From: an uncultured Sulfitobacter sp.
Lineage (GTDB): Bacteria > Pseudomonadota > Alphaproteobacteria > Rhodobacterales > Rhodobacteraceae
Direction: 5' to 3'
DNA: 64,000 bases
Assembly (NCBI GenBank): GCA_947502265.1
Contig: CANMZB010000014.1
Coordinates: 62,001 to 126,000, forward strand
The position numbers and the translations under genes are program-made. The notes beneath the pieces are model-generated. The model ran no database searches, was not told the origin of the DNA, and saw only the letters and a program-made list of their open reading frames with translations. Positions 1 through 64,000 of this stretch are shown piece after piece. The first letter of the stretch is position 1. Every line of letters starts with the position of its first letter.

Positions 1-347
1 GCGACAGAGGCCAACAGCGCGGCCATGAACAAGAACATCAGCAGCCGCAGATCCCCCAGCGCGATAAAGGGCGCGGCGGCGGCGGCGAATTTGCTGTCAC
101 CCGCGCCCATGGCACCCGCCGCGTTCAAGATGAATCCAACCACCAGCACAATGCCAAGGCTCGCCAACCGCCACAGATATAAATCGAACGGCAATGCAAT
201 CAGCCCGACAACCACGAAAACAGCGGCCAACAGAATGTTAGCGCCATTGGTGATCTTCATCCGCGCCATATCCGTATAAGCCACATAAAGGCAGATCGGC
301 AGGACGAACGGGAAAAACCACGCGGCTGAGTAAATTGTAATCGCCAC
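1..347 (-). CDS. cpaA: Prepilin peptidase CpaA/TadV (A24 family), 3' end beyond window
   Basis: This is an inner-membrane aspartic peptidase that removes the leader from Flp-type prepilins of the Tad pilus. The reading frame starts with GTG three bases after the stop of the upstream TPR gene and runs off the left edge, so about 115 residues are visible. It begins MAITIYSAAWFFPFVLPICL, a membrane segment, followed by YTDMARMKITN with the first catalytic Asp at residue 26. The second catalytic motif, GAGD (the GxGD signature), is at residues 81-84. These two Asp motifs define the A24 family. The short form without an N-terminal methylase domain is usual for Tad loci. It is the last Tad gene in view; TadE/F/G-type pseudopilin genes are not in the window. 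Confidence 0.9.
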   Translation of the reverse strand, partial: MAITIYSAAWFFPFVLPICLYVAYTDMARMKITNGANILLAAVFVVVGLIALPFDLYLWRLASLGIVLVVGFILNAAGAMGAGDSKFAAAAAPFIALGDLRLLMFLFMAALLASV

Positions 348-350
348 TGA

Positions 351-1199
351 TCAGCTTTCGAGCGCTGCGAGAGAGCGCGACGCAGCTTCGAAGTGCTGTG
401 GATGGGTGTCGATGGCGTCGCGCAGAAGGCCCTTGCCGGTCTCGACATCGCCCTGTTTGATCGCAGACAGGGCCATCGTATGCAAAAGCTGCGCGCGCTC
501 GGACTGATCCATTGGGATCACGGGCAGAGTATAATTGCGCTGTGCGCCACGGGCCAGAACAAGGTTGTTCTTGGCGGTGAACAGACCCGCGTCCTGGGTG
601 ATCGCGCTTGTGAACAGGCGCTCGGCATCCTTGTAATCACCGCGTGTCAGTTTGGAATAACCCCAGTTGTTCAAAACCGGCGCGGGCGAAGTGGTGAGGC
701 CCACGGCGATCTCGTAGAAACTGTCGGCTTTGGTCCACTGCTGTTTGCTGTCGGCGATGATCGCCTCCAGCCGGTAGCGCGCGAATGTCTCGTGGGTAGG
801 CGGGATCGCGGTGAGGATTTTTTCTGCCTCCGCCCAGTTGCCCGACCGGATCAACGCATCGGCAAGCTCGACATGATCGGTATCGGTGCTGGCGGGTAGA
901 GCGATTGTGCGCTGCCATGCGGCAGCCCCTTCATCATAGCGTTTGGCGCGCATCAGCGATTGTGCCAGACCGCGATGATGCTCAACCTCCTCGGGGGCTT
1001 CTTTAAGCACACGCTGAAAATAAATTACCGCCTCGTTCGGATCCGCGACGGTCAACATCACATCATTGAGGTTGGCATCGTCGATCACGTTCACGTCCTG
1101 AAAGGCACGTTGAACGGTCTCGTCTGCGGACTTCTCTGCGCAACCGCTCAGAAAAACGGCCCCTGCAACAAGGGCGCTCAAAACATGGGAGTGGCGCAT
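351..1199 (-). CDS. TPR-repeat lipoprotein of the Tad locus
   Basis: This 282-residue protein has a lipoprotein signal (LSGC lipobox, Cys20) and so probably sits in the outer membrane facing the periplasm. The rest is helical with tetratricopeptide-like units, for example around EAVIYFQRVLKEAPEEVEHH, YDEGAAAWQRTIALP, and NNWGYSKLTRGDYKDAERLF. TPR lipoproteins such as TadD act as pilotins or scaffolds for the Tad secretin. It follows tadD and precedes cpaA in the same operon, so it is a second TPR scaffold of this machine. Its separate role is not known to me. It is longer than the neighbouring TadD and not an obvious recent duplicate. Confidence 0.82.
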   Translation of the reverse strand: MRHSHVLSALVAGAVFLSGCAEKSADETVQRAFQDVNVIDDANLNDVMLTVADPNEAVIYFQRVLKEAPEEVEHHRGLAQSLMRAKRYDEGAAAWQRTIALPASTDTDHVELADALIRSGNWAEAEKILTAIPPTHETFARYRLEAIIADSKQQWTKADSFYEIAVGLTTSPAPVLNNWGYSKLTRGDYKDAERLFTSAITQDAGLFTAKNNLVLARGAQRNYTLPVIPMDQSERAQLLHTMALSAIKQGDVETGKGLLRDAIDTHPQHFEAASRSLAALES

Positions 1200-1269
1200 T
1201 TTGCGTCCTTTTACTGCTTCTGCCTCAACGGTGCTTTGGGCCTGAAAGGGTGCTGCGCCTATATTTAGG

Positions 1270-1869
1270 TCACAACGCCTGCCGGATTACGAAATCCGCA
1301 GAACCACGACGCACCAATTTATAATCTTGGTTATCCCCCAAAGATGTACCAGAATTTTCGGATTTTTCGAGCGCTAATCGCAGATTGTCGCGGATTGAGA
1401 CACTTTCGCCATTGTCGAGCGCAAAAGCCTTGCGAAATATCTGGGTTGCATCGGCATTTTTGCCACGCTCCATCAGGACAACGCCCAGATTGTTCCAGAT
1501 TTCGGGTTGTGTCGCGTCCCGCTCGACCGCGCGGCGCAGTTGGGTTTCTGCCTGTCCAAGCCGCCCCAGACCCAGATTGGCCGTGCCAAGCCCCGACAGT
1601 ATTTCGGCGTCCACGGTGCCGCGATCAATTGCGGCGCGGTTGAACGAGCGGATCGCCAGTTCGTATTGCCCCGCCGCGACCAGCCGATGACCGGTCTCAA
1701 GGTTGTCGGCCCCCTCGGCCCCCAGATCAACTCCGGGTGCATCGACACCTACAGCTTTTTTCGCCCCGATCCCCGGCATGCCAAAGCCGCCTGCGGTGCA
1801 GGCAGCCAAGGCAAAGGGAAGTATCAGGATAAGAGCGCGCGCAGTGCCGCGCGCCGGGCCGGGTGTCAT
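1270..1869 (-). CDS. tadD: Tad pilus TPR lipoprotein TadD
   Basis: This 199-residue protein has a signal with lipobox LAAC (Cys23) and a TPR core: ETGHRLVAAGQYELAIRSF, ILSGLGTANLGLGRLGQAET and NNLGVVLMERGKNADATQIF are successive helical hairpins. TadD proteins are outer-membrane lipoproteins needed for assembly of the Tad secretin. The ATG overlaps the stop of tadC (TAATG), which shows translational coupling. Its length matches typical TadD proteins. The assignment rests on the lipobox, the TPR pattern and the position directly after tadC. Confidence 0.87.
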   Translation of the reverse strand: MTPGPARGTARALILILPFALAACTAGGFGMPGIGAKKAVGVDAPGVDLGAEGADNLETGHRLVAAGQYELAIRSFNRAAIDRGTVDAEILSGLGTANLGLGRLGQAETQLRRAVERDATQPEIWNNLGVVLMERGKNADATQIFRKAFALDNGESVSIRDNLRLALEKSENSGTSLGDNQDYKLVRRGSADFVIRQAL

Positions 1870-2855
1870 TATTGTCCAGGTCCACTCATTTCGCCAAGTT
1901 TCGCAATGCCCATTGCCGAAGGTCCAACCAGAATGACCAACAGCGGCGGCACTGTCAGCATCATAGTGGCAAGTGTCATCTTGGTTGGCAACTTGTTTGC
2001 GGCCTCTTCGGCGCGCATCACGCGTTTGTCGCGCATCTCGGCGGCGTAAACGCGCAGGGCGTCGGCGATGGACGTACCAAAAGCGGCGGATTGCACCAGC
2101 ACCGTCACAAAAGACGACACATCCTGCACGCCACAGCGCGTGCCCATATCATTAAGCACAGTCACCTTGTCCTTGCCCGCCTTCATCTCGTAGGCGACAA
2201 CTTCAAACTCGTCGGCGAGGGCCTCGTAGGAGGCACGCAATTCGCTTGCAACGCGCACGATGCATTGATCCAGCGACTGACCTGCTTCGACGCAAACCAG
2301 CATCATATCAAGCGCGTCTGGAAAGCCCTGCTCGATCTGCTCCTTGCGCTCCGCCACGCGGCGGGTGATCCAGTATTTCGGCAACCAGTAGCCGACAGCA
2401 CCCGGGCCAAGCGTCCACATCATGGTTTTCTGTGTGCTCATGCCTTCGCCGCCACCCAGAAAGTTAATGTAAACCACGCCGATGGTCAGGCCCAGAAGGC
2501 CCAACGTCATCTGTGCAAAGTAGAACATCCGCACCGCATCGCGCGACTGATACCCCGCCTGCCGCAGTTCCAGTTGTTTCTGGCTCAACTCCTTGTCATC
2601 GCTGGGCTCAAGAAAGGTCGCGAATTTTTGCAGCTGTGCGTTGCCTTCTTTCTGGCGCAGGGCGGCAGTCACCTCCATGTCACCTTTACGCGGTGCATTT
2701 GCCACACGCTTGAGCTTGTCCAACGGGTCTTCGGGCTGGTTCATCATCATGGCGAGGGTCGCCAACACAAGGACAACCCCCAGAACCCCGAGGATAATGA
2801 TAAGGCCGAACGGCCCCATGATGTTGGAGATCTGGCTGTTTATAGTGCCGAACAT
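1869..2855 (-). CDS. tadC: Tad inner-membrane platform protein TadC (T2SS F family)
   Basis: This 328-residue inner-membrane protein has an N-terminal membrane segment (IMGPFGLIIILGVLGVVLVLATL), a cytoplasmic region, a second membrane region near MTLGLLGLTIGVVYINF, the GspF-like domain (FPDALDMMLVCVEAGQSLDQ, typical of the family) and C-terminal membrane helices ending near VPPLLVILVGPSAMGI. TadB and TadC together form the platform that couples the CpaF ATPase to pilus assembly. The gene follows tadB after 13 bases and overlaps the start of tadD, so all are in one transcript. Length and domain order are normal for TadC. Confidence 0.92.
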   Translation of the reverse strand: MFGTINSQISNIMGPFGLIIILGVLGVVLVLATLAMMMNQPEDPLDKLKRVANAPRKGDMEVTAALRQKEGNAQLQKFATFLEPSDDKELSQKQLELRQAGYQSRDAVRMFYFAQMTLGLLGLTIGVVYINFLGGGEGMSTQKTMMWTLGPGAVGYWLPKYWITRRVAERKEQIEQGFPDALDMMLVCVEAGQSLDQCIVRVASELRASYEALADEFEVVAYEMKAGKDKVTVLNDMGTRCGVQDVSSFVTVLVQSAAFGTSIADALRVYAAEMRDKRVMRAEEAANKLPTKMTLATMMLTVPPLLVILVGPSAMGIAKLGEMSGPGQ

Positions 2856-2868
2856 AGCGGTTTTCCCC

Positions 2869-3831
2869 TTATACTTTGATGTTTGTGAGGACGCGCATCA
2901 CAACAAGATTGACTGCCAGAAAGATCCCCACAAAGAAGCAAGCGGGAATGAAATAGGGTGTGTCCTTCACTTCGTCATAGTAATGCGGATCACCAACGTT
3001 GATCACGATCAACGCCATAACGGGAAAGCCCGACAAAAACTTGCCCGACCATTTCGCCTCGGCGGTAATGGCTTTTACGCGGCGAAACAGACGGAAGCGG
3101 GCGCGGATCACCTTGGCCAGACCGGCGAGGATCTCTGCAAGGTTACCGCCCGATTGCTGCTGGATCGTCACAGCCACAGCGAGAAAGCGCATGTCTTGCA
3201 TGTCCAGCCGTTCGGCCATGTCCTTGAGCGCCTCACCCACATCGCGGCCATAGGCGGCTTCATCCGCAATAACACCGAATTCGGACGCAAGCGGATCCTG
3301 AATTTCCTTGGATACGATGGTGATTGCATTGGTAAACGGATGCCCCACACGCAGCGAGCGCACCATGAGTTCGACCGCATCGGGAAGCTGTTCCTCGATC
3401 ATCGACATGCGTTTGTTCGCCTTCATCGAAATCCACATGAACACAGCGCCGACGCCCATAGCGACGGACATCACCAGACGCACCGGTGGTTCCGTCGCGG
3501 TACCGATGGTCAGGCCCATAAAGATCACCATCGAAAGACCGGCCATGATCAGGATCAGCTGTTTGGGCGTAAACGCGATTGCCGCCTTTTGCGCCTTTTC
3601 GGACAACAAAGAATACAACGGGATCGTCTTGGCGTTCATGTGCTGCTGCATTTCCTTGCGCAGCTTGTCCAGCACCTCTTCGCGACGCTGGCCCTTTTCC
3701 AGCATCTCAAGCCGGCGGTTCACCCGGGAGTTCAGCGAGATGGATTTGCCGAAAGCCACCAGATACAGACCTTCGACCAGCGCCAGAACGCCGACAAAGA
3801 TCAGGCCGTAGATGATTGGTTCTGCACTCAT
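2869..3831 (-). CDS. tadB: Tad inner-membrane platform protein TadB (T2SS F family)
   Basis: This 320-residue protein starts with a membrane helix (PIIYGLIFVGVLALVEGLYL), has a charged cytoplasmic stretch, a pair of helices (KQLILIMAGLSMVIFMGLTI and onwards), a GspF-like domain (LPDAVELMVRSLRVGHPF; DMAERLDMQDMRFLAVAVTI; QQQSGGNLAEIL) and two C-terminal helices. The QQxxGGNLAEIL segment is typical of TadB. It pairs with TadC to form the inner-membrane platform. It begins 12 bases after cpaF in the same direction, consistent with the conserved cpaE-cpaF-tadB-tadC order. Confidence 0.93.
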   Translation of the reverse strand: MSAEPIIYGLIFVGVLALVEGLYLVAFGKSISLNSRVNRRLEMLEKGQRREEVLDKLRKEMQQHMNAKTIPLYSLLSEKAQKAAIAFTPKQLILIMAGLSMVIFMGLTIGTATEPPVRLVMSVAMGVGAVFMWISMKANKRMSMIEEQLPDAVELMVRSLRVGHPFTNAITIVSKEIQDPLASEFGVIADEAAYGRDVGEALKDMAERLDMQDMRFLAVAVTIQQQSGGNLAEILAGLAKVIRARFRLFRRVKAITAEAKWSGKFLSGFPVMALIVINVGDPHYYDEVKDTPYFIPACFFVGIFLAVNLVVMRVLTNIKV

Positions 3832-3843
3832 GGCATGATCTCC

Positions 3844-5280
3844 TTATTGCGCGGCGATGGGTTCATAGATGGACGACGGCAGATCATAACCCCACATGCG
3901 GAACCGTTCCGCATAGTGGCTGCGCACGCCGGTGGCTGTGAAATGGCCGATGATCTTGTTGTCCGGCGTCAGGCCGACCCGCTGATAACGGAAGATTTCC
4001 TGCATCGAGATCACGTCGCCTTCCATGCCCGTAATTTCGGTGATCGAAGTCATCCGGCGGCTGCCATCCTGCAAACGCGAGGCTTGGACGATCAGGTTTA
4101 CAGCGCTTGAAATCTGGCTGCGCACGGCTTTCAGGGGCATTTCGATACCGGCCATGGCGATCATGTTTTCCAGACGCGACACACCGTCCCGAGCAGAGTT
4201 CGCGTGGATCGTCGTCATGGAACCGTCATGGCCGGTGTTCATGGCTTGAAGCATGTCGATCACTTCCTCGCCACGAGTTTCACCTACGATAATGCGGTCA
4301 GGCCGCATCCGCAGGGCGTTTTTCAAACAGTCGCGCGGGGATACTTCGCCTTTGCCTTCCACGTTGGGCGGGCGGCTTTCCATCCGGCCCACATGGGTTT
4401 GTTGCAGCTGGAGTTCCGCCGTATCCTCGATGGTCAAGATACGTTCGGCATTGTCGATGAACGATGACAACGCGTTTAGGGTGGTGGTTTTACCCGAACC
4501 CGTACCGCCCGACACGATAATATTGAGCCGGGTCGCAACAGCAGCTTGCAGATATGCAGCCATTTCTTCGGTGAACGCGCCGAAATTCACCAGATCGTCG
4601 ATGCCCAGTTTGTCTTTTTTGAACTTCCGGATGGAAACCAGCGATCCGTCCACTGCCACCGGCGGGACCATGGCGTTGAAGCGCGAGCCGTCTTTGAGAC
4701 GGGCATCGACGTAGGGATTGCTTTCGTCTACGCGGCGGCCCACGGCCGATACGATCTTGTCGATGATGCGCAAAAGGTGGCGCTCGTCCTTGAACGTGAT
4801 GTCCGTCAGCTCAAGTTTGCCCGCGCGCTCCACGAAAATCTGTTGCGGACCGTTCACGAGAATGTCGTTGACGGACTCGTCTTTCAGAAGCGTCTCAAGC
4901 GGCCCAAGGCCGGTGACCTCGTCATAAAGCTCGGAGTTGAGCGTCATGCGGTCCTCGCGGCTTAGCACGATGGATTTCTCCGCTAGCACTTCCGCCGCGA
5001 TTGAATTGATCTCCTGGCGCAAATCCTGCTCTGACGCGTGTTCGAGGGCGGCAAGGTTCAGGTTGTCGAGAAGCGAGCGGTGCAGTTCCAGCTTGATCTC
5101 GCTCATGCGCTGCTTGCGCTTGACCTCTTTGTCCACGGGGGCCGCAGCCGCAGGTTGGGACGCGCGGCGCATCGAGGCGGGCTTGTCCTCTGTTGGCTTT
5201 ACAGGCTCCAGCGGTGCTATTGTGGCGCTGGCCGCTGGCTTTGCCCGGGCCGCATCAGACTTTCTGTATTTCGAGAACAT
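3844..5280 (-). CDS. cpaF: Tad pilus assembly ATPase CpaF/TadA
   Basis: This 478-residue secretion ATPase of the VirB11/GspE group powers Flp pilus polymerisation from the cytoplasm. The N-terminal ~75 residues are low-complexity and charged. The N-terminal domain includes [20 protein letters not shown] and the pattern DILVNGP, typical of CpaF. The Walker A motif [10 protein letters not shown] starts at Gly258, followed by an Asp box ([11 protein letters not shown]), the His/Walker B region ([20 protein letters not shown]) and the [13 protein letters not shown] segment. All catalytic motifs are intact. It lies between cpaE and tadB, 12-25 bases from each. Confidence 0.96.
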
Positions 5281-5304
5281 GGTGCTATTCTTCCTGTAAC
5301 CGGA

Positions 5305-6540
5305 TTACGCCGCAACGGCCTCGTCGCTTTTGAGGGTGTGGATGGAGGCCGCGAGTTTGGCGATTTCGCGGCGCAACGGGCTTTTGGGGGCGGAGGAGGC
5401 CAACGGCATTCCGTGATCATTGGCCTGCGTTATGGGTTTGCCGCCGTCGGGCAACTGAATATCGAGCGAGATCGAGAGGCTTTCAGCCATCCGTTTCACT
5501 CTGCTTTTGGCGTTGAGGTCGGTGAACTTCGGTGCGCGGTTCAGCACATACCTGATCTTTTCCACCGGCAACTCTTCAGATTGCAACGCGCGCTTGAATC
5601 GCAGCGTATTCTGGGCCGATCGCATGTCCAGTTCGAGTGTCGCAAAATAGATATGCGCCGTGGTCAGAACCTTTTCGGACCACTGTACGAGGGTCGATGG
5701 CATGTCCACGATCACATAATCGAACTGGTTGCGGGCCATTTGCAGAACCCGCGCGATGTCTTCCGAACCGACCAGATCAAGCGGCAGCATGTCGCTGGGG
5801 GCCGTCAGCACATGCAGCTTGTCTTCGTAGGTCAAAAGCGCCTGACCGAAAATCTCTTCGTCCATGCTTTCGGTGTCGGACAGCATGTCATACACGACCT
5901 CGCGGCGCGGCAGATCAAGGAACGTCGAGACGGAGCCGAATTGCAGATCAAGATCCAGCAGGCAAACGGACGGGCCGCTTTTTTTCCCCTGCGTGGCCAG
6001 CTCCCATGCGAGGTTCACCGCGAGGGTGGTCGCGCCCGTGCCTCCGGCCAAGCCATGCACCACGATTACCGCACCGTCTTTTTGTGCGCCTGCCTTGATA
6101 TGGTCCGCGCCGGTGCCGGCGGTTTCCACCAGCGGCGGGGTGCGGATACGCCCGATCGCCTGCGCCAGCTCTCCTTCGGGCAGCGGGTAGGGGACAAATT
6201 CATCCGCACCCTGACGCAAGAGCGTATGCAGCGCGCCGGGCGTGACATCTTCGGCAATCAGGATCACCTTGATTCCCCTGCTTTTTGCCTGACTGATGAT
6301 TTCGCCCATCAGGGCCATATTTTCTTCGTCCGCGTCATCCATCGCAAGGGCGATGAACTCCATGCCGTCGGCTTCGGGTTGCCCGAAAAAGGTGAGCGCT
6401 TCGGCAAAGCCGAGATCGCCCCAACTTTCACCAAGGACCGTTTCCATATCCTCGATCAGCAGATCAAAGTTCTGCACGTCGCGGCTCACTGTACATGCGA
6501 GGATCGCGGCTTGTTCTGGGTGTGGCATCGGACTGCTCAT
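5305..6540 (-). CDS. cpaE: Tad pilus localisation ATPase CpaE/TadZ
   Basis: This 411-residue MinD/ParA-like protein has an N-terminal receiver-like (ARD) domain and a C-terminal P-loop domain. The deviant Walker A region is GLAGGTGATTLAVNLA near residue 165, followed by VCLLDLDLQFGSVSTFLDL and the Walker B-like DYVIVDMPSTL. CpaE/TadZ proteins place the Tad apparatus at the pole. I chose the ATG at 6540 (MSSPMPHPEQ) over one 12 codons upstream because an AGAAGG ribosome-binding site lies about ten bases before it. The gene is 24 bases ahead of cpaF. The region between its start and the OmpA-type gene holds a terminator-like hairpin, so it may have its own promoter. Confidence 0.9.
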   Translation of the reverse strand: MSSPMPHPEQAAILACTVSRDVQNFDLLIEDMETVLGESWGDLGFAEALTFFGQPEADGMEFIALAMDDADEENMALMGEIISQAKSRGIKVILIAEDVTPGALHTLLRQGADEFVPYPLPEGELAQAIGRIRTPPLVETAGTGADHIKAGAQKDGAVIVVHGLAGGTGATTLAVNLAWELATQGKKSGPSVCLLDLDLQFGSVSTFLDLPRREVVYDMLSDTESMDEEIFGQALLTYEDKLHVLTAPSDMLPLDLVGSEDIARVLQMARNQFDYVIVDMPSTLVQWSEKVLTTAHIYFATLELDMRSAQNTLRFKRALQSEELPVEKIRYVLNRAPKFTDLNAKSRVKRMAESLSISLDIQLPDGGKPITQANDHGMPLASSAPKSPLRREIAKLAASIHTLKSDEAVAA

Positions 6541-6781
6541 CGGCTCGTTTCCTTCTATCAAAGGGCGCGGAGCCAACCTGTATGCTATGGCGCAAAGCAG
6601 GTTAATGCCCCGACAACCCTCTCCCGGTGCTTCGCCCGGACGGAGTTATCTCGTTGCAAAATATATGGCAGTGGTTTGGGGCGAGATTGGGGCCGAATTG
6701 CTTCGATTGTTGGGTATTTTGAAACGATTGCCGGTAATGCGAAGGATTGGTCAGCGTGGCGTTCAAGACGCTGAACCGCAA

Positions 6782-6806
6782 AATCCTCCCCGTCAGAGGG
6801 AGGATT
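6782..6806 (-). terminator. Hairpin after the OmpA-type gene
   Basis: AATCCTCCC and GGGAGGATT form a perfect 9-bp stem with a 7-base loop, 29 bases past the stop of the OmpA-type gene. On the minus strand the right arm ends in ATTTT. It would end or thin transcription before cpaE, whose start is 240 bases further on. The 6541-6781 stretch between them shows no gene. Confidence 0.6.
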
Positions 6807-6834
6807 GTCAGGGGCGGAGCGGGGGCGCGGCGAC

Positions 6835-7515
6835 CTAGTTGGCGTCGAGTCCGCTTACTTCAGAGGTGCTCAGTGTGCTTGTTGCCACGGCGCTGGCCAC
6901 ATAATCACGATAGATGATTTGCGCGTATTTCCCGTCCATGACGGTGGGGTGGCGTTTCACAAAACCGGTCACTTCGGTCACGGTACGCCGGTTGCGCCGC
7001 TCCTGGCCTTGCGTCACGACAAGAGGCTGCGTTTCACCGAAAGAAACAACGGCCTCAAGACGGCTGCGGCTGACGCCGAGGTTTGTCAGATAGGACACAA
7101 CGACATTGGCACGTTGCTGGCCGAGGTGCTTGTTGAACCTGCTCGAACCAACGGCGTCCGTGTGGCCGTAAACGCGAAAGCGCACTTCGGGAAACTGCTG
7201 GATCCATCCGGCTTGCTTGCGCAGCACCGCTTGAGCGTTGCCGTCCAACTGCGCGGAATTGAACGCAAAGTTGACGGTGCTTTCGACTTCGGTTGCAAAA
7301 CGGTTTGCCAGATCAAAAGTATACTGGCGTTCGCCGGTCATTACGAGCTTGTTGTTCAGGGTGGCATTGCCGAACCCGCCCGTATCCACCAAGGCGCCTG
7401 CTTCGGAATGAAACTGGGTGTAAACCTGATCATTGCTTGACCCACAGGCGGCCAATGCAAGGGCTGCGGTAACCATGCCGATCACGCCAAGGGGTTTGGT
7501 CTTTAAGCTTTGCAT
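6835..7515 (-). CDS. OmpA-family peptidoglycan-binding lipoprotein of the Tad locus
   Basis: This 226-residue protein starts MQSLKTKPLGVIGMVTAALA and has a lipobox LAAC (Cys24). The C-terminal OmpA-like domain contains NFAFNSAQLDGNAQAVL and RVYGHTDAVGSSRFNKHLGQ followed by QRANVVVSYL, with the Asp and Arg residues that contact diaminopimelate in this family. It should anchor the secretin complex to peptidoglycan. It begins four bases after cpaC ends, so it is part of the operon. I used the internal ATG at 7515 because it gives a clean lipoprotein signal; longer starts would overlap cpaC. Confidence 0.85.
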   Translation of the reverse strand: MQSLKTKPLGVIGMVTAALALAACGSSNDQVYTQFHSEAGALVDTGGFGNATLNNKLVMTGERQYTFDLANRFATEVESTVNFAFNSAQLDGNAQAVLRKQAGWIQQFPEVRFRVYGHTDAVGSSRFNKHLGQQRANVVVSYLTNLGVSRSRLEAVVSFGETQPLVVTQGQERRNRRTVTEVTGFVKRHPTVMDGKYAQIIYRDYVASAVATSTLSTSEVSGLDAN

Positions 7516-7519
7516 CGTG

Positions 7520-8959
7520 TTAATCCAGTACATAGCCATATGACCCGGTGAAGTCCTGTTTGGCAACCTCGCCTGCCGCGCCTTTGCGCGGGGTGCGGGT
7601 GCCGGCAGCGGTCCGCCCGTTCAGGAACAGGTCTTTTTCGGTTGGTGGCTTGATCCGGTCGGTCGGAAGGGCAAGCGCCTCGCCGCGTGTGGGCGTGACC
7701 AGATGCGATGTGATGATGATGACAAGCTCGGTCTGGCTGCGCTGGTAATTTGCGCTGCGAAATAGCGCGCCTAAAACGGGCACATCGCCGATCCACGGCA
7801 GTTGCGAAGAGCTATCCGAGAAATCGTCCTGCAAAAGACCCGCAATGGCAAAGCTTTCTCCATCGCGCATCTCGACCGTGGTCGAGGTTTCGCGGCGCGA
7901 GAAGGCAGCGACGCTGAAGCCGCCGTCAAGGGTAATACCGTTTGCCGGATCAATCGCGGATACAGCGGCCTTCAGTTCAAGATTGATAAGATCCTTGTCC
8001 ACAACCCGCGGGATAAAGGCCAACTCGACTCCGAAAGGTTTGAACTCGATCGAGGTGCGCCCGTCCGATTGCGCAACGGGGATCGGATATTCGCCACCGG
8101 CAAGAAACTTCGCTTCCTGACCGGAAAGGGCCACAAGGTTCGGTTCCGCAAGGAAGCGCACAACCCCCTTTTGCTCAAGTGCCTCAAGCAGGATGCCCAC
8201 CTGCGTGGAGCCCGCATTAAAGCCGAACAGGATCGCGCCAGTGTTCGTGTTCGTCGCAGGCAATCCGCCACCAATAGCGCCCGTGCTGGCGCCGTTTGTG
8301 GTGAGCGATCCGGTGCCGCCGCGAATGCCCAAATCGCTGCCAAGCCCGCCGCTCAGCGCCAGTGACGAGCTGAGCGATTTGGAGACGGAACGCTGCATTT
8401 CTGCAAAACGGACCTTCAGCATCACTTGCTGGATGCCGCCCACGCTCATCAAGTTCGAAACCCGTTCGGGCGCGTAACGTTGCGCCAGATCAAGGGCGCG
8501 CTGGAGTTTCTGCGCCGAGGTCACAACGCCGGACAGAACGATCCCGTCATTCGCAGAGCGGACTTCGATCCGTTCGCCGGGCAGGATTTGACGCAGACGT
8601 TCCTTGAACTCCGACAGATCGGGAGTGACCTGAACCTCGACGTTGGTAATCAGGCGGCCAGATGCATCAAAAAGCGTCATCGTCGTGGTGCCGGGAGATT
8701 TGCCCAAAACGTAAATCGTCCGGTCCGACAGCGAGGAAAGATCCGCAATGCCCGGATTGGCGATGCTCAGCTCTGCAAAGGGAACATCACTTTCCACCAC
8801 AACCGCACGGTTCAGAGGAACGTTCAGCTTGGTACTTGTACCGCTTTTGACAACGCGAAGCTGGTCAGCCTGCACGGCAGTCGGCAGGGTCGTGCATATT
8901 GCGGATGCACCCAGAGTCAGCCCAAAGAGAGCTGCTTTCACAAATCTATCGATTTTCAT
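7520..8959 (-). CDS. cpaC: Tad outer-membrane secretin CpaC/RcpA
   Basis: This 479-residue secretin forms the outer-membrane channel for the Flp pilus. It has a signal peptide (MKIDRFVKAALFGLTLGASA), an N-terminal pilus-formation domain (NVPLNRAVVVESDVPFAELS; DRTIYVLGKSPGTTTMTLFD), a BON-like segment (EFKERLRQILPGERIEVRSA) and the C-terminal secretin domain. The secretin core contains VMLKVRFAEMQRSVSKSLS, FLAEPNLVALSGQEAKFLAG with GEYPIPV, and the closing TELVIIITSHLVTP. The start at 8959 is preferred to one seven codons upstream because GGCAGG lies just before it and the signal peptide begins there. The C-terminal ~50 residues are charged. Confidence 0.94.
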   Translation of the reverse strand: MKIDRFVKAALFGLTLGASAICTTLPTAVQADQLRVVKSGTSTKLNVPLNRAVVVESDVPFAELSIANPGIADLSSLSDRTIYVLGKSPGTTTMTLFDASGRLITNVEVQVTPDLSEFKERLRQILPGERIEVRSANDGIVLSGVVTSAQKLQRALDLAQRYAPERVSNLMSVGGIQQVMLKVRFAEMQRSVSKSLSSSLALSGGLGSDLGIRGGTGSLTTNGASTGAIGGGLPATNTNTGAILFGFNAGSTQVGILLEALEQKGVVRFLAEPNLVALSGQEAKFLAGGEYPIPVAQSDGRTSIEFKPFGVELAFIPRVVDKDLINLELKAAVSAIDPANGITLDGGFSVAAFSRRETSTTVEMRDGESFAIAGLLQDDFSDSSSQLPWIGDVPVLGALFRSANYQRSQTELVIIITSHLVTPTRGEALALPTDRIKPPTEKDLFLNGRTAAGTRTPRKGAAGEVAKQDFTGSYGYVLD

Positions 8960-9105
8960 GTGACCTGCCTTTTTGATCACGCCTCAATGTAGGGTCTTTT
9001 TGCCCGTCGTTTGGAGCACCCTGAGGTAAATTGATTTTCATTGCAAGAATCAATGCGTTCGTAGACGCCATTGCTGTGGATAAATGGCAACAGACGCAAA
9101 ACGGG

Positions 9106-9136
9106 AATTGTCGCCCCCAAATCGAGGGCGACAATT
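9106..9136 (-). terminator. 11-bp hairpin between cpaB and cpaC
   Basis: AATTGTCGCCC and GGGCGACAATT make a perfect 11-bp stem around a 9-base loop in the 219-base gap downstream of cpaB. A T-tract is not evident, so it may attenuate rather than stop transcription. In the same gap TTGATT (9031-9036) and AATCAA (9048-9053) form a second inverted repeat that could belong to a promoter for cpaC. Confidence 0.6.
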
Positions 9137-9178
9137 TAACATGTTGTTTTCACGAAGGTATCCAGAGCGCTGAAGTCT

Positions 9179-10027
9179 TCAATTTGTGCAGGGGATCGGC
9201 AGGCTGACAACTTCGGAACCCCTACGGGTGCGAATGGTACAGACCTTTTTTGCGGCTGCAACGGGCGCTTTCACTTCATCGGTGATGCCCAGCAGATCGC
9301 GCTGGTTGACCTCGATTGCACCAGCGACAGTGTCGTCACCAACACCGACCAGCGAAAGGGCCAGACGACCGGTGGTTTGCGCCTGCGCCAGTGCGGCCAC
9401 CTGATTGGGGCTGACGGCGACGGTTACGGTACGCGCAATCATCGCGCCATCCATTTCGCCTGCACGCTGGTCGACGGCGATCAACTGGATGCCGGTATCA
9501 ATCAGCTTGGTCACATCAGAGCTGTTTTGCCCGCCACCAACCCGACCTGTCCAATAGACATCGACCTTATCCCCCGGACGCAGGAAACCCGACACACCAG
9601 AGGACACATCGACCCTGATCGCAAACGCGCGCATGCCGCGTTCCAGCCGCGAGGTCAGGCCCGCTTCCTCACCCGGTAATGTTACCTTGACGGCGAGTAG
9701 AGGCTCGTTTTTTTCAATCGGGCGCAGTACCACGCGGCGCTCTTCGCTGTTTTCAGGGAAAAGGGACACTTCGTTCTCGAAGCTGCCGTCGGGGATTGCT
9801 GTCACCGGAAAATCGACGGCGCGCACATCCTTTTTTTCCAGCTTTTCGCCGTATTTCAAAGCGCGCGCTGCGACATAAATTGTTTTTGTGGGGATGATTT
9901 TCTGCTTGGCCGCCTCCGCGCGGGCGATGGCGGATTTGTATTGCCCGATCTGGCCCTTGGCAAGGTACACTGCACCACCCGCCAAGGCGATGCCGACCAA
10001 TAGCACGAGTGCAAATATCATACGCAT
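9179..10027 (-). CDS. cpaB: Flp pilus assembly protein CpaB/RcpC
   Basis: This 282-residue periplasmic protein has an N-terminal membrane anchor (MRMIFALVLLVGIALAGGAV), then a SAF-type domain (IYVAARALKYGEKLEKKDVR; NEPLLAVKVTLPGEEAGLTS) and the RcpC/CpaB domain (MRAFAIRVDVSSGVSGFLRP then GDKVDVYWTGRVGG). CpaB is thought to work with the secretin, possibly by binding peptidoglycan. It is the first large gene after the pilins. Start, length and domain order are normal for the family. Confidence 0.93.
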   Translation of the reverse strand: MRMIFALVLLVGIALAGGAVYLAKGQIGQYKSAIARAEAAKQKIIPTKTIYVAARALKYGEKLEKKDVRAVDFPVTAIPDGSFENEVSLFPENSEERRVVLRPIEKNEPLLAVKVTLPGEEAGLTSRLERGMRAFAIRVDVSSGVSGFLRPGDKVDVYWTGRVGGGQNSSDVTKLIDTGIQLIAVDQRAGEMDGAMIARTVTVAVSPNQVAALAQAQTTGRLALSLVGVGDDTVAGAIEVNQRDLLGITDEVKAPVAAAKKVCTIRTRRGSEVVSLPIPCTN

Positions 10028-10161
10028 GTTCGTGTTCCTCTTTACCTCATGGCCCGGCGAAAACCGGACGGTTCTTTTGCTGCGACTACGCTACCGGCCG
10101 ACTGTGGTATTTTGTTGACGGAACTACGCAATTCACATGCCAGGCGCAAAAGATCTGCGGA

Positions 10162-10359
10162 TTATTCGATGCCCGCCAATTCTTCGACGGTCTTTTCGGT
10201 AAGGTAGGCGCCGACGTTATCACCGACGCTGCTGCTGCTTTGCTGAATTGCGGCGAATGATGCGATGGCAAGGCCACAGACGGCGGCCGTCAGGACAACC
10301 CAATCAACCGTTACCGCACCGTTTTCATCCAACACGATAGATTTGATCCGATTCAACAT
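10162..10359 (-). CDS. Flp-like type IVb pilin, copy 2
   Basis: This 65-residue protein has a short basic leader (MLNRIKSIVLDENG), then AVTVDWVVLTAAVCGLAIAS, a hydrophobic helix, and a short polar tail ending EELAGIE. The layout of basic leader, Gly at the cleavage point and hydrophobic start of the mature protein is that of Flp prepilins processed by CpaA. Canonical Flp pilins carry Glu-Tyr at mature positions 5-6; here they are Asp-Trp. The gene is 134 bases ahead of cpaB and 108 bases behind a very similar gene. The pilin assignment is inferred from this layout and position; such genes are often left as hypothetical. Confidence 0.72.
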   Translation of the reverse strand: MLNRIKSIVLDENGAVTVDWVVLTAAVCGLAIASFAAIQQSSSSVGDNVGAYLTEKTVEELAGIE

Positions 10360-10410
10360 TTCTATTTCACTTTCGAGTGTGTTTGCCGCAATGCAACCGG
10401 GAATGAAGAA

Positions 10411-10442
10411 GGGAGCTGCATTCTATGCAGAACGCAGCTCCC
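10411..10442 (-). terminator. Hairpin between the two pilin-like genes
   Basis: GGGAGCTGC and GCAGCTCCC form a 9-bp stem, continued after one mismatch by TTCT/AGAA around an ATGC loop. It lies 25 bases past the stop of the first pilin-like gene and is followed on the minus strand by TTCTTCATTCC. It probably ends most transcripts after the first pilin, as expected when the major pilin is made in excess. Confidence 0.65.
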
Positions 10443-10467
10443 CAAAGCTTAGGCTCTTACGAGACCA

Positions 10468-10683
10468 TTATTCGCTGCCGCCGCCTTCGGCTGGCGCGCC
10501 GACTGTCCCGGTCTCAAGGCCGGACAGGAAAGCAGCTGTGTTCTGTGTCATGTCGGATGCACCGGATTGGATCGAACCGTAAGCGGCGATCGCCAGGCCA
10601 ACAACCGCAGCTGTCAGAACAACCCAGTCAACTGTTACGGCGCCATCTTCGTCATTGCGGAAGTTTTTGATAAATTTCATCAT
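10468..10683 (-). CDS. Flp-like type IVb pilin, copy 1
   Basis: This 71-residue protein starts MMKFIKNFRNDEDG and continues with AVTVDWVVLTAAVVGLAIAA, then a small-residue tail rich in Gly, Ala, Ser and Thr. It shares the block GAVTVDWVVLTAAV with the next gene, so the two are paralogues. The ATG at 10683 is chosen because GGAGGG lies eight bases upstream; a longer frame to 10725 has no such site. It is the first gene of the Tad operon and sits next to an AT-rich promoter region, so it may be the main pilus subunit. Asp-Trp replaces the usual Glu-Tyr after the cleavage Gly. Confidence 0.75.
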   Translation of the reverse strand: MMKFIKNFRNDEDGAVTVDWVVLTAAVVGLAIAAYGSIQSGASDMTQNTAAFLSGLETGTVGAPAEGGGSE

Positions 10684-11033
10684 GTTAGTGTCCCTCCAAA
10701 GGATCAGTTTGATTTCTTGTTCCAACCTTGCTCTGCTTGATGACCCGCTCTCATTCAGGTCTGCGTCACTTGGTATGACGCTATATAGCCGGATGATTGG
10801 GGCATGAATTTGGCGGCAAACATGGCATTTATCTTATTAAGCAGTTAATCACGTGCAATGTTGTCAAGTTGTTGAATTATAAGGAATTATATAATGATAA
10901 ATTACATTCCTGATTAACGTTTGCGACCCAAACACCGCAATTATGGCAAATTCGCCATGTTTGACTGCCGCAATCTGTGGATTTTACGGGGTTTTTGGGG
11001 GATGGTGCATATAAAAATACGAGAGCAGAGCGC
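10684..11033. promoter_or_regulatory. AT-rich divergent promoter region between pilin and transglycosylase genes
   Basis: These 350 bases hold no gene. The middle (about 10800-10960) is much richer in A and T than its surroundings. ATGGC (10944-10948) and GCCAT (10955-10959) form an inverted repeat. The word AAACATGGC on the plus strand near 10819-10827 recurs as GCCATGTTT at 10955-10963, so similar elements face both flanking genes. A TTAA-N4-TTAA pair occurs near 10836-10847. I cannot name a regulator. Confidence 0.5.
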
Positions 11034-11864
11034 ATGAAGCATGTATTCCTCCCCTTGGCATTCGGGATGGCTGTAGCGTTTGGTAGCCTTGCAGGGCAAT
11101 CACACGCCGATCAACCGCCCCCGTTTGCGGATTTCTCGCCAAAGTTCGTCAAATCACCCAAGGCAGGGAATCGCACGGGCAAGAAGATCAAGATCAACCG
11201 GCCCGAATTGACGGCTTCTGTCGCCGCCACGCAGCCTGTTGTTGTCGCGCCTTCGGGCAGCACCATCCGCCCGAAGTCCGGTCAGTATGAATGGTTTTGG
11301 TCGGAAATTTCGCCGGAGGCAGCGCAATCGGGTCCGGGGCGCCTTGAGTTGGCGATGACAACTCTGGCCTCTGCGACATCGCGCATCCCCGCGCCACGTC
11401 TGCAACAGATGCAGGATATCGCCAAAATACACGGCATTGATATCCTGCGCTCGAGCATTGGCACCAAAGTGTCTCCGGCGCTGGCCCTCGCGGTGATTGC
11501 AGTTGAATCGTCCGGCAGAACCGATGCGGTGAGCGGGGCAGGGGCGCAGGGGCTGATGCAACTGATGCCGGACACGGCCAGCCGCTTTGGTGTGAATGAC
11601 AGCCTCAAACCCGATCAGAACATCGCGGGGGGGATCAAATACCTTGACTGGCTGATGGGAGAATTCAAAAGCGATCCGATTCTTGTGCTCGCCGGATATA
11701 ATGCGGGCGAGGGATCAGTGCGCAAACATGCGGGCGTGCCGCCTTTTGCCGAGACCCGTGATTATGTACCAAAGGTGCTCGCGGCCTTTCAGGTGGCCAG
11801 AGGTTTGTGTAAAACACCGCCCGAGTTGATCTCGGACGGCTGTGTATTCGCAGCAATGAAATAG
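11034..11864 (+). CDS. Lytic transglycosylase (SLT domain), periplasmic
   Basis: This 276-residue protein has a signal peptide (MKHVFLPLAFGMAVAFGSLA), a linker of about 100 residues, and a C-terminal goose-lysozyme-like SLT domain. The domain shows VSPALALAVIAVESSGRTDA with the catalytic Glu in AVESSGR, GAQGLMQLMPDTASRFGV, and VLAGYNAGEGSVRKHAGVPP, the standard motifs for enzymes that cleave the MurNAc-GlcNAc bond. It is divergent from the Tad operon, and a dedicated transglycosylase could open the wall for the pilus; that link is inferred from position only. The internal ATG at 11034 gives the signal peptide. The frame upstream has no reason to be translated. Confidence 0.88.
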   Translation: MKHVFLPLAFGMAVAFGSLAGQSHADQPPPFADFSPKFVKSPKAGNRTGKKIKINRPELTASVAATQPVVVAPSGSTIRPKSGQYEWFWSEISPEAAQSGPGRLELAMTTLASATSRIPAPRLQQMQDIAKIHGIDILRSSIGTKVSPALALAVIAVESSGRTDAVSGAGAQGLMQLMPDTASRFGVNDSLKPDQNIAGGIKYLDWLMGEFKSDPILVLAGYNAGEGSVRKHAGVPPFAETRDYVPKVLAAFQVARGLCKTPPELISDGCVFAAMK

Positions 11865-11872
11865 GGCGCAGT

Positions 11873-11920
11873 CAGAATTTCGCGAAATTCTGTGCCCAAA
11901 GTCTCCACAGAGACTTTGGG
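11873..11920. terminator. Two adjacent perfect palindromes between convergent genes
   Basis: CAGAATTTCGCGAAATTCTG (11873-11892) is a perfect 20-base palindrome. It is followed by CCCAAAGTCTC (11895-11905) and GAGACTTTGGG (11910-11920), a perfect 11-bp stem with a CACA loop. They occupy the gap between the transglycosylase gene and scoB, which face each other, and probably act as a two-way terminator or a dispersed repeat element. Confidence 0.7.
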
Positions 11921-11940
11921 ACCGTTGCAGCCCGCGTGCC

Positions 11941-12561
11941 TTAGACGAGCGTGGCGTCGGTGGCTGCGCGCAGCTCTTCTTCGGTCACGCCCTCGGCGCA
12001 TTCGACTATCCGCAAACCACCTTCGACCACGTCGAGCACACCAAGGTTGGTGATGATGCGATCCACCACACCTTTGCCGGTAAGTGGCAACGTACATTCC
12101 TTAAGCACCTTGCTCTCGCCGTGCTTGTTGGCGTGATCCATAACGACGATCACACGGCCCACGCCCGCAACCAGATCCATTGCGCCGCCCATCCCTTTGA
12201 CCAGCTTACCCGGAATCATCCAGTTCGCGAGGTCGCCGTTTTCGGCCACTTCCATCGCGCCCAGAATCGCCGCAGCAATCTTGCCGCCCCGAATCATGCC
12301 AAACGACATGGCGCTGTCAAAGTAGGCCGTGCGTTTCAGTTCGGTGATGGTCTGCTTGCCCGCATTGATCAGGTCGGCGTCTTCGTCACCGTCGAACGGG
12401 AAGGGGCCCATGCCCAGCATACCATTCTCGGATTGAAGAGTAATGTCCTTGTCGCCGACATAGTTGGCCACCAGCGTCGGAATTCCGATGCCAAGGTTCA
12501 CATACATACCGTCTTCAAGCTCAAGTGCGGCGCGTGCCGCCATTTGGTTACGATCCCACAT
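11941..12561 (-). CDS. scoB: 3-oxoacid CoA-transferase subunit B
   Basis: This 206-residue beta subunit of succinyl-CoA:3-ketoacid (or acetoacetate) CoA-transferase works in the cytoplasm on ketone bodies and short acyl-CoAs. It starts MWDRNQMAARAALELEDGMY and contains VNLGIGIPTLVANYV and the SENGMLGMGPFP motif that carries the catalytic Glu. The end has the typical TGKGVVDRIITNLGVLDV. It follows scoA after two bases. Length is normal. Whether succinyl-CoA or acetyl-CoA is the donor cannot be told from sequence. Confidence 0.93.
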   Translation of the reverse strand: MWDRNQMAARAALELEDGMYVNLGIGIPTLVANYVGDKDITLQSENGMLGMGPFPFDGDEDADLINAGKQTITELKRTAYFDSAMSFGMIRGGKIAAAILGAMEVAENGDLANWMIPGKLVKGMGGAMDLVAGVGRVIVVMDHANKHGESKVLKECTLPLTGKGVVDRIITNLGVLDVVEGGLRIVECAEGVTEEELRAATDATLV

Positions 12562-12563
12562 GT

Positions 12564-13268
12564 TTATGCACCCTCTTTCTGACGAACAGTGCGTTGTTCG
12601 ATACGTTTCTCGTGATCACCCTGAACGATGCGATGCACATAAATGCCGGGCAGGTGGATGCTGTCGGGATCAAGCGAGCCTGTCGGCACGATCTCTTCGA
12701 CCTCGACGATGCACACTTTCCCGCACATTGCGGCAGGTGGATTGAAGTTACGTGCCGTTTTGCGGAACACAAGATTGCCGGTCTCGTCTGCTTTCCATGC
12801 TTTCACGATGGCCAGATCGGCAAAAATACCCTCTTCGAGGATGTAATCCTCGCCGTTGAAGGATTTAACTTCCTTGCCCTCGGCGATCACGGTGCCGACG
12901 CCTGTTTTGGTGTAAAATCCGGGAATGCCGCTGCCTCCGGCGCGCATGCGCTCGGCCAACGTGCCTTGCGGCGTGAATTCGAGTTCCAGCTCACCTGAGA
13001 GATACTGGCGCATGAATTCGGCGTTCTCACCCACATAGGAGGAGATCATCTTTTTCACCTGCCTGGTTTGCAGCAGGATACCGATTCCGAAATCATCCAC
13101 GCCCGCGTTGTTGGAAGCGAACGTCAGATCTTTTGCGCCAGAATCGCGGATGGCGGACAGCAAAAGCTCCGGGATGCCGGACAGGCCGAACCCCCCCGAT
13201 GCAATCAATATGCCGTCCTTGAGCACTCCGTCGAGAGCCTCGGCGGCGCTTCCATACACTTTCTTCAT
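12564..13268 (-). CDS. scoA: 3-oxoacid CoA-transferase subunit A
   Basis: This 234-residue alpha subunit begins MKKVYGSAAEALDGVLKDGI and has the CoA-transferase glycine-rich segment ASGGFGLSGIPELLLSAI and the family motif SNNAGVDDFGIGILLQTRQV. FTPQGTLAERMRAGGSGIPG matches the CoA-binding part. With scoB it forms the two-subunit transferase for acetoacetate activation. A perfect palindrome lies in its upstream region beside a TTGACA hexamer, so a local repressor may control it. Confidence 0.93.
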   Translation of the reverse strand: MKKVYGSAAEALDGVLKDGILIASGGFGLSGIPELLLSAIRDSGAKDLTFASNNAGVDDFGIGILLQTRQVKKMISSYVGENAEFMRQYLSGELELEFTPQGTLAERMRAGGSGIPGFYTKTGVGTVIAEGKEVKSFNGEDYILEEGIFADLAIVKAWKADETGNLVFRKTARNFNPPAAMCGKVCIVEVEEIVPTGSLDPDSIHLPGIYVHRIVQGDHEKRIEQRTVRQKEGA

Positions 13269-13308
13269 CAGATGGTGCTCCCCTTGTCTGTGAACCTTCG
13301 GGGGAGTT

Positions 13309-13335
13309 TGTGACGCCGCGTCACAGCCATGTCAA
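13309..13335 (-). promoter_or_regulatory. Candidate promoter and operator of scoAB
   Basis: TGTGACGC-C-GCGTCACA (13309-13325) is a perfect 17-base palindrome 41 bases upstream of scoA. On the minus strand a TTGACA hexamer (13330-13335) precedes it by four bases, so the palindrome would fall in the promoter spacer and block polymerase if bound. The -10 match is weak. Confidence 0.5.
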
Positions 13336-13368
13336 TGCAATGCTGCGACGCGGCGGGTCTTGTGGTGA

Positions 13369-13935
13369 TCAGATGATGCGAACCTGTGTACCAACCGGCA
13401 CCATCGCAAAAAGCTCTTTGACGGAAGGGTTGTAAAGGCCGATACAGCCGTCCGACGACAGGCGCCCGATCTTGCGGGTGTCATGGGTGCCGTGGATCAG
13501 ATAGGCAGGCCAGCTGAGATACATGGCGTGGGTGCCCAGCGGATTGTCGGGACCGGGGGGCATATATTTCAGCTCGGGATTGCGCTCCACCATCGAAGCC
13601 GTCGGTGTCCAGTCGGGACCAACCCGCTTGCGCACGACTTCGGTATATCCGCGTTTGGTCAACTCGTCCGTGCGGGGCACGGAGGTGGGGTAAATCTTGT
13701 AGGTCTGGCCATCCCCGCTCCAGAAATGAAGCGCGCGCGAAGTTGTATCGGCGACGATGCTTGCCTTGCCAAGGGTGTCGAAGTGATCACGCCAGTCCTG
13801 CGTGGAAAAGCTCATTACGTTGTTGCGTGCGAATCCTTCACGGGGCGCCTCTTGGGCCAGCAAAAGAGACGGAGTCGCAAGCGTGGCACCCGTAAGGCCC
13901 AGCATGTAGCGGCGTGAAATCGGTGAATTTGTCAT
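13369..13935 (-). CDS. L,D-transpeptidase (YkuD family)
   Basis: This 188-residue exported protein has an N-terminal signal with paired arginines (SPISRRYMLGLTGATLATPS). The YkuD domain shows YLIHGTHDTRKIGRLSSDGC with the catalytic His and Cys164, followed by IGLYNPSVKELF. Such enzymes make 3-3 cross-links in peptidoglycan or attach proteins to it. It lacks a LysM or peptidoglycan-binding domain. An AGAAGGATC ribosome-binding site precedes the ATG. The SRR motif resembles a Tat signal, but a Sec route is also possible. Confidence 0.88.
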   Translation of the reverse strand: MTNSPISRRYMLGLTGATLATPSLLLAQEAPREGFARNNVMSFSTQDWRDHFDTLGKASIVADTTSRALHFWSGDGQTYKIYPTSVPRTDELTKRGYTEVVRKRVGPDWTPTASMVERNPELKYMPPGPDNPLGTHAMYLSWPAYLIHGTHDTRKIGRLSSDGCIGLYNPSVKELFAMVPVGTQVRII

Positions 13936-14054
13936 GTCAGATCCTTCTCTGCTCGTTTTGAGACATCTGAACCATGAATGGCGTCCGGTTGGAAGCGCCC
14001 GGCGCGGCTTCTCACATGAATTTGAGAAACTGCGCCTTCTGCGTTAACACCCGG

Positions 14055-16715
14055 TCAGTCGTCGGCCTTTTTCGTTGCTGCTTTCTTGGCCGGAGCCTTT
14101 TTTGCGGCGGGCTTTTTCACGGGTTCCTTTTTCGCAGCGGGCTTTTTGGCAGGAGCCTTCTTTTTGGCGGGCGCTTTCTTCTTCGCTGCAGGCTTCTTCT
14201 TGCCCGCTTTGGCGGCGCGTTCGTCCAGCAGGATAACAGCTTGCGACAGCGTGATCTCTTCGGGATCAACCGTATCGGGAATCGTCGCGTTCAGCTTTTC
14301 CCATTTTACATAAGGCCCGTATTTGCCCTTCATCACGTTGACAGGACCGCCCGCATCGGGGTGATCGCCCAGCTCGCGCAGTGGCTTGGCGGCCTGACCA
14401 CGCGCACCGCGTGAGGCGACCTTTTCGGCCAAAAGCTGTACTGCGCGGTTCATGCCGACGGTAAACACCTCGTCGATGCCTTCCAGATTGGCGTTGGTGC
14501 CGCCGCGATCGGACGTGCTTTCGGCGTGTTTCAGGTAGGGACCATAGCGCCCGATATTGGACCAGACCATCACGCCGTCTTCGGGGTGCGGTCCGATCTG
14601 GCGCGGCAGAGATAGCAACATAACCGCGCGCTCAAGCTCGAGCTCCTCGGGCGGCCAGTCCTTCGGGATCGACTGGCGTGGCGGTTTCTTGTTCTCTTCT
14701 GTCACAGGTCCACGTTGGACATAGGGGCCAAAACGCCCTTTAAACACGCGGATTTCGTCGCCCTGATCTTCGCCCAAAAGCTTGCCTTCGGGCGGGATGG
14801 CAGAGGCCTCTGCCTCCGGATCGGGAGGGCCGAAGGGGCGTGTATAGCGGCATTCGGGGTAGTTCGAGCAGCCGATGAAGGCCCCGCCGGAGCGCGCGGT
14901 GCGCATCGACAGGCGGCCCGCGCCGCAGTTGGGACACAGGCGCGGATCGGTGCCGTCTTCCGTTGCCGGAAACAGGTGCGGCTCCAGCACCTCGTTGATC
15001 TTTTCCAACACCTCGGTGATGCGCAGATCGGCTGTTTCTGCGATCGCAGCAGAGAAATCACGCCAGAACTGCTCCAACACCTTCTTATAGTCGGCATCCC
15101 CCGCCGACACCTTATCAAGCTGGTTTTCGAGGTCGGCAGTGAAATCATAGCCGATGTAGCGTTTGAAGTAGTTTTCAAGAAAGGCGGTGACCAGACGGCC
15201 CTTGTCCTCGGGGATCAGGCGCTGGCCTTCGCGGCGCACATAGCCACGGTCCTGAATTGTGGTCACGATGCTGGCATAGGTGGACGGGCGCCCGATGCCC
15301 AACTCTTCCATGCGTTTCACCAGCGTCGCTTCGGTATAGCGTGGCGGCGGTTGGGTGAAATGCTGTTCGGGCGTGACCGTGCGCTTGTCCATATTGTCGG
15401 ATTGGTTGATCTGCGGCAGGCGCTTGTCGTCATCATCGACCACATCATCGCGGCCTTCTTCATAAACTTTGAGAAAGCCGTCAAACAGCATCACCTGACC
15501 GGAGGCGCGCAGGCCCACCTGTCCATCGGCGGATGCGATCTCCACGATGGTGCGCTCCAGTCGTGCGCTTTCCATCTGGCAGGCGAGCGTCCGTTTCCAG
15601 ATCAGATCATACAGCTTGCGCTGGTCGCCATCCATCAGCTTGAGCGCATCCGCGTCTTTGGACATTTCCGTGGGGCGGATACATTCGTGCGCTTCCTGCG
15701 CGTTCTTGGCCTTGTTCTTATAGACCCGAGGCGCGCTTGGCACATATTTGTCGCCGTAGCGTTCGGTGATCGTATCACGCGCCATCTGCACGGCTTCGGG
15801 TGCCATGTCGATGCCGTCCGTCCGCATGTAGGTAATGTGACCGGCTTCATACAGACGTTGTGCGGTGGACATTGTCTGGCGCGCGCCCATGCCAAACTTG
15901 CGGCTGGCTTCCTGTTGCAGGGTCGATGTCATGAAGGGGGCGGATGGATTGCGCGAGGCTGGTTTCGCCTCGACGCTCGACACATTCAGATCGCGGCTGT
16001 TGATCGCTTGCACCGCCATTTCGGCCTGCGTGTCGTTCGCCAGATCGAATTTATCCAGCTTCTTTCCCGCCAGCGTGGTCAGGCGCGCCTCGAACTCCTG
16101 CCCTGATGGCGTCGCAAGCAGCGCTTTTACAGTCCAGTATTCGCGGTTGCGGAAGGCTTCGATCTCCATCTCGCGCTCGACAATGATACGCAGGGTGACC
16201 GATTGCACACGGCCTGCGGACTTTGCGCCCGGCAATTTGCGCCACAAAACGGGGGAGAGATTGAAACCCACCAGATAGTCCAGCGCGCGGCGGGCCAGAT
16301 AGGCTTCGACCAGCGGCATATCCACCTCACGCGGGCTTTTCATCGCGTCGGTGACGGCGGCTTTGGTGATTGCGTTGAACACGACGCGCGATACCGGTGT
16401 GTCCTTTTTGATAGATTTGCGCTTGGTCAGGGTTTCCAACAAGTGCCAGCTGATCGCTTCGCCTTCGCGGTCGGGGTCAGTCGCGAGGATCAGTTCGTTA
16501 TCGTCCTTCAGCGCATCGGCAATGGCTTTGACGTGCTTTTTGCTGTCGCTGGCCACCTCCCACAGCATATCGAAATCGTTCTCTGTATCCACAGAGCCAT
16601 CTTTGGGAGGCAGATCACGGACATGGCCGTAAGAGGCCAGAACGGTGAAATTGTCGCCGAGATATTTGTTGATCGTCTTGGCCTTGGCGGGAGATTCGAC
16701 AACGACTACTGGCAT
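14055..16715 (-). CDS. topA: DNA topoisomerase I
   Basis: This 886-residue type IA topoisomerase relaxes negative supercoils. It opens MPVVVVESPAKAKTINKYLG (Toprim Glu), then ILATDPDREGEAISWHLLET (DxD-type metal site). The strand-breaking Tyr296 lies in HITYMRTDG. A C4 zinc finger follows (CPNCGAGRLSMRT with a second Cys pair in GCSNYPEC), then three short topoisomerase C-terminal repeats around RFGPYVQRGP, GRYGPYLKHAE and GKYGPYVKWEK. The last ~50 residues are a Lys/Ala/Pro tail (KKPAAKKKAPAKKK and so on), common in alphaproteobacterial TopA and probably DNA-binding. dprA lies just upstream, a frequent arrangement. Confidence 0.97.
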   Translation of the reverse strand: MPVVVVESPAKAKTINKYLGDNFTVLASYGHVRDLPPKDGSVDTENDFDMLWEVASDSKKHVKAIADALKDDNELILATDPDREGEAISWHLLETLTKRKSIKKDTPVSRVVFNAITKAAVTDAMKSPREVDMPLVEAYLARRALDYLVGFNLSPVLWRKLPGAKSAGRVQSVTLRIIVEREMEIEAFRNREYWTVKALLATPSGQEFEARLTTLAGKKLDKFDLANDTQAEMAVQAINSRDLNVSSVEAKPASRNPSAPFMTSTLQQEASRKFGMGARQTMSTAQRLYEAGHITYMRTDGIDMAPEAVQMARDTITERYGDKYVPSAPRVYKNKAKNAQEAHECIRPTEMSKDADALKLMDGDQRKLYDLIWKRTLACQMESARLERTIVEIASADGQVGLRASGQVMLFDGFLKVYEEGRDDVVDDDDKRLPQINQSDNMDKRTVTPEQHFTQPPPRYTEATLVKRMEELGIGRPSTYASIVTTIQDRGYVRREGQRLIPEDKGRLVTAFLENYFKRYIGYDFTADLENQLDKVSAGDADYKKVLEQFWRDFSAAIAETADLRITEVLEKINEVLEPHLFPATEDGTDPRLCPNCGAGRLSMRTARSGGAFIGCSNYPECRYTRPFGPPDPEAEASAIPPEGKLLGEDQGDEIRVFKGRFGPYVQRGPVTEENKKPPRQSIPKDWPPEELELERAVMLLSLPRQIGPHPEDGVMVWSNIGRYGPYLKHAESTSDRGGTNANLEGIDEVFTVGMNRAVQLLAEKVASRGARGQAAKPLRELGDHPDAGGPVNVMKGKYGPYVKWEKLNATIPDTVDPEEITLSQAVILLDERAAKAGKKKPAAKKKAPAKKKAPAKKPAAKKEPVKKPAAKKAPAKKAATKKADD

Positions 16716-16931
16716 GCGACTAAGGTCCTTCGACGAGTGGTTTTGCGGCGTCTACGGCCTTTGACATGTGGGATGCAAGGGGGCTTTGTCAATGACGGCC
16801 GGGTTTTGGAGGGAACGCTCCGGCAGGAAAACAGGGGGGACGGCGTTGTTTCCAACTGTACCGATGGCCGGCTGCCGCTGTCTCTGGTCACCGGTTTTTC
16901 GACGGTCGCATTGCTGCATTTCCGGCTTTTC

Positions 16932-18098
16932 TCAATTGGGGCGCGACAAAAGCCCGCCGGGGCTGCGCATGATCTGACCCTCCATCTCAAGCTCGACCAG
17001 TGCGGGCGCCACCGTGGCCGGAGCGGCCTGTAGATCGCGGATCAGCTGGTCTTCGGCAACGGGCGAGGGGCCAAGGCGCGACAGGATCGACAGATGCAGA
17101 CCGGCGGTTTCGCGCAAAGAGCGTTTGGGTTTTGACGGTTTGGGTGCGATGCGCGCGGGCGTGCGCGGCTCCAGCGGCAGTTGCGGTGCTTCCTCGCTTA
17201 GCGGGCCAAGCGCTTCGATGATGTCGGCGGCGCTGCGCACCAGGGTGGCTCCGTCGCGGATCAGCATATTGGCACCTGCTGCGCGCGCATCAAACGGATG
17301 GCCGGGGACGGCCAGCACATCGCGCCCCTGATCCAACGCATCGCGCGCGGTGATCAGGCTGCCCGACTTTGCCGCCGCTTCCACCACAACAGTGGCCCGC
17401 GATAGACCGGAGATGATCCGGTTGCGTTTGGGAAAATGCCGCGCCATCGGTTGCAAACCCATGGGTTGCTCGCTGAGGCGCAGCCCTTGAGCAGCTATCG
17501 TGTGGGCCAATTCAGTATTTTCCGCTGGATACATTACATCAACGCCACCAGCCTGCACCGCCACCGTCCCAAAGGGCACCGCCGCCAGATGCGCGGCGGT
17601 ATCAATGCCGCGCGCAAGGCCCGAGACAACGACAAATCCGGCCTCGCCAAGCTCGTGCGCGAGGGTGCGGGCCATCCGTGTGCCGAGCGACGAGGCGTTG
17701 CGCGCCCCGACCAGCGCGATCATCGGCCTGTTCAGAACCGTGACGTCGCCCATCACCCAGAGGAATGGCGGCGCATCATCAAGTTCGGACAGCGCGGAAG
17801 GATAGTGAGGGCTGCCAAGGCTCAAAAGCTGCGCGCCTGCCGCTTTTGCGGCGCGCAGCTCTGCGTGAATGACCCCTTCGGGGCAGGCTTCATATCGGGA
17901 AACGCCCGCGGCGCGCGCCACCTCGGGCAGCGCGGCCAGCGCATTTTGCGCAGTGCCGTGTTCAGCCAGCAGCCGATTATACGTGGCAATGCCGACCCGG
18001 CGCGAGCGCAACAGACGAAGGCGGGCAAACTGGTCGTCTTCCGGGGTGGGTGGGAGTGGGGGGTGAGTGGAAGAAGGAGTAAAGTCCTTGTCAGTCAT
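16932..18098 (-). CDS. dprA: DNA-processing protein DprA/Smf
   Basis: This 388-residue protein has the DprA Rossmann fold: IALVGARNASSLGTRMARTL, FVVVSGLARGIDTAAHLAAV and FPKRNRIISGLSRATVVVEA, all diagnostic. A helical N-terminal region and a C-terminal winged-helix-like segment (LHLSILSRLGPSPVAEDQLI) flank it. DprA loads RecA on incoming single-stranded DNA in natural transformation. A GGAG site precedes the ATG. Together with the nearby Tad locus this might suggest DNA uptake ability, but dprA is present in most bacteria and proves nothing alone. Confidence 0.95.
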   Translation of the reverse strand: MTDKDFTPSSTHPPLPPTPEDDQFARLRLLRSRRVGIATYNRLLAEHGTAQNALAALPEVARAAGVSRYEACPEGVIHAELRAAKAAGAQLLSLGSPHYPSALSELDDAPPFLWVMGDVTVLNRPMIALVGARNASSLGTRMARTLAHELGEAGFVVVSGLARGIDTAAHLAAVPFGTVAVQAGGVDVMYPAENTELAHTIAAQGLRLSEQPMGLQPMARHFPKRNRIISGLSRATVVVEAAAKSGSLITARDALDQGRDVLAVPGHPFDARAAGANMLIRDGATLVRSAADIIEALGPLSEEAPQLPLEPRTPARIAPKPSKPKRSLRETAGLHLSILSRLGPSPVAEDQLIRDLQAAPATVAPALVELEMEGQIMRSPGGLLSRPN

Positions 18099-18138
18099 TC
18101 CCGTATCTCCGTCTGTTGCTGGAATCAGATATAGCCCT

Positions 18139-18618
18139 TCATTGGTTAACAGGGGGTGAATCGATTTCAGGAGATTTCGTGTAAATTGCGTTTATGTGGC
18201 AAATGCCTCGGGGGCCTGAAACCTCAAAGTCCGCCAGTAAACACCGGGATAGATTACACCCGCCAACGCAAAGCGGAAAATTGAAAACCCAATTTTTGTT
18301 GTTCAAATCAATGAACGGAATCAGAAAAATCCAGAACATGCGCGAAATCGCTTCGCACAGTATCACGCAGAGTTCACCGGCAAACCCCGCCTTGAAGAGA
18401 AGAAAGGTAACGCATGTGCCAGCGACAAGAGGAGGGAGGGAACCGAAGATGCTGAAAATGAGACCGGTTCCCACCACGATAAGAATATCCTGTGAATTGA
18501 CAGGCAAGAAAGCATCAATCGACAGGAGGATGGCAGCAGACAGCCAGATAAAAGGCGGTGCAACCAGCGACGCCAGAAGCGCCGCTGTGCGGTGGCGGCT
18601 TTCAACACGTTTCGTCAC
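18139..18618 (-). CDS. Hypothetical membrane protein downstream of tldD
   Basis: I do not recognise this 159-residue frame. Residues 1-100 look real: a basic start (MTKRVESRHRTAALL) and three hydrophobic segments (about 12-34, 44-66 and 72-98). The last ~55 residues, starting around NNKNWVFNFPLCVGG, have an odd composition with several Cys and look like read-through past a lost stop or a frameshift. It starts 29 bases after tldD in the same direction, so it could be co-transcribed. No ribosome-binding site is convincing. Confidence 0.45.
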   Translation of the reverse strand: MTKRVESRHRTAALLASLVAPPFIWLSAAILLSIDAFLPVNSQDILIVVGTGLIFSIFGSLPPLVAGTCVTFLLFKAGFAGELCVILCEAISRMFWIFLIPFIDLNNKNWVFNFPLCVGGCNLSRCLLADFEVSGPRGICHINAIYTKSPEIDSPPVNQ

Positions 18619-18647
18619 GCGGTGTGTACGGAAGACCGGTCAGCCGC

Positions 18648-20069
18648 TCAGGATGCTGATCCGCCCACCGTCAGCCCGCCGATCATCAGCGTTGGCTGGC
18701 CAACACCCACAGGCACCCATTGGCCCTGTTTGCCGCAATTGCCCATGCCGGGATCAAGGGCGGGATCATTGCCGATGGCGCGAATCTGCTTCAACGCGGT
18801 CGCACCGTCGCCAATCAGCGTGGCCCCTTTGACGGGCGCGCCGACAATGCCATTCTGCACACGGTAGGCTTCGGTACACGAAAACACGAACTTGCCATTG
18901 GTGATGTCGACCTGACCGCCGCCAAACCCCACAGCGTAAATGCCGTCTTTCAGATCGGCAACGATATCGCCCGGTGAGACATCCCCGCCCAGCATATAGG
19001 TATTGGTCATGCGCGGCATCGGGATGTGGGCAAAGCTTTGCCGCCGCCCGTTGCCAGTGCTTTGGACCCCCATCAGGCGCGCGTTCTGTCGATCTTGCAT
19101 ATACCCGACCAGCTTGCCGTCTTCGATCAAAACGTTTTTGGCGCTGGGCGTTCCCTCGTCATCAACAGAGATAGAGCCGCGCCGGTCGGGGATGGTGCCA
19201 TCATCCAGCACGGTAACACCTTTGGAAGCGATCTGCTGTCCCATCAGACCGGCAAAAGCAGAACTACCCTTGCGGTTGAAGTCACCCTCAAGGCCGTGAC
19301 CGATGGCTTCGTGCAGCAAAATACCGGGCCAGCCGGGGCCAAGCACCACGTCCATCACGCCAGCAGGGGCGGGGACAGCGTCAAGGTTGACCACGGCGAT
19401 GCGCAGTGCCTCGCGGGCTTTGGCCTGCCAGTCCGCAGGCGCAAGCAGGCCGTCAAGCCCGATGCGTCCGCCGCCCCCCGCGGTGCCATTCTCGCGACGG
19501 CCGTCCTGCTCCACCATGATCGAAATATTCACCCGCGTCATGGGGCGCACATCGCGCACCGATCCGCCTTCGGGGCGCAAGATTTCGATCTCCTGAAGGG
19601 AGGCGGCGATTGACGCGCTCACTTGCACAATGCGCGAATCCAATGCGCGGCAGTAGGCGTCGATTTCGCGAAGCGTTTCCACTTTTACAAGGAATGCGGC
19701 ACCCGCGATGGGGTCGGCATCGGTATACAGGCGCTTGTTCGTGCCTTCGGGCGCATCGGCCCACGTTCCGCCGCCATCGCCCACGGCAAGCCGTGCGGTT
19801 TCAGAAGCGCGGCGCAACGCCGCCTCTGAAATCTCGGTCGAGTGGGCATACCCCGCCACCTCGCCGCGCACCGCGCGCAGCCCGAACCCCTCGGCGGCAT
19901 CGAAACTTGCGGTTTTCAGCCGCCCGTCATCGAACATCAACGATTCCGAGCGTCGCCGCTCGAAGAACAGCTCGCCATCATCAGCACCCGCAACGGCATC
20001 GCGCAAAACGGCCAAAGCGGTATCACGATCAAGGCTTTGCTCGAACGGGGAAAAGGGGGCATCGGCCAT
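18648..20069 (-). CDS. tldD: Metalloprotease TldD
   Basis: This 473-residue cytosolic metalloprotease of the TldD/PmbA (U62) family cleaves small unfolded peptides together with TldE/PmbA. It shows the zinc motif in ILLHEAIGHGLEGDFNRKG (HExxxH) and the C-terminal metal-binding Cys region in GKFVFSCTEAYRVQNGIVGA. The N-terminal part, ERRRSESLMFDDGRLKTASF, is typical. AAGGAA precedes the ATG. The gene is divergent from the cytochrome oxidase operon, as often seen in Rhodobacterales. The partner pmbA is not in the window. Confidence 0.96.
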   Translation of the reverse strand: MADAPFSPFEQSLDRDTALAVLRDAVAGADDGELFFERRRSESLMFDDGRLKTASFDAAEGFGLRAVRGEVAGYAHSTEISEAALRRASETARLAVGDGGGTWADAPEGTNKRLYTDADPIAGAAFLVKVETLREIDAYCRALDSRIVQVSASIAASLQEIEILRPEGGSVRDVRPMTRVNISIMVEQDGRRENGTAGGGGRIGLDGLLAPADWQAKAREALRIAVVNLDAVPAPAGVMDVVLGPGWPGILLHEAIGHGLEGDFNRKGSSAFAGLMGQQIASKGVTVLDDGTIPDRRGSISVDDEGTPSAKNVLIEDGKLVGYMQDRQNARLMGVQSTGNGRRQSFAHIPMPRMTNTYMLGGDVSPGDIVADLKDGIYAVGFGGGQVDITNGKFVFSCTEAYRVQNGIVGAPVKGATLIGDGATALKQIRAIGNDPALDPGMGNCGKQGQWVPVGVGQPTLMIGGLTVGGSAS

Positions 20070-20153
20070 GGCGGGTTCCTTTCGGGGGGAAATGTGTGCG
20101 CTTCACGTCCATCTAACGCAAGCATAACTCTTTCTTTCGTTCCTAGAATATGA

Positions 20154-20174
20154 TTGTAAGGCACCAGATTACAA
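20154..20174 (+). promoter_or_regulatory. Inverted repeat upstream of ctaC
   Basis: TTGTAA-N9-TTACAA is a perfect 6-bp inverted repeat about 60 bases before the ctaC start. A TAGAAT hexamer (20144-20149) just upstream could be a -10 element, which would put the repeat near the transcript start. The binding protein is unknown. Confidence 0.4.
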
Positions 20175-20234
20175 CGTCGGGGTGCCGCGCCCCGTTTGTT
20201 TATGCCAACCAGGGTCAAGAAAATCAGGACGAAA

Positions 20235-21134
20235 ATGATGACAAAGCACCTCACACTTGCCGGTATTCTTGCCGGCGTCACCAGCTTGCCTGCATTGGCG
20301 CAAGGCGTTGATCCGCAAGGCCTTGAAGTGATCGGCACGCCGATTAACGGCAGAATGGGTTTCCAGACCGGCGTGACCGAGCTTGCCACTGACATGCAGT
20401 GGCTTGATGGCATGATTCTGGTGATCATCACAGCGATCACGCTGTTTGTGACCGGCCTGATAATCTGGGTGATGATCCGCTATAATCGCAAACGGAACCC
20501 GACGCCCGCGTCGTTTACCCACCACACACCTGTGGAAGTTGCATGGACAATCGTACCGATCCTGATTCTTGTGGCCATTGGCGCATGGTCGCTGCCAATT
20601 TTGTTCCGCCAGCAGGAAATCCCCGCAGCGGATCTGACGATCAAGGCAATCGGCAACCAGTGGTACTGGTCTTACGAGTATGTCGATGAAGATTTCGGCT
20701 TTGACAGCTACATGATCGGCGCACCTGCGCTGGGCGGCGACAACGTGAAGACACCCGAAGTCATCGCGCAGCTTGAAGAAGCCGGTTATTCCGAGGCCGA
20801 ATGGCTTTTGGCGACTGATACCGCCGTTGTCGTGCCTGTGGACAAGACAGTCGTGGTTCAGGTGACAGGGTCCGACGTGATCCACTCGTGGACTATTCCG
20901 GCCTTCGGCGTAAAGCAGGACGCGGTGCCCGGTCGTCTGGCCGAGCTGTGGTTCAAGGCGGAACGTGAAGGTGTCTATTTTGGGCAATGCTCCGAGCTGT
21001 GCGGTCAGGCGCACGCCTACATGCCGATCACGGTAAAGGTTGTCTCGCAAGAGGCGTATCAGGAATGGCTGGGGGCGGCGAAAGAAGAATACGCCGGTAT
21101 TCCCCAATCGGTGACAATCGCTTCGGCTGATTGA
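20235..21134 (+). CDS. ctaC: Cytochrome c oxidase subunit II
   Basis: This 299-residue subunit II of the aa3 oxidase takes electrons from cytochrome c through CuA. It has a signal peptide ending near SLPALAQ, two membrane helices ([20 protein letters not shown] and [13 protein letters not shown]-like), then the periplasmic cupredoxin domain. CuA ligands lie in [16 protein letters not shown]: Cys252, Cys256 and His260, with the upstream His in [18 protein letters not shown] is the conserved aromatic electron-entry region. I chose the ATG at 20235 because AGGA lies ten bases upstream. Subunit I is not encoded nearby. Confidence 0.97.
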
Positions 21135-21173
21135 TCGTCTGGCGGGGGAATGTCCCCGCCTTAAATATTTCTT

Positions 21174-21204
21174 CCGCCGCGTATGACCCTGCGCGGCGGT
21201 TTTT
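21174..21204 (+). terminator. Rho-independent terminator between ctaC and ctaB
   Basis: CCGCCGCG (21174-21181) pairs with CGCGGCGG (21192-21199) and is followed by TTTTT. A second hairpin, GGCGGGG/CCCCGCC (21141-21160), precedes it. Most ctaC transcripts should end here, leaving ctaB with lower expression or its own promoter. Confidence 0.85.
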
Positions 21205-21229
21205 CAACAGTATGGCCCACGGATATTCC

Positions 21230-22165
21230 ATGACCGATATGACAAACACGCAAAGTTTCGAGAACGAGGCACAGCTGGGCGATTACTATGCGCTTTTGAA
21301 GCCGCGCGTGATGCAGCTTGTGGTATTCACGGCCGTTGTGGGAATGCTTGCGGCTCCTGTGGCGGTTAATCCGGTGGTCGGCTTTGCCTCGATCCTGTTT
21401 CTGGCCATTGGCGCAGGCGCTTCCGGTGCGCTGAATATGTGGTGGGATGCCGATATCGACGCGGTGATGAAGCGGACGCTCAAACGCCCGATCCCCGCAG
21501 GGAAGGTGACGCCACAGGCCGCACTGTACCTTGGTGTCGCGCTTTCGGGGCTGTCGGTGATGATGCTGGCGCTGTCGGCGAACCTGCTGGCGGGCTTCAT
21601 GCTGGCCTTTACAATCTTTTTCTACGTTGTGCCTTATTCCATGTGGCTCAAACGTTCGACCCCGCAGAACATCGTGATCGGGGGCGCGGCAGGTGCCTTC
21701 CCGCCGGTGATCGGCTGGATTATCGCCACGGGCAATTTCGCGCTTGAGCCATGGTTGATGTTCGCGCTGATCTTCATGTGGACGCCGCCGCATTTCTGGG
21801 CGCTCGCGTTGTTTATGCGCAATGATTACGACGATGCGAATGTGCCGATGCTGACCGTGACCCACGGGCGGCGCGTCACACGCAACCACATCCTTGGCTA
21901 CACTGTTTTGCTGACAGTTCTGGCGGTTGGTACAGCGTTCTCTTCCATCGGCGGCTGGGTTTACCTTGCAACGGCGCTGGTGCTGAATGCCCTGTTCCTC
22001 AAGGGGGCCTATGACATCTGGCGGCGCGACGAGGAGATGTCGGAAGCCGATAACTTTGCCGCCGAGCGCAAATTTTTCCGCCTGTCGCTCTGGTATCTTT
22101 TTGCCCACTTCAGTGCGATACTGATCGAAGCGGGCCTGAAACCTTTCGGACTGGGAGGCTGGTAA
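21230..22165 (+). CDS. ctaB: Protohaem IX farnesyltransferase (haem O synthase)
   Basis: This 311-residue inner-membrane UbiA-family prenyltransferase adds a farnesyl group to haem B to make haem O, the precursor of haem A. It starts MTDMTNTQSFENEAQLGDYY and has the first Asp-rich motif in NMWWDADIDAVMKRT and the second region in RNDYDDANVPMLTVTHG, with about eight or nine membrane helices. The ATG at 21230 is preferred to upstream codons because its leader closely matches that of surf1 and the protein begins in the usual place. The stop overlaps the next ATG by one base. Confidence 0.94.
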   Translation: MTDMTNTQSFENEAQLGDYYALLKPRVMQLVVFTAVVGMLAAPVAVNPVVGFASILFLAIGAGASGALNMWWDADIDAVMKRTLKRPIPAGKVTPQAALYLGVALSGLSVMMLALSANLLAGFMLAFTIFFYVVPYSMWLKRSTPQNIVIGGAAGAFPPVIGWIIATGNFALEPWLMFALIFMWTPPHFWALALFMRNDYDDANVPMLTVTHGRRVTRNHILGYTVLLTVLAVGTAFSSIGGWVYLATALVLNALFLKGAYDIWRRDEEMSEADNFAAERKFFRLSLWYLFAHFSAILIEAGLKPFGLGGW

Positions 22166-22353
22166 TGGCTTTACGACCCGAACACGAGATTCACACGCGT
22201 CGCAAAGGGCTCAACATCGGGGTCGGGCTGATGCTCGGTGCTTTTGTTTTGCTGGTGATGCTGCTGACTTTCACCAAAATCACATCGACGGATTTCCGCA
22301 TTCCGGCCTCACAAGGCGTGGGTGCGCAGATTGATGAGGGAGGCACCAACTAA
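22165..22353 (+). CDS. Small CoxF-like single-helix protein
   Basis: This 62-residue protein has a basic start (MALRPEHEIHTRRKGLNIGV) and one membrane helix (GLMLGAFVLLVMLLTFTKIT). It overlaps both neighbours by one base (ATG on the ctaB stop and TAATG into ctaG), so it is translationally coupled to two oxidase assembly genes. Small CoxF-type proteins occupy this slot in alphaproteobacterial cox operons. Its function is not established; a role in oxidase assembly is inferred from position. Confidence 0.75.
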   Translation: MALRPEHEIHTRRKGLNIGVGLMLGAFVLLVMLLTFTKITSTDFRIPASQGVGAQIDEGGTN

Positions 22354-22928
22354 TGGCACTTTCGGGACCACAAAAGACTGTTATGCAAACCGTTAGCGTT
22401 GTTTTTCTGATGGGGGGGCTCGCATGGGCGTCCGTACCGTTTTACGACTGGTTCTGCCGGGTCACCGGCTTTGGTGGGGTGCCCGGCGTTTCCGGGGTCG
22501 CGTCCAGCGAAATCCTTGACGAAACGATCAAGGTCCGGTTTGACGGCTCGCTCAACAGCGGCATGGCATGGGAGTTCAAGCCCGTTGTGCGCGAAATGGA
22601 AGTGCGTATCGGAGAGACCGGCCTCGCGTTTTTCGAGGCGTACAATCCCACAGACAAGCCGATCGCAGGGCAGGCCTCGTACAACGTGACGCCCTATCAG
22701 GCGGGTCAGTTCTTTGAGAAAATCGAATGCTTCTGCTTTACCGAGCAGATACTTGCTCCGGGGGAGCGTGTGGATATGCCGGTCAGCTTCTACGTCGATC
22801 CCGAAATTGTCACAGACCGTGAGGGAAAGTATATACATACGATCACTCTGTCTTATACATTCTATGAAATTGATCTGCCCGAGGGCTACGCCGCGCTCGA
22901 AACAGATCAGACACCAAACCTGAACTAA
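22353..22928 (+). CDS. ctaG: Cytochrome c oxidase assembly protein CtaG (Cox11)
   Basis: This 191-residue Cox11-type copper chaperone delivers copper to CuB of subunit I. It has one N-terminal membrane helix ([20 protein letters not shown]) ending in [10 protein letters not shown], whose Cys is conserved in the family. The periplasmic beta domain ends with the copper-binding motif CFCF ([20 protein letters not shown]). Length and motifs are normal. It is coupled to the small upstream gene and followed 25 bases later by ctaE. Confidence 0.96.
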
Positions 22929-22953
22929 CAAAAAGGTAATAGGGACGATTGCC

Positions 22954-23757
22954 ATGGCCCATGCAAAAAATCACGACTATCACATTCTCACCCCGTCCAT
23001 CTGGCCGCTTTTAAGCGCGATTTTCGCCTTCGTCATGCTTGCCGGCGGCGTTTTGTGGATGCATTCGGTTACGCCGTTTGTGTTCCTGATCGGCCTTGCC
23101 GGTACGCTCTACTGCATGTTTGCGTGGTGGTCCGAAGTTGTCGAAGAAAGCAAGATCGGCGACCACACCAAGGTGGTGCAGATCGGTCTGCGCTATGGTT
23201 TCGTTCTCTTCATCACGTCCGAAGTCATGTTTTTCGCCGCGTGGTTCTGGAGCTTTTTCAAGCACGCGATCTATCCGATGGATCAGTATGTCGGCTCGGA
23301 ATACATCGCGCCGGATATTGTTCCGGTCGACGCGTTCCACATGCCATTGATGAACACGCTGGTGCTTTTGCTGTCGGGTTGTGCCGTGACATGGGCGCAC
23401 CATGCGCTGGTGCATGAAAACAACCGCAAGGATTTGCAAAACGGTCTGATCATCGCTGTTGTACTGGGTGTGCTTTTCACAGGGCTTCAGGCCTATGAAT
23501 ACAAGCACCTGCTGCATGTAGGCTGGGAGTTCGGCGTCGACGAGTTCTATTCGAACTTCTTTATGGCAACAGGTTTCCACGGTTTCCACGTCCTCATCGG
23601 CACGATCTTTCTGCTGGTTTGCTGGTTTCGCGCGCGTGCTGGTCATTTCACACCAGAACAGCATGTCGGCTTCGAGGCGGCAGCATGGTACTGGCACTTC
23701 GTGGATGTTGTGTGGCTGTTCCTCTTCTTTGTCATCTACATCTGGGGTGCGCCGTAA
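22954..23757 (+). CDS. ctaE: Cytochrome c oxidase subunit III
   Basis: This 267-residue seven-helix subunit III starts [20 protein letters not shown]. It contains [20 protein letters not shown] with the conserved acidic residue, [20 protein letters not shown] and the closing [20 protein letters not shown]. Subunit III stabilises the oxidase and supports proton uptake. It is the last gene before a strong terminator. Start and length match alphaproteobacterial CtaE. Confidence 0.97.
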
Positions 23758-23795
23758 GAGGCTTGCACCCGCAGCTTAACGCAGTAAACACCATC

Positions 23796-23825
23796 ACGCG
23801 CGGTCCTTCTGGCCCGCGCGTTTTT
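23796..23825 (+). terminator. Rho-independent terminator after ctaE
   Basis: ACGCGCGG (23796-23803) pairs with CCGCGCGT (23814-23821) and runs into TTTTT. The sequence after it up to the surf1 start resembles the ctaB leader (TTTTTCA, AGTA, GCCCACGG, TCC-ATG), so the module seems to have been copied. Confidence 0.85.
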
Positions 23826-23849
23826 CAGTAGCAGCCCACGGGGTCATCC

Positions 23850-24530
23850 ATGCGCCGCACACTTTTTCTAATCATCATCGGTGCCGGCGGCGCGGCTGTT
23901 CTGCTGTGGCTCGGCTTCTGGCAGGTGCAGCGGCTCGATTGGAAGCTGGCCGTGATTGATGACATCAACGCGCGGATTGCGGCGGCTCCTGTCGATCTGC
24001 CCGAGACGCCTGATTCCACCGCTGACGCCTATCTTCCTGTGACGGTCACGGGCACCTTGGATGCCGAATACATTCGCGTGCTGGTGAGCCAGAAAGACGT
24101 CGGCGCGGGCTACCGTATTATCTCGGCGATGGATGTCGGCACGCAGCGTGTGCTGGTTGATCGCGGCTTTGTCCCCGTTGCGCAGGATGATATTCCCGTA
24201 CAGGCGGGGGTGGTCACGGTGCAGGGCAATCTGCAATGGCCACAGGAAACCGACGATTTCACGCCCGCGCCGGACATCGCCGGAAACATCTGGTTTGCCC
24301 GCGACGTGAGCGTAATGGCCGATGCGCTTGGCACCGATCCGGTGCTGGTTGTTGCGCGCGGCATGTCCGTAGATGATGCGCCGGTTTCGCCGCTGCCTGT
24401 TGACACCGCAGCCATTCCGAACGACCACCTGCAATACGCGATCACCTGGTTTTCGCTGGCGGCTATCTGGGCCGCGATGACCTTTGCCTTTCTGTGGCGC
24501 GCCCGCCGCGCCCCCCAAACCAAGAGCTGA
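23850..24530 (+). CDS. SURF1-family cytochrome oxidase assembly protein
   Basis: This 226-residue inner-membrane protein has an N-terminal helix (LFLIIIGAGGAAVLLWLGFW) running into QVQRLDWK, the SURF1 signature, and a C-terminal helix (LQYAITWFSLAAIWAAMTFA). The periplasmic part holds YLPVTVTGTLDAEYIRVLV and VLVDRGFVPVAQ, typical of the family. SURF1 helps insert haem A into subunit I. thrC begins four bases after its stop. Its leader repeats the ctaB terminator-leader module. Confidence 0.92.
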   Translation: MRRTLFLIIIGAGGAAVLLWLGFWQVQRLDWKLAVIDDINARIAAAPVDLPETPDSTADAYLPVTVTGTLDAEYIRVLVSQKDVGAGYRIISAMDVGTQRVLVDRGFVPVAQDDIPVQAGVVTVQGNLQWPQETDDFTPAPDIAGNIWFARDVSVMADALGTDPVLVVARGMSVDDAPVSPLPVDTAAIPNDHLQYAITWFSLAAIWAAMTFAFLWRARRAPQTKS

Positions 24531-24534
24531 TTCC

Positions 24535-25923
24535 ATGCGCTATATCTCCACCCGCGGCACCGCCCCCGATCTCAGCTTTGAGGAAGCCATGCTTACGGGC
24601 CTCGCCCGTGACGGGGGGCTTTATGTGCCTGAAACAATCCCGACGCTGACCTTTGAACAGATCGCCGCGATGGGCGGGCAAAGCTATGAAGAGGTTGCGT
24701 TCACCGTGATGCGCCCCTTTATCGGTGACACCTTCACCGACACCGAATTCCGCGATCTGATTGCAAAGGCTTACGCCGCTTTCGGCCATGATGCCCGCGC
24801 GCCGCTGGTCGAACTTGCACCGAACCACTTCCTCCTTGAGCTGTTTCACGGACCCACCCTCGCGTTCAAGGATTTCGCGATGCAGCTCATTGGCCAGATG
24901 TTCCAGCTGGCATTGGGGCGCAAGGGCGCGCGCGTGACAATCGTTGGCGCGACTTCCGGTGATACCGGATCCGCCGCGATCGAGGCGTTTCGCGGGCTCG
25001 ACAACGTGGATGTGGTGATCCTTTATCCGCATGGCCGCGTCTCTGAAGTGCAGCGCCGCCAGATGACCACACCCGGCGAAGACAACGTGCATGCGCTAGC
25101 ACTTGATGGTGATTTTGACGATTGCCAGGCGCGGCTCAAGGACATGTTCAACGATTTCGAATTCCGCGACGGGGTGAAACTTGCCGGTGTGAATTCGATC
25201 AACTGGGGCCGTGTGCTGGCGCAGGTTGTGTATTACTTCACCTCGGCCGTGTCGCTGGGTGCGCCCGCGCGCAAGGTCAGCTTTACCGTGCCAACGGGTA
25301 ATTTCGGCGATATCTTTGCGGGCTACATCGCCCGGCAGATGGGCCTGCCGATTGCCGACCTCGTCGTTGCCACCAACCAAAACGACATCCTGCACCGCTG
25401 TCTGAACGGGCAGGGCTATCATAAAGGCACGGTGCATCCTTCGATCAGCCCGTCGATGGATATTCAGGTCTCCTCCAATTTCGAACGCGCGCTGTTCGAT
25501 GCCTACGGGCGTGACGGCAACGCCGTGGCGCAGTTGATGACAGAGTTGGGAGAGGGGGGCTTTGACGTGAGTCAGGGCGCGATGCAGGCTTTAGCAGAGA
25601 TCTACACCTCCGGTCGCACCTCCGAAGAGGAGACATCGCAGACCATCACCGATATGCTGGCCCGCACGGGCGAGCTGTTGTGCCCGCATTCCGCTGTCGG
25701 CGTGAAAGTGGCGAACGAGATGCGCGATGCATCCGTGCCGATGATCACGCTGGCCACCGCCCATCCGGCGAAATTCCCCGACGCGGTCGAGGCCGCCACC
25801 GGTATTCGCCCCCCCTTGCCCCCGCGCATGGCCGATCTTTTTGACCGGCCCGAGCGGTTGGCCCGCGTGCCAAACGACGTTGAGGCGCTCAAGACACACA
25901 TCAAAGGATTGATCCGCGCGTGA
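24535..25923 (+). CDS. thrC: Threonine synthase
   Basis: This 462-residue PLP enzyme converts O-phosphohomoserine to threonine. It starts MRYISTRGTAPDLSFEEAML, which is typical, and contains the PLP lysine in HGPTLAFKDFAMQLIGQMF and the phosphate-binding region TIVGATSGDTGSAAIEAFRG. NSINWGRVLAQVVYYFTSAV and VPTGNFGDIFAGYIARQMG are also diagnostic. The ATG at 24535 is used rather than an upstream one inside surf1. The stop overlaps the GTG of the M16 peptidase gene. Confidence 0.97.
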   Translation: MRYISTRGTAPDLSFEEAMLTGLARDGGLYVPETIPTLTFEQIAAMGGQSYEEVAFTVMRPFIGDTFTDTEFRDLIAKAYAAFGHDARAPLVELAPNHFLLELFHGPTLAFKDFAMQLIGQMFQLALGRKGARVTIVGATSGDTGSAAIEAFRGLDNVDVVILYPHGRVSEVQRRQMTTPGEDNVHALALDGDFDDCQARLKDMFNDFEFRDGVKLAGVNSINWGRVLAQVVYYFTSAVSLGAPARKVSFTVPTGNFGDIFAGYIARQMGLPIADLVVATNQNDILHRCLNGQGYHKGTVHPSISPSMDIQVSSNFERALFDAYGRDGNAVAQLMTELGEGGFDVSQGAMQALAEIYTSGRTSEEETSQTITDMLARTGELLCPHSAVGVKVANEMRDASVPMITLATAHPAKFPDAVEAATGIRPPLPPRMADLFDRPERLARVPNDVEALKTHIKGLIRA

Positions 25924-27182
25924 CATTGCAAACCCACCGCCTTTCCAACGGCTTTCGTATCGTAACTGAAACTATGCCCGGCCTTGCCTCTGCCTCCATC
26001 GGGGTCTGGGTCGGCGCGGGGGGGCGGCACGAGACGCCCAAACAAAACGGCATCGCGCATTTTCTGGAACACATGGCCTTTAAAGGCACAACCAACCGTA
26101 GCGCATTGCAGATCGCCGAGGCGATTGAAGACGTTGGCGGCTATATCAACGCCTACACCTCGCGTGAGGTGACGGCCTATTATGTGCGGGTGCTGGAAAA
26201 CGACGTGCCGCTGGGGCTGGAGGTGATTGCCGACATCCTGCGCAATCCGGTGATGGACAAAGCCGAGATTGAGGTAGAGCGCGGTGTGATCCTGCAGGAG
26301 ATCGGGCAGGCGCTTGATACTCCCGATGATGTCATTTTCGACTGGTTGCAAGAACAAGCCTATCCCGGACAGGCCATGGGCCGCACCATCCTCGGCCCCG
26401 CCGAACAGGTGGCAAAGTTCAGCCGCAAGGATCTGACCCGTTTCATCGACCAGCATTACGGCCCCGAGCAGATGATCCTTTCAGCTGCCGGCGCTGTGGA
26501 TCACGACGCATTGGTGGCGATGGCGGAAAAGCTGTTTGGCGATATGGCGCCCAAGCCTTTGATCACCGCACGCCCCGCCGTTTTCAAAGGCGGCGAGCAC
26601 CGGCAGGTGAAAACGCTGGAACAGGCGCATTTTGCAATGGGTTTTCAAAGCCCTGGATACCGCGCGGATGACATCTATGTCGCGCAGATCTATGCTTCGG
26701 CGCTTGGCGGTGGCATGTCGAGCCGCCTGTTTCAGGAAATCCGCGAAACCCGCGGCTTGTGTTATACGATCTTTGCGCAGGCAGGCGCCTATGCCGATAC
26801 CGGCATGATGACAGTCTATGCAGGCACCTCCGGCGAGCAGGTGGAAGAGCTTGCTAACATCACCATCGACGAGATGAAACGTGCCGCGACCGATATGAGC
26901 CCCGCCGAAGTCGCCCGCGCGCGCGCGCAGATGAAAGCGGGTCTGTTGATGGGGTTGGAAAGCCCGTCGAACCGTGCCGAGCGGCTTGCGAGGCTTTTGC
27001 AGATATGGGATCGGATTCCACCGCTTGAGGAAACCATCGCACAGATTGATGCCGTCACAACCGGCGATGTGCGTGACTTTGCCGAAGGTATGGTGGCCAC
27101 ATCCCCCGCCGCATTGGCGCTGTATGGTCCGGTCGAGGCGGCACCCGACCTTCAGGCGCTTCAGGCGCGGCGCGCTGCCTGA
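25920..27182 (+). CDS. M16-family zinc peptidase (processing-peptidase-like)
   Basis: This 420-residue M16 metallopeptidase resembles mitochondrial processing peptidase beta subunits. The inverted zinc motif HFLEH is His47, Glu50 and His51, with the distal Glu in EIEVERGVILQEIGQALD. Two M16 lobes are present; GGGMSSRLFQEIRETRGLCY is the glycine-rich C-lobe segment. Translation begins with GTG overlapping the thrC stop (GTGA). The next gene overlaps its TGA. The natural substrate is unknown; a role in peptide turnover is likely. Its place after thrC is conserved in Rhodobacterales as far as I recall. Confidence 0.94.
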   Translation: MTLQTHRLSNGFRIVTETMPGLASASIGVWVGAGGRHETPKQNGIAHFLEHMAFKGTTNRSALQIAEAIEDVGGYINAYTSREVTAYYVRVLENDVPLGLEVIADILRNPVMDKAEIEVERGVILQEIGQALDTPDDVIFDWLQEQAYPGQAMGRTILGPAEQVAKFSRKDLTRFIDQHYGPEQMILSAAGAVDHDALVAMAEKLFGDMAPKPLITARPAVFKGGEHRQVKTLEQAHFAMGFQSPGYRADDIYVAQIYASALGGGMSSRLFQEIRETRGLCYTIFAQAGAYADTGMMTVYAGTSGEQVEELANITIDEMKRAATDMSPAEVARARAQMKAGLLMGLESPSNRAERLARLLQIWDRIPPLEETIAQIDAVTTGDVRDFAEGMVATSPAALALYGPVEAAPDLQALQARRAA

Positions 27183-27766
27183 TGCTGCTTTTGCGGCGCA
27201 AACTTAATCTGGAAACAGAGCGGATGACGCTGCGCACGCCGGTGCATAATGATTTCCGGCCCTGGGTCGCCCTGCGCGCGGCGAGCCGCGATTATCTGAC
27301 ACCGTGGGAGCCTGCGTGGTCGGACGATCATCTGTCGCGCAAGGCGTTCTCAAACCGGGTTTATTGGTCGAACCGGTCGATCAACGCTGGTACGGCGATG
27401 CCCCTGTTCCTGATCCGGCGTGCCGATCAGGTGCTTTTGGGGGCGATCACGCTGGATAACATCCGGCGCGGGCCGGCGTTGGCCGGAACGCTGGGCTATT
27501 GGACCGGTGCCAGCTTTGCGCGGCAAGGGTATATGCGCGAAGCAATCGAAACGGTGGTACATTACGCCTTCAACCATCTCGATCTGAGCCGGATCGAGGC
27601 GGCCTGCCTGCCCGAAAACAAGCCCTCGCGCGGCCTTCTGGAACGCACAGGCTTTAAATACGAGGGCGTCGCGCAAAGCTATCTTCAGATCAACGGGCGC
27701 TGGCGGACCCATGTTTTGTATGCACGCCTGCGCAGCGACAGGCGCGGCAAGACCGACGCAATCTGA
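27182..27766 (+). CDS. GNAT N-acetyltransferase, RimJ type
   Basis: This 194-residue acetyltransferase has the RimJ/RimL layout: LETERMTLRTPVHNDFRPWV at the start, LGAITLDNIRRGPALAGTLG, the acetyl-CoA loop in SFARQGYMREAIETVVHYAF and the closing IEAACLPENKPSRGLLERTG followed by FKYEGVAQSYL. Relatives acetylate the N-terminal residue of ribosomal proteins, but the substrate here is not shown. The ATG overlaps the M16 stop (TGATG), so the two are coupled. Confidence 0.9.
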   Translation: MLLLRRKLNLETERMTLRTPVHNDFRPWVALRAASRDYLTPWEPAWSDDHLSRKAFSNRVYWSNRSINAGTAMPLFLIRRADQVLLGAITLDNIRRGPALAGTLGYWTGASFARQGYMREAIETVVHYAFNHLDLSRIEAACLPENKPSRGLLERTGFKYEGVAQSYLQINGRWRTHVLYARLRSDRRGKTDAI

Positions 27767-27872
27767 TTGCCGTTGATGGACCGGCCACCGGTATTCACAT
27801 GCACCCACAGTATTTGCGGGTCAACCGGCCCTTAATGCTTGCATCCGGCAAGGCCGCATTAAATCATAGGGC

Positions 27873-29303
27873 ATGACACAAACACCGCCTCTTGCCCCCG
27901 CCGATGCCGCCTTTGTCGAAAAATTGCGCGCGGTCCTGCCTGATGGCACGCTTGATACCGCATCGGCGCGCTACCTCGAAGAGCCGCGCGGCCGGTATGT
28001 GGGGCACAAGACGGTGCTGGCCAAACCGCGCACGACGAAAGAGGTCGCGACATTGATCCGCCATGCGGGGCAGGCGCGCGTGGGCGTTGTTCCTTACGGC
28101 GGGGGAACTGGACTGGTGGGGGGGCAGATCGCTTCTGAGGGGCCTGCGCCGCTGATCCTGTCGCTGGAACGGATGACGGCAATCCGCGCGGTGTACGCGG
28201 ACGAAAACGTAATGGTGGCCGAGGCGGGCGCAATTCTGGCGGACGTACAGCAGGCGGCGGCGGATGCGGACCGGCTTTTCCCGCTGAGCCTTGCGGCGCA
28301 AGGATCGGCGCGCATCGGCGGCAATCTGGCGACAAATGCGGGCGGCACGGGCGTTTTGCGCTATGGCAATACCCGCGATCTGTGCCTTGGCTTGGAGGCG
28401 GTGCTGCCGGACGGGCAGATATGGAACGGCCTCACACGTTTGCGCAAGAACAACACGGGATATGATCTGCGCCATCTTCTGATCGGGGCGGAAGGGACGC
28501 TGGGGGTGATCACGGCTGCGGCGCTCAAGCTTTTTGCGCAGCCCGCACAGATGGGCACGGCGCTTTTGGTGGTGCAAAGCCCCGCTGCGGCGCTCAAGCT
28601 TCTGGGCCTTGCGCGCGCGCAGTTCGGCGAGATGGTGAGCGCGTTCGAATTGATGCACCGGCAAGGTCTGGATTTCCTGTCGGAGACAATGCCGGAACTG
28701 CGTCAACCCTTTGCAGAATCGCCCGAGTGGACGGTGCTGATCGAGTTGGGATTGGCCGCCGATATGGACCCCGAAGAAGGTCTCGGGGCGCTCTTCGCAT
28801 CTGCGTCCGAGGCGGGTCTCGTCCTTGACGGGGTTATCGCGCAATCCACCGCGCAGGCGCATGATTTCTGGACCATCCGCGAGAGCATACCCGAAGCAAA
28901 CCGGCGTATCGGCTCGGTGTCGAGCCACGATATTTCAGTTCCGCTGGGGGCGATTCCCGATTTTATCGCCCAAGCGGGAGAGCGGCTCGCACGTCTGGGG
29001 GATTTCAGGGTCAACTGTTTTGGTCATGTGGGAGACGGCAATTTGCACTATAATGTCTTTCCACAGCAGGGCCGCACCCGTGCCGATTACGAGAATCAGC
29101 GCGATGCAATCAAGCGCTGCGTTCACGATCTGGTAGACGAGACGGGCGGCTCCTTTTCCGCCGAGCATGGCATCGGGCGGGTGAAGGTTGCCGAACTGGA
29201 ACGCTATGGCGATCCGGCCAAACTGTCAGCGATGCGCGCGATCAAGGCGGCGCTTGATCCGCACGGGATTATGAACCCCGGTGCGGTGCTGCGCCGGATG
29301 TGA
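27873..29303 (+). CDS. FAD-linked 2-hydroxyacid dehydrogenase (GlcD/D-lactate type)
   Basis: This 476-residue flavoprotein has a PCMH-type FAD domain (VGVVPYGGGTGLVGGQIASE, GSARIGGNLATNAGGTGVLR and RKNNTGYDLRHLLIGAEGTL) and the C-terminal FAD-oxidase domain ending FGHVGDGNLHYNVFPQ and SAEHGIGRVKVAEL. Such enzymes oxidise D-lactate, glycolate or D-2-hydroxyglutarate and pass electrons to the respiratory chain. No GlcE or GlcF partner follows, which argues for a single-subunit D-lactate or D-2-hydroxyglutarate dehydrogenase. The exact substrate is open. Confidence 0.92.
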   Translation: MTQTPPLAPADAAFVEKLRAVLPDGTLDTASARYLEEPRGRYVGHKTVLAKPRTTKEVATLIRHAGQARVGVVPYGGGTGLVGGQIASEGPAPLILSLERMTAIRAVYADENVMVAEAGAILADVQQAAADADRLFPLSLAAQGSARIGGNLATNAGGTGVLRYGNTRDLCLGLEAVLPDGQIWNGLTRLRKNNTGYDLRHLLIGAEGTLGVITAAALKLFAQPAQMGTALLVVQSPAAALKLLGLARAQFGEMVSAFELMHRQGLDFLSETMPELRQPFAESPEWTVLIELGLAADMDPEEGLGALFASASEAGLVLDGVIAQSTAQAHDFWTIRESIPEANRRIGSVSSHDISVPLGAIPDFIAQAGERLARLGDFRVNCFGHVGDGNLHYNVFPQQGRTRADYENQRDAIKRCVHDLVDETGGSFSAEHGIGRVKVAELERYGDPAKLSAMRAIKAALDPHGIMNPGAVLRRM

Positions 29304-29327
29304 TGCGCGCGGGGAGAACCGCGCGCA
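29304..29327. terminator. Hairpin between convergent genes
   Basis: TGCGCGCGG (29304-29312) and CCGCGCGCA (29319-29327) form a perfect 9-bp stem starting right after the stop of the FAD-dehydrogenase gene and 35 bases from the end of apt. There is no T-tract, so its strength as a terminator is uncertain. Confidence 0.5.
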
Positions 29328-29361
29328 GGCGTATTTGCAGCACAAAAAAGCAGCGGAGCGG

Positions 29362-29892
29362 TTACGAGCCCTCGAAGCTGCACAGGGCCTGGACGTCCAT
29401 GCCCATCGCTTCGAGCCGCCTGCGCCCGCCAAGGTCTGGCAGGTCGATGATAAAACTGGTTGAGGCGATCTCGGCCTTTAGTTTGCGGAGCAATTTGATG
29501 CCGGCCTCGGCGGTGCCACCGGTGGCGAGAAGATCATCAACGACAAGCACGCGCTCTCCGGCTTTGATGGCATCATCGTGGATCTCCATCGTCGCTTCGC
29601 CATATTCCAGTTTGTAATCCTGGCTGATGGTTTTACCGGGCAGTTTGCCTTTCTTGCGGATCGGTACAAAACCGATGCTGAGTTGGTGTGCGATGGCACC
29701 GCCCATGATGAAACCGCGCGCTTCCAGTCCAACGACCTTGTCGATCTTGATGCCCGCATAAGGGTGCAGCATCTGGTCGATTGCCATGCGAAACCCGCGC
29801 GGATCGGCGAAAAGAGTGGTCACATCGCGAAACATGATCCCTTCGTGGGGGAAATCGGGGATGGTGCGGATGTAGTCTTTGACGGATTTCAC
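29362..29892 (-). CDS. apt: Adenine phosphoribosyltransferase
   Basis: This 176-residue enzyme makes AMP from adenine and PRPP. It begins [20 protein letters not shown], has [20 protein letters not shown] and the PRPP loop [20 protein letters not shown]. Translation starts with GTG that overlaps the stop of the LysE-type gene (GTGA). The purine link fits mtnP, encoded nearby on the same strand, since methylthioadenosine phosphorylase releases adenine. Confidence 0.97.
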
Positions 29893-30518
29893 GAGGTACT
29901 CCTGCGCAGGGTTGCTGTGAGGATGCCCATCGCGACAAGCGCGGTGCCGCCGGCGCGGGTAATCCAGACGATGATAGAAGGTCGCGCGATGATGCGGCGC
30001 AGACGGTCCGCCACCAGCGCATAGGCCAGCGCGTTAAGCGCCGCAAGCCCTACGAATGTTGCGATGAGGATCGTAAACTGCGGAGCAAGTGGCGCGCCGG
30101 TTGTGATGAACTGTGGTACAAAGGCGATGAAAAAGACGATGGATTTCGGATTAAGCGCTGTCACGGCGGCGGCGTGGGTGAAAACGCTTGTGGCGGTGAC
30201 CGACTGCGCATCAGGCACGTCAAGCCCGCTTGAGGGGGCGGAGCGGATCAGTTTAACGCCGAGCCAGATCAGATAAGCGGCACCGAGCCATTTCAGGGCA
30301 ATGAACAGCGTGGCCGAGGCCAGCACCAGCGCGCCCAGACCCAAAAGCGATGCTGTCATCGCGACAAGATCCCCCAGGGCGACACCTGCGGCAGAGGCGA
30401 CAGCCACGCTGCGCCCTTTCGAGAGCGCATAGCTGAGCACCAAAAGCACGGTAGGGCCGGGGATCAGCAAAAGCGCCGTGGAGGCGGCGGCAAAAGCAAG
30501 CCAGAGGTCAAAAGGCAT
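29889..30518 (-). CDS. LysE/RhtB-family amino-acid exporter
   Basis: This 209-residue membrane protein has about six helices and the family start [20 protein letters not shown] with [19 protein letters not shown], then [20 protein letters not shown] and [20 protein letters not shown]. Members export amino acids such as homoserine, threonine or lysine. The substrate cannot be read from sequence. It is coupled to apt downstream. Confidence 0.9.
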
Positions 30519-30533
30519 CTGGGCGGTCCTTTC

Positions 30534-31226
30534 TCATCGGGGCGGATAATGGCGCCTGAGCGCTATCGTGTCCTGCGCGCCGAGGATTTTCAAGCTGTTG
30601 TCCGCGTCCTGCGAGAAGATCGAGCGGCTGTCGTAGTAAGGATTCCGGATATCGCTGAGCAGCCCCAACGCCTGGGTAATTTCCTCCAGCATGACGGATT
30701 CGTATTGCCGGATACTCATGTCGCGCGAAAAAGCGATCCATGCGCGGGTGATGGTGTCTCCGCGCACATCGAGGGTGGTCAGCGCGTTGGTCAGGGTGAG
30801 ATCATCCAACATTGGCGCACCGCTGTCTGTAATCGCGTCACCGCGTGCCGTGTCGAGCAGGTGGATCGCGATGTCGGGCGCTGTTGTGGCGCGGGTCAGA
30901 CGCAGCCCCATGCCTGTGTCGTTGAGCCGTTGCAGCGCGCGCACAACAGACGCGTCGACGCGCTTCATTTTGCCCCCCAGATACGCGGTGCTGCGATGCA
31001 CGATACCGACGCTGATCTGCTCCTTGTCCCAGCGCAGGAACGGCTTGGCGCAGGATTGTTCGGGCGGGGCCGCACAGGCGACAAGCCGGTAGAAAGCGGT
31101 ATCATCAAGCGGGCCATCGCTGGTCACATAATCCTGTGCTGTCGCGCTGGTCACCGTTAATACGCACATCGACAAGGCGATAATGGCACGGCGCAAGACG
31201 TTAAAGAACCCGCCCAGCAACCGCAT
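30534..31226 (-). CDS. Exported DUF2927 protein
   Basis: This 230-residue protein has a signal peptide (RRAIIALSMCVLTVTSATAQ) and a DUF2927-type domain: the pairs LRWDKEQISVGIVHRSTAYL, GVPxx-like ends, and ESVMLEEITQALGLLSDIRN followed by PYYDSRSIFSQ. The EExTQALGLLxD motif resembles a metallopeptidase helix with Glu-Glu in place of His-Glu; activity is unknown. Its 5' end overlaps the 3' end of mtnP by 26 bases, so the true start may be slightly downstream. Confidence 0.78.
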   Translation of the reverse strand: MRLLGGFFNVLRRAIIALSMCVLTVTSATAQDYVTSDGPLDDTAFYRLVACAAPPEQSCAKPFLRWDKEQISVGIVHRSTAYLGGKMKRVDASVVRALQRLNDTGMGLRLTRATTAPDIAIHLLDTARGDAITDSGAPMLDDLTLTNALTTLDVRGDTITRAWIAFSRDMSIRQYESVMLEEITQALGLLSDIRNPYYDSRSIFSQDADNSLKILGAQDTIALRRHYPPR

Positions 31227-32073
31227 CCAGCTTGGCCAACATGGCGGGATCGCGGGCGTCGGGCCGGGTCAGGATGGCGAATTCCAGCGCGCGGTCACAG
31301 CGGTGCGCGCAGGGCGTGCGGTCGGCACCCAGAAGAGTGGGCAGGCGGCGCACCATGTCGCGGCCCTTGTCGGCATTGCCCGTCAGCGTCTCGATAATCC
31401 GGGTTACGTCCACTTCGCCGTGATCGGGATGCCAGCTGTCGTAGTCGGTGATCATCGCGACGGACGCATAGCAAAGTTCCGCCTCGCGGGCGAGTTTCGC
31501 CTCGGGCATGTTGGTCATGCCGATCACATCCGCACCCCAGCTTGTGCGGTACATTTTTGATTCCGCAAGGGTGGAAAACTGCGGCCCTTCCATCGCCAGA
31601 TAGGTGCCGCCACGATGTGTCGTGACACCGGCAGCTTTGGCGGCGGTCTCGCAGGCGTTTGACAGGCGAGGACAGGTCGGATGCGCGACGCTGACATGCG
31701 CGACACAACCCGTGCCAAAGAACGACTTTTCGCGCGCAACAGTCCGGTCGATGAACTGGTCCACAATCACGAAATCACCGGGCGCCATTTCTTCGCGGAA
31801 CGATCCCACGGCAGAGACTGAAATCACATCGGTGCATCCAATGCGTTTGAGCGCGTCGATATTGGCACGGTAGGGGACAGAAGACGGCGTGTGAACGTGG
31901 CCCCGCCCGTGGCGTGGCAGAAATGCCATCTCCACGCCGTCAAGGCTGCCTGTCAAAATGGCATCCGAGGGCGCGCCCCAAGGTGTTTCCACCGTTGTCC
32001 ACTGCGCGTCCTGCAATCCGTCAATATCATAGATGCCGGAGCCGCCGATCACGGCGATTTTGGTGGATGTCAT
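31201..32073 (-). CDS. mtnP: S-methyl-5'-thioadenosine phosphorylase
   Basis: This 290-residue phosphorylase splits methylthioadenosine into adenine and methylthioribose-1-phosphate. It begins MTSTKIAVIGGSGIYDIDGL and contains LPRHGRGHVHTPSSVPYRAN, the base-binding MEGPQFSTLAESKMYRTSWG and IGMTNMPEAKLAREAELCYA. GAAAGAGGAC lies before the ATG at 32073, so the longer frame to 32136 is rejected. apt on the same strand would recycle the adenine. Confidence 0.96.
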   Translation of the reverse strand: MTSTKIAVIGGSGIYDIDGLQDAQWTTVETPWGAPSDAILTGSLDGVEMAFLPRHGRGHVHTPSSVPYRANIDALKRIGCTDVISVSAVGSFREEMAPGDFVIVDQFIDRTVAREKSFFGTGCVAHVSVAHPTCPRLSNACETAAKAAGVTTHRGGTYLAMEGPQFSTLAESKMYRTSWGADVIGMTNMPEAKLAREAELCYASVAMITDYDSWHPDHGEVDVTRIIETLTGNADKGRDMVRRLPTLLGADRTPCAHRCDRALEFAILTRPDARDPAMLAKLDAVAGRVL

Positions 32074-32266
32074 GGTGTCCTCTTTCGCTGGTGGAGCGGC
32101 CAGTTTGCATTGAGCGGCAGCCTGTGAAAACCCCAAAAGCTGTCTCTCTCACGCCTTGGTGAAAAGGGGACGCGACACAACCGCGCAGCGCGGCGCTTTC
32201 CTTTCGCGCCAGCATGGTCTAGGCAACGCGCAGCATCCCTTTTTCGCATACCTCTCAGGAGAGCCC

Positions 32267-33946
32267 ATGGCGCGCAGCATTTTTCGCAGCTTTACCCAAA
32301 CTCTATCGCCAAAGAACCTTGAGATGACCGATTTGCGTTGGACCGGTAACGAAGGGTTCGGAGTTGCACGCCTCAGAATCGAGCTTCTTTCCGGCCTGAC
32401 TGTGGCGCTGGCGCTGGTTCCCGAAGCAGTTGCGTTTGCTTTTGTGGCGGGGGTTCATCCGCTGGTGGGGCTTTATGCGGCGTTCATTGTGGGGCTGATT
32501 ACGGCGCTTATCGGCGGGCGGCCCGGCATGATTTCGGGCGCGACGGGCGCTTTGGCGGTTGTGATGGTGGCGCTGGTGGCGCAGCACGGCGTTGAATATC
32601 TGTTCGCCACAGTAGTGCTTATGGGGCTTTTGCAGGTTTTCGCGGGCGTCATGAAATGGGGCCGGTTCATCCGGCTGGTGCCGCATCCTGTGATGCTGGG
32701 CTTTGTAAACGGGTTGGCAATTGTTATCTTTCTTGCCCAGCTGAGCCAGTTCAAAGTGCCTGGCACAATGGTTGATACCGGTCATGGCATGGGCGGCGGC
32801 GAGTGGCTGTCGGGTCTGCCGTTGGTGTTGATGCTGGCGCTGGTTGCGGCGACGATGGCGATCATCTGGGTGACGCCGCGCGTTACACGGCTGGTGCCTG
32901 CACCGCTTGCGGGCATCGGTATCGTGGCCGCGGTTGTGATCTTTGCCGGCATTGATGTGCCGCGCGTTGGTGATCTGGCCTCCATTCAGGGCGGTTTTCC
33001 CAGCTTTCATAATCCTTTCGGCACCGGTGAGGGGCTGTATGGCACTGCGCTTGCTCCGCTGAATATGGAAACGTTTTACATCATCCTGCCCTACGCCGTG
33101 ATTCTCGCCGCCATCGGCCTGATCGAAAGCTTGCTGACCCTCAACCTTGTGGCCGACATGACGGGCCAGCGTGGCAGTGCGAGTCAGGAATGCGTGGCGC
33201 AGGGTGTCGCCAACACAGTGACCGGCTTTTTCGGCGGTATGGGCGGGTGTGCGATGATCGGTCAGTCGATGATCAACGTGAAATCGGGTGGCCGGACCCG
33301 TGTGGCAGGCATTGCTGCGGCGATTTTCCTGCTGTTGTTTATTCTTGTCGGTTCATCCGTGATCGAGCTGATTCCACTGGCCGCGCTGGTCGGCGTCATG
33401 TTCATGGTGGTGATCGGGACGTTCGCGTGGAACTCGCTTACGCTTCTGCGCAAGGTGCCTTTCACGGATGCGTTTGTGATCCTGCTGGTGACTGTCGTCA
33501 CCGTTTACAAGGATCTTGCGGTGGCGGTTGTTGTCGGCGTGATAGTAAGTGCGCTGGCCTATGCGTGGAACAACGCGCGCCGCATCCACGCCAAAACCTT
33601 TGTCACGCCTGAGGGTGCCAAAGTGTATCAGGTGCAGGGGCCGCTTTTCTTTGGCTCGACCGATGGGTTTGCCGAGCTTTTTAACGTCGCAAGCGATCCT
33701 TCCGAAGTCATCGTGGATTTTGCCAGCAGCCGTGTGGTGGACCAATCCGCCCTGCAAGCGATCGAGACGATGGCGGGCAAATACGAGGCGGCGGGCAAAC
33801 GGCTTCAGCTGCGCCACCTCAGCCGCGATTGCCATGCGCTTTTGAAAAGGGCAGGGCACCTGATGGTCGATAGCGACGATGACCCTGATTACGAGCTTGC
33901 CGTGAACTATCAGGTTCGCACCGGTGTATTGGGGGCCGGTCACTAA
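32267..33946 (+). CDS. SulP-family anion transporter with STAS domain
   Basis: This 559-residue transporter has about 10-12 membrane helices and a C-terminal STAS domain. RIELLSGLTVALALVPEAVA is the SulP start, and AGVHPLVGLYAAFIVGLITA followed by LIGGRPGMISGATGAL is the conserved core. The STAS domain begins near KVYQVQGPLFFGSTDGFAEL and ends LLKRAGHLMVDSDDD. Members carry sulphate, bicarbonate or dicarboxylates. AGGAG lies seven bases before the ATG at 32267. The gene diverges from mtnP and is closed by a strong terminator. Confidence 0.93.
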   Translation: MARSIFRSFTQTLSPKNLEMTDLRWTGNEGFGVARLRIELLSGLTVALALVPEAVAFAFVAGVHPLVGLYAAFIVGLITALIGGRPGMISGATGALAVVMVALVAQHGVEYLFATVVLMGLLQVFAGVMKWGRFIRLVPHPVMLGFVNGLAIVIFLAQLSQFKVPGTMVDTGHGMGGGEWLSGLPLVLMLALVAATMAIIWVTPRVTRLVPAPLAGIGIVAAVVIFAGIDVPRVGDLASIQGGFPSFHNPFGTGEGLYGTALAPLNMETFYIILPYAVILAAIGLIESLLTLNLVADMTGQRGSASQECVAQGVANTVTGFFGGMGGCAMIGQSMINVKSGGRTRVAGIAAAIFLLLFILVGSSVIELIPLAALVGVMFMVVIGTFAWNSLTLLRKVPFTDAFVILLVTVVTVYKDLAVAVVVGVIVSALAYAWNNARRIHAKTFVTPEGAKVYQVQGPLFFGSTDGFAELFNVASDPSEVIVDFASSRVVDQSALQAIETMAGKYEAAGKRLQLRHLSRDCHALLKRAGHLMVDSDDDPDYELAVNYQVRTGVLGAGH

Positions 33947-33967
33947 TTGCCATGAAATTTCAAACGC

Positions 33968-33996
33968 AAACGGGCACCCTTAGAGGTGCCCGTTTT
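33968..33996. terminator. Bidirectional terminator between the SulP and flavin reductase genes
   Basis: AAACGGGCACC (33968-33978) and GGTGCCCGTTT (33985-33995) form a perfect 11-bp stem with a 6-base loop, with T runs on the plus strand and A runs that serve the minus strand. It sits between two convergent genes. Confidence 0.9.
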
Positions 33997-34013
33997 GTAT
34001 CTGGCGGGGCGGA

Positions 34014-34619
34014 TCAATCGTCGGGGCGGATGATCTCGAACACTTCCGACACGCGGGTATAATCGCGGTAACCCAGACGGCTTAGCGGCTCGTACTGTGT
34101 CACGTCAAAACGGCCGTCCACCACGCAATCATCCCGCATGTGAACGCCGATCACCTCACCAAAGCAGACGAAATTCGCGCGGCCTTCGATCTGGACGATC
34201 TGCGTCATCCGGCATTCCAAAGCGGCTGGGGCATTGGCCACGCGGGCGCACTCGATCTGCGAACACTGCGCCTTTTCGATGCCTGCGGCGGCGAATTCAT
34301 CGGTGCCGTGGGGCAGGGTGGCGGAGGATTGGTTCATCGCTTCGCGCGCGGCGTACTCAACGATATTCACGCAAAACACGCCGGTTTCACGGATGTTCGC
34401 GATGCTGTCTTTGGTGCCGTCCACATCATCCTTTATGCCGGTCGATGCGAACATGACCTGGGGCGGCGAATAGGCGACACCGTTGAAAAACGAATAGGGG
34501 GCGATGTTGTCGCGCCCTTTGCTGTCGCGCGTCGAGATCCAGCCGATGGGGCGGGGCGTCACGATGGCGTTGAACGGGTTGTGCGGCAGGGTGTGGCCGT
34601 CTGCGGGGCGATAGAACAT
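34014..34619 (-). CDS. Flavin reductase-like (FMN-binding split barrel) protein
   Basis: This 201-residue protein starts MFYRPADGHTLPHNPFNAIV with TPRPIGWISTRDSKGRDNIA, then YSFFNGVAYSPPQVMFASTG, the FMN-binding pattern of the flavin reductase-like family. It may reduce flavin for a monooxygenase or act alone. GGAG about ten bases before the ATG at 34619 fixes the start; the longer frame is not coding. No partner monooxygenase is near. Confidence 0.88.
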   Translation of the reverse strand: MFYRPADGHTLPHNPFNAIVTPRPIGWISTRDSKGRDNIAPYSFFNGVAYSPPQVMFASTGIKDDVDGTKDSIANIRETGVFCVNIVEYAAREAMNQSSATLPHGTDEFAAAGIEKAQCSQIECARVANAPAALECRMTQIVQIEGRANFVCFGEVIGVHMRDDCVVDGRFDVTQYEPLSRLGYRDYTRVSEVFEIIRPDD

Positions 34620-34700
34620 CTGTGAAGTCTCCGTTGTGATTGAATACCGGGCTAACGCCATGTTACGCCCCTTTCCAGCATAAACCGGAGCCGTCACCCT

Positions 34701-35195
34701 TTGTACACTATCGCCCCCGAAACCGCTGACGATCTTTGGGAGATCGAGGCGCTGTATGACACCTGCTTTGCACCCGGTCGTACGGCGCTGTCGTCTTATC
34801 GCTTGCGCGAAGGGGTGCCGCCCGTTGCGGGGCTCAGCCTTGCCGCGCGCGATACAGATGCGATTCTGGCCGGAGCGATCCGGTTCTGGCCGGTCCGTAT
34901 CGGGCAGGCACGCCATGATGCGTTGTTGTTGGGGCCGGTTGCCGTACATCCGACACGTCAGGGCGAGGGCCTTGGCGCGCTGTTGATCCAGACAGCGCTG
35001 GACCGCGCCGCGCCATTGGGATGGGAACGCGTGATGCTGGTGGGCGATGCGCCGTATTACGGGCGCTACGGTTTTGCGCGGCTTGACGGTGTACTGATGC
35101 CGCCTCCCACAAACCCCGATCGGGTGCTGGGCCGCGCGATTACCGTTGGGGCGTGGGACGGGGTGAACGGAGACGTGCAGCGCGTAGAGCGTTGA
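34701..35195 (+). CDS. GNAT N-acetyltransferase
   Basis: This 164-residue protein has the GNAT fold: YTIAPETADDLWEIEALYDT, LLLGPVAVHPTRQGEGLGAL with the acetyl-CoA loop (RQGEGLGALL) and ERVMLVGDAPYYGRYGFARL. This resembles YhbS-type acetyltransferases. It appears to start with TTG; GGAG lies about ten bases upstream. Substrate unknown. It diverges from the flavin reductase gene. Confidence 0.85.
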   Translation: MYTIAPETADDLWEIEALYDTCFAPGRTALSSYRLREGVPPVAGLSLAARDTDAILAGAIRFWPVRIGQARHDALLLGPVAVHPTRQGEGLGALLIQTALDRAAPLGWERVMLVGDAPYYGRYGFARLDGVLMPPPTNPDRVLGRAITVGAWDGVNGDVQRVER

Positions 35196-35240
35196 AAGTC
35201 ACGGGTGCATTGCCCACATAAAGGGGGAAGAGGGAATTTC

Positions 35241-36002
35241 ATGACAGAGACAAAGTTGCCTGCCCCCATTGATGTCGAAGCCGAGCTTGAGGTGATTGCG
35301 CGCCGTTACAAGGCTGCGGGCGGCGTGGGAATCAACGTGCTCAACGTTATTGGCGGGGGTGCGGAAAATCTGCTGGACCGTTTGCCCGGAAAGGTCCGCG
35401 GCCAGTTGGAAGCGGCCACGGCCAAGGCGTTGGAACATGCGATGAAAGCGGCCCATCACAGCCGCAGCCGCGTGCCGGATCAGGCCTCATGGCTCAACAC
35501 TGCTGTGGCGGCGGCGATGGGGGCTGCGGGCGGCGCGGGGGGCTTGCCGACTGCTCTGGCCGAATTGCCGGTGACCACCACGCTTTTGCTGCGGGTGATC
35601 GAAGGGGTCGCTGCCGAGTACGGATTTGATACAGAGGCAGAGAACGTCCGGTTTGATTGTGTCCATGTCTTTTCCGCCGCCGGGCCGCTGTCGCACGATG
35701 ATGGCTCCGATCTGGCGTTTCTGACAACGCGGCTGGCGCTTTCGGGCAAGGCGATGCAGGCAATCATCCACAAAATAGCGCCACGTCTTGCGGTGGTGCT
35801 GGGCCAGAAACTTGCCGCGCAAACGGTGCCGGTATTGGGTGCTGTGGCGGGGGCTGCGACGAATTACGCCTACACCAGCTACTATCAGGACATGGCGCAT
35901 GTGCATTTCGGCCTGCGCAAGCTGGCGATCGAGGCAGATGTGCCGCCCGAAGAGCTGAACCGCCGTCTGGTCGAGAAAATGCGCAACCTGACGCGTCTTT
36001 AG
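35241..36002 (+). CDS. EcsC-family protein
   Basis: This 253-residue protein matches the EcsC family, named after a Bacillus protein of uncertain role. It begins MTETKLPAPIDVEAELEVIA and has a Gly/Ala-rich region (AMGAAGGAGGLPTALAELPV) before TTTLLLRVIEGVAAEYGFDT, the typical centre. The C-terminal half includes LGAVAGAATNYAYTSYYQDM. GGGGGAAGAGGGA lies just before the ATG. It may associate with membranes. Function unknown. Confidence 0.85.
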   Translation: MTETKLPAPIDVEAELEVIARRYKAAGGVGINVLNVIGGGAENLLDRLPGKVRGQLEAATAKALEHAMKAAHHSRSRVPDQASWLNTAVAAAMGAAGGAGGLPTALAELPVTTTLLLRVIEGVAAEYGFDTEAENVRFDCVHVFSAAGPLSHDDGSDLAFLTTRLALSGKAMQAIIHKIAPRLAVVLGQKLAAQTVPVLGAVAGAATNYAYTSYYQDMAHVHFGLRKLAIEADVPPEELNRRLVEKMRNLTRL

Positions 36003-36164
36003 CGCCCGATGCTGGCTGACGTGCGCCTAGCGCCCGACTGCGCTTAACGCCCGATGCCCACAGGGTGCGATGCGCTACTGTGCAGTTGCGCAAGGGGTGG
36101 CTGGTCAGGCACGGGCAAACCGGCTAATTCTGGAAACGGATAATCTACGGGCGGAGTTTGTGGA

Positions 36165-36635
36165 GTGACGAAACAACTGCCGATCTCGCTTCACGGGGGT
36201 GCCAAGGGCAGCGCGCGAACACAGTTCGCGGCGCTGTGCTACCGTGTACACAAAGGTGACGTGCAAGTATTGCTGATCACATCGCGCAAGGCAAAGCGGT
36301 GGATCGTGCCCAAAGGCTGGCCGATGGAGGGCAAGACTCCGGCGGCAAGCGCGCTTGTCGAAGCATGGGAAGAGGCGGGCGTAAAGGGTGTGGCAAGCGA
36401 TGCCTGCATCGGGGTCTATTCCTATGCCAAGCAGGGCGAGGAAGGCGATGCGACGCCCTGTTTGGCTTTTCTCTATCCGGTGCGCGTGACAGCGCTCAAC
36501 AAAAGCTTTCCCGAGGCGGGCGAACGCAGCCGCATGTGGGTGTCGCGCAAAAAGGCGGCCAAGTTTGTGCAGCAAAAGGAACTTGCCAAGCTGATTGTGG
36601 GCTTTGTACCGCCGGAAAACCGCAGACTGACTTGA
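36165..36635 (+). CDS. NUDIX hydrolase
   Basis: This 156-residue protein has the NUDIX fold of the diphosphoinositol-polyphosphate-hydrolase type: ALCYRVHKGDVQVLLITSRK, WIVPKGWPMEGKTPAASALV and EAWEEAGVKGVASDACIGVY. The EAWEEAGV part keeps the catalytic Glu-Glu pair, but the usual Glu seven residues into the box is Lys and the Arg before EAWEE is Val. It opens with GTG or a nearby codon; the upstream 160 bases hold no gene. The substrate is a nucleoside-diphosphate-linked compound, not further defined. Confidence 0.88.
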   Translation: MTKQLPISLHGGAKGSARTQFAALCYRVHKGDVQVLLITSRKAKRWIVPKGWPMEGKTPAASALVEAWEEAGVKGVASDACIGVYSYAKQGEEGDATPCLAFLYPVRVTALNKSFPEAGERSRMWVSRKKAAKFVQQKELAKLIVGFVPPENRRLT

Positions 36636-36695
36636 CCGCGCGGCGCGCGCGCGCCATCCTGAATGTCTGATCGGATAGGGAAAGGATGCGCTTTC

Positions 36696-37106
36696 ATGAT
36701 CCGCTATACGCTTAAATGCAGCGACGGTCACATTTTCGAAAGCTGGTTTCAATCTGCCGCGGCGTTTGATGCGCTGGCAGGGCAGGGGCATTTGTCGTGC
36801 GCGGTCTGTGGCTCGGATGCGGTGTCAAAAACGCTGATGTCTCCGCAGGTCGCAGTTGAAAAACACGGCGATGTGAGGGCCAAGCCCGCCCGAAACGAGG
36901 CTGTTGCCGAAATCCGCCGCGAGGTCGAGCAGAACGCAACCTATGTGGGCGGTGATTTTGTGCGCAAGGCGCGTGAAATGCATGAAGGGGCCATGCCTGC
37001 GGCGTCGATCTATGGCGAAGCGAATATCCGGGAGGTTCGCACCCTTGTCGAAGAGGGCGTGCCGGTGTTGCCGCTGCCCTTCAAGCCGAAACAAAAGATG
37101 CAATAA
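36696..37106 (+). CDS. DUF1178 family protein
   Basis: This 136-residue protein starts MIRYTLKCSDGHIFESWFQS and has CAVCGSDAVSKTLMSPQVAV, giving Cys residues at positions 8 and a CxxC pair that could bind zinc, as in FmdB-like ribbon proteins. The C-terminal half has GGDFVRKAREMHEGAMPAAS then IYGEANIREVRTLVEEGVPV. Function unknown. GGGAAAGGA precedes the ATG at 36696. It follows the NUDIX gene and precedes lysC, both in the same direction. Confidence 0.85.
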   Translation: MIRYTLKCSDGHIFESWFQSAAAFDALAGQGHLSCAVCGSDAVSKTLMSPQVAVEKHGDVRAKPARNEAVAEIRREVEQNATYVGGDFVRKAREMHEGAMPAASIYGEANIREVRTLVEEGVPVLPLPFKPKQKMQ

Positions 37107-37135
37107 GCAGCCGTGGGCCAGCAGGAGCGCCAGAC

Positions 37136-37213
37136 ATGGAGTGGGCGCATATTTTTATGAACCTGCACGCTGCCGGGGCGAGTACCCTTGCGTCGGACCG
37201 CGCCCTCGCGTAA
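37136..37213 (+). CDS. Possible 25-residue small ORF ahead of lysC
   Basis: An ATG with AGGAGCG five bases before it opens a 25-codon frame (MEWAHIFMNLHAAGASTLAS then DRALA) ending 32 bases before lysC. It has no run of Lys, Thr or Met codons, so it is not a classic attenuation leader. It may be chance. Confidence 0.25.
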   Translation: MEWAHIFMNLHAAGASTLASDRALA

Positions 37214-37245
37214 ACCGCGCGCGGTACGACAAATTCGAGGGTCTG

Positions 37246-38484
37246 ATGCCTGTTCTTGTAATGAAATTCGGTGGCACGTCTGTGGCCACGCCCGACCGCA
37301 TCCGCCGCGCTGCAAAACGCGTAGGCGTCGAGGTGTCAAAAGGCTATGACGTGATCGTCATCGTGTCTGCCATGGCGGGCAAGACGAACGAGCTGATCGG
37401 CTGGGTCAGCGAGACTTCCGCGATGTATGACGCGCGCGAGTACGATGCGATTGTGTCCTCGGGCGAAAATGTCACGGCGGGCCTGATGGCGTTGACCTTG
37501 CAGGAAATGGACGTTCCCGCGCGCAGCTGGCAGGGCTGGCAGGTGCCGGTAAAGACCACTTCGACCCATTCCGCCGCGCGGATCGAGGAAATTCTGACTG
37601 ATAGTATCGGCGCCAAGTTCGCTGATGGCATGAAGGTTGCGGTGATCGCCGGATTTCAGGGCATCAGCGCCGAAGGGCGTATTACCACGCTGGGGCGGGG
37701 CGGGTCCGACACGACGGCTGTCGCTTTTGCTGCCGCTTTCGGGGCGGAACGATGTGATATCTACACGGATGTGGACGGGGTCTATACCACCGATCCGCGC
37801 GTGGAATCCAAGGCCCGCAAGCTGGACAAGATCTCATATGAGGAAATGCTCGAGCTGGCGTCATTGGGGGCAAAAGTGCTCCAGACCCGCTCGGTCGAAT
37901 TGGCGATGCGCTATAAGGTCAAGCTGCGCGTTGTGTCGAGTTTTGAAGAACAGTCCGACGATGCCGGAACGCTCGTGTGTGACGAGGAGGAAATCATGGA
38001 AAGCAACGTAGTCGCAGGAGTCGCGTTCAGCCGCGACGAGGCCAAGATGACGCTGGTATCGGTTGCAGACCGCCCCGGCATCGCCGCCAATATTTTCACA
38101 GCGCTCAGCGAGGGCGGCGTGAACGTCGATATGATCGTGCAGAACATCGCCGAAGAGGGGCGCACCGACATGACATGGTCATGCCCCGTCGATCAGGTAA
38201 AGCACGCACATGTTGCGATGAAAAGGGCCGCCGGAGACGGCGTGATCAACTATAAAGAGCTGATCGCGGACGAGGGCGTTGCCAAGATTTCTGTCGTGGG
38301 TATCGGGATGCGCAGCCACACCGGCGTTGCGGCCAAGATGTTCAGGGTTCTCTCGGACGAGGGTATCAACATCAAGGTTATCACAACATCCGAGATCAAG
38401 ATTTCGGTGCTGATAGATCGCAAATATATGGAACTGGCTGTGCAGGCGCTGCACGATGCGTTCGAGCTGGACAAAGCCAGCTGA
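37246..38484 (+). CDS. lysC: Aspartate kinase
   Basis: This 412-residue enzyme phosphorylates aspartate, the first step to lysine, threonine and methionine. It begins MPVLVMKFGGTSVATPDRIR, has TTLGRGGSDTTAVAFAAAFG, CDIYTDVDGVYTTDPRVESK and two ACT domains near the end (MTLVSVADRPGIAANIFTAL and ISVVGIGMRSHTGVAAKMFR) that bind lysine or threonine as feedback inhibitors. The start at 37246 has GAGG just upstream. The frame open before it is not coding. The last ACT part could also be made from an internal start, as in some LysC. Confidence 0.97.
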   Translation: MPVLVMKFGGTSVATPDRIRRAAKRVGVEVSKGYDVIVIVSAMAGKTNELIGWVSETSAMYDAREYDAIVSSGENVTAGLMALTLQEMDVPARSWQGWQVPVKTTSTHSAARIEEILTDSIGAKFADGMKVAVIAGFQGISAEGRITTLGRGGSDTTAVAFAAAFGAERCDIYTDVDGVYTTDPRVESKARKLDKISYEEMLELASLGAKVLQTRSVELAMRYKVKLRVVSSFEEQSDDAGTLVCDEEEIMESNVVAGVAFSRDEAKMTLVSVADRPGIAANIFTALSEGGVNVDMIVQNIAEEGRTDMTWSCPVDQVKHAHVAMKRAAGDGVINYKELIADEGVAKISVVGIGMRSHTGVAAKMFRVLSDEGINIKVITTSEIKISVLIDRKYMELAVQALHDAFELDKAS

Positions 38485-38710
38485 TCCCTGAAGCCAGAGC
38501 CAACCTCTAAAGCTTTCTTTTGTGATTTGAAAGTAACGGCTTGCGCGATTTTAACCTAATCCGGTTCGTCGGGGCAGGTGGTTTGCATATGCCTTTATTT
38601 CTGGCTCACGTACCCTTTGCGCAACGATCCAATGACGGGAAACGGTTATTCCCTCTCCCCATTAGCGCGAACCCCAGTTATATATTGCGCGAAGCAAGGG
38701 TAGGGACGCT

Positions 38711-40951
38711 ATGCCAGAACGCACAGACAGCGACAGTCGCAAGCTGCTTGGACGGCTTCGCGACGCTATGGCGGGCGATGTTGCCGGACAGGCGCGGCTG
38801 GACAAGATTACCAATCTGATCGCGACTTCCATGGGCTGCGAGGTGTGCTCGATCTATCTGTTCCGCGATGAAAATACGCTTGAACTTTGCGCCACCGAGG
38901 GGCTTAATAAAGACGCCGTTCACAAGACCCGCATGAAGGTGGGGGAGGGGCTGGTCGGGCGCGTTGCCAAGCAGCGCCGCGTCATCAACACGCCCAATGC
39001 CCCGCAGGCGAAGGGCTTTCGCTATATGCCCGAAACGGGCGAAGAGATTTTTTCCAGCTTCCTTGGTATTCCAATTCAACGCCTCGGTGATGCGCTGGGC
39101 GTTCTGGTGGTACAGTCCAAAATGGCGCGGGAATTCAGCGCCGATGAGGTCTACGCGCTCGAAGTGGTCGCGATGGTGCTCGCCGAGATGACCGAACTGG
39201 GCGTATTCGTCGGTGAGGGCGACGCGATGTCGGCGCGCCACTCGCAGCCGGTGTTGCTGCGCGGGACTGTGGGGCAGGACGGCGTTGCCGAAGGCCATGT
39301 CTGGCTGCACGAACCGCGCGTTGTTGTGTCAAACCCCATTGCAGATGATCCCGAACGCGAGGCCGTGCGGCTTCAGGAGGCGGTCGATACCTTGCGTCTC
39401 AGCGTTGACCAGATGCTGACCATGTCCATTGGCGATAAGGACCAGCAACAGGTGATCGAGGCCTACCGCATGTTCGCCAACTCCAAAAGCTGGATGCGGC
39501 GGATGCAGGAGGACATTGAACTGGGTCTTTCCGCCGAGGCCGCTGTGGAGAAAGAGCAATCGCTTGCGCGCGCACGCATTGGCCAGTCGGCGGATGCCTA
39601 TCTGCGCGAAAGGTTGAGCGATCTCGACGATCTGTCGAATCGGCTGCTGCGAATTCTGACGGGGCAGGGCACGGATACGGGGGCGGAACGGCCCAGGGAT
39701 CCGATTCTTGTGGCCCGCAACATCGGACCGGCCGAGTTATTGGAATATGGCCGCTCTTTGCGCGGTATCGTGCTGGAAAACGGCTCTGTCGGGAGCCATG
39801 CGGCCATTGTCGCGCGGGCGCTGGCGATTCCGTTGATCGTACACGCCGAGCGCATCAGCACCGAAGCGTTGAATGGCGATCACATCATGGTCGACGGAGA
39901 GCAGGGCATCGTGCATCTGCGCCCTGATGATACGGTCGCCGCCGCATTCCGGGACAAGATTGCGATGCATGCCGCCGCACAGGAGCGATACTCCTCGATC
40001 CGCGACAAGCCCGCGACTACGACATGCGGACAGACCATCGCGCTGCACATGAACGCGGGGCTGATGGCTGATCTGCCTTCGCTGGAAAGCTCGGGCGCCG
40101 AAGGGGTGGGCCTGTTTCGCACAGAATTGCAGTTTTTGATCCGCAACCAGATGCCGCAGCGCTCCGAGTTGAGCATGCTTTATGCGCGGGTACTGGATGC
40201 GGCAAAGGGCAAGCAGGTCGTGTTTCGCACCCTTGATATCGGGTCGGACAAGGTGCTGCCCTATATGAAGCCCAACGACGAGCCGAACCCCGCAATGGGG
40301 TGGCGCGCAATCCGTGTTGGTCTTGATAAACCCGGCATCATGCGGATGCAGTTGCAGGCGTTGTTCCGGGCGGCAAACGGGGGGCCGCTGACGGTGATGT
40401 TTCCCTTTGTCGCGCAGTTCGAAGAGTTTCGCGCAGCGCGTGAGGAGGTCAACAAGACGCTGGCACGCGAAGAGCGTCTGGGTCATACGCTGCCGTCCTC
40501 TCTCAAGGTTGGCGCGATGCTGGAAACGCCAAGCCTCGCCTTCGCACCGCGCAAGTTTTTCGAGGAAGTCGATTTTCTTTCGATCGGGGGCAATGATCTC
40601 AAGCAGTTCTTCTTTGCGGCGGATCGCGAAAACGAACGTGTGCGCAAGCGGTATGACACGCTGAACGTGAGCTTCCTGACCTTTCTGCAAAACATCGCGG
40701 AACGCTGTGCGCAAACGGATACGCCGGTATCGTTCTGCGGCGAGGATGCGGGCCGACCGGTCGAGGCCTTGTGTTTTGCGGCAATCGGATTTCGCACACT
40801 GTCCATGCGCCCGGCCTCCATCGGGCCGGTAAAAAGTCTGCTGCGCCGGTGCAATCTGGAAGAGGCCCGCGCCGTGATCGACGCGGCCCGCGAACGCGGC
40901 GATCAGTCGGTGCGCGGTGCGATCATGGAATATGTGCGCGAACAATACTGA
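38711..40951 (+). CDS. ptsP: Nitrogen-type phosphotransferase enzyme I (EI-Ntr)
   Basis: This 746-residue PEP-protein phosphotransferase starts the nitrogen PTS. It has an N-terminal GAF domain (residues ~20-160; SMGCEVCSIYLFRDENTLEL), then the EI N domain with the phosphorylated His363 in GSVGSHAAIVARALAIPLIV, and the PEP-binding barrel (VFRTLDIGSDKVLPYMKPN, SIGGNDLKQFFFAADRENER, and the catalytic Cys in TPVSFCGEDAGRP). In alphaproteobacteria EI-Ntr senses glutamine through GAF. The partner HPr and EIIA-Ntr genes are not here. It follows lysC after 226 bases, a frequent arrangement. Confidence 0.96.
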   Translation: MPERTDSDSRKLLGRLRDAMAGDVAGQARLDKITNLIATSMGCEVCSIYLFRDENTLELCATEGLNKDAVHKTRMKVGEGLVGRVAKQRRVINTPNAPQAKGFRYMPETGEEIFSSFLGIPIQRLGDALGVLVVQSKMAREFSADEVYALEVVAMVLAEMTELGVFVGEGDAMSARHSQPVLLRGTVGQDGVAEGHVWLHEPRVVVSNPIADDPEREAVRLQEAVDTLRLSVDQMLTMSIGDKDQQQVIEAYRMFANSKSWMRRMQEDIELGLSAEAAVEKEQSLARARIGQSADAYLRERLSDLDDLSNRLLRILTGQGTDTGAERPRDPILVARNIGPAELLEYGRSLRGIVLENGSVGSHAAIVARALAIPLIVHAERISTEALNGDHIMVDGEQGIVHLRPDDTVAAAFRDKIAMHAAAQERYSSIRDKPATTTCGQTIALHMNAGLMADLPSLESSGAEGVGLFRTELQFLIRNQMPQRSELSMLYARVLDAAKGKQVVFRTLDIGSDKVLPYMKPNDEPNPAMGWRAIRVGLDKPGIMRMQLQALFRAANGGPLTVMFPFVAQFEEFRAAREEVNKTLAREERLGHTLPSSLKVGAMLETPSLAFAPRKFFEEVDFLSIGGNDLKQFFFAADRENERVRKRYDTLNVSFLTFLQNIAERCAQTDTPVSFCGEDAGRPVEALCFAAIGFRTLSMRPASIGPVKSLLRRCNLEEARAVIDAARERGDQSVRGAIMEYVREQY

Positions 40952-40987
40952 ACGCGCCTTAAGCTGTGATGCGGGGTACTGTGCCGG

Positions 40988-41866
40988 TTACGGCACGGGT
41001 TGTTGATGGCAAACCAATACATCGCAATGCGCATCGCGCAACAGACGGCGGGTCACACTGCCGATAAAGGCGCGCCGGATCAGGCTGCTCCGGCCGGGTC
41101 CGACCGCAATAAGATCGACTTTGGGATTGTGCGTCGCCGCCGTCAACTCCGCTGCCGGATCACCCTGAAGCATACCTGTCGTTGCCGATCGCGGCGCTTT
41201 GGCAGACAACTCGTACAGATGCACTTTTGCCTGTTGCGACAGGGCGTTGTGGTGGTCTGTCAAGGTGCCGTGATCGGTGCCGATCCGCAACATCGCCTCG
41301 GCGAGTTGCGGCGTGATCTGCACCGCCTGCACAAGGTGCAAGGCGGCGGCGGGCAGTAGCGCTGCGGTAAAAGTCAGCGCCTCTTCGGCCGCATCGGTGC
41401 CGTTGGTTGCCAGCAGAACATGCGCATAGGGCCGCTTGGCCTCGCGCTTTACAATCAGGACAGGTGTTGAGACGGCAGCGACCACGCGGTTACTGGTTGA
41501 TCCCAAAATAGTCTCCGAAATCCGCTCTGACTGATTTGCGCGCATGACAATCAGGTCCGGCGGGGTGTCTTGGCAGATGTCGATAAGGCGCAGTGCGGGC
41601 GCTCCTGCTTCGATGCATATATCGACGTTCGAGGCGTTCGCGCCCAGCCGCGTCAAGGCGGCTACGATCCGGTCGCGCGCCGCAATTGCCGCTTGTCCAT
41701 GCAGCGTATCGACGCGCGTCAGATCACGCCCGCGCGCCGGCATGTCGATGACATGAACGACCCTCAGCACCGCAGCATGTATGCGGGCGATTTCCAAGGC
41801 TCTGGCCAGCACCGCATCATTTTGTGGGAACTGGTCCACAGCCACAAGAACGTCTCTCAAAACCAT
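40988..41866 (-). CDS. Tandem universal stress protein
   Basis: This 292-residue protein has two Usp domains. The first (residues ~1-145) starts VLRDVLVAVDQFPQNDAVLA and ends SETILGSTSNRVVAAVSTPV followed by LIV; the second (~150-292) starts AHVLLATNGTDAAEEALTFT and ends RRAFIGSVTRRLLRDAHCDV. The G-x2-G-x9-G-type ATP loop is only partly kept in each. Such proteins help in survival under starvation or oxygen stress. The gene lies at the edge of a cluster of small stress-type genes. Confidence 0.9.
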   Translation of the reverse strand: MVLRDVLVAVDQFPQNDAVLARALEIARIHAAVLRVVHVIDMPARGRDLTRVDTLHGQAAIAARDRIVAALTRLGANASNVDICIEAGAPALRLIDICQDTPPDLIVMRANQSERISETILGSTSNRVVAAVSTPVLIVKREAKRPYAHVLLATNGTDAAEEALTFTAALLPAAALHLVQAVQITPQLAEAMLRIGTDHGTLTDHHNALSQQAKVHLYELSAKAPRSATTGMLQGDPAAELTAATHNPKVDLIAVGPGRSSLIRRAFIGSVTRRLLRDAHCDVLVCHQQPVP

Positions 41867-41923
41867 CGGCCTGTCCTCTTGTTTGCGGCGTATCCGGCGC
41901 GGTCCCCGCGTGGGGCCACGCGA

Positions 41924-42208
41924 TCAATTTCTTGGTGCGTAACCGTAACCGGAGAGCATCATCCACGCCGCACCCATCGCCGTCAGGGCGGGGATCATGC
42001 CCCATTTGTCGGCACGGTGCGCCGGGTCTGCATTTCTGTTCACGTCCGATGATCGGGCGTTCAGGCGGTTACGGCGCATTTTGACGGAACAATTCCGCTC
42101 CACGGTGTCCTCGCGGGTGTCGGTTAATCCGTCCGGCCTGCTGTTTCGCGGGCTGCGCGGGAGAAGTTCGGGGAACAGTTCTTCAAAGTCGGCTTTACTA
42201 ATCATCAT
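41924..42208 (-). CDS. Hypothetical single-helix protein
   Basis: I do not recognise this 94-residue protein. It has an acidic start (MMISKADFEELFPELLPRSP), a long polar basic middle, and a C-terminal hydrophobic segment (WGMIPALTAMGAAWMMLSGY) that could be a membrane helix with the end outside. GAAGGACC lies about nine bases before the ATG. It is transcribed with the universal stress protein and DUF1127 genes. I am unsure it is translated. Confidence 0.5.
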   Translation of the reverse strand: MMISKADFEELFPELLPRSPRNSRPDGLTDTREDTVERNCSVKMRRNRLNARSSDVNRNADPAHRADKWGMIPALTAMGAAWMMLSGYGYAPRN

Positions 42209-42317
42209 TGGTTCGGGTCCTTCTCGTCAAGGGTTCTGTTTTGCCGGTCTGCGTGTCGCGCGACAGGTAGACCGGCGACAGGCAGACTGCGGCGCGACAG
42301 CGATGCAAGAGTGACGA

Positions 42318-42635
42318 TCAGGCGGCTTTGCGAAAAACCTCGTCGTAAATGGTCACCTCGTTTCGGGGCTGGACAGTCGGGCTCATCCGGAGTTCGCGTT
42401 CGTTGAACTCTGCGACAACGCGGCTGATGTCGGCGCGCGCGATCCCCACATCGCTAAGCAACCGGTCATCCATCGCATTGAAGATCGCGATCATCCTGCG
42501 GCGCTGCCATTTGCGCATTGCGTTCGCCATCCAACGACGGAAAGGTCCGGCTTCCCGGAGGTTTGCGGGGTGGGGTCGAGCCGTCTGCAAGACGGGTTCA
42601 GTTGAAAAGCTATGGTCTGATTGAACGGGATGCAT
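42318..42635 (-). CDS. DUF1127 small basic protein
   Basis: This 105-residue protein carries a C-terminal DUF1127 motif: MRKWQRRRMIAIFNAMDDRL then LSDVGIARADISRVV, with the Arg-rich helix and the conserved LLxDxGI segment. The N-terminal 50 residues and the C-terminal tail (TIYDEVFRKAA) are extra. DUF1127 proteins act in stress and in phosphate and carbon metabolism and can bind RNA in some bacteria. The ATG at 42635 has GGAGG five bases upstream. Confidence 0.8.
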   Translation of the reverse strand: MHPVQSDHSFSTEPVLQTARPHPANLREAGPFRRWMANAMRKWQRRRMIAIFNAMDDRLLSDVGIARADISRVVAEFNERELRMSPTVQPRNEVTIYDEVFRKAA

Positions 42636-42858
42636 ATTATCCTCCATATGCAAGAGTGCTGATGCCGTGACGGGGCCAGTGTTTCCTGGATGCCGGACAA
42701 AGAGCGCCCGGCCAGAAAGCTTGTGAAGCCTCCGTCAATACCTGTGTGATCTGAGAAAGACCGGAATGAACCCCAAGGCAGAAACAGGCACAAAACGCCC
42801 GCCCCGCCCGGGGTTACAGGCGGTTCAGTAATTTTCCCGCGTTGAGCAGGAACCTCTT

Positions 42859-42987
42859 ATGGAAGCTGAACATCATCATGCTCTTAACATGGGTCTTAGT
42901 GCGGGGGCTTTCAATATGGCGCGCTGTTTGCGCGGCTTTTCGGCGCAAATACGCCCGAAGTGGGCCAAAAATGCCATTGTGGCATGA
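42859..42987 (+). CDS. Possible 42-residue small ORF
   Basis: The frame starts ATG with AGCAGGAAC about eight bases before it and encodes MEAEHHHALNMGLSAGAFNM followed by ARCLRGFSAQIRPKWAKNAI. The HHH near the start might bind metal. It lies in the stress-gene cluster. A longer frame on the opposite strand (42814-43035) covers it, so only one can be real. Confidence 0.3.
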   Translation: MEAEHHHALNMGLSAGAFNMARCLRGFSAQIRPKWAKNAIVA

Positions 42988-43092
42988 TCGCGCCCGTCCT
43001 GTGACGGCTCGCCAATTGACACACTCAAGAGGCATGCCTACGTTATGGGCTATGAAGGTGCATGCAGATCATTTCCGATTTCTTTTGCTGAC

Positions 43093-43112
43093 CCGCCCGG
43101 TTCCCCGGGCGG
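43093..43112 (+). terminator. GC hairpin before the first Rnk-like gene
   Basis: CCGCCCGG and CCGGGCGG form a perfect 8-bp stem with a TTCC loop (a UUCG-like stable class). No T-tract follows, so it may be a structured leader or weak terminator. Confidence 0.45.
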
Positions 43113-43201
43113 TATAGGCGCGAGCGAGCCTGACACACCTTCCGGGGTATCCTCACAATCCAGAATTGAACACGAGACGATACGTCGTCCGGGGAGCAGC
43201 T

Positions 43202-43645
43202 ATGCACAGTACCAATCCAAATCGCATAACGACGCCGGACGGATATTCCGGAATCAGGACCGCTCCGATGCGGGCCGCGCCACTGCCTGACGAGGATCAC
43301 CGGCAGCTTAAGCGTTATCTGCAACAACCCGACATCGCAGACCGGCCCTTACTGGGCCATGTCCTGCGCCACAAGATCAGCGCAACCGCACAAGGGGGGC
43401 ATGACATGAGCGAGGAAGTAGTGACAGGATTCACTTGCGTCACCTATTCGGTGGATGGCGGCCCTGCGCAGACCGGTTTGTTGCGTCACCGGGCGCGAAG
43501 CGGATCTGACAGTGGCGTGATACCGGTTTGTTCAGATCTGGGTGCTACGCTGATCGGGATGCGTGTGGGGCAGCGTGCGCCGTTGCTGCGCGAAGACGGC
43601 ACAATTGCATCCTTAAGGGTGCTGGCCATTGCTCCCACGGTCTGA
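43202..43645 (+). CDS. Rnk/GreA C-terminal-like protein, divergent
   Basis: This 147-residue protein starts MHSTNPNRITTPDGYSGIRT and its C-terminal half (EEVVTGFTCVTYSVDGGPAQ to ATLIGMRVGQRAPLLREDGT) resembles the FKBP-like domain of GreA/GreB and Rnk, which in Rnk binds RNA polymerase. The N-terminal part has LPDEDHRQLKRYLQQPDIAD and looks like a degenerate helical hairpin. It is followed 82 bases later by a clearer relative. GGGGAGC precedes the ATG at 43202. It may be a regulator of transcription or of nucleoside diphosphate kinase. Confidence 0.65.
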   Translation: MHSTNPNRITTPDGYSGIRTAPMRAAPLPDEDHRQLKRYLQQPDIADRPLLGHVLRHKISATAQGGHDMSEEVVTGFTCVTYSVDGGPAQTGLLRHRARSGSDSGVIPVCSDLGATLIGMRVGQRAPLLREDGTIASLRVLAIAPTV

Positions 43646-43727
43646 GAGCGGAACGACCCTACCTCGCGTTTCTGACACGACCTATTCAAATCAACCCATT
43701 CCCCAGCCTACTCAAGGAGGCCACCCG

Positions 43728-44174
43728 ATGACCCAGCAGATGACCCCAGTCGCGAAGAAGCGTAGCTCGCGTGCGCCAAAGATCGTGATCAGCGAAGACG
43801 AGATTACCCACATCGAAGCGCTGGCGGACGGAGCCATGCAGCGAAATCCTGCACTGGCCGACCGCCTGCTGGAAGAGATCGGCCGTGCGCGTATTGTCAA
43901 ACCGGCGAAGATGCCCAAAGATGTTGTGACGATCGGCAGTACGGTGACGTACCGCGACGAAACAACCCTACAGGAAAAGGCGGTGACGCTGGTTTATCCT
44001 GAAAACGCCGACATCTCGCGCCAGCAGATCTCGATCATGACCCCGATCGGTGTGGCACTTCTGGGCCTGTCCGAAGGTGCCGCGTTTTATTGGGATACGC
44101 GCGATGACCAGCGCCGGATACTGACCGTGATCCGTGTTGAGCAGCCGTCTGAAAAAGTTGATTGCGAACAGTGA
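43728..44174 (+). CDS. Rnk-like nucleoside diphosphate kinase regulator
   Basis: This 148-residue protein has an N-terminal helical part (IVISEDEITHIEALADGAMQ then ERLLEEI-type sequence DRLLEEIGRARIV) and the FKBP-like domain (VVTIGSTVTYRDETTLQEKA, then ISRQQISIMTPIGVALLGLS). This matches Rnk, a GreA-fold protein that binds RNA polymerase. AAGGAGG lies seven bases before the ATG, one of the best ribosome-binding sites in the window. Its neighbour is a divergent paralogue. Confidence 0.82.
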   Translation: MTQQMTPVAKKRSSRAPKIVISEDEITHIEALADGAMQRNPALADRLLEEIGRARIVKPAKMPKDVVTIGSTVTYRDETTLQEKAVTLVYPENADISRQQISIMTPIGVALLGLSEGAAFYWDTRDDQRRILTVIRVEQPSEKVDCEQ

Positions 44175-44215
44175 TACTTCAGCCAGATCACGTCTGCCCA
44201 CCCCATTGTGGCGAT

Positions 44216-44267
44216 CCCGGAGCAAGCACCGATATACCCTGAGGTATCACGGTGGGCATGCTCCGGG
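44216..44267 (+). promoter_or_regulatory. Long interrupted hairpin in the leader of the zinc-ribbon/mscS genes
   Basis: CCCGGAGCA (44216-44224) pairs with TGCTCCGGG (44259-44267); inside, CACCG and ATACC pair with GGTAT and CGGTG, with small internal loops and a CTGA cap. About 19 base pairs form in 52 bases, 50 bases before the next ATG. There is no T-tract. Confidence 0.6.
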
Positions 44268-44317
44268 CGGATAGAAATATCTGTGCCTCCCACCACCCAA
44301 GTCCCGGAGCCAATTTC

Positions 44318-44518
44318 ATGTCTTTGCATCCTGTTCGTGCGATCTGTACAAATTGCAGCAGGTCGCTGCCGCGCGCGGCCGCCTATCGGTGCCCGTTCTG
44401 TCGCGCGCGTATTCTTCGAAGAACTGCTGCCGGTCGTCGAGGCAAGGCACCGCATCCCCAAGCGCCTGTGCACAAAGCCCCGCGTGAGGCTGAAACATTC
44501 GAAAGGCGTGAAATATGA
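44318..44518 (+). CDS. Small zinc-ribbon protein
   Basis: This 66-residue protein starts MSLHPVRAICTNCSRSLPRA and has two CxxC pairs twelve residues apart (ICTNC and RCPFC), a zinc ribbon, followed by an Arg-rich tail. Its stop overlaps the mscS start (ATGA), which supports translation. CCCGGAGCC lies about ten bases before the ATG. Function unknown; DNA, RNA or protein binding is possible. Confidence 0.62.
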   Translation: MSLHPVRAICTNCSRSLPRAAAYRCPFCRARILRRTAAGRRGKAPHPQAPVHKAPREAETFERREI

Positions 44519-45426
44519 CCGTAAAACAGCATGTGCGCCGCCTTTTGTGGCCTACGGTCTTCGCGGTTTTCAGCTTCGGGCTTGTCATCCTTTTGCTGCA
44601 AGGCGATTTCATCGGCCCGATTAGCGGCAATGAAATTTTGCTGCCTGCCGCTACTGCGCTGGCGTATTTCGCGACCGCATGGCTTGTCAGCCGTCTCGTT
44701 GCGCTGGCGCTTGATCAGGCGACAGCGCGTCGGAGGCCTTATCCGCGCCTGCTCAAGGATCTGATCGCGGCATTGCTTTTCCTGTTTGCTTTCGCCGCAA
44801 CAGTGGCTTTGTTCATGGGGCAGGGAGCAGTGGGGGCGCTGGCCGGGTCGGGGTTGATTCTGGCTATGCTGGGGTTCGCGATACGAAACGTCGTGGCTGA
44901 TACCCTGTCGGGGATTGCGCTTGGCGTCGAAGGGCCGTTTCGCATTGGCGACTGGATCGACATCGACGGGTTGGCGCGCGGCAAGGTTATCGAAATCGGT
45001 TGGCGCACCACGCGGGTTCTGACACGGGATTCCGCGTATCTTATTCTTCCCAACAGCCAGATTGCGCGCCAGCGGATTACCAATTACTCCGCGCCCAAGT
45101 CGCAGTACCGTGCACAGGTCACTATCCTGCTTGATCATTCGATACCTATTGATGTGGCCCGGAAGGTCATGTTGGATGCCATAAAGGGGGCAAAGCTGAT
45201 CCAGCAGGATCCGCCACCTGACGTGCGTGTTCTTTCCTATGAGGAGGGCGGTATTACCTATGGCCTGCGCTACTGGCTCTCACGGTTTGATCGCGACATT
45301 GATTGCCGGGACGAGGTCTATAGCCTTATTGATAATGCCTTGCGCGAGATTGGCAGTATAGCGCCGCGCAGACGGGTTGAAATTGTCGGAGCAGATGCAC
45401 GGTTTCTCGACGATGTGTCGTGTTAA
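44515..45426 (+). CDS. MscS-type mechanosensitive ion channel
   Basis: This 303-residue channel has an N-terminal helix (LLWPTVFAVFSFGLVILLLQ), two or three further helices and the MscS pore region (GALAGSGLILAMLGFAIRNV followed by VADTLSGIALGVEGPFRIGD). The beta domain contains GDWIDIDGLARGKVIEIGWR with TTRVLTRDSAYLILPNSQIA, the family signature. Such channels release solutes on hypo-osmotic shock. It is coupled to the zinc-ribbon gene. Confidence 0.93.
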   Translation: MTVKQHVRRLLWPTVFAVFSFGLVILLLQGDFIGPISGNEILLPAATALAYFATAWLVSRLVALALDQATARRRPYPRLLKDLIAALLFLFAFAATVALFMGQGAVGALAGSGLILAMLGFAIRNVVADTLSGIALGVEGPFRIGDWIDIDGLARGKVIEIGWRTTRVLTRDSAYLILPNSQIARQRITNYSAPKSQYRAQVTILLDHSIPIDVARKVMLDAIKGAKLIQQDPPPDVRVLSYEEGGITYGLRYWLSRFDRDIDCRDEVYSLIDNALREIGSIAPRRRVEIVGADARFLDDVSC

Positions 45427-46088
45427 CCTTTTGGGAGTGAAACAGCTGATGCGGCGCATACCAACCCGTCCGGCTCCGTTCGACATTTAGCCTGCGTGGC
45501 AATTGCGGTCGTGCTGTGATTGCTTCGTGAAAACGGCGCTTGTGTGAGCGTTGGATGCGCCGGCACGGCGCGCGCGGGGGCGAAACATCCTATTTGGATT
45601 CCCTTTGTACTGCTACCGCATGCTTGTTCTTTGGGTCGGCAAAAAAATACCGAGCGCTTTTGGGTGTTTTAGACAGGTGTTGACTAAGATCAAATAGAAG
45701 TTATTGAATAAGCTGTGTTTACAGTTAACCGTATTTGCAGCGGCGTTGATAATCTCGGATTTGACGAAAGGCTGCATTTCATGCTGTAACAGCAAAGAGG
45801 GAGGCTGACTTGTTCAGTGTTTCGAGAAATAGAACCTCATTTTTGAGGGCGGATTTCAGATCATTGATGATCTGTTTTGTGGCCTGCGCCAGATCAAAAG
45901 GATGATCGGGGGAGCGGGACGATAAAGCACCATACACGATTCGCGACAGGAGTAACGAGGCGGCGGTTTAGCTGTTTTGTCCCGGCGAAGATGTGCCTGA
46001 CCAGCTGTCAGGCATGAATTTAAAAGAGTTTCGACCTTGCGAGAATCGCAAAGGTACGGAGAGAAGAATTCAACAGGAGAGAGAAGAA
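45427..46088. other. AT-rich intergenic region before the RTX gene
   Basis: No credible gene lies in these 662 bases. The stretch 45630-45860 is much more AT-rich than the rest of the window. It contains an FNR/CRP-type site (listed separately) and probably the promoter of the RTX gene, followed by a leader of up to about 300 bases. Confidence 0.55.
45680..45693. promoter_or_regulatory. FNR/CRP-type site
   Basis: TTGACTAAGATCAA fits the TTGAY-N4-RTCAA pattern recognised by FnrL and related regulators in Rhodobacterales. It lies 396 bases before the RTX-gene start, so control of that gene is only plausible if the promoter is far upstream. Confidence 0.4.
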
Positions 46089-48431
46089 ATGGCTGACGAT
46101 ATAAACACAACCCAAACCAGTTTTGGACCTGCATTGATCAACGGTCTCGGAGGGGACGCAGGGTTCGGTGAAAACGTACTTGCTCGCAACGATGACTCAT
46201 CAACCGCAGAAATTGATGTCTCCTCGGTCTTCGAAGACGGCCTTAATTTCTTTGGCCGCGAATTTGACAGCTTGTGGGTGAACAACAACGGCAGTGTAAC
46301 GTTCAACGGCGCGCGTTCGACATATACGCCAGATGTCATCACTGAAAACAACGATAACCCCGAAATTACACCGTTTTTTGCAGACGTCGACACCCGCGGC
46401 GGGGAGACGACAGCATCGCCCGGCGGAAACTCGACCGGATCGAACAATGTCTATTATGATTTTGATGAAGTGAATGACCGATTCATCGTAACATGGGATG
46501 ACGTTGGCTATTTCTCGAGCCAAACCGACCTGACGAACGCTTTTCAACTGATTATCTCCGATGAGGGTGGCGGTAACTTCGATTTCGAATTCCGCTATGA
46601 GAACATCGACTGGACGACCGGCGGCGCAAGCGGCGGCGTTGGCGGATTGGGCGGTACAGTGGCCCGCGCTGGTTGGACCGCAAGCACCGGCGATCCTGCC
46701 GCCTATTTCGAACTGCCGGAGTCGGGCGATCAGGAAGGTATTCTGAATCTCGATCAGTCCGTTGGTAATACCGGTCTTGTCGGTCGCTGGGAATTCTCGG
46801 TGCGCTCGGGTGATATCGTTTCGGCCGATCTTCCGGCCTTGCCGGATAACACGCTCTCGGGTTGGACATCGGGCGATCCGCACCTTCTTACACTGGATGG
46901 TGTTGCCTATGACTATCACGCGGCGGGTGAATATGTTCTGCTGCGCGCAACGGACGGGAGCGATTTCGAGGTTCAATCCCGGATGACTCCGATCGGTAAC
47001 TCGGTGAGCGTGAATTCGGCGATTGCCGCCCGCATGGACGGCTCGAACGTGATGGTCGACTCGACCGACGATGTTCCGCTGTCGATTGATGGCGTCGCAA
47101 CGCAGGTCGAGGATTTCGGTTTCGTCGAGGTTGGCAATGACCGCGTTTACCGCGAGGGGGACACCTATACGATGCTGTTCGCCGGAGAGGATGACACTGT
47201 GAATGCGGGTGACAGCCGCATCGCAGTGACGGTTCGGGACGGACGTGTTGACCTTGATGTCCAACTGAACACCGATCGCGCCGGAGCGCTGGAAGGGTTG
47301 CTGGGCAACGCAGATGGAAATGCGGAAAACGATATCGCGCTTGCAGACGGCACACCGTTGGCACGTCCGCTCAACTATAGCGATCTTTATGGTCAGTATC
47401 GGGATGACTGGCGCGTCAGCGCAGCCGCAGACAGCCTGTTCACCTATGACGATGGCGAGAGTCTGGAAGGGTTCTACGACGCGGATTATCCTGGTTCCAT
47501 TACCACATTGGCTGATTTTAGCGAGGCAGAAGTCGACGCCGCGATTGCTGCTGTGACTGCGGCAGGGCTGACCCCCGGAACAGTGAACTTCAACAATGCG
47601 GTTCTCGATTTTGCACTGACGCAGGACGCGAGTTATATCACTTCTGCTGAAAATGCAGAGATCGTATCCGAAACCGCTGCACCTGAAGTCGTGGTTGAAA
47701 CCGGTGTGAGGCTGGTTGGCACCGATGGGCCGGATACGCTGGTTGGCACTGAATACGGTGATACGCTACGGGGTCTTGACGGGAATGACCGTTTGACCGG
47801 TAACGCCGGTAATGACCTTCTGGAAGGGGGGGACGGTTCGGACGTCATTGATGGGGGAGCCGGAAATGACACGATCATCGGCGGCGATACCGAAGATGAC
47901 CGGAGCGATGTCATCTTTGGCGGCGCAGGCGACGACCTGATTTATGGCGGTTATGGCAACGATATCATCAACGGCGGTACTGGAAACGACACCATAGCCG
48001 GCGGATTTGGCTCCGACGAAATCTATGGTCAGGGTGGCGATGACCAGATTAACGGTGGCGCCCTTTCCGATCTGATCTATGGCGGTGACGGGGATGATTT
48101 CATCAACGGCGGCTTTGGACATGACCGGGTCAATGGGGGTGACGGGGCTGACCAGTTCTTCCACCTTGGCATTGCTGATCATGGCAGCGACTGGATTCAG
48201 GATTATGATGCGGCAGAGGGCGATGTCCTTGTGTTTGGCAATACGAACGCCACCGCGAATCAGTTTCAGGTCAATTTCATTGAAACCGAAAACGCAGGCG
48301 ACGCCGGTGTTGAGGAGGGCTTTGTGATCTACCGTCCAACCGGACAGATCATGTGGGCGCTTGTCGATGCAGGGGAGCAGGAATCCATTGATCTGCGGAT
48401 CGGCGGAGAAACATTCGATCTTCTAGCCTAA
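46089..48431 (+). CDS. Secreted NIDO-VWD-RTX calcium-binding protein
   Basis: This 780-residue protein has no Sec signal and is probably exported by a type I system through its C-terminal end. Residues ~45-200 look nidogen-like (FGREFDSLWVNNNGSVTFNG; NAFQLIISDEGGGNFDFEFR). Residues ~258-430 look like a von Willebrand type D domain (GWTSGDPHLLTLDGVAYDYH at ~258 and EGLLGNADGNAENDIALADG at ~402). Residues 544-~690 are GGxGxDxxx nonapeptide repeats that bind calcium. The rest (GSDWIQDYDAAEGDVLVFGN onwards) is the usual RTX end. CAGGAGAGAGAAGAA precedes the ATG at 46089. The mix suggests a surface adhesin or matrix protein. No type I transporter genes are near. Confidence 0.88.
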   Translation: MADDINTTQTSFGPALINGLGGDAGFGENVLARNDDSSTAEIDVSSVFEDGLNFFGREFDSLWVNNNGSVTFNGARSTYTPDVITENNDNPEITPFFADVDTRGGETTASPGGNSTGSNNVYYDFDEVNDRFIVTWDDVGYFSSQTDLTNAFQLIISDEGGGNFDFEFRYENIDWTTGGASGGVGGLGGTVARAGWTASTGDPAAYFELPESGDQEGILNLDQSVGNTGLVGRWEFSVRSGDIVSADLPALPDNTLSGWTSGDPHLLTLDGVAYDYHAAGEYVLLRATDGSDFEVQSRMTPIGNSVSVNSAIAARMDGSNVMVDSTDDVPLSIDGVATQVEDFGFVEVGNDRVYREGDTYTMLFAGEDDTVNAGDSRIAVTVRDGRVDLDVQLNTDRAGALEGLLGNADGNAENDIALADGTPLARPLNYSDLYGQYRDDWRVSAAADSLFTYDDGESLEGFYDADYPGSITTLADFSEAEVDAAIAAVTAAGLTPGTVNFNNAVLDFALTQDASYITSAENAEIVSETAAPEVVVETGVRLVGTDGPDTLVGTEYGDTLRGLDGNDRLTGNAGNDLLEGGDGSDVIDGGAGNDTIIGGDTEDDRSDVIFGGAGDDLIYGGYGNDIINGGTGNDTIAGGFGSDEIYGQGGDDQINGGALSDLIYGGDGDDFINGGFGHDRVNGGDGADQFFHLGIADHGSDWIQDYDAAEGDVLVFGNTNATANQFQVNFIETENAGDAGVEEGFVIYRPTGQIMWALVDAGEQESIDLRIGGETFDLLA
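47718..48150 (+). repeat. RTX nonapeptide repeat block
   Basis: About fifteen 27-base units encode variants of GGxGNDxIx, for example GGAGNDTIIG, GGYGNDIIN, GGTGNDTIA, GGDGDDFIN. One insert (EDDRS near 47900) breaks the period. Each pair of units binds calcium outside the cell and drives folding after export. Confidence 0.9.
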
Positions 48432-48436
48432 GTCTG

Positions 48437-48471
48437 TGCCGCCTGTTCATGAGCCACATGGACAGGCGGCA
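48437..48471 (+). terminator. Terminator of the RTX gene
   Basis: TGCCGCCTGTTCATG pairs with CATGGACAGGCGGCA (one G-T pair) to give a 15-bp stem with a 5-base loop, followed by TTTCCTTTT. It starts five bases after the stop codon and also lies 36 bases from the end of the convergent rpiR gene. Confidence 0.88.
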
Positions 48472-48507
48472 TTTCCTTTTCTGCCACAACCGATCAGGCG
48501 ATAGAAG

Positions 48508-49380
48508 TCAGGTAAATTTCCTGAATAACTTTGTTTGGTCGAACATATCTTCCAGCGTTTCCATTCGCTCTTTGGTTTCGTTCCAGTTCAGGCTTTGAAC
48601 GGACGAGATCATCGTTTCCACCAAGAGCATTGTGGTCGCTGATGAGTCCCATGCCGATGGCACGATGATCCGACAGCTCAAGCTGATGTCAGCCACATGA
48701 TGTACCGGCGAACGCCATTGATCGGTAAACAAGATAATCTTGGCCCCGCGATCATGGGCCATCTCGGCCAGTTTCAAGGTGTTGTTTTCGTAGCGACGCA
48801 CATCGAAAATGACAAAAATGTCGCCCTCTTTCGCATTCAACAAATAATGCGGCCATGTGTTTGATGTGGACTGAACATGCGTCAGGTTGGGCCGGATGAC
48901 CTGCATGTGCAGATAGAAATATTCGGCCAGGGTGTGTGTAATCCGCCCTCCAACAATGAAAAGATGGCGCGATTGATCTGCGACAAGCCCGCAGGCATCA
49001 TCGAATTCAGCAGGGTCAATCTGGCCCAGCGTCAGACGAATATTGTCAATCACCGCATCTGTGAACCTGTTCAAAAGATGTTCGGACGGGGCGGCACCGG
49101 CCCATGTGTCGTGCTTGGCGATCGGGCTTTTTGCCTTGGCCCGCAACTCTTCGCGCAACTCGGATTGAAAGTCGGGATATCCCTTGTAGCCAAGTTTGTG
49201 CACCATTCGGGCCACGGTCGGGACGGATACGTTTGCATCCTTTGCAAGCGCTGTCAGCGGACCAAGGCCGGATGCCGGATAATTCTCAAGGATCGACAGC
49301 GCAAGTTGCCTTTCTGCGCGCGTCAGTTCGTCCAGCTTTTGCTGGATCCGGTCGGATATTGTCTGCGTTGCTTCGGACAT
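48508..49380 (-). CDS. RpiR/MurR-family transcriptional regulator
   Basis: This 290-residue regulator has an N-terminal HTH (residues ~1-77; LTALAKDANVSVPTVARMVH) and a C-terminal SIS domain (residues ~125-250; SRHLFIVGGRITHTLAEYFY, KEGDIFVIFDVRRYENNTLK) that normally binds a phosphosugar or other small ligand. It is divergent from a catabolic and transport cluster with 113 bases between, so control of that cluster is likely. The region between carries a TGTAATA/TATTGACA inverted repeat. Its coding GC looks lower than its neighbours. Confidence 0.92.
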   Translation of the reverse strand: MSEATQTISDRIQQKLDELTRAERQLALSILENYPASGLGPLTALAKDANVSVPTVARMVHKLGYKGYPDFQSELREELRAKAKSPIAKHDTWAGAAPSEHLLNRFTDAVIDNIRLTLGQIDPAEFDDACGLVADQSRHLFIVGGRITHTLAEYFYLHMQVIRPNLTHVQSTSNTWPHYLLNAKEGDIFVIFDVRRYENNTLKLAEMAHDRGAKIILFTDQWRSPVHHVADISLSCRIIVPSAWDSSATTMLLVETMISSVQSLNWNETKERMETLEDMFDQTKLFRKFT

Positions 49381-49422
49381 ATGCGCCTCCGTCTGTTCAT
49401 TTTATACCATAACATTCCTCGC

Positions 49423-49452
49423 TGTAATATTTTTTTCAAAATTTTATTGACA
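49423..49452. promoter_or_regulatory. Candidate RpiR operator in the divergent promoter
   Basis: TGTAATA (49423-49429) and TATTGACA (49445-49452, reverse complement TGTCAATA) form an imperfect inverted repeat around an AT-rich core. It is nearly equidistant from rpiR (43 bases) and the amidohydrolase gene (41 bases). TTGACA inside it may be a -35 element for the plus strand. Confidence 0.45.
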
Positions 49453-49493
49453 AACATCCCGCCGAACAACCACCCTGTGATCAGGGAACCAAG

Positions 49494-50267
49494 ATGAATC
49501 ATATGCAGTCTGCCTCACCACATACGCCGGTTTTGCTTCTCAATCCTGAGGGACGATCCTCTGTGGTCGTTGTATGCGAACATGCGAGCCGCTTTATTCC
49601 GCCCGCGTTTGACGACCTTGGTCTGGATGATGTTGCACGGCAAAGCCACATCGCGTGGGATCCCGGTGCGCTGGACGTAGCGCGCGGTTTGGCCATGCGG
49701 ATCGACGCAAAATTGGTCGCAACGTCTGTGTCGCGCCTGATCTATGACTGCAACCGCCCCCCGTCCGCAACTGCGGCGATGCCCGCACGAAGCGAAGCGT
49801 TTGATGTTCCGGGGAACGCGACCCTGACGGCCGCGCAACGTCAGGATCGAACCGACAACTATTATGAACCGTTTCGGGGGAGCCTTGCTGCGACAGTTGC
49901 GGCCACGCCAAATCCTGTCATCGTCACGGTGCACAGCTTTACGCCGGTCTATCATGGCAAGCCGCGTTCGGTCGAAATCGGTATTTTGCACGATACGGAC
50001 GCGCGCCTTGCCGAGGCGATGGCGCAGGTCGCGCCGCTCCACACGGAGGCCAAAGTCGAGATCAATGTGCCATACGGCCCGCAAGACGGCGTGACCCACA
50101 CCCTCAGAGAACATGCGATTGAGGCGGGTCACCTGAATGTCATGTTGGAAATTCGCAATGATCTGATCGAAACCGCCCGACAGCAGGACGCCATGGCGGA
50201 GTGCCTCGCCAGCTGGTTGACCGCCGCACTTGGCGTTTTGAACGTGCAGGGGGGCGCGCAATGCTAG
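49494..50267 (+). CDS. N-formylglutamate amidohydrolase family protein
   Basis: This 257-residue protein matches the N-formylglutamate amidohydrolase (HutG2) fold: VVVVCEHASRFIPPAF with CEHAS at residues 28-32, DPGALDVARGLAMRIDAKLV, SRLIYDCNRPP, and HSFTPVYHGKPRSVEIGIL, which hold the putative metal ligands. The family splits formamide or similar amide bonds of glutamate. There is no hut operon here; instead a ligase that can make gamma-glutamyl amides is encoded nearby, so it may cleave such amides. AGGGA precedes the ATG. It overlaps dctQ by seven bases. Confidence 0.85.
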   Translation: MNHMQSASPHTPVLLLNPEGRSSVVVVCEHASRFIPPAFDDLGLDDVARQSHIAWDPGALDVARGLAMRIDAKLVATSVSRLIYDCNRPPSATAAMPARSEAFDVPGNATLTAAQRQDRTDNYYEPFRGSLAATVAATPNPVIVTVHSFTPVYHGKPRSVEIGILHDTDARLAEAMAQVAPLHTEAKVEINVPYGPQDGVTHTLREHAIEAGHLNVMLEIRNDLIETARQQDAMAECLASWLTAALGVLNVQGGAQC

Positions 50268-50830
50268 GCCTGATGCAGCGTTATATTCGCGTGGTTGATG
50301 CGGTGAATTACCGCGTCGGGCGCATCATTATGTATGGAATTTTTGTTTTGATGGGGATTTTGCTGTGGTCCTCAATCAGCAAGACGTTCTTTCTCCCGTC
50401 GCTGTGGACGTTGGAAATGGCACAGTTTGTTATGGTCGCCTATTATATTCTTGGCGGTCCCTATTCGATCCAACTCGGCTCGAATGTGCGGATGGATTTG
50501 CTGTATGGTGAGTGGTCGCTGCGCAAGAAAGCATGGTTTGACCTGATCACTGTGCTGTTCCTTATTTTCTATCTCTGCGTCCTTCTTTACGGAGCCGTCA
50601 GCTCGACTGCGTATTCATTGGGTTATTGGGGCACAGAGCCGTTTTCGTTCTTTGGCGGGTTGCTCACCGGGGCCGAGGAAATCGGCCGCATAGAGCGTTC
50701 GCCCACCGCATGGCGTCCCTATTTGTGGCCCGTCAAATCAATCATGATTCTGGGGATGTTCCTGATGCTTTTGCAATGCTTGTCGGAACTTTTCAAAGAT
50801 GTCCTGCGCATCAACGGTGAAGCAGTCTGA
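50261..50830 (+). CDS. dctQ: TRAP transporter small permease (DctQ)
   Basis: This 189-residue four-helix subunit starts MLGLMQRYIRVVDAVNYRVG and has the DctQ segments IMYGIFVLMGILLWSSISKT, TLEMAQFVMVAYYILGGPYS and WFDLITVLFLIFYLCVLLYG. It joins the binding protein to the large permease in sodium-driven uptake of organic anions or related solutes. GGGGGG lies seven bases before the ATG at 50261. Length is typical. Confidence 0.9.
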   Translation: MLGLMQRYIRVVDAVNYRVGRIIMYGIFVLMGILLWSSISKTFFLPSLWTLEMAQFVMVAYYILGGPYSIQLGSNVRMDLLYGEWSLRKKAWFDLITVLFLIFYLCVLLYGAVSSTAYSLGYWGTEPFSFFGGLLTGAEEIGRIERSPTAWRPYLWPVKSIMILGMFLMLLQCLSELFKDVLRINGEAV

Positions 50831-52152
50831 TGTCGTATGAATTGATTGCCACCTTAATGTTTTCTTCAATGATGCTGATGCTGCTGACTGGCCAGCGTGT
50901 GTTTGGCGCCATCGGATTTATCGCCGTCGTCGCGGCGCTTTTGCTTTGGGGCGACAAGGGCGGCTTTGACATCGGGTTTTCTGCTGCGATGAAGCTGATG
51001 AAATGGTATCCGCTTTTGACGCTGCCGATGTTTATTTTCATGGGCTATGTGCTGTCGGAAAGCAAAATCGCAGACGATCTTTATAAGATGTTCCATGTCT
51101 GGATGGGCGGGCTGCGCGGTGGTCTTGCCATTGGTACGATCGGCCTGATGGTGCTGATTTCCGCGATGAACGGGTTAAGCGTGGCGGGTATGGCGATCGG
51201 GTCTACCATTGCGCTGCCGGAGCTTTTGAAACGCGGCTATGACAAGCGGATGGTCACTGGCGTCATTCAGGCGGGGTCCAGTCTGGGCATCCTTGTCCCG
51301 CCGTCCGTCGTGTTGGTTCTTTACGCGATGATTGCCCGCCAGCCTGTCGGGCAGCTTTGGTTGGCGGGGGTCATTCCGGGCCTGATGATGGCTGGTTTGT
51401 TTGTGATTTACATCGTCGTGCGGTGCCGGATCAATCCGGTGCTCGGGCCGGTTCTGGAGGCAAGCGAACGCGATATTCCGCGCGCTGAAAAGATGCGTCT
51501 GCTGCGCGCGGGCCTGCTGCCTATCATCATTTTTGCGGTCATGATGGTGCCTTTTGTGAAAGGCTGGACGTCGCTGGTCGAGAGTTCGGCCATCGGCGCA
51601 ATCGCAGCGTTTGTAGCTGCGGTTGTCAAGGGGCGCATGACGCGCGAGGTGTTCGAAAATTCGGTGCGCAATACGCTTGGCATCACTTGCATGTTCATGT
51701 GGATCATCCTCGCCGCGCTGGCGTTTGGTGCAGTGTTTGACGGGCTGGGTGCCGTCAAGGCAATCGAGAGCGTCTTTACCGAACGGCTGAACCTCAACCC
51801 GTGGACCATCCTGATCCTGATGCAACTCAGCTTCCTTTTGATGGGTACGTTTCTGGATGACACCGCAATGCTGGTGATCGTCGCGCCGCTTTATGTGCCG
51901 CTTGTCGGGGAGCTTGGTTTTGATCTGATCTGGTATGGCATCCTGTATACGATCACGACGCAGATCGCCTATATGACGCCGCCTTTTGGCTATAACCTGT
52001 TTTTGATGCGCGCGATGGCACCGCCCGAAATTTCACTGCGCGACATCTATTCTTCCATAACGCCGTTTGTGCTGATCATGGTTCTGGCCCTTGCGCTGGT
52101 CATGGTGTTCCCTGCCATCGCAACGTGGCTCCCGAATTTCGTGTATAATTAA
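50830..52152 (+). CDS. dctM: TRAP transporter large permease (DctM)
   Basis: This 440-residue membrane protein has about twelve helices and the DctM signature: LFIGxx-like segments, GLSVAGMAIGSTIALPELLK, SLGILVPPSVVLVLYAMIAR and the C-terminal IAYMTPPFGYNLFLMRAMAP. It is the sodium-coupled channel part of the TRAP transporter. The ATG overlaps the dctQ stop by one base. A hairpin lies after its stop, before dctP. Confidence 0.93.
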   Translation: MSYELIATLMFSSMMLMLLTGQRVFGAIGFIAVVAALLLWGDKGGFDIGFSAAMKLMKWYPLLTLPMFIFMGYVLSESKIADDLYKMFHVWMGGLRGGLAIGTIGLMVLISAMNGLSVAGMAIGSTIALPELLKRGYDKRMVTGVIQAGSSLGILVPPSVVLVLYAMIARQPVGQLWLAGVIPGLMMAGLFVIYIVVRCRINPVLGPVLEASERDIPRAEKMRLLRAGLLPIIIFAVMMVPFVKGWTSLVESSAIGAIAAFVAAVVKGRMTREVFENSVRNTLGITCMFMWIILAALAFGAVFDGLGAVKAIESVFTERLNLNPWTILILMQLSFLLMGTFLDDTAMLVIVAPLYVPLVGELGFDLIWYGILYTITTQIAYMTPPFGYNLFLMRAMAPPEISLRDIYSSITPFVLIMVLALALVMVFPAIATWLPNFVYN

Positions 52153-52162
52153 CCACAAAAGA

Positions 52163-52178
52163 ACCGCTCTAAAGCGGT
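52163..52178 (+). promoter_or_regulatory. Hairpin between dctM and dctP
   Basis: ACCGCT and AGCGGT form a perfect 6-bp stem with a CTAA loop 26 bases before the dctP start. It lacks a T-tract and may stabilise the dctP message, which must be made in excess. Confidence 0.4.
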
Positions 52179-52203
52179 CGAAACCCAACAAAGGAGAGAA
52201 GAC

Positions 52204-53235
52204 ATGACTTCAAGACGCAAGTTTATCCAAGGGGCGGCGGTTGTTCCGGCGGCGGCTTTGGCCACGCCTGCATTGGCACAAAATACCATCAAATGGCGGA
52301 TGCAAACCTATGCTGGCGCTGCATTGGCCGCCGAGGTGATCGTTCCCGCGATCGAGATGTTCAACAAAATCGCTGGCGACCGTATGCAGATCGAGCTGTT
52401 TTTCGCAGACCAGCTGGTTCCGACCGGCGAACTGTTTCAGGCCATGCAGCGGGGCACCATCGATGCGGTGCAATCGGACGACGATTCTATGGCGTCGCCG
52501 ACCGAGGTTACGGTGTTTGGCGGTTATTTCCCGTTCGGGTCGCGCTACTCTCTCGATGTGCCCGTGCTGTTCAACCAATACGGTCTGAACGAAATCTGGG
52601 ATGAAGAATATTCCAAGGTCGGAGTAAAGCACATCTCCGCAGGGGCATGGGATCCGTGCCACTTTGCCACGAAAGACCCGATCCGCAGCCTTGCGGACCT
52701 TGAAGGTAAGCGCATCTTTACCTTCCCCACCGCCGGCCGGTTCCTGACCCGGTTCGGGGTCGTGCCCGTCAACCTGCCATGGGAAGACATCGAAGTGGCG
52801 ATGCAAACCGGCGAACTGGACGGGATCGCGTGGTCTGGCATCACCGAAGATTACACCGTGGGCTGGGCCGATGTGACCAACTACTTCCTGACCAACAACA
52901 TCTCGGGGGCATGGGCCGGGTCGTTCTTTGCGAATATGGATCGCTGGAACGAATTGCCGGAAGATCTGCAAACGCTGTTTCGTGTTTGCTGTGATCAGTC
53001 GCATTATCACCGCCAGTGGTGGTATTGGGGCGGCGAGGCCGATCTGCGGGTCAATGGTCCCAAGCTGGAACTGACGTCAATTCCTGACGACGAATGGGCA
53101 ACAGTCGAAGCCGAGGCGCAAGTCTTCTGGGAAGAAATCGCTGCCGAGTCCGAGACCAAGCGTCGCGTTGTTGATATCTTCAAGCAATACAACGCCGATA
53201 TGCTTAAAGCTGGACGGCCATACCGTTACGGTTAA
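52204..53235 (+). CDS. dctP: TRAP transporter substrate-binding protein (DctP)
   Basis: This 343-residue periplasmic receptor has a Tat-type signal (MTSRRKFIQGAAVVPAAALA, then TPALAQ). The binding domain contains KWRMQTYAGAALAAEVIVPA, QRGTIDAVQSDDDSMASPTE, LADLEGKRIFTFPTAGRFLT and MQTGELDGIAWSGITEDYTV. The family belongs with receptors for 2-oxo acids or other organic anions. The substrate is not shown; an amine-containing acid would fit the cluster. AAAGGAGAGAAGAC precedes the ATG. Confidence 0.92.
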   Translation: MTSRRKFIQGAAVVPAAALATPALAQNTIKWRMQTYAGAALAAEVIVPAIEMFNKIAGDRMQIELFFADQLVPTGELFQAMQRGTIDAVQSDDDSMASPTEVTVFGGYFPFGSRYSLDVPVLFNQYGLNEIWDEEYSKVGVKHISAGAWDPCHFATKDPIRSLADLEGKRIFTFPTAGRFLTRFGVVPVNLPWEDIEVAMQTGELDGIAWSGITEDYTVGWADVTNYFLTNNISGAWAGSFFANMDRWNELPEDLQTLFRVCCDQSHYHRQWWYWGGEADLRVNGPKLELTSIPDDEWATVEAEAQVFWEEIAAESETKRRVVDIFKQYNADMLKAGRPYRYG

Positions 53236-53295
53236 ACAACTTTTTGGGGGCGGCCCTTGGTTGCCTCCATATCTTGCGCGCAAAGTGGATAGAAA

Positions 53296-54660
53296 ATGCC
53301 CGGCACATTGACATTTGACGACCTGAAATCCCACGTCTCGGAGGGATCAATTGATACAGTCCTTGTGTGTTTCGTAGACATGCAAGGCCGCTTGATGGGC
53401 AAGCGTTTTCACGCGGTGAACTTCGTAGAAACGTCGTTCAAGGAAACCCATTGCTGCAACTATCTGCTGGCCACCGATCTGGAGATGGCCACGCCCGATG
53501 GCTACGCTGCCACCAACTGGCAATCGGGGTATGGCGATTATGTCATGGCACCTGACCTCACCACGATCCGGCATGTTCCATGGCTGGAAGGGACGGCGTT
53601 GGTGCTGTGCGACGTTCTTGACCACCACACCCACAAGCCCGTTCCTCATTCCCCCCGCGCGATCCTGAAAAGACAGATCGAGCGGCTGGAGGCATTGGGG
53701 TTCGAGGCCAAAATGGCGACCGAGCTTGAGTTCTTTTTGTTCGAGAAAAGCTTTGATGAAATCCGCAAGGAGGACTTCCGCAATCTGGACCCCATCAGCG
53801 GGTACAACGAGGATTACCACATCTTCCAGACCACCAAAGAAGAGGGCGTGATGCGTCCGATCCGCAATCATTTGTTTGCTGCGGGTCTGCCCATCGAGAA
53901 CACCAAAGGCGAGGCCGAAGCAGGGCAAGAGGAGCTTAACATTCGCTACTCTCCTGCCTTGGATTGTGCTGATTACCATTCCATTGCCAAACACGCGATT
54001 AAAGAAATTGCATGGCAGCACGGGCGCGCGGTAACTTTCCTGCCCAAATGGCATAAGGACCGCGTAGGATCATCAAGCCACGTTCACCAATCGCTTTGGA
54101 TAGACGGTGAGGCGGCGTTTTTTGACGAAACACGCCCACACGGAATGTCCGAAGTGATGGCACACTACATGGCGGGGCTGATCAAGTATGCGCCTGATTA
54201 CACCTATTTTCTGGCGCCTTATGTAAACAGTTACAAGCGGTTCGCCAAAGGCACCTTTGCGCCGACCAAAACCGTTTGGTCCGTCGACAACCGCACAGCA
54301 GGCTTCCGGTTGTGCGGTGAAAATACCAACGGCGTGCGCGTTGAATGTCGCATTGGCGGGTCCGATCTGAACCCTTACCTCGCACAGGCTGTCATGCTCG
54401 CCGCGGGCATCAAGGGCATCGAAGATGCGATGGAATTGGCCCCCGCCACCACGGGCGACGTGTATGAAGACGCCAAAGCCACCGACATTCCCCAAACCTT
54501 GCGCGCGGCCACCGAAACCCTGCGCGGATCGACGTTCCTGCGCGCCGCCCTTGGCGACGATGTTGTCGATCATTACACCCGCGCAGCGGAGTGGGAACAA
54601 GAAGAATTTGACCGTGTTGTGACCGATTGGGAAATCGCGCGCGGATTTGAGAGGGCTTAA
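53296..54660 (+). CDS. Glutamine synthetase-like gamma-glutamyl-amide ligase
   Basis: This 454-residue protein has the type III-like GS layout used by PuuA, GlnT and IpuC. Metal ligands Glu143 and Glu145 are in ATELEFFLFEKSFDE; further motifs are GEAEAGQEELNIRYSPALDC, GSSSHVHQSLW (catalytic loop His region) and NSYKRFAKGTFAPTKTVWSV, ending ECRIGGSDLNPYLAQAVMLA. GS-like ligases in such operons attach glutamate to an amine using ATP. It is not a housekeeping GlnA; no adenylylation loop (NLYDLP-type) is present. Followed six bases later by an aldehyde dehydrogenase gene. Confidence 0.88.
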   Translation: MPGTLTFDDLKSHVSEGSIDTVLVCFVDMQGRLMGKRFHAVNFVETSFKETHCCNYLLATDLEMATPDGYAATNWQSGYGDYVMAPDLTTIRHVPWLEGTALVLCDVLDHHTHKPVPHSPRAILKRQIERLEALGFEAKMATELEFFLFEKSFDEIRKEDFRNLDPISGYNEDYHIFQTTKEEGVMRPIRNHLFAAGLPIENTKGEAEAGQEELNIRYSPALDCADYHSIAKHAIKEIAWQHGRAVTFLPKWHKDRVGSSSHVHQSLWIDGEAAFFDETRPHGMSEVMAHYMAGLIKYAPDYTYFLAPYVNSYKRFAKGTFAPTKTVWSVDNRTAGFRLCGENTNGVRVECRIGGSDLNPYLAQAVMLAAGIKGIEDAMELAPATTGDVYEDAKATDIPQTLRAATETLRGSTFLRAALGDDVVDHYTRAAEWEQEEFDRVVTDWEIARGFERA

Positions 54661-54665
54661 GAGCA

Positions 54666-56039
54666 ATGACCATCCAATGTATCTCCCCCGTTGACGGCTC
54701 TGTATATGCCGAACGTGAAACCCTGTCGCGCAGCGAGGCTGACGGCGCTGTTGCGCGGGCGAAATCCGCGCAAACCGCGTGGGCCGCACGCCCGCTTTCA
54801 GAGCGTATTGCCCTTGTGCAGGCAGGTGTCGCAGCCGTTGGTGCCATGAACGACGAGATCGTGCCGGAGATCGCATGGCAGATGGGGCGCCCGGTCCGTT
54901 ACGGCGGCGAATTCAGCGGCTTTAACGAACGCGCAAGCTATATGGCGAGCATCGCGCAAGACGCTTTGGCCCCGATTGAAATTGAAGACAGCGATGCATT
55001 TCGCCGTGTCATAAAGCGTGTGCCGCACGGTGTCGTTCTGGTCGTCGCGCCGTGGAATTACCCCTATATGACGGCGATCAACACGGTGGCCCCCGCCTTG
55101 ATCGCGGGCAATGCGGTGATGCTGAAACACGCCTCGCAAACGCCACTGGTAGGGGAGCGAATGGCGGCCGCGTTCCACGCCGCAGGCATTCCGCAGGACG
55201 TGTTTCAAAACGTGTTCCTTGATCACCAGACAACTTCCGAACTGATCGCGGACCGCGCATTCGGGTTCGTGAACTTCACAGGGTCGGTAGGGGGCGGCAA
55301 GGCGATGGAGCGGGCAGCCGCAGGCACGTTCACGGGCATCGGGCTTGAGCTTGGCGGCAAAGACCCCGGATATGTGATGGATGATGCAAATCTGGACGCT
55401 GCCGTGGACACATTAATCGACGGTGCGATGTTTAACGCGGGCCAGTGTTGCTGCGGGATTGAACGGATTTATGTCCACGAAAGCCTGTTTGATGCCTTTG
55501 TCGAAAAGGCCGTGACGATTGTGAACGGTTACAAGCTTGGAAATCCGCTGGAGGCGGAAACCACTTTGGGTCCAATGGCCCATGTGCGTTTTGCCGATGA
55601 GGTCCGCGCCCAAACTGCTGAGGCAATCGCCGCAGGTGCCACCGCGCATATTGATCCCGCCAGCTTTCCCGAGGATGGCGGCGCGTATCTGATGCCGCAG
55701 ATCCTTACAAACGTGACCCATGACATGCGTGTGATGCGCGAAGAAAGCTTTGGTCCCGTAGTTGGCATCATGTCCGTCAAAGACGACGCCGATGCGGTCC
55801 GGCTGATGAACGACAGCGATTTCGGGCTAACCGCGTCGCTCTGGACCAATGACCCCGCCCGCGCCGAGGCGATTGCCGATCAAATCGAAACCGGCACGGT
55901 GTTTTTGAATCGCGCCGATTACCTTGATCCGGCGCTGTGCTGGACCGGCTGCAAAGACACCGGTCGCGGTGGCGGTTTGTCGGTTATCGGCTATCACAAT
56001 CTGACACGACCCAAGTCGTACCACCTCAAGAAGGCTTAA
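54666..56039 (+). CDS. Aldehyde dehydrogenase (NAD(P)-dependent)
   Basis: This 457-residue enzyme has the ALDH fold: VVAPWNYPYMTAINTVAPAL, FVNFTGSVGGGKAMERAAAG, the catalytic Glu region GIGLELGGKDPGYVMDDANL and the catalytic Cys262 in FNAGQCCCGIERIYVHESLF. It lacks nothing expected. In this cluster it probably oxidises an aldehyde made by the following alcohol dehydrogenase to an acid. A ribosome-binding site lies about ten bases before the ATG. Confidence 0.9.
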   Translation: MTIQCISPVDGSVYAERETLSRSEADGAVARAKSAQTAWAARPLSERIALVQAGVAAVGAMNDEIVPEIAWQMGRPVRYGGEFSGFNERASYMASIAQDALAPIEIEDSDAFRRVIKRVPHGVVLVVAPWNYPYMTAINTVAPALIAGNAVMLKHASQTPLVGERMAAAFHAAGIPQDVFQNVFLDHQTTSELIADRAFGFVNFTGSVGGGKAMERAAAGTFTGIGLELGGKDPGYVMDDANLDAAVDTLIDGAMFNAGQCCCGIERIYVHESLFDAFVEKAVTIVNGYKLGNPLEAETTLGPMAHVRFADEVRAQTAEAIAAGATAHIDPASFPEDGGAYLMPQILTNVTHDMRVMREESFGPVVGIMSVKDDADAVRLMNDSDFGLTASLWTNDPARAEAIADQIETGTVFLNRADYLDPALCWTGCKDTGRGGGLSVIGYHNLTRPKSYHLKKA

Positions 56040-56042
56040 AAC

Positions 56043-57188
56043 ATGAGCATCACCGCAAACTGGTCCTACCCCACAGCAATCCGTTTCGGCGCCGGTCGCA
56101 TTAGCGAAATCGCGGACGCTTGCGCCGCTGCGGGCATCAAAAAGCCGCTGCTGGTCACCGACCGCGGCTTGGCAAACATGGACATCACAACCAGAACACT
56201 TGACCTGCTTGAGGCGGGGGGCCTTGGCCGGGCGATGTTTTCGGACGTTGATCCAAATCCGAACGAAAAGAACGCTGCTGATGGTGTGAAGGCCTATAAT
56301 GACGGGGGGCATGACGGGGTTGTGGCCTTTGGCGGCGGCTCCGGCCTTGATCTGGGTAAGCTGGTGGCGTTTCTGGCGGGCCAAACCCGCCCGCTTTGGG
56401 ATTTCGAGGATATCGGTGATTGGTGGACACGGGCGGATGCCAACGCCATCGCGCCGATTGTCGCCGTACCGACCACCGCCGGAACCGGGTCCGAAGTTGG
56501 GCGCGCCTCGGTCATCACCAATTCGCAAACCGAGCAAAAGAAGATCATCTTCCACCCGAAGTTCCTGCCCAGCGTTGTGATCTGCGATCCTGAGCTTACC
56601 GTCGGGATGCCGGGCTTTATCACAGCGGGCACCGGCCTTGATGCCTTTGCCCACTGCGTCGAAGCCTTCAGTTCGCCGCATTACCACCCGATGTCGCAAG
56701 GTATGGCGCTTGAGGGAATGCGGTTGGTTAAAACATACTTGCCGCGTGCTTTTGCCGATGGCAGCGATATCGAGGCCCGTGCGCATATGATGTCAGCGGC
56801 AATCATGGGGGCGACCGCGTTTCAAAAGGGTCTCGGCGCAATCCATGCGCTGTCCCATCCGATTGGCGCGATCTATCATACCCACCACGGCACAACGAAC
56901 GCGGTGTGCATGCCTGCAGTTTTGCAGTTTAACAAACCCGCGATCAAAGGCGTGATCGGTGACGCGGCCAATTACCTTGGCATATCCGGCGGGTTCGACG
57001 GCTTTTGCGCCTATGTGGACGAGTTGAATGCCGCGTTGGGTATTGCGAAAAACCTGTCCGGGCTGGGCATCGAAAACCCTGATATCGACAGGATCGTCGC
57101 AGGCGCGTTGATCGACCCGAGCACCGGAGGAAATCCGATCGAGATGACCAAAGAAAATACAACCAGACTTTTGCTTGAGATTGTCTGA
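56043..57188 (+). CDS. Iron-containing alcohol dehydrogenase
   Basis: This 381-residue group III alcohol dehydrogenase has FGGGSGLDLGKLVAFLAGQT (NAD-binding GGGS), VPTTAGTGSEVGRASVITNS and metal ligands in TGLDAFAHCVEAFSSPHYHP and ALSHPIGAIYHTHHGTTNAV. It oxidises primary alcohols to aldehydes or the reverse. AAGAAGG precedes its ATG, three bases after the aldehyde dehydrogenase gene. Together these suit stepwise oxidation of an alcohol group to an acid. Confidence 0.9.
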   Translation: MSITANWSYPTAIRFGAGRISEIADACAAAGIKKPLLVTDRGLANMDITTRTLDLLEAGGLGRAMFSDVDPNPNEKNAADGVKAYNDGGHDGVVAFGGGSGLDLGKLVAFLAGQTRPLWDFEDIGDWWTRADANAIAPIVAVPTTAGTGSEVGRASVITNSQTEQKKIIFHPKFLPSVVICDPELTVGMPGFITAGTGLDAFAHCVEAFSSPHYHPMSQGMALEGMRLVKTYLPRAFADGSDIEARAHMMSAAIMGATAFQKGLGAIHALSHPIGAIYHTHHGTTNAVCMPAVLQFNKPAIKGVIGDAANYLGISGGFDGFCAYVDELNAALGIAKNLSGLGIENPDIDRIVAGALIDPSTGGNPIEMTKENTTRLLLEIV

Positions 57189-57203
57189 TCATGAACTTCA
57201 TGA
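57189..57203 (+). promoter_or_regulatory. 15-base perfect palindrome after the alcohol dehydrogenase gene
   Basis: TCATGAA-C-TTCATGA begins directly after the TGA stop, 131 bases before the ABC binding-protein gene. It may be an operator for that gene. The gap from here to 57333 is otherwise empty and fairly AT-rich, suiting a second promoter. Confidence 0.4.
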
Positions 57204-57333
57204 GCGCACAGATGGCCCGCCTTTGGGCTGATAGAATAATGTCGCAAAGGTTTCATATATCAATGCTATGGACACTTTGTAATCCCGTTGCCCTAATGAT
57301 GGGCGGCTCAACTCGAATAGATGGAAAATTGAC

Positions 57334-58395
57334 ATGAAATATGGCCTTGTCTCAACAGCAGCGCTTGTCGCTGTCCTATCGACAACCGCAGTATCCGCCG
57401 AGACCTTGCGGCTTTTGACGTGGGGCGGATACGCACCCGATGACGTTATCGCGCTGTTCGAAGCCGAAACCGGTCACACCGTAGAGGTGACAACGTCGAA
57501 TAATGAAGAAATGATCGCAAAGCTGCGCGCAACGAACGGCGGCGGTTTTGACCTTGCACAACCCAGCCAGGACCGGATCACAAGCGCGCAAGAAGAGTTT
57601 GGTATCTACAAGCCCATCGACATGTCGCGTGTGGATGCTGCGCAATTCATCCCGTCGATGCTGACTGCGACAGCGACAAATTCGACGTTTGACGGTGGTG
57701 TTTATGGCCTGCCTCACATCTGGGGGACCAGCGGCCTTGTTGTTAACACTGCGGAGGCCGGTCAAGTTGCCGATTATACCGATCTTTGTGACGCGTCAGT
57801 TGCCGGCAAGGTTTCGTACCGTTTGAAACGCCCGACGCTTATCGGATTTGCCTATGCGATGGGGCTTGACCCGTTTGCGGCGTATTCCGATCAGGAAGCC
57901 TATCAAGAGATCCTTGGCCAGGTCGAGGAAGCGCTGATTTCGTGTAAACCCAACGTGAAAACCTATTGGGACGGCGGCGATGAAATCAAAAACCTGCTGC
58001 GTTCGGGCGAAGTTGTCGCGTCGATGGCTTGGGATACAGGCGGTTGGCAACTCAATGCCGACAATGCGGACATCACGTTTGTGGCGCCTGCGTCGGGTGC
58101 TCTGGGCTGGATTGATACTTTTGTTCTGCCATCACGCGGGCGGGCGGATGATGCGGCTTATGACTGGATCAATTTCGTCATGCGCCCCGATATCGCGGCG
58201 ATGATCACAAACACTGCGGGCAATTTCACAGCCGCAGTTGGTGGTGACGCTGGCGTCCGTGCAGACCTGAAAGCGCGGTATCAAGCGAGCTTTGATCAGG
58301 CAGCCATCGACAACATCAAGTGGTATCCGCCAGTGCCCGCAGGTCTTGAGACTATCGAAGGCGCGACACTGGACCGCATCAACGCTGCGAACTAA
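57334..58395 (+). CDS. ABC transporter substrate-binding protein, polyamine type
   Basis: This 353-residue periplasmic protein has a signal peptide (MKYGLVSTAALVAVLSTTAV ending SAE) and the PotD/PotF-type fold: LRLLTWGGYAPDDVIALFEA, GVYGLPHIWGTSGLVVNTAE, PFAAYSDQEAYQEILGQVEE and MAWDTGGWQLNADNADITFV. PotD relatives bind polyamines or other amines. Whether the acidic polyamine-binding residues are all kept cannot be judged without alignment. It is followed by a terminator, then potA-type genes. Confidence 0.9.
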   Translation: MKYGLVSTAALVAVLSTTAVSAETLRLLTWGGYAPDDVIALFEAETGHTVEVTTSNNEEMIAKLRATNGGGFDLAQPSQDRITSAQEEFGIYKPIDMSRVDAAQFIPSMLTATATNSTFDGGVYGLPHIWGTSGLVVNTAEAGQVADYTDLCDASVAGKVSYRLKRPTLIGFAYAMGLDPFAAYSDQEAYQEILGQVEEALISCKPNVKTYWDGGDEIKNLLRSGEVVASMAWDTGGWQLNADNADITFVAPASGALGWIDTFVLPSRGRADDAAYDWINFVMRPDIAAMITNTAGNFTAAVGGDAGVRADLKARYQASFDQAAIDNIKWYPPVPAGLETIEGATLDRINAAN

Positions 58396-58417
58396 GAACT
58401 TTGTAATGAACAAAAGG

Positions 58418-58445
58418 GAAGGGCGCAGGTCGCGCCCTTCTTTTT
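58418..58445 (+). terminator. Terminator between binding-protein and ATPase genes
   Basis: GAAGGGCGC (58418-58426) pairs with GCGCCCTTC (58432-58440) and runs into TTTTT. Most transcripts should end here, leaving the binding protein in excess over the membrane parts. Confidence 0.88.
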
Positions 58446-58466
58446 GACTTTGAAAGGCCAAGACCA

Positions 58467-59585
58467 ATGGCTCCAACTGCTGATCTTGTGTGCCGAGATC
58501 TGACCAAAGACTTTGACGACTTCCGCGCGGTGGATCATGTCAGCTTTGAAGTCCCGCAAGGGTCTTTCTTTTCCATCCTCGGCCCATCAGGCTGTGGCAA
58601 GACCACGCTTTTGCGGATGATCGCAGGGTTCCAGTTTCCAAGCAGTGGCGATCTTTTGATCAAGGGGAATTCCATGATTGGCGTGGGGCCGAACAAACGC
58701 CCTGTCTCCATGGTTTTTCAACATCTTGCGCTGTTTCCAATGATGAATATCGGCAGAAATGTGGGCTTTGGTTTGCGCCAGCGCGGCGTGTCCTCGTCAG
58801 AGATAAAGGCGCGCGTCGGGCGGGTGCTTGAGCGGGTCGGATTACCCGGTATAGAAGACCGTCAGGTTGACCAACTGTCGGGCGGGCAAAAGCAACGTGT
58901 CGCGATCGCGCGTTGCATGGTGTTGGAGCCCGATGTTTTGCTGCTGGACGAGCCGCTCGGCGCGCTTGATCTGAAGCTGCGCGAACACATGAAGATCGAG
59001 CTAAAAACCCTTCAGGCCGAATTCAACACGACCTTTGTCTATATCACCCACGATCAATCCGAGGCTTTGGTGATGAGCGATAATATCGCCGTCATGAACA
59101 AAGGTAAATTTGACCAGATTGGCACCGCAAAGGAGCTTTATTACGAACCTGCGAATGCTTTTGTCGCGGGATTTGTTGGCGACGCAAACCGGTTCGAGGG
59201 CAAGGTCACAGCCGTAAACGGCCAGATTGTCTCGCTTGTGACCGGGGGTGGTGTTGAACTTCACGCCCAGGCCACAGCGGGGGTTCCCGCAATCGGGCAG
59301 CGCGCGCAAATCTTTGTGCGACCCGAAGCGATTGCATTGTCAAAAGATCCCTCGCAAGGGTCCGAAAGCCCGAATGCAAGTAAGCGTATCGTGGACAGCG
59401 TGTTGTTCAATGGCGCAAACAGTATGGTCATTTTACGCGATCCGAAGTCGGGTGAAACGATTCAGGTCACCCTGCCACAGACAGGTGACTTACTGGGGCT
59501 GACAAAGGGCGAAACGGTCCTTGCCGGCTGGCACCCGACGCAGGCGCGCTGTTTCGCGTCCGGGGGTGCAGTAGATGGTATCTGA
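58467..59585 (+). CDS. ABC transporter ATP-binding protein, PotA type
   Basis: This 372-residue ATPase has Walker A in [20 protein letters not shown], the signature [20 protein letters not shown], Walker B in [20 protein letters not shown] and the switch His in [21 protein letters not shown] domain forms the C-terminal third. It energises the uptake system of the flanking binding protein and permeases. The end overlaps the next gene by 11 bases. Confidence 0.95.
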
Positions 59586-60438
59586 TCGCTCCAAGCTCGG
59601 ATTTTACCTGCTTTTGTCGCCGTTGCTGTTGTGGTTGGTGACGTTGATTATCCTGCCGCACATCGGATTGTTCTTTGTCTCGATCAGCGAAAAGATAGGG
59701 GTGCGCGAATATGAAACGGGTCTTGGAAACTACGCCGTTTTCTTTAACGAGCCGCTTTACTGGCGCACCTTTGCACGCACCGCATTTATGTCAATCTCCA
59801 CAACGGTTCTGACATTGGTTCTGGGGTTTCCGATCGCCTATTACATTGCCAAGCTGACCCGCGGGCGCACGAAAACAACTTTGTTTTTGATGTGTCTGAT
59901 CCCGTTCTGGGTGTCCGAACTTGTTCGCACCTTTGGCTGGATGATCCTTCTGCGCGAAACCGGCGTGCTGTCCAACGTCCTGCAATATACCGGTCTCATT
60001 TCCGGGCCGGTCGAATTTTTGTATAACGATGCGGCGATCATGGTGGGCCTTGTTTATACGTCGATCCTGTTCATGATCGTGCCCTTGGTCACCACCCTTG
60101 ATAGCCTTGATGACAGTCTGATCGAGGCGGGGTATGATCTGGGCGGCTCCGGCATCTCTATCCTGCGCGAGATCGTGATACCGCATGCCATGCCCGGCAT
60201 CGTTTCGGGCTGCATCGTGGTTTTCATGCTGTCGCTGGGCAACTATTTAACGCCGATCCTGTTGGGCGGCAAAGACAGCCTGTGGTTCACCGGCCTGATC
60301 TACACCCAGTTCATCACGCGCTTCAATTGGGAGCTGGGCTCGGCCTTTGGCTTCCTTCTTTTGGGCCTGTCATCCGCAGTTGTGTTTCTCGGGCTGAAGC
60401 TGTCGCGCCAATCCCTGTCCAATACGATGGGGCGCTAA
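59575..60438 (+). CDS. ABC transporter permease, PotB type
   Basis: This 287-residue inner-membrane permease has six helices and the EAA-type loop in LIEAGYDLGGSGISILREIV followed by IPHAMPGIVSGCIVVF, which docks on the ATPase. LKARYPxx-like start is [20 protein letters not shown]. It pairs with the next permease. Its start overlaps the ATPase gene by 11 bases, so it is translationally coupled. Confidence 0.93.
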   Translation: MVSDRSKLGFYLLLSPLLLWLVTLIILPHIGLFFVSISEKIGVREYETGLGNYAVFFNEPLYWRTFARTAFMSISTTVLTLVLGFPIAYYIAKLTRGRTKTTLFLMCLIPFWVSELVRTFGWMILLRETGVLSNVLQYTGLISGPVEFLYNDAAIMVGLVYTSILFMIVPLVTTLDSLDDSLIEAGYDLGGSGISILREIVIPHAMPGIVSGCIVVFMLSLGNYLTPILLGGKDSLWFTGLIYTQFITRFNWELGSAFGFLLLGLSSAVVFLGLKLSRQSLSNTMGR

Positions 60439-60439
60439 T

Positions 60440-61294
60440 ATGATCCCCACCGTCCCACAATCTTCCGCTTTGAAATGGTCTTATCGGGCCTATGTAAGCC
60501 TGTTTTTTGTCTACCTCGCCTTGCCATTGACGGTTGTTTGCGCTTTCGCGTTCAACAACAGCGTGTTCCCCTCTCTGCCGTGGGAAGGCTTTACAATGGC
60601 ATGGTTTTTCGGGACCGAGGCCCCTTTTATCGGAGTGTTTCACGAGCGTTCCATTTTGCGCGCCATCGGAACGTCAGCCTTCGTTGCAATCTGGGTTTCC
60701 GGACTTTCGTTGGCGGTTGGCACATGCAACGCATTTTTGTTCGTAAGGCACGATTTCCGCGGTAAAGGGTTTCTCTACATATTGATGCTACTCCCTCTGA
60801 TCATCCCCGGTGTGATCCTTGGCATCTCGATTCTGGTCTTCGCAAGCTCCGTCGCCAATACTTTGGAGGACGCGACCGGACTTTGGTTCGACGGGCTGCG
60901 GCCCGGACTGATCCTCGTTATTCTGGGCCAGTTTTCATTCATCACGACCTTTGCAACTCTGGTAATTTCCGCGCGATTGCAAAAATTTGACCTTAGCCTG
61001 GAGGAAGCCGCGCTTAACCTTGGCGCGACCAAATGGGGCGCGGTCCGTCAGATTACGTTGCCTTTCCTTCTGCCTGCAATTGTCGGCGCGGGCGTTGTTT
61101 CAATCCTGATGAGCTTTGAAAATTTCAACACGACGCTGATGCTTGTTGGATCTGACTCACCCTTGACGATTACCATGTTTGACAAGCTCAAGCACGGCTC
61201 CACACCGGTCTTGAATGCTGTGTCGCTTTTGCTGATTGTTGTTTCGGCGGCGCTTGGATTGCTCTCGTTGATATTCCAAAAGTCGAAAGAATAA
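60440..61294 (+). CDS. ABC transporter permease, PotC type
   Basis: This 284-residue permease has six helices and the EAA loop LSLEEAALNLGATKWGAVRQ followed by ITLPFLLPAIVGAGVV. It starts one base after the stop of the first permease gene. With its partner it forms the membrane channel for an amine-type solute. Length and motifs are normal for PotC-like proteins. Confidence 0.93.
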   Translation: MIPTVPQSSALKWSYRAYVSLFFVYLALPLTVVCAFAFNNSVFPSLPWEGFTMAWFFGTEAPFIGVFHERSILRAIGTSAFVAIWVSGLSLAVGTCNAFLFVRHDFRGKGFLYILMLLPLIIPGVILGISILVFASSVANTLEDATGLWFDGLRPGLILVILGQFSFITTFATLVISARLQKFDLSLEEAALNLGATKWGAVRQITLPFLLPAIVGAGVVSILMSFENFNTTLMLVGSDSPLTITMFDKLKHGSTPVLNAVSLLLIVVSAALGLLSLIFQKSKE

Positions 61295-61489
61295 AGCGAG
61301 TGCCGTTTGCATAAACGCATGACGTGAACCCCCGCACAAGACGGTCAGAGTCAGCCAAAAGCGCGTTGTGACACCATTTTCATCACCTAAAGTTGCTGGG
61401 GCAAGCTCGGGATTGAATTGCTTTATCCCGTCCTCTGCCATGCGGTGGCGGGCAATACTATGACATGGCTGAACCGTCTGAGAGGGGTC

Positions 61490-61517
61490 TTGACTAAACT
61501 ATATTTGTAGTTTTAAT
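61490..61517 (+). promoter_or_regulatory. Promoter and operator of arsR
   Basis: TTGACT (61490-61495) with TTTAAT (61512-61517) gives a 16-base spaced sigma70-like promoter. AAACTA-N6-TAGTTT (61496-61513) is an inverted repeat filling the spacer, a good site for an ArsR-type repressor. Confidence 0.6.
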
Positions 61518-61524
61518 GTGGCGT

Positions 61525-61839
61525 ATGATGAAACACACAACCGCTGCCCTTTCGCTTGCCGCTCTTGGTCACGATACCCGCCTGACAATCTTCCGATTGC
61601 TGGTACGGGCCGGAAGCGATGGTTTGAATATCGGTGATATCGGTCAGCATCTGGGTATGGCAGCGTCGACCCTCGCTTATCATCTCGGAACTTTGGTAGA
61701 CGCGGGGCTTGTGAGCCAGGAGCGCAAGGGGCGTCAGATCATCAACCGCGTGGATTTCGATGCCATGAACCGGACCGTGTCCTTTCTGACGTCGGAGTGC
61801 TGCGTCGGGGTGACGCTTTCGCAGGAAGAAGATGCGTGA
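61525..61839 (+). CDS. arsR: ArsR-family repressor with vicinal cysteines
   Basis: This 104-residue winged-helix protein starts MMKHTTAALSLAALGHDTRL and has the HTH GDIGQHLGMAASTLAYHLGT. The usual ELCVCDL metal box in helix 3 is absent; instead Cys92-Cys93 sit at the C-terminal end (FLTSECCVGV), the pattern of ArsR proteins that sense As(III) through C-terminal cysteines. It would repress itself and the next permease until arsenic binds. The start is uncertain by a few codons and no ribosome-binding site is clear. Confidence 0.8.
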   Translation: MMKHTTAALSLAALGHDTRLTIFRLLVRAGSDGLNIGDIGQHLGMAASTLAYHLGTLVDAGLVSQERKGRQIINRVDFDAMNRTVSFLTSECCVGVTLSQEEDA

Positions 61840-61866
61840 TGTGCTTTTAATTTTTCATACCTAAAG

Positions 61867-61875
61867 AAACTATAT
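61867..61875 (+). promoter_or_regulatory. Second candidate ArsR half-site
   Basis: AAACTATAT here repeats exactly the AAACTATAT of the arsR promoter (61496-61504), just 16 bases before the permease start. Shared words support binding by one regulator. Confidence 0.45.
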
Positions 61876-61891
61876 ATTTAAGGATATGGAC

Positions 61892-62944
61892 ATGACTGAA
61901 TATGCTCTTAATGTCCGCGCCAGAAGCGCAGGCTTGGCTCACCGGCTCTGGGCTAGAGAAAAGGTCTGGCTGTTCTCGGCAGGCCTGCTCATTACGCTGT
62001 TTCTTCTTGCGCCAACACTGGGTGCCACAACTGTGGGCTTTGCCGCGCAAAACCTGCTGAATGTCGCCCCGTTCCTTGTCCTGTCTGTCGGAATCGCGGC
62101 CTATGCGGGTGCAACAGGTGCGGATGGGCTGATCGCACGCGCCTTTACCGGATCACCGGGTGTTATGATCCTGATCGCGGCAGTGGCCGGAGGCCTCTCG
62201 CCCTTTTGCTCTTGTGGTGTCATCCCTCTGATTGCTGCCTTGTTGGTTATGGGGGTGCCGCTTTCTGCGGTTATGGCCTTCTGGCTGGCGTCACCGGTGA
62301 TGGATCCGTCGATGTTTCTGTTGACCACCGGCATGCTCGGCTTTGAATTTGCGGTTGCCAAGACCATAACGGCTATCGGCCTGGGCGTGTTCGGCGGCTT
62401 TGTAGTCCACATGGTATCGCGTGCGGGCGGCCTGACTGATCCACTACGCAGCGGTGTTGGTAACGGCGGTTGCGGTGGGTCCAAAGTTAGATCGACCCAA
62501 CCCGTTGTCTGGAAATTCTGGAGCGACAGCGCACGGGTTGCGAAGTTCTGGCGCGAAGCCATCAAGACCACGCTGTTCCTTGCCAAATGGCTGACCCTCG
62601 CATTCATTCTGGAAAGCCTGATGCTGGCGTGGCTTCCTGCCGATCTGGTGGCACGGGCGCTTGGCGGTACGGGCATAGCCCCTATCGGGATCGCAACGCT
62701 TGTGGGCGTGCCTGCTTATCTGAACGGTTACGCCGCCCTGCCGCTGGTTGGCGGCCTGATGGAGCAAGGCATGGCCCCCGGTGCGGGGCTGGCGTTTCTG
62801 GTTGCAGGCGGGGTTAGCTCGTTGCCCGCCGCCATCGCCGTCTGGGCGCTGGTTAAACCGCAGGTGTTTCTCCTGTATCTGGGTATCGCTGTGACTGGTT
62901 CCTTTGCGAGCGGGCTTTTGTTCCAGCTCTGGATTGCAGTGTGA
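61892..62944 (+). CDS. ArsP/DUF318-type permease
   Basis: This 350-residue membrane protein of the PF03773-type permease family has eight or so helices. Its signature is GGLSPFCSCGVIPLIAALLV with Cys106 and Cys108, followed by MAFWLASPVMDPSMF; a second half includes GYAALPLVGGLMEQGMAPGA. Relatives include ArsP, which exports trivalent organoarsenicals, and putative metal exporters such as SO_0444. Pairing with a vicinal-cysteine ArsR favours arsenic or organoarsenic export. The ATG at 61892 has AAGGA seven bases upstream. Confidence 0.85.
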   Translation: MTEYALNVRARSAGLAHRLWAREKVWLFSAGLLITLFLLAPTLGATTVGFAAQNLLNVAPFLVLSVGIAAYAGATGADGLIARAFTGSPGVMILIAAVAGGLSPFCSCGVIPLIAALLVMGVPLSAVMAFWLASPVMDPSMFLLTTGMLGFEFAVAKTITAIGLGVFGGFVVHMVSRAGGLTDPLRSGVGNGGCGGSKVRSTQPVVWKFWSDSARVAKFWREAIKTTLFLAKWLTLAFILESLMLAWLPADLVARALGGTGIAPIGIATLVGVPAYLNGYAALPLVGGLMEQGMAPGAGLAFLVAGGVSSLPAAIAVWALVKPQVFLLYLGIAVTGSFASGLLFQLWIAV

Positions 62945-63042
62945 AACCGTGTCGTTTGTATACGTTGTGACATTCCGGTCGCCGTCGTCGAAGGACGCTT
63001 CCGGTGCCGTCAGCGATGCGCTGGTCATGCAGAACGATATCG

Positions 63043-64000
63043 TCAAAGAGGAGTGTCTGATAGCGGCAGTGTCACGCGCGCGCGCAATCCACCTTCCGCG
63101 CGGTTCTCAAGCGTGACCTGCCCCCCATGGGCGATGATGATCGTTCGGGCGATGGATAGGCCCAGGCCCGCGCCGCCGGTTTCCAGGCTGCGGCTGTCGT
63201 CGCCGCGGATGAATGGCTGGAACATGGCATCCTGACGGTCGCGCGCAATACCGGGCCCGTTGTCGTCGATGGTGATGATCGCATGTCGCTTGTCCTGCGC
63301 CAGCGTTACGGTCGCTTCGTCGCCATACCGCTTGGCGTTGTCGACAAGGTTACCAATGGCGCGACCAAGGCCAACGCGGCGGCCCGTCACCTGAACATGC
63401 AGGTCGGCATTGCATTTCGCGCCTCGATCCTCACAAAGCCGGGTAAGCAGGGGGCCAAGAACGATAGGCTCCATCTTCTCAGAATCCTGCCCCTCTTTGG
63501 CATAGCTGACAAGGCCGTCAGCCATCACGGTCATCTCTTCGAGTGTGCGGACCATCGCGTCGCGCTGCTCTACGTCATCAATCATTTCGGCGCGGATGCG
63601 CAGGCTGGTCATCGGTGTGCGCAGGTCATGCCCCACGGCAGCAAGCATCCGCATGCGCTGCGCGTCGAATTGCGAGATTTCGGCTTGCATGGCGTTAAAT
63701 GCTTGCGCCGCCTTGCGCATTTCACGCGCCCCTTCTTCGGGAACGCGCGCGCTCCGGTCGCCGCGCCCGGCAGCCTCGGCGGCACGGGAGAGGTGTTCAA
63801 GGGGCTTGGTCAGGTGACGTGCAAGAGCGATGGAGACGCCAAGAACGCAGAGAAGCGACAGAGCCAGAACGGTGAGAAACGGCCTGCCGTCGACACGGCC
63901 GGGGCGTGGGGATGCACCGCTGGTCACCACGTTGAGCCATTCTGCCTGTCCGTTTCTCGCGCTTAGCGGCATTGTAATGGCGATAACCCGATCCGTTCGA
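63043..64000 (-). CDS. Sensor histidine kinase, 5' end beyond window
   Basis: About 318 residues of the kinase are visible; the frame is open to the right edge, so the sensor domain and start are missing. It has a membrane helix (FLTVLALSLLCVLGVSIALA), a HAMP domain, the phosphorylated His in AAVGHDLRTPMTSLRIRAEM, an N box (AIGNLVDNAKRYGDEATVTL), G boxes (DNGPGI and GGAGLGLSIARTIIIAHGGQ). The layout is EnvZ-like. Its response regulator is likely encoded beyond the edge. It faces the permease gene. Confidence 0.92.
   Translation of the reverse strand, partial: RTDRVIAITMPLSARNGQAEWLNVVTSGASPRPGRVDGRPFLTVLALSLLCVLGVSIALARHLTKPLEHLSRAAEAAGRGDRSARVPEEGAREMRKAAQAFNAMQAEISQFDAQRMRMLAAVGHDLRTPMTSLRIRAEMIDDVEQRDAMVRTLEEMTVMADGLVSYAKEGQDSEKMEPIVLGPLLTRLCEDRGAKCNADLHVQVTGRRVGLGRAIGNLVDNAKRYGDEATVTLAQDKRHAIITIDDNGPGIARDRQDAMFQPFIRGDDSRSLETGGAGLGLSIARTIIIAHGGQVTLENRAEGGLRARVTLPLSDTPL

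Follow-up and report, generated by a model that had tools for sequence, protein, structure and literature searches.

Probable Ethanolamine Catabolism in the Sulfitobacter Window

The genes at 48508-57188 of the window, that is, the whole 64,000-nucleotide stretch of DNA from an uncultured Sulfitobacter sp. analyzed here, very probably constitute an eto-type ethanolamine catabolic operon, whose predicted enzyme steps form a glutamylation route ending in glycine and glutamate. Sequence homology, the order and co-occurrence of the genes, a HutG candidate located elsewhere, and the lack of an EutB match support this reading, whereas the single enzyme reactions in the Sulfitobacter and the part played by the RpiR protein are inferred. 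In the proposed route, the TRAP transporter EtoXVW would bring ethanolamine into the cell, where the GS-like ligase would couple it to the gamma-carboxyl group of glutamate in an ATP-dependent reaction. The iron alcohol dehydrogenase would oxidize the gamma-glutamylethanolamide to an aldehyde, the aldehyde dehydrogenase would convert this aldehyde into gamma-glutamylglycine, and the PF05013 amidohydrolase would release glycine and regenerate glutamate. Control of the operon is probably exerted by the divergent RpiR protein. Ethanolamine from membrane lipids is a source of both nitrogen and carbon, and according to PMC10132767, etoX occurs commonly in the ocean and is expressed there.

The original prediction of a ligate-oxidize-oxidize-hydrolyze sequence acting on an amino alcohol is supported, and the passages on equivalent operons in PMC10132767, PMC9397018, and PMC6529630 already contain this scheme, ethanolamine being the substrate there. 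The pathway itself is thus known from printed descriptions in related bacteria, and the window represents one more well-conserved example.

Gene Content

All genes named in that prediction are present, with open reading frames starting at 49494, 53296, 54666, and 56043, all on the plus strand. The TRAP and ABC transporters expected on this same strand were both recognized by Pfam, as was the divergent regulator, encoded at 48508-49380 of the minus strand and carrying the RpiR HTH and SIS domains. Among the window proteins, Pfam scores reached 126.5 bits for FGase (PF05013), 317.5 bits for Gln-synt_C, and 385.6 bits for Aldedh, and DctQ, DctM, DctP, and Fe-ADH were matched as well. The features are the following:

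48508..49380, minus strand: RpiR-family regulator (HTH_6 and SIS by Pfam), divergent; position and orientation conserved in 79 of 107 loci
49381..49493, no strand: intergenic control region between the RpiR and GGAH genes
49494..50267, plus strand: GGAH, PF05013 amidohydrolase, proposed gamma-glutamylglycine hydrolase (Pfam, PDB match, gene place)
50258..50830, plus strand: EtoV, TRAP small permease, DctQ (Pfam, conserved order)
50830..52152, plus strand: EtoW, TRAP large permease, DctM (Pfam, curated models, conserved order)
52204..53235, plus strand: EtoX, TRAP ethanolamine-binding protein, DctP, type A (PDB match, type assignment)
53296..54660, plus strand: ETAGA, GS-like ligase, proposed gamma-glutamylethanolamide synthetase (PDB matches, models)
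54666..56039, plus strand: GAADDH, aldehyde dehydrogenase, proposed to convert the aldehyde into gamma-glutamylglycine (Pfam, motifs)
56043..57188, plus strand: GETADH, iron-containing alcohol dehydrogenase, proposed to oxidize gamma-glutamylethanolamide (Pfam, motifs)
57334..61294, plus strand: PotDABC-like ABC transporter, optional neighbor (Pfam, curated models, PDB matches), comprising
57334-58395, plus strand: substrate-binding protein (SBP; Pfam)
58467-59585, plus strand: ATPase (Pfam)
59575-60438, plus strand: permease 1 (BPD_transp_1)
60440-61294, plus strand: permease 2 (BPD_transp_1)

Substrate of the Pathway

The window EtoX scores 641 bits against the PDB entries 4uab/4xf5, the next PDB sequence reaching 68, and 4uab is presumably the Csal_0678 protein. 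Moreover, the residue of the TRAP binding protein 4yzz that aligns with Phe172 of the window protein is an Arg, presumably the equivalent of Arg-147, and the window EtoX would then be devoid of the TRAP arginine. The Csal_0678 structure described in PMC4646407 contains ethanolamine and is likewise without this arginine, and ethanolamine is called an unusual TRAP ligand in PMC5812351. Since the binding protein matches the ethanolamine-binding EtoX type, the substrate can be narrowed from amino alcohols in general to ethanolamine.

The same reactions could also degrade another small amino alcohol, such as alaninol, 3-aminopropanol, or N-methylethanolamine, in which case ethanolamine would be no more than a side substrate; we consider this reading very unlikely. 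Two types of binding protein, A and B, share one operon slot, so ligands may differ between operons, and the EtoX ligand tests given in PMC10132767 name no second amino alcohol, their non-ligands being phosphorylethanolamine, two glycerol phosphates, and phosphocholine. However, the window EtoX belongs to type A, with the high score to 4uab given above, and the equivalent operon in PMC10132767 responds to phosphorylethanolamine and encodes an EtoX that binds ethanolamine. As to degradation of ethanolamine by the Eut ammonia-lyase pathway, EutB found no match in the 109 contigs of the own genome, in a search whose control was positive in one of 14 genomes, that of E. coli.

Ligase, Dehydrogenases, and Hydrolase

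The ligase encoded at 53296 scores 769 bits against the PDB entry 5dm3, which we take to be the ligase of C. salexigens, 598 bits against 11zs, and at most 186 bits against any other PDB sequence. It stays below the NCBIfam cut-offs for the glutamine synthetase GlnA (247.1 vs. 429.15) and for gln_synth_III (234.1 vs. 469.6). GAADDH contains the motifs ELGGKDP at 228 and GQCCCG at 259, presumably of catalytic meaning, and GETADH carries Asp/His motifs at 200-208 and 268-283, to which we ascribe a metal role. The sole PDB match of GGAH is 2odf (hypothetical protein Atu2144; 229 bits).

The family names PF05013 and PF00120 would also fit HutG and glutamine synthetase, so that the 49494 enzyme might be HutG, with the GS-like protein serving as a spare glutamine synthetase and both being chance neighbors of the TRAP transporter. 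This explanation is barely credible. The own genome holds three PF05013 copies, and a stronger one (236.5 bits) is located on another contig, some 530 bases away from the only urocanase match; it is this copy, and not 49494, that adjoins urocanase, and GGAH is probably not HutG. A better PF00120 match (450.7 bits) is also found elsewhere in the genome. On these two observations the histidine and spare-glutamine-synthetase readings were rejected, and the gene order kept in 79 of 107 loci speaks against a chance association.

Comparison with Known Systems

The eto reading of the window is reinforced by the Csal_0678 region of Chromohalobacter salexigens, the organism to which 4uab and 5dm3 are assigned, which resembles the window in its close TRAP binding protein, its ligase, and its four enzyme families. 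On a 4.6 kb Halomonas contig (L223), DctP, GS, and ALDH are likewise arranged as in the window and followed by part of FeADH. The families tabulated for the C. salexigens pathway (PMC9397018, Table 2) are PF00120, PF00465, PF00171, and PF05013, and the window enzymes fall in all four; the PF05013 hydrolase is therefore already in print in this review table, and its assignment, which the original prediction took to be new, is not. The question that had been raised on substrate and hydrolase is answered by the present analysis. The C. salexigens pathway is described as predicted in silico in PMC6529630 and as demonstrated in PMC10132767, both of which cite Vetting 2015 and Gerlt 2016.

In Phaeobacter sp. 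MED193, the ethanolamine operon (MED193_10021-10056), as presented in PMC10132767, comprises RpiR (MED193_10021), GGAH (MED193_10026), EtoV, EtoW, EtoX, ETAGA, GAADDH, and GETADH. The window agrees with it in eight functions and, following the locus tags, in gene order, a match that rests on order and function names. According to the same source, five proteins of the MED193 operon increase on phosphorylethanolamine, EtoX binds ethanolamine with a Kd of 7.9 uM, and a table lists EtoX as also raised by phosphate starvation alone. The operon legend contains no ABC transporter, whereas one adjoins the operon in the window.

The ethanolamine pathway of Streptomyces coelicolor that includes GlnA4 (SCO1613), as outlined in PMC6529630, shares its chemistry with the route proposed for the window, although regulator and gene order differ. 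SCO1615 is proposed in the discussion of that paper as a hydrolase of the formylglutamate-amidohydrolase family; this disagrees with the figure legend, where the hydrolase slot (orf5) is a glutamine amidotransferase. The legend also names a short-chain dehydrogenase and a putative transporter.

The Puu pathway for putrescine in E. coli combines a GS-like ligase and an ALDH with the flavin oxidase PuuB and the class I amidotransferase-type hydrolase PuuD. Ligase, ALDH, and gamma-glutamyl logic are common to Puu and the window, whose oxidase slot is filled by Fe-ADH and hydrolase slot by PF05013, as originally noticed; no oxidase or class I amidotransferase appeared among the Pfam matches of the ten genes scanned. 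Membership of the Puu pathway was rejected because the ligase scored 200.8 against a cut-off of 650 in the curated GGputSyn model.

Conservation and Regulation

The search for the same gene set in other genomes, which the original prediction had suggested, covered 107 loci found in 104 further genomes of the taxonomic order to which the window belongs (tblastn, identity cut-offs per gene, coverage of at least 50%). Of these loci, 79 show the exact eight-gene order RpiR(-), FGase, DctQ, DctM, DctP, GS, ALDH, FeADH, and thus the arrangement is not due to chance; the same gene order was seen in 59 of 80 named loci. Among 149 genomes, 91 contain both ligase and EtoX, 14 only the ligase, three only EtoX, and 41 neither (Fisher p = 4e-21, uncorrected for kinship).

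EtoX is missing in 14 of the 105 ligase-positive genomes (E up to 1e-90) and distant from the ligase in at least six further ones (G060, G062, G073, G076, G098, and G112). ALDH is missing in 12 of the 107 loci, one of which (L057) is otherwise complete, as are two loci without Fe-ADH (L046 and L054). Therefore, the pathway in these cases might act on different amines or depend on genes located at a distance. In the 25 loci without ALDH or TRAP genes, the only large recurring family besides GS, FeADH, and ALDH is a generic ABC ATPase (15 proteins), and hence no common replacement gene is seen there.

A search for a shared RpiR operator in 149 intergenic stretches (the window and 148 loci) gave exact 6-bp dyads common to no more than five stretches, compared with at most one in one shuffle, and none with a spacing of 0-8 occurs at 49381..49493 of the window. 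Several of the commonest 8-mers in these stretches contain TTGACA-like or CTGTCAA-like words. For these reasons no operator is claimed. The promoter and terminator scans gave 10 sites against 7.9 expected and 19 against 16.1 expected, respectively, and are uninformative, since such counts lie near expectation.

Variable Transport Components

The ABC transporter at 57334-61294, which had been grouped with the locus, does adjoin it, but its conserved membership did not hold up: its SBP, counted at 60% identity or more and in either orientation over a stretch extending about 9.5 kb beyond the ligase, is near the operon in only 11 of the 107 loci from the order and in 12 of the 80 named ones. This transporter is an optional neighbor; a core role was rejected on gene order, and its co-occurrence is kept as a lead.

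The SBP (E up to 1e-100) is present in 31 of 149 genomes, including the own one, 24 at 73% identity or more and seven at 52-54%. All 31 also contain ligase and EtoX, compared with 94 EtoX-positive genomes among the 149 (p = 7e-8), and the association persists by genus (11 of 11; p = 0.002), kinship being ignored in both values. Moreover, several lineages have the transporter next to the operon, and it occurs there in either orientation. These data would suit an integral second importer of ethanolamine or of an ethanolamine precursor, a role that appears possible but somewhat unlikely given its rarity near the operon, the 145-base gap separating it from FeADH, and the Phaeobacter operon legend of PMC10132767, which shows no such transporter. 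The best PDB match of the SBP is the Lmo0810 protein, of unnamed function (95 bits), and most of its PDB relatives are named putrescine- or spermidine-binding, which also argues against this role.

The locus comparison further revealed that the two EtoX sequence types, A and B, told apart by 16 diagnostic columns, swap within the operon, an observation absent from the literature consulted and presented as a lead. A tentative and rather improbable extension is that etoX is a swappable part, whose two types, with near-fixed differences including Phe172 and the 143-155 stretch, would have been repeatedly exchanged while the permease and enzyme genes stayed in place. Such exchanges might shift the operon from ethanolamine to a related amine or back, and a further amine or an ethanolamine ester might be added by the PotD-like ABC transporter that co-occurs with it.

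Gene Content and Published Equivalents

The original prediction read this region as a candidate gamma-glutamylated amino-alcohol catabolic locus, and open reading frames and family matches place all the genes it named at the predicted positions and in the predicted families:

48508-49380, divergent from the genes below: RpiR, probable operon regulator
49494 (start), +: FGase (PF05013), proposed GGAH
50258 (start), +: DctQ, proposed EtoV
50830 (start), +: DctM, proposed EtoW
52204-53235, +: DctP, proposed EtoX
53296 (start), +: GS-like, proposed ETAGA ligase
54666 (start), +: ALDH, proposed GAADDH
56043 (start), +: Fe-ADH, proposed GETADH
57334-61294, +: ABC transporter, separated from Fe-ADH by a 145-base gap

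Immediately upstream of the operon (45993-48431) is a gene whose product combines nidogen-like, VWD and RTX repeat domains, and a permease of the ArsP_1 family is encoded downstream of the ABC transporter (61886-62944).

The locus is an instance of an already known system. In Phaeobacter sp. MED193, the genes MED193_10021-10056 are described as a single run of RpiR, GGAH, EtoV, EtoW, EtoX, ETAGA, GAADDH and GETADH (PMC10132767), equal to the window operon in order and functions. On phosphorylethanolamine, the abundance of GGAH, EtoX, ETAGA, GAADDH and GETADH increased significantly, and EtoX was also raised without phosphate; this EtoX binds ethanolamine with a Kd of 7.9 uM and is reported not to bind phosphorylethanolamine, two glycerol phosphates or phosphocholine (PMC10132767). 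The pathway families tabulated for Chromohalobacter salexigens are PF00120, PF00465, PF00171 and PF05013 (PMC9397018, Table 2). A formylglutamate-amidohydrolase-family enzyme has been proposed as the gamma-glutamylglycine amidohydrolase (PMC6529630), although a figure legend of that source labels a gene of the same cluster as glutamine amidotransferase. The sources also disagree on the C. salexigens pathway, which is "demonstrated" according to PMC10132767 but predicted in silico according to PMC6529630. Because these descriptions exist, neither the pathway (PMC10132767, PMC9397018, PMC6529630) nor the PF05013 hydrolase role (PMC9397018, PMC6529630), the latter flagged as new in the original prediction, is new. 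The suggested ligate-oxidise-oxidise-hydrolyse mechanism matches the published MED193 operon and is very probably right, with ethanolamine as the substrate of this gamma-glutamyl route.

Substrate, Ligase and Rival Roles

Among PDB sequences, the window DctP matches 4uab/4xf5 at 641 bits, the next best reaching 68; 4uab is presumably Csal_0678 of C. salexigens with ethanolamine bound. The GS-like protein scores 769 bits against 5dm3, which we take to be the product of a neighbouring gene in C. salexigens, and 598 against 11zs, with every other sequence at most 186. In the alignment with the TRAP binding protein 4yzz, Phe172 of the window DctP takes the place of an Arg. The Csal_0678 structure is described with an ethanolamine ligand and without the usual TRAP arginine (PMC4646407), which would correspond to this Arg of 4yzz.

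As for other roles, the GS-like protein scores under the cut-off of the curated models for GlnA, type III GS and GGputSyn, and the best match among the four glutamine-synthetase-family genes of the own genome is located outside the operon. The same genome holds three PF05013 genes, another of which is likely HutG, since it shares a strand with the only urocanase match and lies about 530 bases away from it. EutB had no match in this genome, while the control search was positive in E. coli.

Conservation of the Operon

Across 149 genomes of the order, own genome included, the ligase is found in 105 (E up to 1e-100) and EtoX in 94 (E up to 1e-90): both in 91, ligase only in 14, EtoX only in 3 and neither in 41 (Fisher p 4e-21, kinship ignored). 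EtoX is distant from the ligase in at least 6 of the 91 (G060, G062, G073, G076, G098, G112). Single in-frame TAA codons occur in the EtoX matches G041:C1:397934-398962 and G071:C9:77254-78285, from two genomes of one genus, which are possibly decaying genes.

The same gene set was found in the exact eight-gene order in 79 of 107 loci drawn from 104 ligase-positive genomes other than the own one. Twelve further loci keep GS-ALDH-FeADH with another gene missing, doubled or past the contig end, twelve have GS-FeADH without ALDH, and the remaining four are other partial forms. The ALDH-less loci lie apart from the hydrolase and TRAP genes in 11 of 12 cases, the other (L057) being an otherwise complete operon. 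Exact order is also present in 59 of 80 named loci (best 80 of 590 candidates, partly overlapping the 107), with Yoonia, Sulfitobacter, Roseobacter, Thalassospira, Stappia and Hoeflea among the genera represented; DctP, GS, ALDH and a partial FeADH are carried on a short Halomonas contig. The FGase of operon loci is 41-63% identical to that of the window, and copies below 41% are found among the matches listed.

GS and Fe-ADH without ALDH, hydrolase or TRAP genes occur at L052, L079, L088, L098, L109, L110, L115, L122, L125, L133, L135, L169, L176, L186 and L203, in varied surroundings where a shared replacement gene was looked for and none was seen. ALDH alone is missing from the otherwise complete operon L057/L181, and Fe-ADH alone from L046/L164 and L054/L179.

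Two EtoX Types

EtoX swapping and the association of the ABC transporter are leads beyond the known locus. The 151 full-length EtoX sequences (the window copy and those of 150 loci from the two sets, partly repeating, stop-containing rows dropped) fall into type A, that of the window (n = 109), and type B (n = 42), with the line drawn at 69% identity to the window EtoX. Sequences are on average 85% and 83% identical within types and 64% between them, and 16 columns differ at ≥93% of each type, including H143W, G147A, W149Q, H153N, A155N, W193Y and F172Y, the last being the Phe172 column. In its aligned part, 4uab carries type A letters. Among the papers listed for EtoX and ethanolamine, only PMC10132767 concerns this protein judging by title, and the homologues retrieved there are described as keeping the ethanolamine site.

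On FastTree trees of the 85 rows having DctM, GS and DctP (window plus 84 of the 107 loci), in which nine genera hold both types, the types switch once on the EtoX tree, whereas the DctM tree requires at least 8 changes and the GS tree at least 14 (counts without shuffle control or support test). This suggests that the EtoX gene has moved independently of its neighbours. At 52204-53235 and its equivalents in the 107 loci (L038-L144) and the named loci (L149-L228), the two types are exchanged while the rest of the operon is constant.

The ABC Transporter

In 11 of the 107 loci (same strand 9, opposite 2) and 12 of the 80 named loci (best 80 of 590; same strand 8, opposite 4), the binding protein of this PotD-like transporter (SBP, ≥60% identity) is encoded close to the operon. 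It is present in 31 of 149 genomes, 24 at ≥73% identity and 7 at 52-54%, and all 31, own genome included, hold ligase and EtoX, as read by hand from the match lists. Co-occurrence p values are 4e-6 and 7e-8, and by genus 0.007 and 0.002 (own genome included, kinship ignored). Being nearby in few loci and found only in pathway-positive genomes, the ABC transporter is thus an optional, recurrent partner of the operon. In the PDB, the SBP matches Lmo0810 best (95 bits), and most of the other matches are named putrescine- or spermidine-binding.
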